In this document: positions 1-39,361 of the stretch, piece after piece
Numbering within the stretch: position 1 is the stretch's first letter
Layout: the number at the start of each line of letters is the position of its first letter
NCBI GenBank assembly: GCA_017503105.1
Contig: JAFVTS010000024.1
Coordinates: 1-39,361, forward strand
Direction: 5' to 3'
DNA: 39,361 nucleotides
DNA from: Clostridia bacterium
GTDB taxonomy: Bacteria > Bacillota > Clostridia > Oscillospirales > CAG-272
Made by a program: the position numbers and the translations under genes
Notes under the pieces: model-generated
What the model was told of the DNA's origin: nothing
Seen by the model: the letters and a program-made list of their open reading frames with translations, nothing else
The model's database searches: none

Positions 1-198
1 CAAAACGGGAAACTGCTCCCATTCAATCGTATTGTTTTTACAGTGAATAATAGAATATCTGTTTGCGCGTTTGCGAGTAAAATATATCTCGTATTTTTTG
101 TTATCATCTTCAAATTTTACAAGCCCTATTTTATCCATAAAACAATCTTTAGGACATTGTTTTTTTAATTCCACAAAACGAGAATAAATTTTACCCAT
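1..198 (-). CDS. Hypothetical protein, N-terminal 66 residues (runs off the window)
   Basis: An open frame on the minus strand begins with ATG at 198 and stays open for 66 codons to the window edge, so the C-terminus is missing. The start overlaps the last 8 bases of the upstream four-helix-bundle gene and has an AGGAG ribosome site about 7 bases before it, so the two genes are probably translationally coupled. The protein begins MGKIYSRFVELKKQ and is rich in Lys, Tyr and Phe. It has two Cys near the N-terminus (CPKDC) and no membrane segment in the visible part. I do not recognise the family. That it is a real gene is supported by the ribosome site and coupling, not by homology. Confidence 0.6.
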   Translation of the reverse strand, partial: MGKIYSRFVELKKQCPKDCFMDKIGLVKFEDDNKKYEIYFTRKRANRYSIIHCKNNTIEWEQFPVL

Positions 199-541
199 TG
201 TTATTCTCCTTGGCGGTATTGAGAGAAGCAATCAAAATCCTCTTTATTTCCGTACACTTATCAAGCAAAGTTTTATCGTGATAATAACCGCTTTCTATAA
301 TAAGTTCTATCCAATATTCTGTTTCGGAGCATTCTTTCAAAGCAATTTGAAGCTTAGCAATAAAGTCAGCTTTTCCGTGAGCGTAAAATGCCTCGCGAAT
401 ATTCGCACCAATGCTCGTTCCCGAACGCAAGAATTGATTGATCAAAGCGCTCTCACATTTTGCCACTCGCAATCCTTTACATGCTTGTATCACTTCAAGC
501 GCAAACGCTTTTGATTTCACTATCAAAGGACTGTCAGTCAT
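191..541 (-). CDS. Four helix bundle protein (23S rRNA intervening-sequence family)
   Basis: A 116-residue all-helical protein of the four-helix-bundle family first noticed in intervening sequences of 23S rRNA genes. Supporting motifs are the N-terminal VKSKAFALEVIQACK helix, the central FLRSGTSIGANIREA turn and the segment DFIAKLQIALKECSETEYW, all in the family's usual order. The length is typical (about 115-125). The frame extends upstream to a TTG at 559, but I choose ATG at 541 because an AAAGGTGG ribosome site lies just ahead of it. Biochemical function is unknown for the family. Here the gene is chromosomal, not inside rRNA, and is coupled to the partial gene after it. A promoter (TTGAAA-N17-TATAAT) lies upstream. 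Confidence 0.88.
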   Translation of the reverse strand: MTDSPLIVKSKAFALEVIQACKGLRVAKCESALINQFLRSGTSIGANIREAFYAHGKADFIAKLQIALKECSETEYWIELIIESGYYHDKTLLDKCTEIKRILIASLNTAKENNNG

Positions 542-571
542 AACCTTACCACCTTTCAACTAGCTACGATA

Positions 572-600
572 ATTATAACATAAAAGTTATTACTTTTCAA
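572..600 (-). promoter_or_regulatory. Sigma-A-type promoter of the four-helix-bundle gene
   Basis: On the minus strand TTGAAA (600-595) and TATAAT (577-572) are separated by exactly 17 bases. The -10 box sits about 30 bases upstream of the chosen start at 541 and would exclude most of the extended TTG-start reading from being far from the leader. Confidence 0.65.
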
Positions 601-654
601 CTTGATATAATAAAAAATGCTTTTCGACCGACGAGAGAAAAGCTACATCAGCAC

Positions 655-738
655 CTTTTCACTATTCACTATTACTTATTACTTGCCAAAAAACGACAAG
701 AGGTTTGAGTGAAAAGTGAAGAGTGAAGAGTGAAAAAG
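655..738. repeat. Short simple-sequence repeats flanking the tRNA 3' region
   Basis: TTCACTATT and TTACTTA units (about 658-685) are followed by GTGAAAAGTGAAGAGTGAA-type units (708-735). The two blocks are near inverted copies of each other (TTCACT versus AGTGAA) and could pair. The stretch holds no gene. Function unknown; likely neutral intergenic repeat. Confidence 0.4.
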
Positions 739-740
739 TA

Positions 741-775
741 AAATCGACAAGCTTCTGTCGAAACTTGTCGATTTT
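741..775 (-). terminator. Rho-independent terminator of tRNA-Trp
   Basis: Inverted repeat AATCGACAAG ... CTTGTCGATT directly after the encoded CCA end of the tRNA. Read on the minus strand it is followed by TTTACTTTTTC. The hairpin and T-rich tail fit a tRNA terminator. Confidence 0.7.
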
Positions 776-851
776 TGGCAGGGGCAGAAGGACTTGAACC
801 CACGACCCATGGTTTTGGAGACCAGTACTCTACCAACTGAGCTATACCCCT
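776..851 (-). tRNA. trnW: tRNA-Trp (anticodon CCA)
   Basis: Minus-strand cloverleaf of 76 bases. The acceptor stem AGGGGTA pairs with TGCCCCT (one G-T wobble). The D arm is GCTCAGTTGGTAGAGT, the anticodon loop CTCCAAA carries anticodon CCA, and the T arm contains GGTTCAAGTCC. The discriminator base is G and the terminal CCA is encoded in the DNA. The outermost anticodon-stem pair looks like a C-T mismatch, which is minor. A consensus promoter precedes it and a hairpin follows, so it is a single-gene transcription unit. Confidence 0.96.
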
Positions 852-864
852 ATGCACAAATGGT

Positions 865-893
865 ATTATACCAAAAATCAAGCCGTTTGTCAA
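865..893 (-). promoter_or_regulatory. Strong promoter of tRNA-Trp
   Basis: Minus strand: TTGACA (893-888), 17-base spacer ending in TGG, TATAAT (870-865). Predicted start near 858, a few bases upstream of the mature 5' end at 851. This is a full consensus match. Confidence 0.85.
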
Positions 894-946
894 GAGTTTT
901 TTGAAAAAATTCTTTTTTTCGAGGATGTTTTTCTTTTAGCAATAAG

Positions 947-1807
947 TCAGGCTTGTGAGCGACAGATTTCTTTCATAACTATTCTGCACTTCGTGCCCTC
1001 GCAGTCGATGAGTTCTCCTGCGGTGGGAAGCTTTATCGTGCCCGACGTGGGATTCTTTATACTTATCACGGGGGTAGTGATCTCTGCGTCGACCTCCGAG
1101 CGCTCAAACGCAAGGTCCGCCCCGTGCATCTCGCAGTTTATGAGCTTAAGACCCTTGCAGTAGCAAAACGGCTGAGTTCCCGTAATGATGCAGTTTTCAA
1201 ACGTCAGACCTTCAGAGTACCACGCAAGATATTCACCCGCGACCACCGAGTTCCTTATCACCGTGTTCTTTGCGTGCCAAAAGGCGTCCTTCGTTTTGAA
1301 ATTACAGCCGTCTATTACCGAGTCCTCTATGTATTGGAAGGAATATTTTCCATCGAGCGTCACGTTCTTGAAATCAAGTGCGCGCGAGCGCATCATAAAG
1401 TATTCGCCTGACACACAGGTATCTTTCATTATTACTTTTTTGACCGACCAGCCGAACTCATCCGAGCGCACCTCGCAATTTTCGATAGTAACGTCGGAGC
1501 ATTCCCTGAGTGCCTTCGTTCCGAAAAGCTTGGAATTTTCAACGGTAATATCCGAAGAATACCAAAGCGCCGCGCGGCACTTTTCCGTAAGATGCGAGAT
1601 TTTGATCTTTAGCCCCTCGTCGTGCCAAAAAGGGTAGCGCAGGTCAAAGAAGGAGTCCTCGACTATTATATCCGAGCTCTCTTTAAGAGCGCTCTCCCCG
1701 TCAAGAGGGCCCTCAAAGCGCACGTTTCGTACGGTGATCCCGTGGCTTTCATAAAGCGCTCTTTCCTCGTCAAAGCTCTTGTTTTCTATATTTATTCTGC
1801 TGTTCAT
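947..1807 (-). CDS. DUF3737 family right-handed beta-helix protein
   Basis: A 286-residue protein of the DUF3737 family, built of short repeats that fold as a parallel beta-helix. The repeats are visible as recurring units of about 20 residues such as ALKESSDIIVEDSFF, ALWYSSDITVENSKLF, ALRECSDVTIENCEV and AFWHAKNTVIRNSVV. There is no signal peptide, so it is probably cytoplasmic. Length matches the family norm (about 280). The ATG at 1807 lies 26 bases after the HAD hydrolase gene on the same strand, so the two form an operon under the promoter at 2446-2474. The biochemical role is not established. The fold resembles polysaccharide-active beta-helix enzymes, but I see no catalytic signature I can name. 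Confidence 0.88.
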   Translation of the reverse strand: MNSRINIENKSFDEERALYESHGITVRNVRFEGPLDGESALKESSDIIVEDSFFDLRYPFWHDEGLKIKISHLTEKCRAALWYSSDITVENSKLFGTKALRECSDVTIENCEVRSDEFGWSVKKVIMKDTCVSGEYFMMRSRALDFKNVTLDGKYSFQYIEDSVIDGCNFKTKDAFWHAKNTVIRNSVVAGEYLAWYSEGLTFENCIITGTQPFCYCKGLKLINCEMHGADLAFERSEVDAEITTPVISIKNPTSGTIKLPTAGELIDCEGTKCRIVMKEICRSQA

Positions 1808-1833
1808 TTTGTAGCTTTCACCCTTTACTCTTA

Positions 1834-2412
1834 TTAAACCGTTATACCAAGCTCGCGGAGCTTGGTTTTCAAATCGTCAAGCCCCGTGTATATTATGCCG
1901 TTAATGCCAACCGAAAGAGCTCCGTCGACGTTTCTTTTGTTATCGTCGATGAACACCGCTTCCGAGGCGCTTATTCCAAGGCGCTTCAAGGCTGTTTCGA
2001 AAATGCGCCCCTCGGGCTTCACCTCGTGCTCCTCGGAAGAAATTACGATAGTGTCAAACAGCCCCTCAAGATCGTTTGATTTCAGTATTTTCCAAAGCCA
2101 CGTGCCCATCGCGTTTGAGAGAAGAGCGGTCTTGTAATCACCGCGTAAAGACTTGATCAGGCTCGTCATTCCGTTGTCGATGCTGACCCTTGACGCGAAG
2201 TCTGCCTCGATTTTTGTCGGCGATTCTCCAGAAAGCTCCGAAAGCGTGAGAAACACCTCTTCCTCCGTAAGGTCACCTCTGTCGGCGGGAGTCATATATT
2301 TTTCCTTTAATATTTTTGCCTCTTCGTCCGAAAAACGCTCTCTGAACCAAAACGGCGAGACCTCCGTGGAGATAACCCCGAAGAAGTCGAATATAACAGC
2401 CTTTACGCTCAT
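1834..2412 (-). CDS. HAD-superfamily hydrolase (subfamily IA type), probable phosphatase
   Basis: A 192-residue haloacid-dehalogenase-fold protein. Motif I is IFDFFGVIS near the N-terminus. The cap domain is helical (about residues 15-85). Motif II is LLSNA, motif III lies around HEVKPEGRIFE, and motif IV is VFIDDNKRNVDGA. The nucleophile Asp is present, but the second Asp of the usual DxD is Phe. That also happens in some subfamily IA members close to YihX-type sugar-phosphate phosphatases, where this position is not Asp. Likely substrate is a small phosphate ester; the exact one cannot be read. It is the first gene of an operon with the DUF3737 gene, divergent from the AraC regulator, which may control it. 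Confidence 0.85.
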   Translation of the reverse strand: MSVKAVIFDFFGVISTEVSPFWFRERFSDEEAKILKEKYMTPADRGDLTEEEVFLTLSELSGESPTKIEADFASRVSIDNGMTSLIKSLRGDYKTALLSNAMGTWLWKILKSNDLEGLFDTIVISSEEHEVKPEGRIFETALKRLGISASEAVFIDDNKRNVDGALSVGINGIIYTGLDDLKTKLRELGITV

Positions 2413-2445
2413 TGCAAAAACCTCTTTTTACGATCGTTTTCATAT

Positions 2446-2474
2446 ATTTTACCACAAATAAAAACGAAAATCAA
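2446..2474 (-). promoter_or_regulatory. Promoter of the HAD / DUF3737 operon
   Basis: Minus strand TTGATT (2474-2469), 17-base spacer ending TGTGG, TAAAAT (2451-2446). About 34 bases upstream of the ATG at 2412. Confidence 0.7.
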
Positions 2475-2543
2475 CATTTTATAAAAATTAAGCTTTAATA
2501 CCCGAAAAAACGCGTGACGATCCATATATTTTTTGCTCTTTCG

Positions 2544-2572
2544 TTGACTTTGCGGGGTGAATATGGTATAAT
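2544..2572 (+). promoter_or_regulatory. Promoter of the AraC-type regulator gene
   Basis: TTGACT, 17-base spacer ending TATGG, TATAAT. The predicted start near 2579 leaves a short leader containing GGAGG before ATG 2608. It is divergent from the HAD operon promoter about 70 bases away, so a regulator bound between could affect both. Confidence 0.8.
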
Positions 2573-2607
2573 ATTTATAAGAGAAAAAACGGATTGGAGG
2601 CAAGAAA

Positions 2608-3387
2608 ATGCTGTACTATGAGATAATTCCCGAGGACGCGATGAGAATCCCGTTAATGTGCTGTATCGGCTACAGTGACGTTAACAACGCTTACGGACCC
2701 ATGATCAGAGATCAGTATATCGTTCATTACGTGGTTTCCGGAAAGGGAACGTTTAACGGAATGCCCGTTGAGGCGGGGCAGGGATTTTTGATAACCCCGG
2801 GTATGATGCACGAGTATCGCTATGATGAAAAAGATCCGTGGGCGTATCTTTGGTTTAAGTCTTATGATAAGGATACTGAGCGCTTCTTCGAAATGCACGG
2901 TGCGGTGAACAATATTTTCAACTACGAAAACAGAGAAGAGCTTTTGTCTGTGGTCAACCGAGTTTGCACTAAAAAGAAAGGCGGCTTCACCGCGACGCAG
3001 ATAGGTGAGTTCTTCATCCACATTTTTAACGAATGTATTAAAAGCGATAAGCCGAGCACTCTTTCAAGCTTTCAAAAATACTGCGACTGGTGCAAAAAAT
3101 ATATTGATCTTAACATAGATAAGCCCATATCCGTAGCAACCTTATGCGAGCTGCTCGGAATAACTCAACCGTATTTATTTAAGATATTCAAGAGCGAGCT
3201 TGGTATATCGCCGAAGCAGTATATAATTCAAAGGAAAATAAAGCACGCCAAACGAATGCTTTCCGAAACCGACGCGCCTATTTCTACCGTTGCTCTTTCG
3301 CTTGGCTTTTACGACACGATATCCTTCTCAAAATTCTTTAAATCCGTTGCGGGTATTTCTCCGACAGCTTACAGACAGAATCATTAA
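2608..3387 (+). CDS. AraC/XylS-family transcriptional regulator
   Basis: A 259-residue regulator. The N-terminal half (about 25-95) is an AraC-type cupin sensor with HYVVSGKGTFNG and GFLITPGMMHEYR. The C-terminal half (about 160-259) is the double helix-turn-helix domain, with SVATLCELLGITQPYLFKIF and the family signature region around ISTVALSLGFYDTISFSKFF and GISPTAYR. Such proteins usually sense a sugar and activate nearby carbohydrate genes. The start is set by GGAGG about 8 bases upstream of ATG 2608. It lies between the HAD/DUF3737 operon (divergent) and a set of polysaccharide-related genes; the inducer is not readable. A bidirectional terminator follows. Confidence 0.95.
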   Translation: MLYYEIIPEDAMRIPLMCCIGYSDVNNAYGPMIRDQYIVHYVVSGKGTFNGMPVEAGQGFLITPGMMHEYRYDEKDPWAYLWFKSYDKDTERFFEMHGAVNNIFNYENREELLSVVNRVCTKKKGGFTATQIGEFFIHIFNECIKSDKPSTLSSFQKYCDWCKKYIDLNIDKPISVATLCELLGITQPYLFKIFKSELGISPKQYIIQRKIKHAKRMLSETDAPISTVALSLGFYDTISFSKFFKSVAGISPTAYRQNH

Positions 3388-3433
3388 AATAATAGTATGC
3401 GCCTTCCGAGCAGAGAGAGTGAGAGAGGGCGAT

Positions 3434-3470
3434 ACAAAAAAAGGTTCTCTTTTTTGAGAACCTTTTTTGT
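3434..3470. terminator. Terminator after the AraC-type gene
   Basis: Near-perfect inverted repeat: AAAAGGTTCTC, short T-rich loop, GAGAACCTTTTTT. The T-run on the plus strand and the matching A-run make it usable in both directions. Confidence 0.85.
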
Positions 3471-3487
3471 ATATTTAAAATAAAAAA

Positions 3488-3515
3488 CCCTGCGGCGCAT
3501 AAAGCATCCGCAGGG
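3488..3515 (-). terminator. Terminator of the 895-aa protein / 57-aa peptide operon
   Basis: Stem CCCTGCGG with CCGCAGGG around a 12-base loop. On the minus strand it is followed by TTTTTTATTTT. It lies 14 bases after the stop of the small gene at 3529. Confidence 0.85.
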
Positions 3516-3528
3516 GGAGCAAGAAAAC

Positions 3529-3702
3529 TCAATCTAATTGATAAGTATTAGAGGAGGGAAGATCGAGAAGATACAGATTGTACGGAGCATCCGTGGTCGT
3601 TTGCCACGGGATCTCCTCCGTCGTAACGTCTGCGCTCGTTGTGATTATATCGGAGAGAGCGGAGTTTTGCACATCAAGCTTAAGAAGTTCATATTTTTTC
3701 AT
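3529..3702 (-). CDS. Small 57-residue peptide of unknown function
   Basis: ATG at 3702 begins a 57-codon frame ending TGA at 3529. An AAAGGAGGAACGG ribosome site overlaps the stop codon of the upstream 895-aa gene, so it is well translated and co-transcribed, and a terminator follows at once. The product begins MKKYELLKLDVQNS, has a DIITTSADVTTEE stretch around residues 18-30 and ends YQLD. It has no hydrophobic segment, Cys or Gly-rich leader-like region. From memory, similar short acidic peptides with an MKKYE start and an ITTS motif occur in many Clostridia, but I know of no function. That resemblance is recollection, not a search result. Confidence 0.65.
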   Translation of the reverse strand: MKKYELLKLDVQNSALSDIITTSADVTTEEIPWQTTTDAPYNLYLLDLPSSNTYQLD

Positions 3703-3717
3703 TTTACCGTTCCTCCT

Positions 3718-6405
3718 TTATGCAAGAGCATTAGCTGCGGCGCTGTAAAGATATATCGCCTTCATAAGATTTACAAAGCTTTCGCTGTAAGCATTGGAGC
3801 TTGTAACGACCTTTGCAACGCCCGTAACGCTGATAGAGACCTTGATTCCGTTTACGTAGAAGGTATATACGGTATCAAGATTCTTTGCGTCTATCGCGCA
3901 AACGTAAACGTAGTATTTTCCATCCTCTTCGACGTAACATACGTTTTTGCAGTCTGTTGAAAATTCACAAGGACCCGTAAGATTTATTCTTATGAGAGTG
4001 GTATTTTCAAGTATAAGCTGTATTGATCCGAGCGTTTCTTGTGCGTTTTCCGAATCCGCGTAAACCGTACCGGTTATCGTTGCCGCGTCAAGAGCCGTTA
4101 CTGCCGCCGCATCCTTTGCGGAGTAAGCGGTAGAGAGGGAAGTGTTCTTTCCAAAGTAATTTTCCGCGTAAGCCGCATAATTGAGCATTGCTTTTACAAG
4201 CTCGACCGTTTCATAGCCGTAAATGTTCTTTTTCTCAATTATGGAAGATGCATACTTCTTAACCGAGGCAGTGTAAGAAGCCTCGTAAACAGCTCCGTCT
4301 GAGCCATATATGGGCATCACGTCGCCGTTTTCGTCGTAGAAGGTAACGAATACGTCTTCCGCGACGTTGATTGAAGAAACCTTAGCGCATATCTTGAAGA
4401 AGCCGTTTGCTTCTGCGGATATATTTGTAAGGTCGACGCGCTGGGTGTCATTTCCTACGTTTATCACAGCTTCTTTAGCGTTTTCGGGAAGGCTTGCGTA
4501 GAAGTTGAGTCCAAGGTTTTCACCAAGAGAAACGGAATATCCCTTAAGACCTACCGTGCTATTTGCCGAAACGCCCTTAGTAAGAGAAACAGCTATTCCG
4601 TTTTCGTAAGTATAAACGCCGCTTGCGCTCATCTTGTCACCGTTAAAACCGTTTTCAAGGCTATTGACCTTGTCACCGTAGTAGAACTGAGTTTCGCCCC
4701 AGGTAACGAAGGGTGCCTTATAAACGAGAGACGCATTGGAAGAAAGATAGGTGCCTATCATTGCCGCCTTGTAAGAGGTGACGCCTTCTTTGATGAGGAG
4801 CTTTTCTGCGGTAAGCACGCCACCGACGTAAAGGTCGTATACGTAATTGCCGTCAGATATGTAAGTTCTGAGAGTTAAATCCGTGTAAACGTCACTTCTG
4901 AGTATACCGCAGTTTACATCTCCCATATAAAGGTAGGGGACGTTGTCCTCTACGACTATCTTACCGGGAAGGAAGTCGTAGCGTCCTTCGTAATTTGTAC
5001 CGCCTTCGCCGTTTACGTAGTAACGGAAACGCACGAAGTTCGTTGTTCCTTCCGTATCATAGAAGGTGTCGCCAACCTTGAGTCTGATGTTTATGTTTGC
5101 GGGGTCAGAGGTGAATTGGGTATAGTTGTTGAACTCGTGATAATAAGTAAGGTCGAGCGTTATGGTGCCTGTGGGAGCAGACGCGCTCTTGTAGGCGACG
5201 GTGTTTCCGTCTTCATCCGTAACAGCCACGGCATCCGCAGGTATGCTCTTATAGTAAAGCGCGCTGCTCGCGTTCTTTGCGGTGAACTCGTATCCGTCAC
5301 CAACGTCGGTACCGGTTATGTAGTACTGTCTTACGTTTGTCTTTACGGGGTCGATGAGGTAATAAGTTTCATCACCCTCCGTCACCTCGCGGTAAACGTA
5401 TCCGTCTACGGGAGCGCTGTAAGACTTTGTATAATCACAGTAAACGAGATCAATTCCGGCGTTCTTGTAATCGGCAGCGGTCCATCTTTGGTAAAGGTCG
5501 GAATTATCCTGTGTCATTATGCACTTGGTAATGATTCCGCTGTCAGCCTCGGTAACTATCGTATATCCTTCGTAAGAAAGAACCTTTCCGAGAACGGGAA
5601 GTCCGTTTTCGAAGAAGTAGTAATTACCGTCGATCTCAAACACGCCGTTTGCGGGATTCTTGTTAACGGCAAACGCGTCAAAATTGGTAGTGTAAAGAGT
5701 GTAAAGACTTGTCTTCAAAAGAGTCATAGCCTCGCCTGCAACAGCGCCCGAGCAGGAAGCGGTTATTGCTTTACATCCGTGGATACTAGCGGTTCCCCAC
5801 GAACCAACAGTATCAAAGAGAACTCCGTTTGCATAGCAAAGCAAATTGCCCGTCGTGTTGTCATATGCAAACGTAAAGGTCGTGTAGATGGAGGTCGAGA
5901 AAGCCGCCGAGCCTGTTCCTGTTTTTGAACCTTTGATCTTGATCGAATCACCTTCAAGCAAAGCTTGCCAGATAACGAAGTTGGAAACAAACTGAGAATT
6001 GGCTATCATAAAGCCGTCGGGCATCGCCTCACTGCGCTTTACGGTGACCGAGAAAACGTAGCAGCCGGAAGAGCCGACTTTGTTATCATATCTCGCGGTG
6101 TATTGATGAGAAAAGTTTGCCGCGGTATCCTTTATAACGTATCCCGCGCCTTCCTCAGTGCTCGAGAGAGTACCGTTTTGGCTCCAATAGCCCTCTTCTA
6201 ATTTTGAGGCAAGAGAGCTTCCCGTAACCGTGGGCATAGTGTAAAGCTCGCCCGTATGCTTGGATTCAAGTATCTCAAGCGGGGTTCTTGCTGTCTGATC
6301 CTCGCTTTGGCTCACCGCCTCTTCTGCGAAGAGCGAGAGCGGCATTACGCTTATTAACATAAGAAGCGTGAGGATGAATGCCGGAATTTTAACATTCTTT
6401 TTCAT
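3718..6405 (-). CDS. Large secreted protein with ConA/LamG-like domains and a C-terminal stalk-like module
   Basis: An 895-residue exported protein. Residues 1-27 form a Sec signal peptide (MKKNVKIPAF, hydrophobic core, then LSLFAEE). Residues about 70-250 and 400-590 look like concanavalin-like jelly-roll domains rich in aromatic and Gly residues. Between them GNYYFFENGLPVLGKV (about 260-280) resembles a cell-wall-binding/glucan-binding repeat. Residues about 620-895 are a module with SLGENLGLNFYAS, LVKAMLNYAAYAENYFG and a final LMKAIYLYSAAANA, shared with the C-terminal part of the 1675-aa protein at 31823-36850. There is no LPxTG anchor. Start ATG 6405 has AAAGGAGAG ahead. It probably binds or displays on glycans outside the cell; no catalytic site is evident. 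It is co-transcribed with the 57-aa peptide gene. Confidence 0.8.
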   Translation of the reverse strand: MKKNVKIPAFILTLLMLISVMPLSLFAEEAVSQSEDQTARTPLEILESKHTGELYTMPTVTGSSLASKLEEGYWSQNGTLSSTEEGAGYVIKDTAANFSHQYTARYDNKVGSSGCYVFSVTVKRSEAMPDGFMIANSQFVSNFVIWQALLEGDSIKIKGSKTGTGSAAFSTSIYTTFTFAYDNTTGNLLCYANGVLFDTVGSWGTASIHGCKAITASCSGAVAGEAMTLLKTSLYTLYTTNFDAFAVNKNPANGVFEIDGNYYFFENGLPVLGKVLSYEGYTIVTEADSGIITKCIMTQDNSDLYQRWTAADYKNAGIDLVYCDYTKSYSAPVDGYVYREVTEGDETYYLIDPVKTNVRQYYITGTDVGDGYEFTAKNASSALYYKSIPADAVAVTDEDGNTVAYKSASAPTGTITLDLTYYHEFNNYTQFTSDPANINIRLKVGDTFYDTEGTTNFVRFRYYVNGEGGTNYEGRYDFLPGKIVVEDNVPYLYMGDVNCGILRSDVYTDLTLRTYISDGNYVYDLYVGGVLTAEKLLIKEGVTSYKAAMIGTYLSSNASLVYKAPFVTWGETQFYYGDKVNSLENGFNGDKMSASGVYTYENGIAVSLTKGVSANSTVGLKGYSVSLGENLGLNFYASLPENAKEAVINVGNDTQRVDLTNISAEANGFFKICAKVSSINVAEDVFVTFYDENGDVMPIYGSDGAVYEASYTASVKKYASSIIEKKNIYGYETVELVKAMLNYAAYAENYFGKNTSLSTAYSAKDAAAVTALDAATITGTVYADSENAQETLGSIQLILENTTLIRINLTGPCEFSTDCKNVCYVEEDGKYYVYVCAIDAKNLDTVYTFYVNGIKVSISVTGVAKVVTSSNAYSESFVNLMKAIYLYSAAANALA

Positions 6406-6467
6406 TGTTTCTCTCCTTTTTGTTTAATTGACAGCTGCTTTTAAAAACGCAGAGCTATCTATAATTG

Positions 6468-6496
6468 ATTATACACGCTTTTTTTCTGTTTGTAAA
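6468..6496 (-). promoter_or_regulatory. Promoter of the 895-aa gene
   Basis: Minus strand TTTACA (6496-6491), 17-base spacer, TATAAT (6473-6468), about 62 bases before ATG 6405. Confidence 0.7.
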
Positions 6497-6691
6497 TTGC
6501 AAAAGCATAACACGTTTTACATAATTCATAACAACCGCAAGGTATAGCAGAAGAAATATCAACGAAAAAGTATTTCCGTATTTTTGGTAAATATGGCTCT
6601 TTTTCCCTGTATATTTTAAAAAAAATCGTTTTTGATGAATAATTTTACAAATGATGTTATGATTTTTTCATAAGCTGTTATGGATTTTTCA

Positions 6692-6720
6692 TTGTAATGG
6701 TGTGCGGTGTATGATAAAAT
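6692..6720 (+). promoter_or_regulatory. Promoter of the 1860-aa heparinase-like gene
   Basis: TTGTAA, 17-base spacer, TAAAAT, about 55 bases before ATG 6776. Confidence 0.6.
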
Positions 6721-6775
6721 AATATTGGGCCACGGAATGAGAATACGTGGTCGAACTTTAAAAAAGGAGTAAAAA

Positions 6776-9700
6776 ATGAAAACCGTTAAGATTACTTTAA
6801 TGCCGTTTGTTTTTATTTTGCTGTTAGTCATATCGCTGTCGTTTTTTGACCCGTCTCAAAAGAAAGATGTATCTTTTCAAGCAGCGGATTTGCTTTCTTC
6901 CGATATTGATGATGAGTATACTTACGTATATAACCGCGGGCAACAGTGCGAGTACGTAATACTAATCTCGGGTAACGACTCACTCTCGGCAGACGTAGAG
7001 CTTGCGAAAACGCTGAAAACGAAAATAACGGCTCTCGGCGGTTCTATACAGTGGCGTGTAGATACCTCCACGGCAGAAAGTGAGAAGGAAATACTTCTCG
7101 GCAACACCGACCGTGAGGCATCAAGGCTTGCCGCGGAGGCACTGTCGAGCTTGCCCGAAACAGACGCGCTTGCTTGGTGCATAGTCGAGCTTGACGGCAA
7201 GGTCGCGTATACCGCGAACAGCGATGAAGCCTTCATAAGAGGAGAGGTCGATCTGCTATCCTATATAAATGAAGACTGTTTTGCCGTTCCGAAGGGGATC
7301 GCAAAAGTGATCATACTTTCACGCACAGAATATGAGAAAGAATTAGAGTCGGAGAAAGAAATGGAAAGACTTGAGCGCATAGAAGAATTGAAAAAAATGA
7401 TAGGTGAGTTTGAATATTCCGATTTCGGTGACGCACCCACCGTGTCTATGGAGGGAAGTACGTTCGGTGCGCCAACTCTCTATCCTGTTTCGGGCGAGCA
7501 CCCAAGGCTTAACTTAACCTCGGATATGCTGCCCGAAATATTAAAGTATATGGAAACCGAGGAGGCTAAGTATACTGCGTTCTATTTCCGGAAATTAGCT
7601 AATACCTCGTATGACGGAAAGCTTCCGCCCGCAACCTATCATCCCGACGGAAACAGAATTGGTATATTCAATATGGACGAGGAGGGACTTGCTATAATAG
7701 AGGCAAAGGCGCTCGCGTACCTGCTTTCGGGGGATGAGCTTTACGCTTATGAGGCGGTTCTTGCTATGAAGAATTACCTTACCACGATAGATATCCAGTA
7801 CATACATAGCGACCAATGCCGTGAGTTCGGACGTATCATTTATGCGATTGCGATAGTTTACGATTGGTGTTATCCCGTTCTTGATGAGGACGATAAGGCT
7901 CAGTTCAGAATGGCTGTCGCGGATATAGGCTCCTCTCAAAACCAAAATACCGATTTCGGTAATCAGATGGAGGTCGGCTTCCCGCCGAAACTCGGAACGG
8001 TCGTTTCAAGCCATTCGTCAGAGCATCAGGTGCTCCGCGATTATCTTTCTATCGCGATAGCGGTGTTCGATGAGGATCCTACTTGGTACGAGTGGGTAGC
8101 GGGAATGATAGACAATTATTACGTTCCCTTCAGAGAATATTATTTCAAGTCCGGCACGTATCCGCAGGGCGTCAATATTTACGCGCCCCACAGATTCGAC
8201 GCTGATCTTTGGTCGTCTTGGATGTTCCTTTGCGCAAGAGGCGAGATTCCTTACGGAGATTATTTCAAAGAAATAACGCGTTCTTTCTTTGAGCAGAAAT
8301 GTCCCGACGGCTCGTTGTTCTCGACGGGTGATGGTGACAGGCTTTCAAACACGTTTGATTTCTGGCATCACGCATTGATAAGCGCAGCGCTTTACGGTGA
8401 CGAGGTGATGAGAGCAAACGCAAAGGCTCTGACGGACGGATTCAGCGGTTACGACGGATATACGCTCAAATTCTCGTTCAGCCAGATGCTCATACTCAGC
8501 GCCGCATATTTTGAGAAGACGGATTCTTTGGGAGCGGACGATCTTCACTCAGGCTTCGATCCCGTTTGCTATTTCCCATCGCCCTTGGGACAGATCACCG
8601 CGCGCGAGAGGTGGAATGACGAGAATGCGGCAGCCGTGTTTATGAGAATTGGCGAGCGCACGACGGCAAACCACGAGCACGAGGACGCGGGTACGTTCCA
8701 AATATACTATAAAGGGCTTTATACGGGCGACAGCGGTAAGTATTCGGGTTATGCCTCGGTGCATTGGTATTATTATTCCACCGCGACGGTAGCGCACAAC
8801 GGTCTGCTTATATCAAATCCTTCGAGAATAGGAGATGATCCTGCCGTTCCGTCCTCGTATTTTTATTCGGGCGGACAGAGAAAGTCAAGCGAGTCAATGG
8901 ATCTTGAGCATTGGCTTGCGACCGATACTTATAAAATGGGCGAGATGAGCGGAGCCGCTTGGGGATACAAAAAAGACGGAAGCACCGATTACGCGTATAT
9001 CGGCGGCGATATATCGGCAGCCTACACCCCGTCCGAGGCGGCTTACGTCGGACGTAATATGCTTACGTACTACACGGGTAACGAAGATGCTCCTATGTAC
9101 TTTATTGTCTACGATAAGATCACGTCCACCGATGAAAGCTATAAAAAGACGTTCCTCCTCCACACGGCAAACGAGCCCGTAATTGACGAAACAGCCAAGA
9201 CCGTTGTAAGTACGGAAAACGGCGGCAGACTCGTTTTGAAGTCGCTGCTCGGCGGCGATAACATCGTGGCTGTCGGAGGTGTGTCCGAGAGCGGCGAGCG
9301 TATGGATTACAGCATCAACGGCAGACAGTGTGAAACGTTTCTTGACGGTGACGTAATGGAGAAATGGGGCAGAGTAGAGATCTCCCCCGACACAAACGCA
9401 AAAACGCATCATTTGCTTAACTTTATGTACGTCACGGACAGCGACAGCACGCTTATGCTTGAGCCCGAGCTTATAGAAGCCGAAAACGCGAAGGGGGTCG
9501 TTATAGACAAAAACGTGTTTATGTTTGCCGACACTGAGGGCGAAAAAAACACGGAGGCTATTGAGTTTGAAATCGGAGGCAAGGGGCTTTACAGAATAAT
9601 CGTAACCGGACTCTTTGGCGGCACGTGGGATATTTTCGTTGACGGCGTGTCGGTGGCACACGCGGTATCGTCAGCTGAGGGAAGCGTTATCTCGTTCTAC

Positions 9701-12358
9701 GCTCCCGCAGGCAAGGTGACCGTTGCTCCCGGAAAGGACATCGTTCCTTCCAACGGCGGACGTATCGTTTACAACAGCTTCGGCGGAAAGGTTCCTGACG
9801 ACGCGCCTCTCGTTTATGAGATCGGTGTGCCCGTTCTTCTTCCGACTGATATAGAAAACGGATGCAATACCTTTGTCGGCTGGTATTCTTCACCCGATTA
9901 CAGCGAGGACTCAAGGATAACCGAGCTCGTCGGAACAGATAAAGGCGTTTTCAACGTTTATGCCAAGTATGCGGGCATAATTGTAAATGAAGATTATGAA
10001 AAAACCGTGCTTAATACAGGTAAAGGCGTAGCTGAAGGTATAAGTTATAACGGAAAGACGGCGTCTGAGTTTAAAACAGTACGTGATGAAAAGAACGGAA
10101 ATACGTATCTCAGAATATACAGCGGTACAGCCGACCCCAACGTAGACGTTGCTACGCCGCCCGCACAGTATCTTTACGGCGGAAATAAGCTCACCATCTC
10201 GATAGATATTGCGAGAGAGGAATCGCCTGTTATGATGAGTATATGCAGGATCCGCGGCTTGCAGGGCTCGTCGGATACCTTCCCGTACTTTACTACCACG
10301 ACCGGCGGTCTTGTTATGCTCGGCGGCAGCGTTGCTGTTATGGAGCTGACAGGAGATCTTCAAACGCTTGCGGTAACGCTTGATTTTGAAGCGGGCACGG
10401 CAACAGCGTATAACCGAGAGGGAAACGTTCTCGGAACGGTGGGCTTTACTCCACCCACAGTGAGCGGATGTGAGAGCAACGAGGCGTGGCTCAATACTAT
10501 CTCAAGTACGGTTAACTGGTGGATGGGTAACGACGGCGTTCTTTTGATAGATAATTTCACGGTTTATGCGGGCGATTACGTTCCAAGACCCATTGTTATT
10601 CCCGAGGGGTATTCTGCTATAAAATACGAAGCCAACGGCGGTCTTTTCGTTTCCTCCACCGCAAAGATATATAAAGAGGGCGAAACTACTTTGCTTGAAC
10701 CCAATATCAAAAAAGGACAGGACGATTTTCTCGGTTGGTACACAACTCCCGATTTTGCGGACGGAACTCGCATCGCGGAGATAACTCCCGATATGAGTGG
10801 AGATATAACGGTTTATGCAAAGTGGGCAGGAAAGATACTTAACGTTGACTTTGAGGGTAAAGACGTTCATTTTGAAAAAGAAGTCGGTATAGTAGATGGA
10901 TTTGGATATAACGGAACGACCAGCCCCGGAGCCTTCTTTGAAACGAGAACGGACGCTACGGGAAATACTTATGTTTATTGGTATCGCGGCCCGAACGACC
11001 CACAGGTGAAATACGAGGGCAAAGCCAACAGCTTCTCGGGACGCCACGTTATCACTTATAAAATATCTCTCGCTCTTACAGACGGGGAGACTCCTATGGA
11101 ATTCTCCTTTGCTATCCGCTCTACAAGAAAAATATCTGAGACGAACACCTCGGACAGATTTAATCTCTTCACAACCGATACCTCGGGTAAGGTGAGGTTT
11201 GCTGACGGCACCGTTATAGCGGAGCTTTCGTCGGAGCACTTTACGGAGATTGTTGTTTCTGTCGATTTTGAAAACAGCGAGGTCTATGCATACGATTCCG
11301 TTTCGGGAAGTGTTATTGCAAGCGCACCCTTCGCGGTTGACGACTACGTCGAATGGCTTGATATGATGAATTTACCGATGTATGTTCGCGCAACGGGCGG
11401 AGAGTCTATAAGACTTGACAACGTATCTATTCTTTGCGCGCCGTTCGGCGTCGCGGATGACGAGGAGATACCTACCTCGCTTGGCAAGATAGATTACGTT
11501 CTCGGCGGCGGCAAGTTTTCCGCTCCTGCACCGAGCTATTATAAAAAAGGCGAGGCGCTGATCCTTCCCATACCGACAAGAACCGATTCGGTTTTCCTCG
11601 GTTGGTTTAAGGATGAGAAATTCACAGAACCGATAAGCGAGATAACGGCACTTGACACGGATAACTTTATTCTCTATGCAAAGTGGAAGGCAAAGGTTCT
11701 TGAGATATCGGGAAATGCTTATCCCGATCTCGACGTTCAGGGCAAGGAAAACGGCGCCGGTGCGAATAATCAGATAGGTGACGTAAACTTCCAAACTCAG
11801 GGATATAACGGATGCTACACTACCTTTACGGATGATAACGGAGACAAGTATATCCTTTGGAAAAAGGGCACGAGAGATCCGCAACTCATATACGGCGGCA
11901 GTCTTTCTGCAAAGGCGGCGGGAAATCTCGTCGTAACCTTTAAGATCACGATGGCTCAAAATGGAACAGAGCCTATTACCGATATGCTCGGAAGAATGCG
12001 TACTCCGAAAGTAAACGGAGTAAGGCAGGAGCTTCACTTATTTACCGTAAGCACCGACGGCAGCGTCCATCTGTCGAGTGATAGGACGAGGCTTATAGGA
12101 CGGTTTGACACCGAATTTAAAACGCTTGGAGTCGTCGCAGATTTTGCAAACGAAAAGCTTCTCGGCTATAACGAAAACGGCGAGCTCGTCGCTGAATGCG
12201 ATATGAAGATCCCGAGCCTTTACTCAGACGGAGTTGAATTCTATAACGCCATAAACGAGGATATTCTCGGTTTTTATGCGAGCGGTACGCAAGAAACCTC
12301 CATACGCATAAAGTCTATCGAAGCCGTAACGGGTAACACATACAGCGAGATTTCGTAA
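6776..12358 (+). CDS. Heparinase II/III-like multimodular surface protein with three InlB-type repeats
   Basis: A 1860-residue exported or membrane-anchored protein. Residues 8-24 are hydrophobic without a clear cleavage site, so it may stay anchored. Residues about 40-210 resemble the alpha/beta N-terminal domain of alpha-glucuronidase-type enzymes (EILLGNTDREAS). Residues about 238-600 look like the alpha/alpha toroid of heparinase II/III and alginate-lyase-like enzymes. The linked beta domain carries N632-H633-E-H635-E-D-A-G-T-F, close to the family's NHxHxDAGxF. Then a unit is repeated three times: an InlB/Listeria-Bacteroides-type repeat (about 994, 1281 and 1571; each ends like TVYAKWAGK) followed by a roughly 200-residue jelly-roll. 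It probably cleaves or binds an acidic polysaccharide outside the cell. AAGGAG precedes ATG 6776. Confidence 0.85.
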   Translation: MKTVKITLMPFVFILLLVISLSFFDPSQKKDVSFQAADLLSSDIDDEYTYVYNRGQQCEYVILISGNDSLSADVELAKTLKTKITALGGSIQWRVDTSTAESEKEILLGNTDREASRLAAEALSSLPETDALAWCIVELDGKVAYTANSDEAFIRGEVDLLSYINEDCFAVPKGIAKVIILSRTEYEKELESEKEMERLERIEELKKMIGEFEYSDFGDAPTVSMEGSTFGAPTLYPVSGEHPRLNLTSDMLPEILKYMETEEAKYTAFYFRKLANTSYDGKLPPATYHPDGNRIGIFNMDEEGLAIIEAKALAYLLSGDELYAYEAVLAMKNYLTTIDIQYIHSDQCREFGRIIYAIAIVYDWCYPVLDEDDKAQFRMAVADIGSSQNQNTDFGNQMEVGFPPKLGTVVSSHSSEHQVLRDYLSIAIAVFDEDPTWYEWVAGMIDNYYVPFREYYFKSGTYPQGVNIYAPHRFDADLWSSWMFLCARGEIPYGDYFKEITRSFFEQKCPDGSLFSTGDGDRLSNTFDFWHHALISAALYGDEVMRANAKALTDGFSGYDGYTLKFSFSQMLILSAAYFEKTDSLGADDLHSGFDPVCYFPSPLGQITARERWNDENAAAVFMRIGERTTANHEHEDAGTFQIYYKGLYTGDSGKYSGYASVHWYYYSTATVAHNGLLISNPSRIGDDPAVPSSYFYSGGQRKSSESMDLEHWLATDTYKMGEMSGAAWGYKKDGSTDYAYIGGDISAAYTPSEAAYVGRNMLTYYTGNEDAPMYFIVYDKITSTDESYKKTFLLHTANEPVIDETAKTVVSTENGGRLVLKSLLGGDNIVAVGGVSESGERMDYSINGRQCETFLDGDVMEKWGRVEISPDTNAKTHHLLNFMYVTDSDSTLMLEPELIEAENAKGVVIDKNVFMFADTEGEKNTEAIEFEIGGKGLYRIIVTGLFGGTWDIFVDGVSVAHAVSSAEGSVISFYAPAGKVTVAPGKDIVPSNGGRIVYNSFGGKVPDDAPLVYEIGVPVLLPTDIENGCNTFVGWYSSPDYSEDSRITELVGTDKGVFNVYAKYAGIIVNEDYEKTVLNTGKGVAEGISYNGKTASEFKTVRDEKNGNTYLRIYSGTADPNVDVATPPAQYLYGGNKLTISIDIAREESPVMMSICRIRGLQGSSDTFPYFTTTTGGLVMLGGSVAVMELTGDLQTLAVTLDFEAGTATAYNREGNVLGTVGFTPPTVSGCESNEAWLNTISSTVNWWMGNDGVLLIDNFTVYAGDYVPRPIVIPEGYSAIKYEANGGLFVSSTAKIYKEGETTLLEPNIKKGQDDFLGWYTTPDFADGTRIAEITPDMSGDITVYAKWAGKILNVDFEGKDVHFEKEVGIVDGFGYNGTTSPGAFFETRTDATGNTYVYWYRGPNDPQVKYEGKANSFSGRHVITYKISLALTDGETPMEFSFAIRSTRKISETNTSDRFNLFTTDTSGKVRFADGTVIAELSSEHFTEIVVSVDFENSEVYAYDSVSGSVIASAPFAVDDYVEWLDMMNLPMYVRATGGESIRLDNVSILCAPFGVADDEEIPTSLGKIDYVLGGGKFSAPAPSYYKKGEALILPIPTRTDSVFLGWFKDEKFTEPISEITALDTDNFILYAKWKAKVLEISGNAYPDLDVQGKENGAGANNQIGDVNFQTQGYNGCYTTFTDDNGDKYILWKKGTRDPQLIYGGSLSAKAAGNLVVTFKITMAQNGTEPITDMLGRMRTPKVNGVRQELHLFTVSTDGSVHLSSDRTRLIGRFDTEFKTLGVVADFANEKLLGYNENGELVAECDMKIPSLYSDGVEFYNAINEDILGFYASGTQETSIRIKSIEAVTGNTYSEIS

Positions 12359-12371
12359 TATGATTTAAATA

Positions 12372-12420
12372 CAAAAAAGGTCGCCGCAGAACTTGGGAAA
12401 ACAAGTTCTGCGGCGATTTA
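12372..12420. terminator. Bidirectional terminator between convergent genes
   Basis: A 15-base perfect stem (TCGCCGCAGAACTTG with CAAGTTCTGCGGCGA, 12381-12416), with A-runs to the left and T-rich sequence to the right. It serves the heparinase-like gene and, on the other strand, the gene ending at 12433. Confidence 0.92.
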
Positions 12421-12432
12421 TATGCCGTTTTT

Positions 12433-13995
12433 TTAATTTATGCCTTCTTTCTCCGTGAGCTCTGCGAGCTCCATCATCGCGGTTGCCGAATAAAGCTGAC
12501 AGTTTATCCAGAAGTTCTCGTACCCGTACTCGCAATTTTCTCCAACCCAGAAGGTTGGGATCATACCGGTCTTTTTGTCTTGATTTCGCGTGACGGCGTC
12601 TGCGAGTGCCATAGCTTTTTCAAGGTAGAGGCGATTTTTCGTAAGGGTGTACATATTTGCAAAAGCGCCCATTATTGTAGTCGTGCTTGAATCTATCGGA
12701 GCGTAACAGAAATACTGCTCAAGTCCTGCAGGGTAGTGGCGTATTTCTTCTTTAAAATTGAGGTTCCAATCGGGATGCTCGCCCCAGACGACGAACTGAT
12801 CCTCAACGTAACGCATAAGGTCTTGCGCTTCGCTTTTCATCTTTTCGTCCTCGGACAGGTTTTTTGAAATATACCCTATAAGATTGTTTGCCGTGAAGTG
12901 CGTGAGATTTTGGTAGTTTCCCGACACCGCAACGTCTTCAAACTGACCCTCCCAGTTGTAATTTTTGAGGCAGGTCTCGACAATATATTTATAGCATCCG
13001 ATCTCAAGGTCGTGCCACGCTTCGTCGTTCGTTTTTTCATAGAGCATATGGAAAAAGTCTATAAATTTGAAATTAACGCAAACGTTGCCCGAAAGAGGCT
13101 TTCCGCTCTCGCAGTCGTAGAGAAGATACCAGCTTCCCGACGGAAGAACGTTTGCCTTGTAATACTCGGCAATGCGTAGCGCCGCCTTTAAATATTTATC
13201 ATCGCCTGTTGCTTCTGCAAGCGTCAGATAAGCGATACCTGCACTGATGGGATATATCATCATCATAGTTCCGACGCAACTCTGCGCCGCAGGTGCTACT
13301 TTGTTGACCGCCTCGGCATCAAGTCCTTTGAAGGAATACGTGGGCGGAAGCCCTGCAAGAGGATGATCGCCCTCAAAGCTGATGGAGAGCAAATAGTCAG
13401 CGGCGCGGCAAGCGAGCTTTAGCGCATTTTCCTTTTCCGAGGGCTCAAGCTTTGCGTAATGTACCATAGCTCTTATAACGCTGTCTATAGTCTTCGACGG
13501 ATAAACGTTGTGCGGATAGTCGGGCATCGGCGTGCCGTTTATGAGCCAATGCTGAACCATAGGCTCGTTATAGATGTAACGGAATGCGGCAAGCGCACAT
13601 TCGCGATAAGAGCGCGCCTTGGGAGGAAACGCACTTCTTCCGGGGAAGGGGGCGGATTTATAAAAGGTCCTTGCCCCTACGAGATGCTTGGCTTCACCGT
13701 CCTTTCCAACGGATTCTACCTTTAAACAAACTATTCCCACGGGTATATCTGCCCAAATGGGAGCGAGAGAGGCGGTAGGCGAGTCCGATTTAAAGCTGTG
13801 ATTTTTGCCGTCCTTGTCCTCGGCTGTGAAGAGGTATTCCGTTATACCGGGTATCCTCGGAAATTGAAAAGTGGGCACAAACATAAACTGCGATGAATTA
13901 AGGTTCCAAAACGGTCGTCCGTCGACACCGCCGGGGTGAGCCGCGGTCTTTTCACAGTTATATTCAAGAAGTGCCTGTTCTCTGTATTTATCCAT
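12433..13995 (-). CDS. Six-hairpin (alpha/alpha) glycosidase-like protein
   Basis: A 520-residue protein without a signal peptide, so probably cytoplasmic. About residues 30-120 form a beta domain (fibronectin-like). About 140-515 show repeated helical hairpins with small-residue and aromatic turns typical of (alpha/alpha)6 barrels, such as NVYPSKTIDSVIRAMVHYAK, YLTLAEATGDDKYLKAALRI and GAFANMYTLTKNRLYLEKAM. The frame extends to 14058, but that ATG lies inside the promoter (TTGACA-N17-TATAAT, 14058-14030). The true start is ATG 13995 with TAGGAG ahead, giving MDKYREQALLEYN. Substrate specificity cannot be read. Given the heparinase-like, isomerase and PHP neighbours, it may process oligosaccharides after import. 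Confidence 0.75.
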   Translation of the reverse strand: MDKYREQALLEYNCEKTAAHPGGVDGRPFWNLNSSQFMFVPTFQFPRIPGITEYLFTAEDKDGKNHSFKSDSPTASLAPIWADIPVGIVCLKVESVGKDGEAKHLVGARTFYKSAPFPGRSAFPPKARSYRECALAAFRYIYNEPMVQHWLINGTPMPDYPHNVYPSKTIDSVIRAMVHYAKLEPSEKENALKLACRAADYLLSISFEGDHPLAGLPPTYSFKGLDAEAVNKVAPAAQSCVGTMMMIYPISAGIAYLTLAEATGDDKYLKAALRIAEYYKANVLPSGSWYLLYDCESGKPLSGNVCVNFKFIDFFHMLYEKTNDEAWHDLEIGCYKYIVETCLKNYNWEGQFEDVAVSGNYQNLTHFTANNLIGYISKNLSEDEKMKSEAQDLMRYVEDQFVVWGEHPDWNLNFKEEIRHYPAGLEQYFCYAPIDSSTTTIMGAFANMYTLTKNRLYLEKAMALADAVTRNQDKKTGMIPTFWVGENCEYGYENFWINCQLYSATAMMELAELTEKEGIN

Positions 13996-14029
13996 ACCAA
14001 AACTCCTAAAATATAAATATTTTAAATAT

Positions 14030-14058
14030 ATTATAAATATTTTTACACACGATGTCAA
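14030..14058 (-). promoter_or_regulatory. Consensus promoter of the six-hairpin protein gene
   Basis: Minus strand TTGACA (14058-14053), 17-base spacer, TATAAT (14035-14030). It decides the gene start, because the longer frame would begin inside the -35 box. Confidence 0.85.
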
Positions 14059-14140
14059 CCGATTTCGTTTTATATGTGGAATATTTCATTAAATATGGAA
14101 AAATCACATCTTTTATTTTAGCATACGGCTTGAATTAGTA

Positions 14141-14169
14141 TTGCTTTTTTCCTCGGAAAGTGATATAAT
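14141..14169 (+). promoter_or_regulatory. Promoter of the isomerase / PHP operon
   Basis: TTGCTT, 17-base spacer, TATAAT, about 57 bases before ATG 14227. Divergent from the promoter at 14030-14058. Confidence 0.75.
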
Positions 14170-14226
14170 AACTTTGTTGATCAGAGCGCTAACAAAGTTT
14201 ATAATTTACAGGAGTGGATCAATTTT

Positions 14227-15084
14227 ATGAAAGCTACGTTTTCTGTTTGGATGGGATACTTTGCTGACCTGCCGTTTGAGGATGCCGTCCGAGAATTTAA
14301 GAAAAACGGTGTCACCGCGCTTGAGTTTTCGATAGAACACGGTGCAGAACTTTTTGCACGCAGCGATGACGTGATAGCAACGGGCAAGGCTGCACGCGAA
14401 TTTATAGAAAAGGAAAACGTTGTGGTAACGCAAGGACATCTGCCTCTTAGTTTTGATATAGTTAGGCAAAGGGGAGAGATAGATATTCTTCTTCGTTATA
14501 TAGATATGTACGAGGCTATGGGAATTACCGAAATGGTATTGCACTGCGACAGGATGAATAAATCTCCCGAGCTCTCTAAGGAAGAACGCCTCTTGGAAAA
14601 CGTAAAGAGCCTTAAAATAATAGCCGAGCACGTAAAGGATAAAAAAATCTATATTTGCCTGGAAAATTTAAGGCAGCCTGCGATTTATCCCGTGAGCGAC
14701 CCTCTTCCTCTCGGCTTTGCAGAGGACCTTTTGAATATAATAGAGCTCGTCGGTTCGGACCGTTTTGCTATCTGCCTCGACACAGGACATCTTAATCTTG
14801 TCAGCGGAAATCAAGGCGATTTCATCCGCAAGGCGGGCAAACATCTTCGCGCACTGCACATAGCTGACAATCAAAACGTAGCCGATATGGATCAGCATCT
14901 TTTGCCTTTTTCGCGCGGAACGGTTGATTTCTTTGACGTTGTAAAAGCACTTCGCGAGATAGATTACGTCGGAATGTTTAATTTTGAGATCCCGGGTGAG
15001 ATGCGCGCACCTATTCCGATCCGCGGAAAAAAGCTTGAATATACAAGATTTGTTTATGATTACCTTATGAATGAAACGGAGTAA
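14227..15084 (+). CDS. Sugar phosphate isomerase/epimerase (xylose-isomerase-like TIM barrel)
   Basis: A 285-residue TIM-barrel protein of the AP-endonuclease-2/xylose-isomerase-like family. Candidate metal ligands sit at strand ends in the usual order: E146 in ICLENL, D185 and H188 in ICLDTGHLNL, and E254 in FNFEIPGE. Other barrel motifs are TALEFSIEHG, QGHLPLSF and MVLHCDRMN. Family members isomerise or epimerise sugars or sugar-like cyclitols; the substrate cannot be read here. Length is typical. It is followed after 11 bases by the PHP-domain gene and shares its promoter, so the pair probably handles one pathway. AGGAG lies 12 bases before the ATG, a slightly long spacing. Confidence 0.9.
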   Translation: MKATFSVWMGYFADLPFEDAVREFKKNGVTALEFSIEHGAELFARSDDVIATGKAAREFIEKENVVVTQGHLPLSFDIVRQRGEIDILLRYIDMYEAMGITEMVLHCDRMNKSPELSKEERLLENVKSLKIIAEHVKDKKIYICLENLRQPAIYPVSDPLPLGFAEDLLNIIELVGSDRFAICLDTGHLNLVSGNQGDFIRKAGKHLRALHIADNQNVADMDQHLLPFSRGTVDFFDVVKALREIDYVGMFNFEIPGEMRAPIPIRGKKLEYTRFVYDYLMNETE

Positions 15085-15095
15085 TAAAGCAAGTT

Positions 15096-16112
15096 ATGAT
15101 AGAGCTGATTTCACCTAACAAAAAGCAATACAGGGCAAATTTGCATTGCCACAGCACTCTTTCTGACGGCAAAAAAACACCGCAAGAATTAAAGGAGATG
15201 TATAAGTCCCACGGTTATGACGTCCTTGCCATCACGGATCACGAGCGTCCTGCACAGCATCAGGATATGTCCGATAAGGACTTTATTATGCTGACCGGTT
15301 ACGAATGCTATATCCGCCAAGACCCACACGGAAAATACAACGCTTTCGAAAAGGAAATTCACCTCAATCTCTTCGCAAAAGATCCGATGAACGTAAAAAT
15401 GATTTGCTTTAACGAGGATTACTGCTCTTATTTAAAGCGCGATAACGCGATTTCACAGCTTGAGAGAGTAGGATCCGAAAGACCTCGAGAGTACAGCGTT
15501 TCTTATGTCAACGAATATATCCGTACCGCAAAGGATAACGGTTATATAGTTGCTTATAATCATCCGTTTTGGTCTATGGAATCCGAAGCTGACATCTTGG
15601 ATTACGAAGGATTTTTCAGTATGGAGATGTGTAATTACAGCTCGTGGGTACAGAATCACTTAGAGTATAACGCTGCTCTTTATGACAAAATGCTGAAAAT
15701 GGGTAAGCGCGTTTTCTGTCACGGCAGTGACGATAATCACAACAAATATCCTACCGACAGCATCCTTTCCGACTCTTTCGGCGCGTTTACTATGATAATT
15801 CCCGATGAATTTACGTACTCAGGTGTAATTGACGCTATGGAGCGCGGGAATATGTATGCATCAACAGGACCGCTGTTCCACCGTGTCTGCGTTGACGGTG
15901 ATACAGTTCATATCGAGTGCTCGGACGTTTCCCACGCTTTCTTATACGTAGGCAGCAGGAGTCCGAAGCATATTTACGCAGAGAAGGGGACTTCTTTGAA
16001 CAGCTTCGATTTTGAAATAAATGAAAATGTGCGTTATTTACGTGTTTCCATCCAAGACAGCGAGGGCCGTTTTGCGGACACCAGAGGCTTTTTCCCCGAT
16101 GAATTTCGTTGA
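15096..16112 (+). CDS. PHP-domain metal-dependent phosphoesterase-like protein
   Basis: A 338-residue PHP-domain (polymerase and histidinol phosphatase) protein. The metal-binding motifs are present: H17-C-H19 in NLHCHSTLSDG, D48-H49 in AITDHERP, a GYECYI Glu, AYNHPFW, and HGSDDNH. PHP proteins hydrolyse phosphate esters with a trinuclear metal site. The last 70 residues add a small beta domain, common in this subgroup. It is the second gene of the operon with the TIM-barrel isomerase. No strong ribosome site precedes ATG 15096 (only GGAG at the upstream stop), consistent with coupling. A terminator follows at 16182. Confidence 0.88.
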   Translation: MIELISPNKKQYRANLHCHSTLSDGKKTPQELKEMYKSHGYDVLAITDHERPAQHQDMSDKDFIMLTGYECYIRQDPHGKYNAFEKEIHLNLFAKDPMNVKMICFNEDYCSYLKRDNAISQLERVGSERPREYSVSYVNEYIRTAKDNGYIVAYNHPFWSMESEADILDYEGFFSMEMCNYSSWVQNHLEYNAALYDKMLKMGKRVFCHGSDDNHNKYPTDSILSDSFGAFTMIIPDEFTYSGVIDAMERGNMYASTGPLFHRVCVDGDTVHIECSDVSHAFLYVGSRSPKHIYAEKGTSLNSFDFEINENVRYLRVSIQDSEGRFADTRGFFPDEFR

Positions 16113-16181
16113 TCGCTCGTAGATCTACGTTGTTAAAACAGCACCTGATGCGCATAATAAAAATCTAAATATTTAAATATT

Positions 16182-16224
16182 AAAGACCGAGATTTTCCTT
16201 AAGTGAAAGACTCGGTCTTTTCTT
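16182..16224 (+). terminator. Terminator of the isomerase / PHP operon
   Basis: Stem AAAGACCGAG with CTCGGTCTTT, followed by TCTTAT. The A-run on the left also allows use from the other side. Confidence 0.8.
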
Positions 16225-16452
16225 ATCCCCGAGAAGCTTAAATAAAACTTGGCACAAAACGCCAAGGTGCGTTGCAGTGTGAATTTGCACCGTCGTACAA
16301 CTGTTTCCGTATCGCTTATTCCTTTTTATCTTCATTTATTATAAAATATTGTATTGTGGTATAAAACTCTGTCTATATATGCGGTTTAGGGATTATTCGC
16401 AAATATTTGGTAAAATAATAATATCATAACCGGAGCGTAAGGAGAGTGTTTT
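16225..16452. other. Intergenic region upstream of the recombinase gene with two adjacent hairpins
   Basis: No gene seen. Two neighbouring stems occur: CTTGGC/GCCAAG (16248-16266) and GGTGC/GCACC (16266-16291). AT-rich sequence follows. A TTTGGTAAAAT box (about 16407) could be an extended -10 of the recombinase promoter, but the -35 is poor, so I do not call a promoter. Confidence 0.4.
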
Positions 16453-17292
16453 ATGAAAAGGATTTTAGACCCAAAACAAATGCAAAAATTTGAGTTTCAT
16501 TTAAGAGACGAGGAAAGGAGTGCAGCGACGATTGAAAAGTATATGCGTGACGTCAGATTCTTCCTATCGTATATCAGGGAAAACGAAATAACCAAGCAAA
16601 CGGTATTGGATTATAAGAGTAAGCTTGGAGAGTCTTACGCTGTGTCAAGCGCCAATTCTATGATAGCCGCAATGAATTGCTTTTTACGTTTCTGCGGATG
16701 GCACGATCTTTGCGTCAAACAGTTTAAAATGCAAAGAGAGGTTTACTGTTCAGAGGAAAAAGAGCTGACCCGTGCAGAGTATGTCCGCTTGCTTGGTGCG
16801 GCAAATACGAAGCACAACGAGCGGCTTAATTTGATTATACAAACGATCTGCGGAACGGGAATCCGTGTGAGTGAGCTGCAATATATCACCGTGGAAGCCT
16901 TACACAGCGGTGAAGCTATCGTAAATTGCAAGGGCAAAAACAGAAGAGTGTTTATCGTTCCCGAGCTAAAGAAAAAACTGCTCCGTTACGTTAAGGAGCG
17001 GGGGATCGGTACGGGAACGGTATTCGTTACACGGAATGGCAAAGCAGTAAGCAGAAACAGCATTTGGAAGGATATGAAGGCTCTGTGCGAGCAGGCAAAC
17101 GTATCACCGAGCAAGGTCTTTCCTCACAATCTTCGACATCTCTTTGCCCGCACTTTTTACGGCATTGAAAAGGATATAGCCAAGCTCGCAGATATACTCG
17201 GACACGCAAGCATCAATACGACACGCATTTATATCGTAACGACGGGCGCAGAGCACAAGCGCAAGATGGAGCATATGCGGCTCATCATATAA
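16453..17292 (+). CDS. Tyrosine recombinase, candidate DNA invertase for the adjacent switch
   Basis: A 279-residue tyrosine recombinase of full family length. The N-terminal SAM-like DNA-binding domain covers about residues 10-85. The catalytic domain covers about 105-279. The active-site set is complete: R138 (GTGIRVSEL), K160/K162 region, H225-N-L-R228 (HNLRHLF), H251 (LGHASINTTR) and nucleophile Y260. No phage, transposon or excisionase genes are nearby, so it is an orphan. Its 3' end is 38 bases from the left of two perfect 23-bp inverted repeats flanking a promoter-bearing segment, the arrangement of recombinases that invert promoters. The ATG is preceded by AAGGAG. Assignment as the inverting enzyme is inference from position. 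Confidence 0.93.
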   Translation: MKRILDPKQMQKFEFHLRDEERSAATIEKYMRDVRFFLSYIRENEITKQTVLDYKSKLGESYAVSSANSMIAAMNCFLRFCGWHDLCVKQFKMQREVYCSEEKELTRAEYVRLLGAANTKHNERLNLIIQTICGTGIRVSELQYITVEALHSGEAIVNCKGKNRRVFIVPELKKKLLRYVKERGIGTGTVFVTRNGKAVSRNSIWKDMKALCEQANVSPSKVFPHNLRHLFARTFYGIEKDIAKLADILGHASINTTRIYIVTTGAEHKRKMEHMRLII

Positions 17293-17330
17293 AAGAAAAA
17301 ATCCCGATGCGAACACACCGAGACCGAAGA

Positions 17331-17353
17331 CAACATAACGAGAGTTATGTGAT
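17331..17353 (-). repeat. Left 23-bp inverted repeat (IR-L) of the putative invertible segment
   Basis: A 23-bp sequence identical in reverse complement to 17593-17615. Its core is ACATAAC, centre GAGA, GTTATGT. The 7-bp arms are palindromic and the 4-bp centre gives it direction, here opposite to the right copy. That layout favours inversion over excision if these are recombination sites. Confidence 0.9.
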
Positions 17354-17388
17354 ATTAGATATCCGATATTTTTTTCAGATACATAGGG

Positions 17389-17417
17389 ATTATACCATAA
17401 AACCGCCCCGAAATCAA
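17389..17417 (-). promoter_or_regulatory. Strong leftward promoter inside the putative invertible segment
   Basis: Minus strand TTGATT (17417-17412), 17-base spacer ending TATGG, TATAAT (17394-17389). The TGG before the -10 matches the promoters of the AraC-type and tRNA-Trp genes in this window. Transcription would start near 17382, cross IR-L and run antisense into the recombinase gene. No coding region is served in this orientation. Confidence 0.82.
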
Positions 17418-17481
17418 TAGGTTTAGCAAAATTTATAGGTTGGCAAGATAATTTTAGTAAATATTATCTAAAAATTTGCGT

Positions 17482-17539
17482 GACAAAAACACCTTTCGTG
17501 CATTTTTTTCAAAAAAACTACGGCGAAAGGTTTTTTGTC
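17482..17539. terminator. Bidirectional terminator inside the putative invertible segment
   Basis: Arms GACAAAAACACCTTTCG and CGAAAGGTTTTTTGTC, with an inner TTTTTTT/AAAAAAA stem. A-run on one side and T-run on the other allow termination both ways. It terminates recombinase readthrough now and would also sit behind the promoter after inversion. Confidence 0.8.
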
Positions 17540-17592
17540 GAGCTCTTTTTTGTTTGGGTTAAAGCAAATTTGGTAACAATTCCCGCTTTTTA

Positions 17593-17615
17593 ATCACATA
17601 ACTCTCGTTATGTTG
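17593..17615 (+). repeat. Right 23-bp inverted repeat (IR-R) of the putative invertible segment
   Basis: Perfect reverse complement of 17331-17353, with core ACATAACTCTCGTTATGT (17595-17612). Bases beyond the 23 do not match, so the identity is confined to a discrete site. Confidence 0.9.
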
Positions 17616-17627
17616 ATTATTAAAAGT

Positions 17628-17645
17628 ACATAACTCTCGTTATGT
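17628..17645 (+). repeat. Third copy of the 18-bp palindromic core
   Basis: ACATAACTCTCGTTATGT again, in the same direction as IR-R and offset from its core by 33 bp, close to three helical turns. It could be a spare recombination site or, with IR-R, a pair of operators for the downstream TetR-type regulator. Confidence 0.85.
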
Positions 17646-17796
17646 CGCTTCAGCAGTCCTTGTGAACGGGAAGTCGCCAACAAAAACAGAAGCCTACTCA
17701 GATAGGATTTTTTTTAGGGGGTCGGTGTAGCGTTCACTAATTGCCTTCAAAAAATATCAAAATCTCGGTTGCGGATGAAATGGAGGGGAGAACCGA
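17646..17796 (+). other. Untranslated leader of the TetR/SipW operon
   Basis: No gene and no convincing -35/-10 pair toward the operon. It contains a long-range inverted repeat GTGAACG (about 17662) / CGTTCAC (about 17731) and a short CCTA/TAGG stem followed by a run of eight T (about 17693-17716), which could form a weak attenuator. The ribosome site TGGAGGGGAG precedes ATG 17797. Confidence 0.5.
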
Positions 17797-18411
17797 ATGA
17801 GGTACGAAGCGGAAATAAAAGAACTTCTGATCGAAAATGCCATACATCTAATTGCCGAAGGCGGCTTCGAAAAAGCGACAACCAAGGAACTGACTCACAG
17901 TGGAGGAGAATTGCCCGATTTTAAGATGAACGAGGTCTATATCTACAGGTTCTTCAAAAGCAAGGAGAATTTGTATGAAGCGGCTTTCGTTCGTTTGGAT
18001 ACGGAGTTGTACTACGCATTCAAGCGCGGTGTGGAGATTATCGGCGGATTTGATAACGACGTAAAAGAAAAGCTGGGGAATTTTTTCTCTATGGCTTGGC
18101 AGTTCGTATTGGGTAACGAAGAGCGTTGCCGTTGCTATGTCAGATATTACTATTCGATCTATTTCAAGGGACACTCCCGCGAGGCTCACAAACAGCTCTT
18201 TGAGGGAATCGTTCGTGAAATGACGCCGATCTTCAAGGACGAAGCGGACGTCGAAGCTATATTACACAGCGTTTTTACCGCGATATTTGATTTTGCCATT
18301 CGTGTGTATAACTGCGAGCTTGAAGACAGTGATATCAACAGACCCCACATCTTCAACGTGCTGTATTGTATGATGGCTACTTATCTTAAGGAGTCGGCAA
18401 AAGCGTCGTGA
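17797..18411 (+). CDS. TetR/AcrR-family transcriptional regulator
   Basis: A 204-residue regulator. The N-terminal helix-turn-helix (about 8-58) fits the TetR family: ELLIENAIHLIAEGGFEKATTKEL, with MNEVYIYRFFKSKENLYEAAF in place of the usual VSKGTLYHYFxSKEeL. It has a longer insertion between helices than most. The rest is an all-helical ligand/dimer domain rich in aromatic residues (CRCYVRYYYSIYFKG). It is the first gene of the SipW operon and probably autoregulates it. The palindromic ACATAAC-N4-GTTATGT sites at 17595 and 17628 are candidate operators. The effector is unknown. GGAGGGGAG precedes ATG 17797. Confidence 0.9.
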   Translation: MRYEAEIKELLIENAIHLIAEGGFEKATTKELTHSGGELPDFKMNEVYIYRFFKSKENLYEAAFVRLDTELYYAFKRGVEIIGGFDNDVKEKLGNFFSMAWQFVLGNEERCRCYVRYYYSIYFKGHSREAHKQLFEGIVREMTPIFKDEADVEAILHSVFTAIFDFAIRVYNCELEDSDINRPHIFNVLYCMMATYLKESAKAS

Positions 18412-18428
18412 AGACGTAGGAGATTGAA

Positions 18429-18611
18429 TTGAAAAAAGAGAAGAAAAACGCAAAAACAACAAAATCGCAAGAGGACGGTATGTCTTGGCTCGTAGCCAAT
18501 ATAAACACCTGTATTTCCTGCGGAAGAGAAATCCCCGAGGGGAACCTTGTATGTATGGAATGCGAGGACGGCAGGACGCAAAAGAAATGTACGATATGCA
18601 AGAACCGATAG
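18429..18611 (+). CDS. Zinc-ribbon miniprotein, TTG start
   Basis: A 60-residue protein with three CxxC knuckles: C28-x2-C31 (CISCGREIPEG), C42-x2-C45 (CMEC) and C54-x2-C57 (CTIC). The first two make a classic zinc ribbon; the third may add a second half-site. The N-terminus is very basic. It starts with TTG at 18429, supported by TAGGAG about 8 bases ahead, 17 bases after the TetR stop. The family role is unknown. Position second in the operon, just after the regulator, suggests a regulatory or assembly role, but that is inference. The frame at 18485-18670 overlapping it looks non-coding. Confidence 0.75.
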   Translation: MKKEKKNAKTTKSQEDGMSWLVANINTCISCGREIPEGNLVCMECEDGRTQKKCTICKNR

Positions 18612-18717
18612 CAGAGAGCGAGTCTGTTTGCGCAAACTGCAAGACTGTGATATTCCGTTCAAAAAAGTAATGATCAAGTTTCCGATAATTTTGCGTTTTT
18701 AGGAGAGAAGGAGAATA

Positions 18718-19212
18718 ATGCCTAAAAGCAATTTAATGCGAATCATCTTGGTAGTCGCAAGCGTGCTTATCGTTTTCGGAGTCGTGCTCACGGCTTGGTC
18801 TTGGGCTACGAGGGACGAAAGAAACGTCATCGAGGTTCGCCTCCGTGACAGAGAAACGCAGACTGTAAAATTTGAAAACCTATGCTTGCTCCCCGGCGAG
18901 GAGTGTGAGTACACTTTAAAGCTGGAGCCCGACGGAATAGAGCAGTGCGATCTTAAAATAGATTTTATTGAAACAAAGGAGCGCACGCTGAAAAATTTCG
19001 CTTACGTAAGGATCGAAGCCGACGGCACCGTGATTTTTGACGATTTAATGGCAAGAGCCTTTGACGGTGAACCTATTATCCTGCCCGTTGACTTTGATTC
19101 CGGCAAGAACGCCGAGCTCACCGTTACTTATTATCTCCCTCTTGACGTGGGCAACGAAGCCCAAAGCGCCGAGGCAATTTTTGAATTGCAGCTAACGGCA
19201 TCAAATGAATGA
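18718..19212 (+). CDS. Membrane-anchored beta-sandwich protein of the SipW cluster
   Basis: A 164-residue protein with one N-terminal hydrophobic segment (about 7-26) and an extracellular beta-rich domain. The domain contains LLPGEECEYTLKLEP and VTYYLPLDVGNEAQSAEA, strand patterns like those of TasA/CalY-type substrates. After the membrane segment it reads AWSWATRDE, a degraded version of the A-[WL]-F-T-[DS] motif seen in six other proteins of this operon, so it may stay uncleaved as an anchor. AAGGAG precedes ATG 18718. It lies directly before the first SipW gene. A role as membrane base or accessory of the fibre, comparable in position to TapA, is inference. Confidence 0.65.
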   Translation: MPKSNLMRIILVVASVLIVFGVVLTAWSWATRDERNVIEVRLRDRETQTVKFENLCLLPGEECEYTLKLEPDGIEQCDLKIDFIETKERTLKNFAYVRIEADGTVIFDDLMARAFDGEPIILPVDFDSGKNAELTVTYYLPLDVGNEAQSAEAIFELQLTASNE

Positions 19213-19220
19213 GGTGACTT

Positions 19221-20027
19221 ATGAACAAGGCTAAGGTGAAAAAAATAATAAATATAGCGGCAAACGTGTTGCTTTACATATTCCTTGCCGTTTGTATTTT
19301 TTCAGTAATCGTAACCCTCGTTTCAAGAAATAATTCCGACGGCGCGACGGAGATATTCGGTTATCAGATGAGGGTCGTTACCTCTGATTCGATGGCTGAA
19401 TGTGAGCATACCGACGTTTCCGCATACGAGATCGGCGATATTCCGATTCGTTCTATGGTCTTTATCGAAACGGTTCCCGAGGACCCTGCCGAGGCACAGG
19501 ATTGGTACGGCGAGCTTAAGGTCGGTGACGTCCTTACCTTCCGTTACGTCTACACGTCGCAGGTAACTATCACGCACCGTATCACTTCGATAACGGAGAA
19601 GGAAACGGGCGGGTACGTTATTAAGCTTGCGGGAGATAACAGAAATTCCGAATCCTCGCAGCTCGATCAGATCATAGATACGTCCTTGACGAATTCTCCG
19701 AATTACGTGATCGGAAAGGTTACGGCGCAGGCGTATATATTCGGTGTTATTATGAGCTTCCTTATGACACCTCTCGGAATGGTCATTGCCATCATCGTTC
19801 CGTGCTTGCTCATTATTCTTTTGGAAGTTTTCAAGATATTCAGCGTGTTCAACGCAGAGAAGAAGGAGCTTCGCAAAAAGGAAAACGAGGAGAAGGAAAG
19901 GGAGCTTGAGGAGCTTCGCCGTAAACTCGCGGAGCTTGAGGATAATAAAGGAAACGAAAAAGTTTCCGATACGGTCGGAGAGAATTCCGCCGACAAAGCA
20001 GACAACAGGGAGAATGATGAAAAATGA
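19221..20027 (+). CDS. sipW: SipW-type signal peptidase I (first copy)
   Basis: A 268-residue ER-type (archaeal/eukaryotic-like) signal peptidase I. It has an N-terminal membrane helix (about 10-33), catalytic S57 in VTSDSM, H119 in VTITHRITSI instead of the bacterial Lys, and a candidate Asp in LAGDNRNSESS (D139). A second membrane helix lies around 180-205, followed by a highly charged coiled-coil tail (about 210-268). SipW enzymes remove the special signal peptides of TasA-like fibre proteins. The tail is longer than in Bacillus SipW (about 190 residues). It overlaps the next gene by 4 bases (ATGA). GAGGTG precedes ATG 19221. Confidence 0.93.
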   Translation: MNKAKVKKIINIAANVLLYIFLAVCIFSVIVTLVSRNNSDGATEIFGYQMRVVTSDSMAECEHTDVSAYEIGDIPIRSMVFIETVPEDPAEAQDWYGELKVGDVLTFRYVYTSQVTITHRITSITEKETGGYVIKLAGDNRNSESSQLDQIIDTSLTNSPNYVIGKVTAQAYIFGVIMSFLMTPLGMVIAIIVPCLLIILLEVFKIFSVFNAEKKELRKKENEEKERELEELRRKLAELEDNKGNEKVSDTVGENSADKADNRENDEK

Positions 20028-20551
20028 GTGTTGTTATCATCATCTTTATTATAATAGCATCGGTTTTTGCACTCGCGTCGCTAAGCTACGTCACGGTAGA
20101 CGTGATCCTTGAGATCCGCGCAAAACGCAAAACCGAGGAAGAAACGGTGGTAGAGCAACTCGTCGAAGAGGTGCCCGAAGAGCCCGAAATGGAAGAAGAG
20201 GAGCCCGAGAGTATGCCCGAGACCGTTGATCACATCAGCGCGGAAGAGGCAGACGCGATGATCTCCGACAGCCTTGCACTCGGTTCGGTTATTTACGAGA
20301 GCGGTGCGGGACACGGCAAACAGGGAATAGTCAATATCGGCGATATCAACGACGCCTTTGATGCGGGTGCCGTTGTGACCGTTTCCGATCTGAAGAACAA
20401 AAATCTGATCCCGAAAGCCACGGGCAGAGTGAAGATCCTCGCGCACGGCTTGCTTGAAAAGCCCATTACCGTTAAGGCAGAGAGCTACTCCGTTCAGGCG
20501 ATCAAGATGATCGAGCTTACGGGCGGCAAGGTAGTTATACTTAAAAACTAA
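20024..20551 (+). CDS. Membrane protein with a C-terminal ribosomal uL15-like domain
   Basis: A 175-residue protein. Residues 2-28 form a membrane helix. Residues about 35-68 are a Glu/Pro-rich acidic linker. Residues about 100-173 closely follow the C-terminal half of ribosomal protein uL15: VNIGDINDAFDAGAVVT, then GRVKILAHGLLEKPITVKAE and a final AIKMIELTGGKVVIL, which mirror the uL15 order (VNVGDL..., VKVLGxGxLxKxLTVKA, AIExxGG). The N-terminal rRNA-threading half of uL15 is absent, so it is not a ribosomal subunit. Its start overlaps the SipW stop by 4 bases, so the two are coupled. A role in linking the export machinery to translation or to RNA is speculation. The domain call rests on sequence pattern only. 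Confidence 0.82.
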   Translation: MSVVIIIFIIIASVFALASLSYVTVDVILEIRAKRKTEEETVVEQLVEEVPEEPEMEEEEPESMPETVDHISAEEADAMISDSLALGSVIYESGAGHGKQGIVNIGDINDAFDAGAVVTVSDLKNKNLIPKATGRVKILAHGLLEKPITVKAESYSVQAIKMIELTGGKVVILKN

Positions 20552-20620
20552 AAGATTGTAGGCACTGTTTTAAAAAACAGTTTCAACAATAAATTTATCA
20601 TCAAGAAAGGAGGAGCAGTC

Positions 20621-21247
20621 ATAAAAAGTACGAACAGAAAAAGAGCTTTGCTTATTTCAAGTGCGGTTATTCTGATATGTATGTCGGTAATAGTCGGTAT
20701 GACCTTTGCGCTCTTTACTGATACGAACAGTATCAGGAACCATCTTCAGGCCGGAACGCTTGATGCTACCTTGAAGAGAACGTATCTTGAGTACACGGTG
20801 CTCGATGACAGTGGTAAGCTTGAAAAAATTACGAATAGCGACGCCGTTGATTTCACCGGGTCCGTTGGTGAGAACGTGTTTGGAATCGAGTCGGAAGATA
20901 TAAGAATCGTCCCCGGCAGCTATTTCAAAGCGCAAATGCAGATCGAAAACGGCGGTAACGTCGCTTTTACTTACAACGTCGGAATCAAGCTTGTCGGTGA
21001 AAGTAACGCGCTCGTGGACCAGCTTCAAGTGACGGTCACTCACCCCGACGGTCACAAGACGACCAAGCTTTTGGGCGAGATGGTCAACGGTTTTCAGATC
21101 AACGTAGATAAAATGCTAAGCGGCGCACAGCCTCACAGCTTTACTATTGAGATCAGCTTCATAAACGACACGACCGTAAATAACGCCGCTCAGACAAAGC
21201 TCGCGGTATTCGACCTCGTAGTGACTGCCGTTCAGGCGACTGACTAA
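20621..21247 (+). CDS. SipW-dependent TasA/camelysin-like secreted protein, apparent ATA start
   Basis: A 208-residue substrate of the SipW system. The signal peptide has a basic start (MKSTNRKRA), a hydrophobic core and TFALFTD; cleavage is expected after A30. The mature part is a beta-sandwich with PGSYFKAQMQIENGGNVAFTY, typical of TasA-like fibre subunits. The only in-frame start that keeps the basic region is ATA at 20621, 9 bases after AAAGGAGG. The first ordinary alternative, TTG at 20648, would delete the charged region and is too far from the ribosome site. So either ATA initiates or an ATG has mutated. A non-standard start may limit its level. Confidence 0.82.
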   Translation: MKSTNRKRALLISSAVILICMSVIVGMTFALFTDTNSIRNHLQAGTLDATLKRTYLEYTVLDDSGKLEKITNSDAVDFTGSVGENVFGIESEDIRIVPGSYFKAQMQIENGGNVAFTYNVGIKLVGESNALVDQLQVTVTHPDGHKTTKLLGEMVNGFQINVDKMLSGAQPHSFTIEISFINDTTVNNAAQTKLAVFDLVVTAVQATD

Positions 21248-21267
21248 CGAGATCCCCCTGATTGATA

Positions 21268-21316
21268 GAAATTGCGATCCACGGACTTAAATCGCGATTT
21301 CTGCGATCTTAAGTCC
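21268..21316 (+). promoter_or_regulatory. Two mutually exclusive hairpins in the operon mRNA
   Basis: GGACTTAA-ATCGC ... GCGAT-C-TTAAGTCC (21283-21316) forms a strong stem. AGAAATTGCGAT (21268-21279) can instead pair with ATCGCGATTTCT (21291-21302). There is no T-run after it, so it is more likely an mRNA processing, stability or switching element than a terminator. Confidence 0.55.
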
Positions 21317-21348
21317 AAAATAAATCTAAAGAAAGGAGACCGACTATT

Positions 21349-21984
21349 ATGAAGAAAAAGGTATTATTGTCTTCTCTTGCGACTATCGCTCTTTGCCTGA
21401 GCCTTATCGCAGGCTCGACCTTCGCTTTGTTCACTTCCAACACCGAGATGAACGTAGCCGTTAGTTCTGCAACGGTAAAGCTCGTTGCTACCGTTGATGC
21501 AGCAAACGCAAAGCTTTATTCTTATTCCGCGGCAACGCCCGATACTCCCGAGTATATGGGTGACGGTGTTAAAACCTTCACGAACGGAGGCGAGGCGATC
21601 TTTAACGGCAATGCTATTACCATTAATCGTATGACTCCCGGTGATAAGATCGAGTTTGACATCAATATGGAAAACAGCAGCGACGTTACTATTCAGTATC
21701 GCGTAGCGTGGACTACCGAGAGCGATCTTGCAGACGTTCTCGTCGTTTCCGCTGTCGAAAAGGATAACGCAAGCAGAACGCTTAACGATTGGGCTGCTTG
21801 GGCTACTGACGAAATAGCGGAAAAGACCGTTACCGTTACTCTCGAGCTTCCCGCTTGGGTTGGAAATGAGTATCAGACCAAATCCGCAACGATCTACGTA
21901 AGCGTTGAAGCGGTTCAGGGTAATGCTATTCATAACAATACCCTCGTAGAGCCCCAGAATCCCGGCGCACCCGTTAATCCTTAA
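21349..21984 (+). CDS. SipW-dependent TasA-like fibre subunit candidate
   Basis: A 211-residue secreted protein. The signal peptide MKKKVLLSSLATIALCLSL ends in STFALFTS, with cleavage expected after A26. The mature part is a beta-sandwich with MTPGDKIEFDINMENSSDV and a last strand ATIYVSVEAVQG, the pattern of TasA/CalY proteins. It ends in a short Pro-rich tail (PQNPGAPVNP). AAAGGAGA precedes ATG 21349, the strongest ribosome site among the small substrates, and a stable hairpin sits just upstream. That makes it my best guess for the main subunit, although abundance cannot be read from sequence. Confidence 0.85.
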   Translation: MKKKVLLSSLATIALCLSLIAGSTFALFTSNTEMNVAVSSATVKLVATVDAANAKLYSYSAATPDTPEYMGDGVKTFTNGGEAIFNGNAITINRMTPGDKIEFDINMENSSDVTIQYRVAWTTESDLADVLVVSAVEKDNASRTLNDWAAWATDEIAEKTVTVTLELPAWVGNEYQTKSATIYVSVEAVQGNAIHNNTLVEPQNPGAPVNP

Positions 21985-22019
21985 TCGAAATGAAAAAAAT
22001 ACGGCAAGGGGAGGTAATG

Positions 22020-22592
22020 ATGTTCCGTTATAAATCGAATAAACAGGCGTTGGTTGTAGCGGTACTCGTTATTCTGCTTTGCCTCGCGTGCCTTTCGGGG
22101 GCAACGCTCGCCTTGTTTACAAGTGATATAAACGATGGAAAGATCGGTATTGTCACAACTACGGGCGACGTTGAAGTCGATATCGTAGACGCTGACGACG
22201 TGTCGAGATCTCTTGTGGGAGATACGCTTGATTTCAAGGACGCGTCAGTAACGTTCGAACCCGGAGCAACGTTTTGTACAAAAGGTTTTAAAGTCATAAA
22301 CAAAGGCAACGTTAATATCAGATTCCGCGTATCCGTCAGCGCTGATGAAGAGATGGATATGAGGGGATTTAACGATGCATTTACGGTTTGGATCACGACC
22401 GATCCGAGCGGTGACGGAGATACGCAATTGCTCACCGAGTTTACGGGAACTATACTGCCCGGCGCTTTCACTGAGGATACGTATTATATATGTATTAAAA
22501 TGAAAGAAAGCGCAGGAAATGAGTTCAAAGGGCAAACGTATAACGGCATCGGGATCACCGTATACGCGATACAGGGCAACGTTGAAGTTTAA
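22020..22592 (+). CDS. SipW-dependent TasA-like secreted protein
   Basis: A 190-residue substrate. The signal peptide begins MFRYKSNKQALVV and ends ATLALFTSD, with cleavage expected after A31. The mature beta-sandwich has FEPGATFCTKGFKVINKGNVNIRF and ends ITVYAIQGNVEV, closely paralleling the preceding subunit. I place the start at ATG 22020, 5 bases after GGGGAGG. ATG 22017 is adjacent, and the frame opens further to 21990 without a ribosome site. One mature Cys is present. It is followed after 14 bases by the second SipW gene. Confidence 0.83.
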   Translation: MFRYKSNKQALVVAVLVILLCLACLSGATLALFTSDINDGKIGIVTTTGDVEVDIVDADDVSRSLVGDTLDFKDASVTFEPGATFCTKGFKVINKGNVNIRFRVSVSADEEMDMRGFNDAFTVWITTDPSGDGDTQLLTEFTGTILPGAFTEDTYYICIKMKESAGNEFKGQTYNGIGITVYAIQGNVEV

Positions 22593-22606
22593 GGAGCGAT
22601 TTCGTA

Positions 22607-23380
22607 ATGAATAATACAGCAAAAAAAATACTGGATATATCGTTAAAGGTCGCAACAAGACTTTTGCTTGTCTTTACCGTCCTTATGATGATTTTTACCA
22701 TATTCACGGTCACAACCGTTGGCAAGAACGATCGCAGCATTTTTGGTTTTAAGTTTTATATCGTAAAGACGGACTCAATGAGTCCCTCGGATAAAAACGC
22801 TGATATGGACGTGCATTTCAGCGCGGGCGATATCGTGATAATCAAAAACGTTGACGACCCTGCAAAAATGCAAGCGGGCGATGTCATTTCGTTCATATCG
22901 ACCAACACGGACAGCTATGGCGAAACGGTAACGCATATGATCCGTGAGGTGAAAAAAGACGATGGCGGAAACGTCGTCGGCTACGTTACCTTCGGTACGA
23001 ATACGGGAACCGACGACGAAGCTATCGTCGAGCCGCCGTACATACTCGGCAAGTATTCGGCAAAGCTTCCGAATATCGGAACGTTCTTCGCGTTTATGAA
23101 GACGACCCCCGGTTATATCGTTTGTATTCTCGTGCCTTTCCTTCTTTTGATTTTGTATAACGGAATGAACGTTATTCGTCTTTTCCGCAAATATAAAAAA
23201 GAGCAGACTGAAATAATGAAAGCCGAAAGAGAAGAGATAGAGGCAGAGAAAAAACAAAACGAGGAGATCCTTCGCGAACTCCAGGCACTGAAAGAACAGC
23301 TGGCAAGACAAAGCGGCGGCGAGGAGCAAACGCACCCTGCCGCGGGCGACGGGGAGAAAGCGAACGACGATCCCGACTGA
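22607..23380 (+). CDS. sipW: SipW-type signal peptidase I (second copy)
   Basis: A 257-residue ER-type signal peptidase. Two N-terminal hydrophobic stretches merge at about 12-38. Catalytic S57 lies in VKTDSMSP and H110 in ETVTHMIREV; the third motif is FGTNTGTDDE (Asp at 136/137). This differs from the GDN of the first copy and hints at different substrate preference. A second membrane helix lies at about 165-185, then a long charged coiled coil (about 195-240) and an acidic tail. Two divergent SipW enzymes in one operon with six substrates suggests division of labour. AAGGAG lies about 10 bases before ATG 22607. Confidence 0.92.
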   Translation: MNNTAKKILDISLKVATRLLLVFTVLMMIFTIFTVTTVGKNDRSIFGFKFYIVKTDSMSPSDKNADMDVHFSAGDIVIIKNVDDPAKMQAGDVISFISTNTDSYGETVTHMIREVKKDDGGNVVGYVTFGTNTGTDDEAIVEPPYILGKYSAKLPNIGTFFAFMKTTPGYIVCILVPFLLLILYNGMNVIRLFRKYKKEQTEIMKAEREEIEAEKKQNEEILRELQALKEQLARQSGGEEQTHPAAGDGEKANDDPD

Positions 23381-23444
23381 CGTCCAAAAGACAGAAGAGG
23401 ACACAGGCGCGCTTGAAATCGGCTTGCCACTATATCGCATAGGG

Positions 23445-23461
23445 ACCGATCACGTATCGGT
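23445..23461 (+). promoter_or_regulatory. Short hairpin between second SipW gene and next substrate gene
   Basis: ACCGAT-cacgt-ATCGGT, in a 150-base gap that otherwise holds only the ribosome site of the next gene. No T-run. Possibly an mRNA processing or stability element. Confidence 0.35.
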
Positions 23462-23531
23462 CGGCGATGAAAATTCTCGATCTTACGCAAAAACAACCGC
23501 AAAACAAAAAATAAATTAAAGGAGATAAATT

Positions 23532-25154
23532 ATGAAAAACGCAAAGACCACTAAGAGAGCGTTGATAAGCAGCGTTATTTCGCTTGTTATTTGCTTTACT
23601 ATGCTTCTCGGCTCTACTTTTGCTTGGTTCACCGACAGCGCAATAAGCTCCGGAAACAAGATCGTTACCGGTAACCTTGACGTTGAGCTTTGGCACCATA
23701 CTGAGAGCGGTTCTACCAATATTACCGCTGAGACCGACCCTGTTTTCTCGGGTGACATCGTTTGGGAACCCGGCAAGACGGAGGTAGCATATTTTTCCAT
23801 CAAGAACAACGGTTCTCTTGACCTCAAGTACAAGGTTGCCGTTGCCGTAACCGAAATTTCCGATCACGACCTCACAGAGGTTATGTATTACGCAATCACT
23901 CCCGATGCTAAGATCGGCACCAACGAGGTGACCGCTTGGGTCGGCAACGACAGCGACGATGCTAAGAGGCTCAATGCGGGCGTTGGTATCACCGAGACCG
24001 ATGCAAATGACGTTACGCTTCTTACGGGTGAGGAACATTTCTTCGCACTCTCTATCCATATGGATGAGGCAGCTACCAACAAGTATATGGGCGAGTCCAT
24101 TACCTTTGACATAAAGGTACTTGCAGGTCAGCTCGCAAGCGAGGAAGACAGCTTCGGCAAGGATTACGATAAGTTCGCAGGTTATCCCGGCGCAGGCTTT
24201 GCACCCGCACTCGCTGACGGACAGGTAGCTGTTGAGATTCCCGTCGTTGGCGATGGTGGCGATAAGGTCGGCTCCGTTATGATCCCCGCAGGTGCGGCAG
24301 AGGATGAAACCGTAGGCTTCACCGCGAAGATATCCAAGAGCACCTACAAGGGTAACTTCACCGTTGCGGCAGGTATGGAGACGGTTGTATACGATGTAAG
24401 CGTTACCAATCTGAAGGCTGACAACACCGCTCCCGTAAAGGCACAGCTTCGCATCGCGGCAGGTCTTGATCCCGATACCGTTAAGCTCTATCACTACGAT
24501 ACCGAGATCGATTGCGTTTACAATCCTTCTACCGGCTACGTAACCTTTGAAACGACGAGCTTCTCTCCGTTCACCGTCGTATTTGACGCTGACTCCGAGT
24601 ATGTTCCCGCGCCCGCTCTTCCCGAAAACGTACCCACCGCAAACGTAACCTACTACCCCGATTGGGTTGGTGCAGACATCGAGTGGGGCAACTTCGGCGG
24701 CTTCGCTCCTACTGAAGGTAAGGAGGCTGTTATTGACGCGGCGTTTGTATTCGAGTGCCCTGCAGAGGTCGATGAGGCATACAAGAATTGGCTCTGCGAC
24801 TTCTACGTATCGCTCGATCAGGATCTTGGCGAGAACGAGATCTTCCTCGCAGGTCAGTACGGCGATTACCTCGTAGGCTTCCATAACGGCGAGCTTACCC
24901 TTGAGGCAGGCACCGAGCTTCCTCTGCTTGGCGCAGCTATTTCGGGCAATATCGATGGCATCACCAACTGGACGTATGCTGACGTTGAGTCGTTCGTCGG
25001 CACGTTCATCTGCGGTGTCGGTAACGTTGAAGATTCTCTCACGGGAGCAACCTTTACCGTTGCACTTCGCTTGATCAACCCCGATAATACCTCTGAGTAT
25101 TATGATGTAAACGTAGTAACCTACACCTTTGGCGGTAGCTACGAAATCAAGTAA
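23532..25154 (+). CDS. SipW-dependent secreted protein, TasA-like plus two beta domains
   Basis: A 540-residue protein. The signal peptide MKNAKTTKRALISSVISLV ends STFAWFTDS, with cleavage expected after A31. Residues about 32-200 are a TasA/camelysin-like beta-sandwich (WEPGKTEVAYFSIKNNGSLDLKY). Residues about 235-360 form a second domain (VKLYHYDTEIDCVYNPSTGYV, FSPFTVVFD) that is also found in the 1923-aa protein. The C-terminal 165 residues are a further beta domain of unknown type. No sortase or membrane anchor is visible. The sequence is acidic and Ala/Gly/Thr-rich, usual for extracellular Clostridial proteins. AAAGGAG precedes ATG 23532. It probably co-assembles with the fibre subunits. 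Confidence 0.85.
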   Translation: MKNAKTTKRALISSVISLVICFTMLLGSTFAWFTDSAISSGNKIVTGNLDVELWHHTESGSTNITAETDPVFSGDIVWEPGKTEVAYFSIKNNGSLDLKYKVAVAVTEISDHDLTEVMYYAITPDAKIGTNEVTAWVGNDSDDAKRLNAGVGITETDANDVTLLTGEEHFFALSIHMDEAATNKYMGESITFDIKVLAGQLASEEDSFGKDYDKFAGYPGAGFAPALADGQVAVEIPVVGDGGDKVGSVMIPAGAAEDETVGFTAKISKSTYKGNFTVAAGMETVVYDVSVTNLKADNTAPVKAQLRIAAGLDPDTVKLYHYDTEIDCVYNPSTGYVTFETTSFSPFTVVFDADSEYVPAPALPENVPTANVTYYPDWVGADIEWGNFGGFAPTEGKEAVIDAAFVFECPAEVDEAYKNWLCDFYVSLDQDLGENEIFLAGQYGDYLVGFHNGELTLEAGTELPLLGAAISGNIDGITNWTYADVESFVGTFICGVGNVEDSLTGATFTVALRLINPDNTSEYYDVNVVTYTFGGSYEIK

Positions 25155-25167
25155 TTTTATTTTAAAC

Positions 25168-25240
25168 ACGCCACCACACCCGAGGGTGTGGCGGCGATAA
25201 AAGGGCACGAACGGACCTTTCGTGTCTTTCTATCGCTGAA
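25168..25240 (+). promoter_or_regulatory. Two consecutive hairpins before the giant Hint-protein gene
   Basis: GC-rich stem CGCCACCACACCC/GGGTGTGGCGGCG (25169-25196), then GGGCACGAA/TTCGTGTC (about 25204-25227). Only a weak T-rich tail follows. They may partly terminate transcription or protect upstream mRNA, which would lower expression of the 5.8-kb gene after them. Confidence 0.55.
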
Positions 25241-25273
25241 ATACAAAAATAAACAATTACAAAAGGAGAAAAA

Positions 25274-28200
25274 ATGAAGAACACGAAGAAGTCACTTGTA
25301 TCAAGAGTGATAGCGCTCGTTTTATGCTTTTCTATGCTTCTCGGATCGTCTTACGCGTGGTTTACCGATTCGGCGATCAGCGAAGGAAACGTAATAAAGA
25401 GCGGTAATTTGGATGTCGAGATGTATTGGTCCGACACGTTTTTGGCAGCTGATTCCGCAGAGTGGAAGAACGCTGACGGAGTTCCCGTATTTACGTATGA
25501 TAATTGGGAGCCCGGCTATACGGAGGTCAAATACGTAAAAGTAAAGAACGCGGGCAATCTTTCGCTCAGATGGCGCTTGTCCATTGAGGCGGAGGGCTTG
25601 GTCACGGACCTTGCCGACGTTATTGACGTTTATTACATAAATCCCGTGTCGTCTTCGGTAAATACTCTTGAAGACAGGAGCAGCTCGGGAGTTCTTTCCG
25701 AAGTTCTTGGTGGCCATAAAGCTACCGAAGGAGTTCTTCTTCCCGAGGGCGAGAGCAGCCCTTTGTACACTTCGGGTGAGGCAATACTCGCCGTCGCTTT
25801 CCATATGCAGGAGGACGCGGGTAACGCTTATCAGGGAATGTCCATAGGCGACGGCTTTAAGCTCAAGCTTATTGCGACGCAGTTCAATTATGAATCCGAC
25901 GTGTTCGGTCCCGATTACGATAAGGACTCGCAGTGGCCGAACGAGGAGTTCACGGGGAATTCCGCGTCGGTGAGCGTCGTTCCAACAGCTGATTCCAAGG
26001 TCTCGTCTGCGGTTAGTATGACGAGCAGCGACGGCGCTATTACCGCGGACGTTCCCGCGGGTGTTAAGCTTCAAAGCGAAACGAGCAAGCTTACCTTAAA
26101 GGTGGGTGACGTTTCCGACAGCCGCGCGAATATCACCCTCAGCGCAACCGAAGCGGCTCTTTCCATAGACGTTCATATTGACGGTGTTGCCGAGGATAAC
26201 GACGTCGTGATGACGATCGGAATCAAAGAGCTTCTGCCCGTCGGACTTAATATGGGTAACTATCGCTTCTACCACGTCGAGGACGGCGTAACCGTGGAAA
26301 TGATACTTCTTGCCGACGGCGCGACCCCCGCTCATAATAACTATGAGTACGACCCCGCAACGGGTGACGTCGTTCTTTACCTTAAGTCGTTCTCCGAGGT
26401 CGCCCTCGTTGCAGATACGGAGAATGCTTGGCAGGGAACCGTCGCGTCTGCTTTCGCGGGAGGCAAGGGAACGGAAGATGAGCCCTACCTTATCGCAAAC
26501 GCCGATCAGCTCGTATATTTCGGCGACTTGATTTCTAACGAAAATGAAACCTATGGCAACAAGTATTATAAGCTGCTCGCCGATATCAACCTTGGCGGAG
26601 AAGAGAATGCCAATAAGGGAAATATCTTCTACCCAATAGGATATACCGCGGTAGGCGGTGAGCTCGCAGCGCTTGGCCTTGATGACGCACCTGAGTTCCT
26701 TTATTTTGAAGAAGATCCCGATTACGCAAGAGGAGTCGTGAGCGCAGCTTCGGAAGAAGCGGCAAAGTGGTACACCTACGGCGGCTCCTTCAAGGGCGTG
26801 TTTGACGGAAACGGAAACAGGATAAGAAATATTTATCAGAACACGTGGCTGATGAAGGGAAATTACAGCGGCAATTATTGGAATGCCGCTATGGGTATCT
26901 TCGGCTACGTTAACGGCGGAACCGTAAAGAACCTTACCGTTGATAACTTCTCCTCGGACGGCGAGTTCACCCCCACGGGCGTTATTGCCGCGTACGCTAC
27001 GAATTCCACCTTTGAAAATATCGCGATCATAAACTGCAATCCCAGAGTTTACAACACAGGTAACGGTGGTATCGTAGGTATAGGCGGAAATTCGGACGAC
27101 CCCGATTCTTACAAGCTGACGTTTACGAATATCACGATCGACAATACCAATAAGATCTCGGCGCTTTGGGGCTCTTGGGACGTTGCTTGCGGCGGTCTTG
27201 TCGGTATGTTCCGCGGCGCAGGTCACGTTTATATGACGAACTGCCACGTAGGTGCGCAGATAGACGTTTATAACGACGTTTGCGGTAACTATCAGTATTA
27301 TTGGTACAGATACTCGGGAATGATGATCGGTACTAATAAAAATATGATCACCGACGCAAACGGTTATACCGTTCCCGAAACCGATAAGTTCCACGCGGAA
27401 GATTGCACCGTTCATTTCGGTGATTGGAACGACTATTACTACTGCGAGCTCGTCGCGAATTCTCTTGCGTCCTACACTCACGACCATCAGTTTAGCCGTC
27501 TTGAACAGATCCAAAGCGTTTCCGAGATTCAGGATGCAAACGGCAATTGGAACAGAACGGGCAACTTTATCTTGATGAACGGCAAGACTCCTACCGACAC
27601 TTGTTATCATATCGTCAAGAATGCCGAAGGCGCCCTTGTTCAGCATAATCACGCTGACGCGGGCGAGGAAGTCGTTGGCGGAAACACCGTTCTTAAAGAG
27701 AATAACCAGCGCGTTTATCTCCCCTTCAATCAGCTCTTTACGGGCTACGGCTGGGGCGTAAAGCATATCCCTGTTTATAACGGCGAGGACTACGCGTTTG
27801 AAGGCATTACTATCCTCGATAGAACCGAGGCTGATTCCGAGGATAAGTTCGAAGCTATCATAAACGGCAAGGGCTTTGAAACAGAAACGACGCTCACTCT
27901 TGGCGAGATATTCAGAGCCCTTGACGGCAAGCAGATAAATCTTCAGACCTTGAAGGTCTTCGTTTCTCCCGTAGGTGAGGGAAGCACTGTAAGTGCCGTC
28001 TATACGCCTAATGCGGAAGATTGGACTTTGGGCACTCTTACGTTCAGCGGAATCGGTGCGGCAAAGATCACTATTACCGATTACACCTATTGTAAGGAAG
28101 CTGTGACCTCCGTTACGATCTTCGACCATCCCGCAAAGGATAAGTTCGTAGCCAACGGAAATCTCACCTTCGAGCACGTCCTTGAGGGCGATACGGTCAA

Positions 28201-31045
28201 TAAGACCCTCGGTGACATTTTCTTCGCTGTTGATGGCGCTGTGATCGACAGTGAGAACGTGATAGTTACCGTAGATTCGGCAAACGGCGCCGAGTGCGTA
28301 TTCGTTCAGGACCTTGAAAATTGGGCTGAATCAACTCTCGCCTTCACGGGCGTAGGTGCTGTTACCGTCACCGTTACCGATCAGAATTACTGTAAAGTAG
28401 CGACCGCGACAGTTGCGGTTGCAAATCCCGAGGAAACAGACGTTATTACTCTGAAATTCCCTAACGTAAATAAATATCTTTACCGCGTGGGTAACAAAAC
28501 CGAGATAAAACTTGATACTTTGTTTGCTGCAATTCCTGAATATGCAACCGCGACGGTAGTATTTGAAACCGTTTCAGGAAACGTATCGGGAGCTTACAAT
28601 AACGGGAACATAAGCTTCACGGGCACGGGTGTTGTAAATATCACCGTTGACACCAACGCCTTCACCGTGGCAAAGACCTTGACCGTTGAGGTAATAAACG
28701 CTACTAACATCACCTCCGCTACCGGAACGACTGCAGGCGGTGATATGGTCCTTCTTTGCGATGTTAATACTACCACATACGTAAACTATTGGAACTGCAC
28801 TCTCTACGGAAACGGATTTACCTATTCTCTCAATGGTGCTCCCACAGATTATAACTCCAAGCAGGGACACGGAATTCTTATTACTCAAAACGCAGTACTT
28901 GATAATCTCGTAATTATCGGTGATGTTTATGATAGCTTTGGCGCATATAAAGACAATCCTAATTATAATGCCGCTATCGATGTGCAAGGGCCTACGATAA
29001 TCCAAAACTGCTATATTGCTAACTGTGCAACTCCTGTTAAAGCGAGAAACAACGTAACTATCACGAATTCCACCTTGTACGGCGGAACGGTAGCTAATTT
29101 GATCATTTTGTCCGGAACGGTAACTTTGGAGGACGTAACTACTGTTAATTACAGCGACGGCAGAGAGCTTGTCGGTATGGGTATCGTTATTCACTCCGAT
29201 GTAGCAGAAGGCGCAAAACTTGTTATCAACGGAACATTGACGCAGTATAATTTCATTAGCGAAAGCGATGAGCCTAACGATGACACCGCAAAGATTCTTT
29301 ATGATGCAATGTTTGACGAATCTTGTAGTAAATATCATTACGGAAACGCTCCTGACCGTTATGTAAATACCGGTATTATCTCAATGTCCCCCAACTTTAC
29401 CAAGGGTAATATAGAGGATAATGCAAGTACGGGTTATGAAGGATTAGATGTTACGATAAATAAAATACCCGGATTCGTATATACGCAGCCTAACATGGTA
29501 GGTTCTGTTAATAACGATTATGATTACGAAAATGATGCTCATAAAGCGTCAGTTCAAGGCGATTATCTCCCGACTCCCGAATTTGATCTTGGCGATCAAG
29601 CTGTATCAGGAGAGGATACGTATATTAAGGGCGATATCAACGGTGTAGAAATTCGTTATATGCAAGGCGAAACACCTTTGACTCTTGATATCACCAAACT
29701 TATGACGGTATACAAGTATGGCGGAGTATATTATGCAGTAAGTGCGATATGCAAAGATGCAAACGGCAATATCGTGAATACGTTTGCTAACACCGGAAGC
29801 TATACGCTTGTATTTACGGTTGAGGATAACGAGTTTTATAATCCTGACGGAACTAAGTCGGATAAATCTGTAACGAGAACCTATGAAGTTCCAATAAGTG
29901 TTATAGTTGCAGAGCCTACGATTAAAGATGCTGTCATCACGATAAAAAATGCAGCGCAAAGCGGTTCTTATTCAGGCTTGACTGACAAAACCATATCATT
30001 CAATCCTTTGAATGCTATTACTATTACAGATGCGGAAGGAACTGTAAATTTAACTACCAATATTGCATCGACAAATATTGTATACGCATCTTCCAGCAGT
30101 GCTTATGCGGGAGAAACGACGATTACTGTAACTTATAGCGACGGACGTGTGCTTGAAATCAAGCTTGGAAAGCCTACGCTTAATTCCCCCGGATCCTCTA
30201 AAGCTATTACTTATGCCAACGACGGTACGATAAAATCTGCCGCAGCGGTAGCAAGTAAATCTGCCACGGGTGGAACGTGGACCGTAACCTCTTACAGCTT
30301 CAAGGGTGCTAACGGAAAGACTGTTACTAATAACACCGTTGTTACCTTCACATTCCCCGACAAGAGCTGCGTTACAGGTGACACGCTTGTAACACTCGCT
30401 GACGGAACTCAGAAGCGAATAGACGAAGTGACGTATGCTGATCAGCTTCTTGTATGGAACTTCTTCGAAGGAAAATATGATGTAGTTCCGTCTGCAATTA
30501 TCTTCTATCACGGTGATGCAGAGTACGATATTCTCAATCTCGAGTTTGAGGACGGTACGGTAGTAAAGGTCATTAACAATCACGGATTCTATTGCGTGGA
30601 AGAAAACAAATTCGTATTTATAAGCGAAGCGAATGTGCAGAATTATATAGGATATAGTTTTGTGAAAGTAAATGGCGATGCTTATTCGTCTGTTAAGCTT
30701 GTTGATTACGAAATAACGCAAGAGTATACAGGTTGCTATTCTATTCAGACAGCAATGCATAACAACTTTATAACGGAGGGTATGTTCTCGCTTACTATTC
30801 CTCATTACGATGGATGGTTTGATTACTTTGAAATCGGAGAAGGTATGAAGTATGACGGAGCAAAGATGCAAGCGGATATAGATACTTATGGTCTTTATGA
30901 TTATGAAGAATTTGCCGAGTATGTAACTTACGAGCAATTCGTTGCATTTAACGGACCGTATCTCAAGGTTTTGGTTGGAAAAGGAATAGTTACTTACGAT
31001 CAAATCATTGAGCTTATAAGCCTTTACGTAAACCCTAACGAATAA
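25274..31045 (+). CDS. Giant SipW-dependent surface protein with C-terminal Hint (hedgehog/intein) domain
   Basis: A 1923-residue protein. SipW-type signal ends SSYAWFTDS (cleavage after A28). Residues about 29-215 are TasA-like. About 235-380 match a domain of the 540-aa neighbour. About 395-660 are a GLUG-like beta-helix. About 860-1140 hold three tandem Ig-like repeats of about 95 residues. About 1145-1330 are a second beta-helix, then Ig-like domains. Residues about 1699-1835 form a Hint domain: C1699-V-T-G-D-T at a Ser-Cys junction, the block-B-like NNHGF, and block-F-like GCYSIQTAMHNNFITEG. An 88-residue acidic tail with Tyr/Phe follows. Unlike splicing inteins, it lacks the final His-Asn plus Cys/Ser/Thr, so N-side cleavage or ester transfer is more likely than splicing. 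DNA after about 28.7 kb is clearly more AT-rich. Confidence 0.87.
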   Translation: MKNTKKSLVSRVIALVLCFSMLLGSSYAWFTDSAISEGNVIKSGNLDVEMYWSDTFLAADSAEWKNADGVPVFTYDNWEPGYTEVKYVKVKNAGNLSLRWRLSIEAEGLVTDLADVIDVYYINPVSSSVNTLEDRSSSGVLSEVLGGHKATEGVLLPEGESSPLYTSGEAILAVAFHMQEDAGNAYQGMSIGDGFKLKLIATQFNYESDVFGPDYDKDSQWPNEEFTGNSASVSVVPTADSKVSSAVSMTSSDGAITADVPAGVKLQSETSKLTLKVGDVSDSRANITLSATEAALSIDVHIDGVAEDNDVVMTIGIKELLPVGLNMGNYRFYHVEDGVTVEMILLADGATPAHNNYEYDPATGDVVLYLKSFSEVALVADTENAWQGTVASAFAGGKGTEDEPYLIANADQLVYFGDLISNENETYGNKYYKLLADINLGGEENANKGNIFYPIGYTAVGGELAALGLDDAPEFLYFEEDPDYARGVVSAASEEAAKWYTYGGSFKGVFDGNGNRIRNIYQNTWLMKGNYSGNYWNAAMGIFGYVNGGTVKNLTVDNFSSDGEFTPTGVIAAYATNSTFENIAIINCNPRVYNTGNGGIVGIGGNSDDPDSYKLTFTNITIDNTNKISALWGSWDVACGGLVGMFRGAGHVYMTNCHVGAQIDVYNDVCGNYQYYWYRYSGMMIGTNKNMITDANGYTVPETDKFHAEDCTVHFGDWNDYYYCELVANSLASYTHDHQFSRLEQIQSVSEIQDANGNWNRTGNFILMNGKTPTDTCYHIVKNAEGALVQHNHADAGEEVVGGNTVLKENNQRVYLPFNQLFTGYGWGVKHIPVYNGEDYAFEGITILDRTEADSEDKFEAIINGKGFETETTLTLGEIFRALDGKQINLQTLKVFVSPVGEGSTVSAVYTPNAEDWTLGTLTFSGIGAAKITITDYTYCKEAVTSVTIFDHPAKDKFVANGNLTFEHVLEGDTVNKTLGDIFFAVDGAVIDSENVIVTVDSANGAECVFVQDLENWAESTLAFTGVGAVTVTVTDQNYCKVATATVAVANPEETDVITLKFPNVNKYLYRVGNKTEIKLDTLFAAIPEYATATVVFETVSGNVSGAYNNGNISFTGTGVVNITVDTNAFTVAKTLTVEVINATNITSATGTTAGGDMVLLCDVNTTTYVNYWNCTLYGNGFTYSLNGAPTDYNSKQGHGILITQNAVLDNLVIIGDVYDSFGAYKDNPNYNAAIDVQGPTIIQNCYIANCATPVKARNNVTITNSTLYGGTVANLIILSGTVTLEDVTTVNYSDGRELVGMGIVIHSDVAEGAKLVINGTLTQYNFISESDEPNDDTAKILYDAMFDESCSKYHYGNAPDRYVNTGIISMSPNFTKGNIEDNASTGYEGLDVTINKIPGFVYTQPNMVGSVNNDYDYENDAHKASVQGDYLPTPEFDLGDQAVSGEDTYIKGDINGVEIRYMQGETPLTLDITKLMTVYKYGGVYYAVSAICKDANGNIVNTFANTGSYTLVFTVEDNEFYNPDGTKSDKSVTRTYEVPISVIVAEPTIKDAVITIKNAAQSGSYSGLTDKTISFNPLNAITITDAEGTVNLTTNIASTNIVYASSSSAYAGETTITVTYSDGRVLEIKLGKPTLNSPGSSKAITYANDGTIKSAAAVASKSATGGTWTVTSYSFKGANGKTVTNNTVVTFTFPDKSCVTGDTLVTLADGTQKRIDEVTYADQLLVWNFFEGKYDVVPSAIIFYHGDAEYDILNLEFEDGTVVKVINNHGFYCVEENKFVFISEANVQNYIGYSFVKVNGDAYSSVKLVDYEITQEYTGCYSIQTAMHNNFITEGMFSLTIPHYDGWFDYFEIGEGMKYDGAKMQADIDTYGLYDYEEFAEYVTYEQFVAFNGPYLKVLVGKGIVTYDQIIELISLYVNPNE

Positions 31046-31075
31046 TTATTTTAAACGAACGAAGGAGGAAACGCT

Positions 31076-31564
31076 TTGGAAGAACAGAATAAAAAAGAAG
31101 AAGTCTTGACCGACAAAGCGTTTTCTCGGATGCTTCTTACGTCGGTTCTCGGAATACTGTTTTGCATAGTTTGTCTTTGCTCGACCACGTTTGCTTGGTT
31201 CACCGACAGCGCACCGAGTGCTCAGAACGAGATCAATGTTGCTGACGAGTGCCTCCTTTCCGTCACCGTTACGGAAAGCGGTGAAGAGCTTGAAAATATC
31301 GAAAGCGGCGTCTTGCTCGAGGCAGGGAAGGAATATACGGTAAAGCTTTCGCTCCCCTCGGGCTCCGCTTCGGGCTACTGTATGATAGTAGCGGGTGACA
31401 ACACCTATTACAGCGATTATATAGCCCGTCACAGCGAAACCGAGCCCCAAACCGTCGTTTTCACCTTGACGGTGGGAGAGGACAGGACGGTCCTCTTCAA
31501 GCCGCACTGGGGCATTTATTCCAAAGATGCCGACGTTGTCGACGGCAAATTACTTATTCCGTAA
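31076..31564 (+). CDS. Small SipW-dependent secreted protein, TTG start
   Basis: A 162-residue substrate and the last gene of the operon. It starts at TTG 31076, 7 bases after AAGGAGG; no ATG is better placed. The n-region is unusually long and charged (MEEQNKKEEVLTDKAF), then a hydrophobic core and TTFAWFTDS, with cleavage expected after A40. The mature part is a short beta domain (LLEAGKEYTVKLSLPSG, PQTVVFTLTVGEDRTVLF) about two thirds of normal TasA-like length. It might cap or modulate the fibre, but that is inference. A strong terminator follows at once. Confidence 0.82.
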   Translation: MEEQNKKEEVLTDKAFSRMLLTSVLGILFCIVCLCSTTFAWFTDSAPSAQNEINVADECLLSVTVTESGEELENIESGVLLEAGKEYTVKLSLPSGSASGYCMIVAGDNTYYSDYIARHSETEPQTVVFTLTVGEDRTVLFKPHWGIYSKDADVVDGKLLIP

Positions 31565-31565
31565 A

Positions 31566-31612
31566 AAAAGCGCCTTGCGTTCTTCAAAAAAAGGAACGCA
31601 AGGTGCTTTTAC
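31566..31612 (+). terminator. Terminator of the SipW operon
   Basis: Stem AAAGCGCCTTGCGTTC with GAACGCAAGGTGCTTTT (one G-T pair), loop TTCAAAAAAAG. It starts within the stop region of the last gene and ends the 13.8-kb operon. Confidence 0.9.
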
Positions 31613-31667
31613 GTCAAAAAATCGGAATGCTGATTTTGCGGTATTTAAACTTAAATAATACAAAAAT

Positions 31668-31795
31668 AGCCACCGTGTACTTGGAGTCATAAGCTTTGGC
31701 AGCTCTCCTTTCCACGGTGGCTCGTTTATATTTGGGTGTTTTTCAGGTGCCGGCTCAGCCAAAATAAGAGATGACGGCTCGCGGCACACCAAACG
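31668..31795 (-). ncRNA. Possible structured RNA or elaborate 3' untranslated region
   Basis: On the minus strand, downstream of the 1675-aa gene. A first hairpin (about 31790-31746: GGTG/CACC, CCG/CGG and AGCC/GGCT stems with internal loops) is followed by an A-rich linker and a long second hairpin. The second has outer stem AGCCACCGTG/CACGGTGGCT (31722-31668) and inner GGAG/CTCC and AGCT/AGCT pairs. It ends in TATTTTTG, so the second hairpin is at least the gene's terminator. The extent of structure beyond a simple terminator suggests a separate RNA, but I do not recognise a known class. Confidence 0.4.
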
Positions 31796-31822
31796 CCTTT
31801 ATTTTAAATAAAAGACTTCGGA

Positions 31823-34800
31823 TCAATCGTTTCTGTACGGTTTGTTTTTCAGAACCCAATCTACCAATTGCTGAAGTCCGTTCATATCCGCTTCGGAATT
31901 GAATATTTCAACGAAATTCGTTCCGTACGTTTCCGTCGTATTCTTGCTTATAAATCTATCTGCGTCAAACTCTGCTCTGATCGAAGTATCAAGGCAAAAA
32001 TCGTAAGGAAGCGTTGTTGCGCTATCACCGGTGAGAAGGCTATATATGAGCATTGACTGAATATAACCCGTCAGCATTGTGCCATGCTTTCCGTCTTTTA
32101 CAATGAAGGAGTTTATGCTGTAGTCTTGGGTGGCATTCGGTACGGAATACTCACCTCTTAAAATGCCGTCCATCAATCCGCCCCAGTCCGCAATGAGAAT
32201 CCCTTGGTCCTCAAAACCTGCAAGGAGATCCTTCTGGTAACAGTAATCTGTGCTGTAAGTGCTGTTGTAACCGTATGCGCATGCGGTACCCATCACTATA
32301 AATTTCACATTGGGATTTGCTTCCCTGAAGAAATCCATAACCTTAATTATCGTTTTATCAAAATTCGATTCCGCACCGGGTGATATTACGACGTAATCAT
32401 AGTAGCGGTCCTCTAAATAGCTTTTATGATCGTATGAGCAGTGACTACAATTGTCCGAAAAGATGCTTCCAACACCGTGTCCGCCGAAGGTCCAGTTAGT
32501 AACTTCGACCTCGACTCCCATCTTCTTACAAAGCTGATAGAAATACCCCTGATCGTTCTGTCTTGCCGCTTGTGTCTTGGCACTGGATTCCAGGACGGTT
32601 TTTCCCCAATATATGTATGAGTTGCCGATAAATATGATTTTTTTCCCGTTTAACCACATGTTCGTTTCTCCGCTTGTGATATCAAATGGCTCTTCGATAG
32701 CATTTCTTACGCTCTTGATTGCGATAGATCTCGCGGTCTCGTCAACTGCAACATAAGCGTCACTTATCGGGGGCACCCATTCGAGTCGCGAGATGTCAAT
32801 ACCCGTAAGAGCTGCGAAATACGTAAGTCCTGCGATGTATCTTCCGACGCCCTTGTCAAGATGAAGACCGTCACAGGTGAGGTCGTTTCCGAGCGAGGAG
32901 GTTCTCGCGTTCTGAATAGCCGTACCCGTGGGAATAACGAGGTCAATGAGGGGGAGAACCGAAGACTGTACGGTTGACACGATGCCGTTATACATATTGA
33001 TCTGAGATACCTTGCTTGACATTTTTTCGGATATGTACTCCTCTTGGTAAGCCCAAGTCATATGCCAAGCGATCTTTGCGTTTGCGTTGCAGCCCTCTAC
33101 TATTTCAATGAGTTCGGAGAGGTTTTCGTGTTTTTCGGGAAGGTTAGTATACTTGCTCGCTTGCTGAAGGGTGATGAAATCCCAATTATTCTCTGATATA
33201 TACCCAAGAGCAGCAGCTCCGTCCACTTTAGAAACCGAAGTCTTTTCTGTGTTGTCAAAGTGATAGTAGGTATAAGTAGCAACATTTCCTTCGTCATCTA
33301 CCGGTGGATTGCCAGTGAGCACGCTAATGTGCTTATCGATGTCGCATCCTCCGATGTAAAGGTTGCCGATCTCGATCTCTACACCAAGACCGTTTGCGAT
33401 GTATGCAAGCCATTCGCAGGCATCAACAGAGAAGCTGTTGCCAACGCAGAGGATCTTCAATACGCCGTCATCATCCCAATTTTTCTTCGGCACAGTATTC
33501 TCCTCCATCATATCTTTATATTCCTTCGCCTTTTCGCCGAGAAGATATAGCGAACGCGCAAGATCCTTAAAGCTATCGGGAATCGCTGTACTGTCGGTGC
33601 TCGTAATGACGAGGTGAAGCAAGGAATAAACACTTAACGTCGCCGTCGTTTGGTTTTCTCCGTCTTTGAAAACAACAGTGCGCTCCTTGTCAAACGTTAA
33701 CGGTGTAGGCTCGGTCAAGATAACGTAGTATTCACCGGGAATTTCGGAATTATAAATGGGCAAGGGGGTCTCCGTCGCCGTTGCGTCTTCACTCACACTC
33801 TCGTAGGCTTTTACGTTATTCGAACCTTTAAAGTAGATCTTCATCTCGGTGTGTGAGGTGAGCACGAGCTTTCCCTCGGTTACTGTGACCGCATTTCCCG
33901 TAATCACGGGCGCGTAAGCGGCAAGATCTTCCGCTCCAACTGAATCTATAGCATTTTTGTCATTATCGGACAATTTCGCGTTTGGAAGTATATCCGCCAA
34001 ATCTTCGGGATTGCCGTTCATACCGGCGAAGTAAATTTGCGCGTATGAGCCATAATTTTTCATTGCCTTTACGAGGTCGCTGACAGCGGTTTTTTGCGGT
34101 GTTGCAAGAAGCTCGTCTAAATAATCGTTGATTGTCGTTTTGTAAGGATATGTGTTTGTATCGCCCACCGCTTCATAAGTGACGGTTATTTCTCTCGTCA
34201 TATCTATAGAACGAAGCGGGAGCGTGATCTTATACAAGCCCTTGTTTTCACCCTCCGTCTCGGGTGAAAGCTCGGAAATAGCAAATTCCGCCTTCTTGCT
34301 GCCGCCTGCTGCCGTAGTATCAAGAACGAGCTTAGCGTCGCCGTAATCGGCGGCTTCTTTATCAAGCTTTACATACGCGTTGAAGGCGATCGAATCTCCG
34401 ATAGAGGCGCTCCTTGAAACTACCAAGACGTCTGAAGCGATTACGTAACCGTTACACATTTCGCAGCGAATCGTTGGACGGAGTTCAGCCTTACAAGTCG
34501 TGCACACACCGTTCTTAACAGTGTGGGCACCGTTCGCATCCTTGTGAGCGCACTCAAGAAGACTACCGCGGTAAATTCTGAGATCGTCCATATCGAAGCC
34601 GCGTTTATTCTGACCTGCACGGAAATATCCTAACGTAAAGTCGGAAACGGTGCTGATCGTATCGGTATGCGTGATACCGTTTTCATCTGTGTAGGCATAA
34701 TCCCAAGTTCCGACCTGATCGTCCGCTACAGCTTGTATGCCCGTTTTTACGAGCTTTCCGTTTAAGAGCACGTGATAAGTGTTATCGTCCGCATTGCTTC

Positions 34801-36850
34801 TTATGCCATCAAGTCCGCGAGGAGTATGGTAAACAGTGATCTGATACCACTCGCCGACCTCGAGATCGATTTTGGTGTCTACGTACTCTCCTGTCTCTGT
34901 ATCGAAATATTTAAAACTACCGTCCGCAGCCACACTGACGTTATAGCTCGCGTCTACGTACGTTTTTGTATCACCGGCTTTATAAAAACGCGGCATTTCA
35001 AAGAGTCCGCCAACAGCCTTCGTGCCGTGCCATCTGAAATCATAAGTTATGGCATAAGGAGCTCCGATAACACCTGCAGCCTTCAGGTCAAGATAGTTTT
35101 CCGCCGTTATAAGATCCTTCAAGCTCTTGTTTATGTATTCTCCTGTCGTATACCCGTTCCAGATGGCATTTCCGACCTCGTCGAAGGTGATAAGATTAGC
35201 GTAACTGTTAGAGCCGTTCGTACATTCAGTGAAAACTTCGGGAGAAAACGCTTCCTCGGTCTTCTTTAACGTGCTACCTGTTAAAGCAGCATAAAAAGGC
35301 TTGCCCACGAAGTTCTGAACGTTTGCGTCATTGAAGACCAAGTTGCCGTCAGCATCCGCTTTGTAGGAAAGATCAACGAGTTTCGTCGCAGCACTGTCAG
35401 AGTAGATCTTGGCAGCCCAGGTGAGATAAGAGTTGGTGCCCGATTCCGTCGTGTCGGTTTTTTTAGTAATCAGGTCCGTTGCATAAAGTATCAGGTCGGT
35501 GCCGACGGTCGCCTTTGTGTCACCGTCATAATCAACGAACGCTGCTATGTAGCCCGTTTTACGTTTTTGATTCGTAATACCAAAATTATTATCGTCGTCG
35601 ATATTTCCGTTTATGATGATATCACCTGACGTTAACTTATCGGAGATCGTGTTCTTGTCCATGTCGTAGCTACCGAGGTATTTATCCACGGGAACAATTT
35701 TTTCCTCGGACTTACCGCACCACTCGCAGGTAGCCCTGAGCACTTGGGATTCCGTGAGTAAGTCGTGAGAGTGGGAGTATTCCGACCACTTGTGTGCACA
35801 GCCAATGTAAGTCTCGGAATTATACCAGATCATATTTTTGAGGCTGTACTGATCGCCCGAAAGACTTAAAAACGCAGACGGAGTTTTGTCACAGCACGTG
35901 CCTGTGTGGTATGTGGTGGAGCGTTGCATTATACGAATCACCGAGGGCAAGAAATCCCCGTTGCCTTTTGGCAGATCGGTAAAGGTTATCGCGGTCGAAC
36001 CGTTCTTATATGTCTTACCTTCTTCAAACGTCAGCTGTTCTATTTGGGTATTCGTGAACATCGTAACGCCCTGGACCTTGCACACACCGTCAACATAAAC
36101 GTCGAATTTGTTCTCCTTAGGGAAGAAGTGTACTGCAATGTTTGTGTAATCGGCTTTGCCCTTAAGATTAGCGATTACTTCGCCTGTACTCTTCACTTTC
36201 AGATTACCGTCGTCACTGATAGTCAGTGGGACAACGTCAAGCGTTGTCATCGTCGTGCTGTTCGCTTTGTGCGCCAAATAAGTGCGATACACAAAAACAT
36301 TTATTTCATCGGAAAGAGCGTACGTATCGCAAAACTTGAAATCGAGGCTGAATACGGCGCTTTTTCCTCTCACGTCAGCTGTGGAGGCGGCGGCTTTTGC
36401 GTAACTTGAGTAATCTGAATTTGCGAACTGAAAATACGTTTCAAAAGTATCTCCACATGCGAATGTGCCACCCTGCGATCCGTGCACGCTGAGTTCGAAA
36501 TCCATATAAGCTTCCGAAGAACTCAAGAACGTAGGAGTATTTGAGGTCGAAGTCTTGCCATCTTTTGATATGTGTCGAGCTTTATTTGAGCCGGTGAGCT
36601 TTGTATAAGCAGATACTGCACCGACGCTTTCAAAGAGCTCTGAAATTTCAGTAGCAGTGAGCTTGTTATTTCCGGGCAATGCAATGCAGTTTTTCTCAAA
36701 GAATGTTTTGATATCATCCTCCGTCATAGGTGTGGTCGTTTCAGATTCGGTTTGGGGTGCATCCTTAACGTCCGCTGCAAAGATGTTCAGCGACAGGCAT
36801 GAGAAAAGCATCACAAGCGCGAGCAAAAACGAGATAATGCGTGTTTTCAT
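31823..36850 (-). CDS. Giant secreted protein with two tandem SGNH/DUF4886-type hydrolase domains
   Basis: A 1675-residue exported protein with a Sec signal peptide (about 1-25, ending NIFAAD). Residues about 80-340 and 560-770 look like concanavalin/LamG-type domains. Each is followed by a Cys/His knuckle (CAHKW...CEWCG; CAHKD...CTTC...CEMC). Residues about 820-1120 are a module shared with the 895-aa protein (LVKAMKNYGSYAQIYF). SGNH domain 1 (about 1130-1390) has S1139 in VGNSFSVD and D1327-x2-H1330. Domain 2 (about 1405-1640) has S1411 in IGNSYIYWG and D1586-x2-H1589. Both catalytic sets look intact. SGNH enzymes are esterases or acetylesterases; carbohydrate deacylation outside the cell is likely. 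AGGAGG precedes ATG 36850. Confidence 0.87.
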   Translation of the reverse strand: MKTRIISFLLALVMLFSCLSLNIFAADVKDAPQTESETTTPMTEDDIKTFFEKNCIALPGNNKLTATEISELFESVGAVSAYTKLTGSNKARHISKDGKTSTSNTPTFLSSSEAYMDFELSVHGSQGGTFACGDTFETYFQFANSDYSSYAKAAASTADVRGKSAVFSLDFKFCDTYALSDEINVFVYRTYLAHKANSTTMTTLDVVPLTISDDGNLKVKSTGEVIANLKGKADYTNIAVHFFPKENKFDVYVDGVCKVQGVTMFTNTQIEQLTFEEGKTYKNGSTAITFTDLPKGNGDFLPSVIRIMQRSTTYHTGTCCDKTPSAFLSLSGDQYSLKNMIWYNSETYIGCAHKWSEYSHSHDLLTESQVLRATCEWCGKSEEKIVPVDKYLGSYDMDKNTISDKLTSGDIIINGNIDDDNNFGITNQKRKTGYIAAFVDYDGDTKATVGTDLILYATDLITKKTDTTESGTNSYLTWAAKIYSDSAATKLVDLSYKADADGNLVFNDANVQNFVGKPFYAALTGSTLKKTEEAFSPEVFTECTNGSNSYANLITFDEVGNAIWNGYTTGEYINKSLKDLITAENYLDLKAAGVIGAPYAITYDFRWHGTKAVGGLFEMPRFYKAGDTKTYVDASYNVSVAADGSFKYFDTETGEYVDTKIDLEVGEWYQITVYHTPRGLDGIRSNADDNTYHVLLNGKLVKTGIQAVADDQVGTWDYAYTDENGITHTDTISTVSDFTLGYFRAGQNKRGFDMDDLRIYRGSLLECAHKDANGAHTVKNGVCTTCKAELRPTIRCEMCNGYVIASDVLVVSRSASIGDSIAFNAYVKLDKEAADYGDAKLVLDTTAAGGSKKAEFAISELSPETEGENKGLYKITLPLRSIDMTREITVTYEAVGDTNTYPYKTTINDYLDELLATPQKTAVSDLVKAMKNYGSYAQIYFAGMNGNPEDLADILPNAKLSDNDKNAIDSVGAEDLAAYAPVITGNAVTVTEGKLVLTSHTEMKIYFKGSNNVKAYESVSEDATATETPLPIYNSEIPGEYYVILTEPTPLTFDKERTVVFKDGENQTTATLSVYSLLHLVITSTDSTAIPDSFKDLARSLYLLGEKAKEYKDMMEENTVPKKNWDDDGVLKILCVGNSFSVDACEWLAYIANGLGVEIEIGNLYIGGCDIDKHISVLTGNPPVDDEGNVATYTYYHFDNTEKTSVSKVDGAAALGYISENNWDFITLQQASKYTNLPEKHENLSELIEIVEGCNANAKIAWHMTWAYQEEYISEKMSSKVSQINMYNGIVSTVQSSVLPLIDLVIPTGTAIQNARTSSLGNDLTCDGLHLDKGVGRYIAGLTYFAALTGIDISRLEWVPPISDAYVAVDETARSIAIKSVRNAIEEPFDITSGETNMWLNGKKIIFIGNSYIYWGKTVLESSAKTQAARQNDQGYFYQLCKKMGVEVEVTNWTFGGHGVGSIFSDNCSHCSYDHKSYLEDRYYDYVVISPGAESNFDKTIIKVMDFFREANPNVKFIVMGTACAYGYNSTYSTDYCYQKDLLAGFEDQGILIADWGGLMDGILRGEYSVPNATQDYSINSFIVKDGKHGTMLTGYIQSMLIYSLLTGDSATTLPYDFCLDTSIRAEFDADRFISKNTTETYGTNFVEIFNSEADMNGLQQLVDWVLKNKPYRND

Positions 36851-36886
36851 TGGATTATTCCTCCTAAAAAATTTATTACTCTATTG

Positions 36887-36915
36887 ATTTTACCACAAAA
36901 GCGTGAAATAATCAA
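36887..36915 (-). promoter_or_regulatory. Promoter of the 1675-aa gene
   Basis: Minus strand TTGATT (36915-36910), 17-base spacer ending TGTGG, TAAAAT (36892-36887), nearly identical in layout to the HAD operon promoter at 2446-2474. Confidence 0.75.
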
Positions 36916-36990
36916 ATACGAATTATAATATAATATTATAGGCAAAGGGCTATAATGCGCTATGGAGTTAATAAAAAAATATATTTATGA

Positions 36991-37179
36991 GATATTCTCA
37001 TAAGCATAGGTGCCGCAAAGGCGTTCTTTTCGAATTCTGATAAGGTGTCTTTCTTTTTGCTTGACAATGAAAAAGCCAAAAGAGCGATTTATCTGACAGT
37101 AGCAGACAAGAACCTTAATTCTCCTATAATAAAAAGGTTTATCGAAATTACCAAAGCTGCGTGCGAAAATATGCAATAA
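36991..37179 (+). pseudogene. Remnant of a LysR-type regulator C-terminus
   Basis: A 62-codon frame after a TGA, with no start codon context or ribosome site, ends TAA at 37179. It reads DILISIGAAKAFF..., then VSFFLLDNEKAKRAIYLT and SPIIKRFIEITK. This order matches the end of LysR effector domains (helix before the loop, F.PL strand, iYL strand, final helix), but the stretch between GAAK and the VSF strand looks shortened. The rest of the gene is absent. The region 36916-37531 holds no other convincing gene. A Cys-rich open stretch in another frame (about 37181-37300) may be more debris. Confidence 0.45.
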
Positions 37180-37342
37180 AACGATTGAACGCATTAAAAA
37201 AGAAAAACGAAGTTGTTTCACTTGTGAAAAAAGCCAATCTCTCTTTAAAGTTTTAGAGCATTGCGAAGACTGTTTTTTACCCCCAAAAGAAATAAATCCG
37301 AAAAGGGAAAACAATATCTCGCACTCTACTTGCTGTGAAAAC

Positions 37343-37384
37343 AAAAAGCCTAAACTGAACACTGTAGTTCGGTTTAGGCTTTTG
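37343..37384 (+). terminator. Terminator-like hairpin upstream of the potassium uptake genes
   Basis: Stem AAAAGCCTAAACTGAAC with GTTCGGTTTAGGCTTTT, loop ACTGTA, followed by TGTTGG. It probably belonged to the decayed gene before it. Confidence 0.8.
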
Positions 37385-37531
37385 TTGGTGCGCCAGCGGG
37401 GAGAATATACGAACTCATATCATAAAAACACGTCTTAATACAATCTTAATACCGCGCGGTAGAGTGCTAATGCCGTCTTTATCTGTTTTTTGGTAAAATG
37501 TATATAGTAGAAAGAGTATAAGGAGAGGTAT

Positions 37532-38863
37532 ATGCGACCTTTACATAGATTAAAGCTGTCGTCATTCCAAGTAATTTTACTTGGCTTTGCGGCAGTAATA
37601 CTGATCGGAGCGTTTCTGTTAATGCTCCCTATATCAAGCAAAGACGGTATTGTGACGCCGTTTTCGGATGCCTTATTCACATCAACCTCGGCTGTTTGCG
37701 TAACTGGACTAATCGTGCAGGATACGGCAACCTATTGGTCGTACTTTGGGCAAGCGATTATTCTCATACTCATTCAGATAGGCGGTTTGGGTGTCGTTAC
37801 GGTTGCAGCTTCGGTGTCGATTCTCGCAGGCAGAAAGATTGGTCTGGGACAGCGAAGCACGATGCAGGAGGCAATGTCAGCCCCGAGCGTTGGCGGCATC
37901 GTCCGTCTGACTTGGTTTATTCTCAAAGGTGTGCTGATCGTCGAAGCCATTGGAATGCTCGCTATGCTTCCCGTATTCTGTATTGACCACGGATCAAAAG
38001 GAATATGGATGGCGGTATTTCATTCTATATCAGCATTCTGTAACGCAGGATTTGACGTGATGGGAGAGGTCAGCGGACAGTATTCGTCGCTTACCGCCTA
38101 TGCCTCGCATCCCGTAATCAGCATTGTTATTATGCTACTCATTATAATAGGCGGTATCGGCTTCTTGACTTGGGAAGATATATACAGACATAAATGGCGT
38201 GTCAAAAAATACCGCACGCAAAGCAAGATCATTCTTGCAATTACGGGTGCGCTGATATTCATTCCCACGCTGTATTTCTTCTTCTGTGAGTTTGAAGAAT
38301 ATACTATCGGTGAACGAATACTGCTATCTCTATTTCAAGCAGTAACACCGAGAACGGCAGGCTTCAATACGGCAAATCTTGGACTTATCAGTGAGGTTGG
38401 ACTCTTGCTTATGATCTTCCTGATGCTTGTGGGAGGCTCTCCCGGATCAACCGCAGGCGGTATGAAAACCACAACGCTTGCCGTTCTGTTTGCTTCCGCA
38501 ACCTCGGTTTTCCGTAAGAAAGAGAACGCACAGATGTTTAAGCGTCGAATTGCAGATGATACCGTCAAGCACGCCTCTGCTATCTGCCTTCTGTATATCG
38601 TGCTGTTTTTGCTCGGCGGTGCAGTCATAAGTGCTGTTGAGGGATTACCTCTTATGACCTGTCTTTATGAAACGGCATCGGCAATCGGTACGGTCGGTCT
38701 TTCACTCGGCATAACCCCATCGCTCGGTGCCGCATCGCGGATCATTTTAATTGCTCTGATGTTCTTTGGTCGTGTCGGAGGACTTACCTTGATTTACGCC
38801 ACCTTTGGCGGTACAAGGAAAAATATATCGAAGCTGCCGATAGATAAGATAACGGTAGGATAA
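37532..38863 (+). CDS. ktrB: TrkH/KtrB-family potassium uptake channel subunit
   Basis: A 443-residue membrane protein with eight or more hydrophobic helices. The four pore-loop filter segments are in order: TSTSAVCVTGLIVQD, SAFCNAGFDVMG, TPRTAGFNTANLG and ASAIGTVGLSLGI. This is the potassium-filter pattern of the Trk/Ktr/HKT superfamily, and the length fits KtrB. It imports potassium (often sodium-coupled) and needs a cytoplasmic RCK-type partner, which is the next gene 12 bases downstream. AAGGAGAGG precedes ATG 37532. A TTTTGGTAAAAT box (about 37487-37498) may be an extended -10, but the -35 is weak. No c-di-AMP riboswitch is recognised in the leader. Confidence 0.94.
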   Translation: MRPLHRLKLSSFQVILLGFAAVILIGAFLLMLPISSKDGIVTPFSDALFTSTSAVCVTGLIVQDTATYWSYFGQAIILILIQIGGLGVVTVAASVSILAGRKIGLGQRSTMQEAMSAPSVGGIVRLTWFILKGVLIVEAIGMLAMLPVFCIDHGSKGIWMAVFHSISAFCNAGFDVMGEVSGQYSSLTAYASHPVISIVIMLLIIIGGIGFLTWEDIYRHKWRVKKYRTQSKIILAITGALIFIPTLYFFFCEFEEYTIGERILLSLFQAVTPRTAGFNTANLGLISEVGLLLMIFLMLVGGSPGSTAGGMKTTTLAVLFASATSVFRKKENAQMFKRRIADDTVKHASAICLLYIVLFLLGGAVISAVEGLPLMTCLYETASAIGTVGLSLGITPSLGAASRIILIALMFFGRVGGLTLIYATFGGTRKNISKLPIDKITVG

Positions 38864-38875
38864 GGAGATAATACT

Positions 38876-39361
38876 ATGAAACATAAATCAATTCTGCTCG
38901 TAGGAGTAGGCAATTTCGGAAAGCATATCGCAAGAAAATTTAACGAGCTTGGACACGAAGTAATGGCGATCGATCAGGATGAGGAGCGCATCAATGACGT
39001 GATGCCGCTTGTAACGAGTGCGCAGATCGGTGACAGCACCAACGAGGATTTTTTGCGCACGCTCGGTGTGGATAATTACGACGTTTGCATCGTGACCATC
39101 GGCGGCGATTTCCAAAGCTCGCTTGAAACGACGTCCTTGCTAAAGGAGCTTGGAGCTCAAAAGGTGGTATCCCGTGCAGAGCGCGACGGTCAAGCAAAAT
39201 TCCTTCTTCGCAACGGCGCTGACGAGATCGTATATCCCGAAAAGCAGCTTGCGTCTTGGATGGGAATACGGTACAGCGCAGACCATATCCTTGATTATAT
39301 CGAGCTTGACGGCGAACACGCCATATTTGAAGTCACCGTGCCGAAGGAATGGATCGGTATG
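38876..39361 (+). CDS. ktrA: TrkA/KtrA-family potassium channel regulator (C-terminus cut by window end)
   Basis: ATG 38876 opens a frame of 162 codons that is still open at the window edge. The N-terminal RCK/TrkA-N Rossmann domain is clear: LLVGVGNFGKHIARKF (GxGxxG nucleotide loop), acidic AIDQDEERIN at the end of strand 2, QIGDSTNEDFL and DVCIVTIGGDFQSS. The start of the TrkA-C domain follows (YIELDGEHAIFEVTVP). Family length is about 215-225, so roughly 60 residues are missing. It forms a cytoplasmic ring that gates the KtrB channel by nucleotide binding, and the C domain often binds c-di-AMP. AAGGAGA lies ahead of the start. It is in an operon with the TrkH/KtrB gene. Confidence 0.94.
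   Translation, partial: MKHKSILLVGVGNFGKHIARKFNELGHEVMAIDQDEERINDVMPLVTSAQIGDSTNEDFLRTLGVDNYDVCIVTIGGDFQSSLETTSLLKELGAQKVVSRAERDGQAKFLLRNGADEIVYPEKQLASWMGIRYSADHILDYIELDGEHAIFEVTVPKEWIGM

Follow-up and report, generated by a model that had tools for sequence, protein, structure and literature searches.

Invertible promoters with neighboring tyrosine recombinases are a known kind of switch, and in the fim system of E. coli a promoter-bearing invertible element and a tyrosine recombinase provide ON/OFF control of an adhesin. The recombinase RecV of C. difficile, in turn, is encoded away from its switch. To our knowledge, neither the tapA-sipW-tasA operon of B. subtilis nor the archaeal bundling pili have an invertible promoter. 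Bimodal expression of the sipW-bsaA operon of C. perfringens requires a two-component system and PilA2, and the terms “recombinase” and “phase variation” do not occur in the main text on that operon (PMC7395162). The hCom2 study describes inverton group 139 (invertase group 35), for which 32 of 33 members come from the class Clostridia. Coordinates are printed for two members, which are 255 and 257 bp long, and a tyrosine-type recombinase/integrase is encoded no more than 5 kb away. Inversion ratios change as the cultures are passaged, one member behaves differently on mucin carriers and in the supernatant, and neither SipW nor TasA is mentioned in the main text (PMC11892184). Within the titles and abstract beginnings of the open-licence literature, we found no SipW/TasA-type operon under inversion or phase variation; a preliminary description of the present locus likewise knew of no phase-variable SipW/TasA fiber system.

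The window analyzed here is a stretch of 39,361 nucleotides from a Clostridia bacterium (contig JAFVTS010000024.1) in which a recombinase gene and a short promoter-bearing cassette precede a tetR/SipW operon. The window cassette is very probably a phase-variation switch, an invertible promoter that is OFF as assembled. The sequence comparison behind this reading covers the recombination sites, the matching of their spacers, the occurrence of both orientations with conserved flanks, and the recurrence of a promoter and a leftward terminator; that the window promoter is active, that the adjoining recombinase performs the inversion, and that inversion is ongoing within a population, we infer.

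As in other invertons, paired inverted repeats surround the promoter. Repeat and site-pattern searches placed the unstranded repeats at 17331..17353 (holding site A, 17333–17350) and 17593..17615 (holding site B, 17596–17613); they are 23 nt long and 100% complementary, with 239 nt separating the arms. Each arm forms the palindrome ACATAAC-NNNN-GTTATGT, which fits the core site expected of a tyrosine recombinase. The exact palindrome occurs three times in the 2.6-Mb genome to which the window belongs, every time at the switch, while the reversed-pattern control returned none; with up to two mismatches, four sites were found in the window against 0.17 by chance. The third exact match, the likewise unstranded site C (17628..17645), has the spacer of site B and is the probable outer border of a 313-bp invertible unit spanning 17333–17645. 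Since the 309-bp unit of the related locus L070 carries its extra site at the end opposite to that of the window, the outer sites A and C are probably the ones used. Extra sites with the same spacer were present in 7 of 65 paired cassettes (nine extra sites were found, two of them with unrelated spacers).

The recombinase gene (16453..17292, forward strand) is an open frame for 279 amino acids, likely the invertase, with a Phage_integrase match at E 1.7e-25 and, as its nearest NCBIfam model, a XerA-type entry scoring under the cut-off. Catalytic and N-terminal domains are both present; among 14 homologues, two of them shortened by contig ends, R138, K162, H225 and R228 are invariant and H251 and Y260 nearly so, which we take to be the catalytic R-K-H-R-H-Y residues.

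Scanning, relatives and shuffles identified a sigma-70-type promoter, TTGATT-17-TATAAT with a TG preceding the −10 element, at 17389..17417 on the reverse strand and thus directed away from the operon. A predicted bidirectional terminator lies in the segment at 17484..17537 (unstranded), with T-runs on both strands. The region 17484–17550 folds on both strands at −14.9 and −15.6 kcal/mol, which is modest when taken alone (z −1.99 and −1.85; 7 and 9 of 200 shuffles equally good), and the stem is conserved, as judged by eye, in an alignment of six segments. Stronger is the leftward intrinsic terminator at the 3′ end of the recombinase gene (17300..17325, reverse strand), found by scan and folding, with a folding energy of −12.6 kcal/mol and a z of −4.55, matched by none of 200 shuffles. 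Of the 65 cassettes, 44 have a leftward terminator of the same kind, compared with an average of 2.0 for each of five mononucleotide-shuffle sets. For the segment hairpins of the 65 cassettes, a scan limited to loops of 3–9 nt, which long-loop hairpins escape, returned 26 that face right (6.4 in shuffles) and 11 that face left (5.0 in shuffles). Consensus scans of the window itself gave 11 promoter-like sites against 5.7 in shuffles, and 3 terminator-like sites against 3.4, the latter not beyond chance; because these local scans are weak, the case rests on comparison with relatives. A rightward promoter-like site at 17440–17467 (TTGGCA-16-TATTAT) was set aside: it lies ahead of the hairpin of the segment, and visual inspection of the alignment with L070 and L072 does not show it to be conserved.

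The perfect 23-bp repeats, the intact tyrosine recombinase gene, the left-pointing promoter and the bidirectional terminator had all been proposed in the preliminary description, and each was recovered here, the hairpin exceeding shuffles only modestly. Its 285-bp segment is indeed flanked by the repeats, but the third site and the leftward terminator had been missed and the unit, measured between outer sites, is probably 313 bp.

A mechanism can be proposed from this arrangement. The recombinase would act on palindromic 18-bp sites, ACATAA-N6-TTATGT, and would invert a segment of 281 bp (A–B) or, more likely, 313 bp (A–C). In the OFF orientation, the promoter would drive transcription leftward, and a dedicated terminator immediately following the recombinase gene would end the transcript ahead of an antisense run over the recombinase; the segment hairpin would shield the operon from recombinase read-through. 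Inversion to ON would point the promoter at tetR and the SipW/TasA-type fiber operon, where the terminator-like leader, together with a putative TetR operator, may exert a second control following inversion.

This leader gives rise to the most serious alternative. At 17693..17715 (forward strand), a weak, attenuator-like hairpin and T-tract was chosen by eye and folded, and visual inspection shows such an element in each of five tetR-type leaders (window, G035, L070, L072 and L074) at −2.5 to −10.8 kcal/mol. Downstream at 17726..17739 (forward strand) lies TGTAGYGTTYACTA, a possible TetR operator picked out by eye from its place ahead of tetR in relatives; like motifs stand upstream of tetR in the window, G035, L070 and L074, a palindromic variant in L072, and a reversed near-copy in L077. 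The motif has one exact copy in the window; allowing one mismatch, the whole genome holds two copies against two of the reversed control, no excess, so its support is its position in relatives and not its rarity. It is possible that the leader hairpin is an attenuator and the TGTAGYGTTYACTA-like motif a TetR operator, in which case inversion may be needed yet not sufficient. One could go further and suppose that the segment inverts but that TetR and leader attenuation mainly set operon expression, with orientation only permitting or priming it. The recurrence of both elements in these leaders favors this reading, and the T-tract of the leader could stop transcripts that start at the ON promoter; against it, the hairpin is weak in the window (−2.7 kcal/mol) and in G035 (L070, L072 and L074 have stronger ones), and a motif that is not rare at one mismatch may serve tetR autoregulation only. 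We consider it rather unlikely.

The operon, all on the forward strand, runs for ~13.8 kb from the tetR start at 17797 to the end of the last SipW-type gene at 31564. The TetR-family regulator (17797..18411) is a weak match to PF00440 (E 1.9e-5; 24.8 bits, cut-off 24). It is followed by a small zinc-ribbon-like open reading frame of 60 aa with a TTG start (18429..18611) and a membrane-anchored protein of 164 aa (18718..19212), both without Pfam match, the latter with homologues in L070, L046 and L048. The SipW-like signal peptidases 1 (19221..20027; NF046067 E 2.2e-19) and 2 (22607..23380; E 3.4e-22) score 69.8 and 79 bits on NF046067, below its cut-off of 190, and 35.2 and 54.7 on TIGR02228, where only the second passes the cut-off of 51.85. 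Between the first peptidase and the fiber genes lies the gene of a membrane protein whose C-terminal domain resembles ribosomal L15 (20024..20551; PF00828 E 1.3e-14), which is kept in L070 and L048.

The operon also encodes six candidate SipW-dependent products. These are secreted proteins of 199 aa (20648..21247; Peptidase_M73, N-terminal match only) and 211 aa (21349..21984; N-terminal match to the TasA model), a pilin-like protein of 200 aa with a predicted beta-sandwich (21990..22592), a surface protein of 540 aa identified by profile scan and homologues (23532..25154), a giant surface protein of 1923 aa without Pfam match (25274..31045), and a small protein of 162 aa at the operon end without Pfam or NCBIfam match (31076..31564). 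The 211-aa protein reaches 25.8 bits against a TasA cut-off of 450, over residues 1–56 only, which does not make it a TasA family member, and the other fiber candidates scanned had no match to the TasA model. For the 200-aa subunit, the predicted structure is a beta-sandwich (pLDDT 76.6, pTM 0.60) whose structural comparison was ambiguous among beta-sandwiches; a profile built with related subunits matched the archaeal bundling protein AbpX at E 9e-6 and TasA weakly at E 0.034. On these model-based grounds, the subunit is called SipW-dependent and pilin-like rather than TasA. The ~13.8-kb tetR/SipW operon lies where the preliminary description placed it. The operon product is presumably a fiber. 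For the 540-aa protein, structure prediction gave a poor model (pLDDT 67.9, pTM 0.36), which was set aside. Residues 1699–1773 of the 1923-aa protein resemble a Hint/intein N-terminal stretch (TIGR01445 E 8.4e-4; 20.3 bits, cut-off 24.5), which might allow self-processing of a surface fiber protein. At the operon end, 31823–36850 on the opposite strand encodes a 1675-aa protein with a DUF4886 domain.

We then compared the cassette across relatives. Among the 69 genomes of the genus set, own genome included, the strict site pattern was present in 7 (reversed control, 0 of 69) and recombinase relatives of at least 50% identity in 14 (own genome included; G050 by a 41-residue piece). At least 587 recombinase relatives exist in public genomes, and the best 80 of these, mostly from Clostridia metagenome-assembled genomes (MAGs) and many from ruminant or rabbit gut by record title, were taken as named loci; with 15 genus loci, the window included, they make up the 95 loci studied. 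L135 and L143 (chance repeats) and L139 (failing the arms criterion) were left out before counting, and the genus loci L049, L052, L053, L061 and L064 are not among the 95, being without a recombinase, cut before the segment, or a 33% relative.

A search using only the arms ACATAA-N6-TTATGT, with the middle six bases free, found paired left and right sites in 65 of the 95 loci. Another 18 have a left site only, 16 of them with a contig end within 377 bp, and 12 have no left site, 5 of them at a contig end within 343 bp; with 30 loci unpaired, some cassettes are evidently cut, decayed or of differing motif. Strand exchange by tyrosine recombinases needs conserved arms and a spacer whose one constraint is to match its partner. 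The spacers are exact reverse complements in all 65 pairs, represent 46 distinct sequences, and agree in 1.2% of comparisons among different loci; the highest count in 10,000 permutations was 8 of 65. A second cassette of the own genome (L058; contig 14, 9739–10848), with its own recombinase (51%), another spacer and an OFF promoter, stands before cohesin/dockerin/LRR genes. L057, L062 and L063 are near-identical cassettes of one genome with a shared spacer, each preceding the gene of a large secreted protein; having this spacer in common could permit recombination from one cassette to another.

Orientation was assigned by a position-limited caller requiring a promoter that reads outward near one site; it replaced a looser promoter caller, dropped, which gave different labels for several loci (e.g., L074, L086 and L094). 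A promoter was called in 56 of 65 segments, 42 OFF and 14 ON, leaving 9 uncalled, where the OFF labels presume an operon without any other promoter. Twenty sets of dinucleotide shuffles gave 8.55 calls on average and 14 at most. Alignment of the segments, which makes no use of the promoter rule, yielded 72 of 2080 pairs with a clear orientation difference (25 or more); both promoters were called in 67 of these, and 66 of the 67, which are not independent pairs, agree with the alignment, L050/L062 being the lone exception. Mapped onto the recombinase tree, orientation changed at least 11 times.

Compared with the window, the segment is inverted in L070 (sheep colon; recombinase 89% identical), scoring 199 inverted and 62 in the same orientation, and in L072 (158 and 64); in both, the recombinase 3′ flank and tetR are in place and the promoter is aimed at tetR. 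The L072 tetR, around 11290–11920, is read in two frames (ORFs of 71 and 167 aa), a frameshift or sequencing error. L048 has a promoter called as ON, yet is not clearly inverted relative to the window (same 74, inverted 63), and is clearly inverted relative to L046 by segment alignment. In G007, listed with 6% contamination, two of three near-identical cassettes are OFF and one is ON. Sister species, and also paralogues within one genome, thus differ in orientation while their flanks stay unchanged. The preliminary description had suggested looking for both orientations among relatives, with a single orientation counting against a switch. Both are present, and the L070 and L072 segments lend support to its invertible ON/OFF reading, the details of which are amended by the weak terminator-like leader before tetR.

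These comparisons bear on whether the recombinase could instead be a Xer-type or mobile-element integrase remnant, with the repeats as old attachment sites at which recombination has been lost. XerA/XerD models do score best for the recombinase, all below their cut-offs, the targets vary widely, and 12 of the 95 loci have no recognizable left site. A remnant is hard to reconcile with spacers that match within every pair yet differ across loci, with opposite orientations in sister species, or with the retention of catalytic residues; moreover, a Pfam scan of 16 window proteins detected no mobile-element gene besides the recombinase. We regard this explanation as highly improbable. Still more remote is an assembly artifact, in which an arbitrary choice by the assembler fixes the orientation of each contig: the loci are mostly MAGs and contigs often end at the segment, but such a choice requires both forms in the reads, which is inversion itself, and two named isolates also carry paired sites, namely Holdemania sp. 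Marseille-P2844, which is OFF, and Clostridium transplantifaecale, for which no orientation was called. Of the 80 named loci, 18 are on contigs that stop no more than 400 bp downstream of the recombinase and one is on a contig that starts no more than 400 bp upstream, an excess that fits, if indirectly, mixed orientations in the sampled populations.

The genes behind the cassette vary. Of 57 paired loci with 1.5 kb or more of readable sequence, 23 have a SipW homologue in the downstream DNA or, within 7 kb, a protein with a SipW-type signal, and in the window's own recombinase clade (11 rows, SH-aLRT 97) SipW-type genes lie behind all 8 readable loci. Across the recombinase tree, the SipW label is only weakly clustered: it changes 17 times, where shuffled labels average 20.1 and 19 of 500 shuffles need no more changes. 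Pfam scans of 32 of 34 other targets returned LRR/BspA, cohesin, dockerin, collagen, Band-7 and helicase domains. Band-7/SPFH, found in 3 of the 32, is not an obvious surface-fiber target. By eye, the cassettes of L080, L086, L097, L098 and L146 precede genes with similar N-termini. Homologues of tetR stand behind the switch at only five paired loci (window, L070, L072, L074 and L077), from which tetR appears to be an added layer. Homologous SipW operons without sites are present in the window's genus, and cassette and operon are therefore separable, the switch not being essential to the operon; G037, for example, has a counterpart of the 540-aa protein (68% identity) on a 13.5-kb contig with no site. 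In G035 (L049, 19630 to end), a site and tetR (79%) are present with no SipW-type gene flagged within 17 kb behind; the SipW gene of this genome sits on another contig. The isolate Holdemania sp. Marseille-P2844 (L133, 10001–15116) has the same layout before a SipW gene and a BsaA-family gene (TIGR04090 44.1 bits, below the cut-off of 60) and is a possible cultured test case.

Taken together, a broader model can be put forward tentatively, with somewhat less than even confidence: a portable, self-contained phase-variation module of gut Firmicutes, consisting of a recombinase gene, an opposing terminator and a promoter segment of ~190–390 bp. Shared site arms and mostly private spacers would let modules in one genome flip independently, and the module would stand before many unrelated operons, among them SipW/TasA-type fiber operons that also exist without it. 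If the switch operates as proposed, surface-fiber production in mostly uncultured gut Clostridia would be a heritable ON/OFF trait, a recognizable recombinase family would be tied to its site and target operons, and the timing of fiber production in gut Clostridia would become a testable question; with at least 587 relatives, metagenome reads that already exist could reveal the orientation at many loci.

Several described systems share parts of this design. Like the RecV flagellar switch of C. difficile (PMC7446863), the window has a recombinase that would invert a short segment upstream of a Clostridia surface operon; the window recombinase differs in adjoining its own segment. With the UpaE-type switch of E. 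coli (PMC6083910), it shares a promoter-bearing invertible element, a tyrosine recombinase and ON/OFF control of an adhesin. The fim and UpaE switches serve chaperone-usher pili or an autotransporter, without SipW secretion. Its SipW-like peptidases and candidate beta-sandwich fiber subunits have parallels in tapA-sipW-tasA of B. subtilis and the archaeal bundling pili (PMC9674648), to whose subunits those of the window are only distantly related. The sipW-bsaA operon of C. perfringens (PMC7395162) is likewise a SipW operon for an extracellular filament and is known to be bimodal in a population. Finally, inverton group 139 of the hCom2 study (PMC11892184) agrees with the window switch in class, size and neighboring gene, the three features compared, and the window switch possibly belongs to this Clostridia inverton group.
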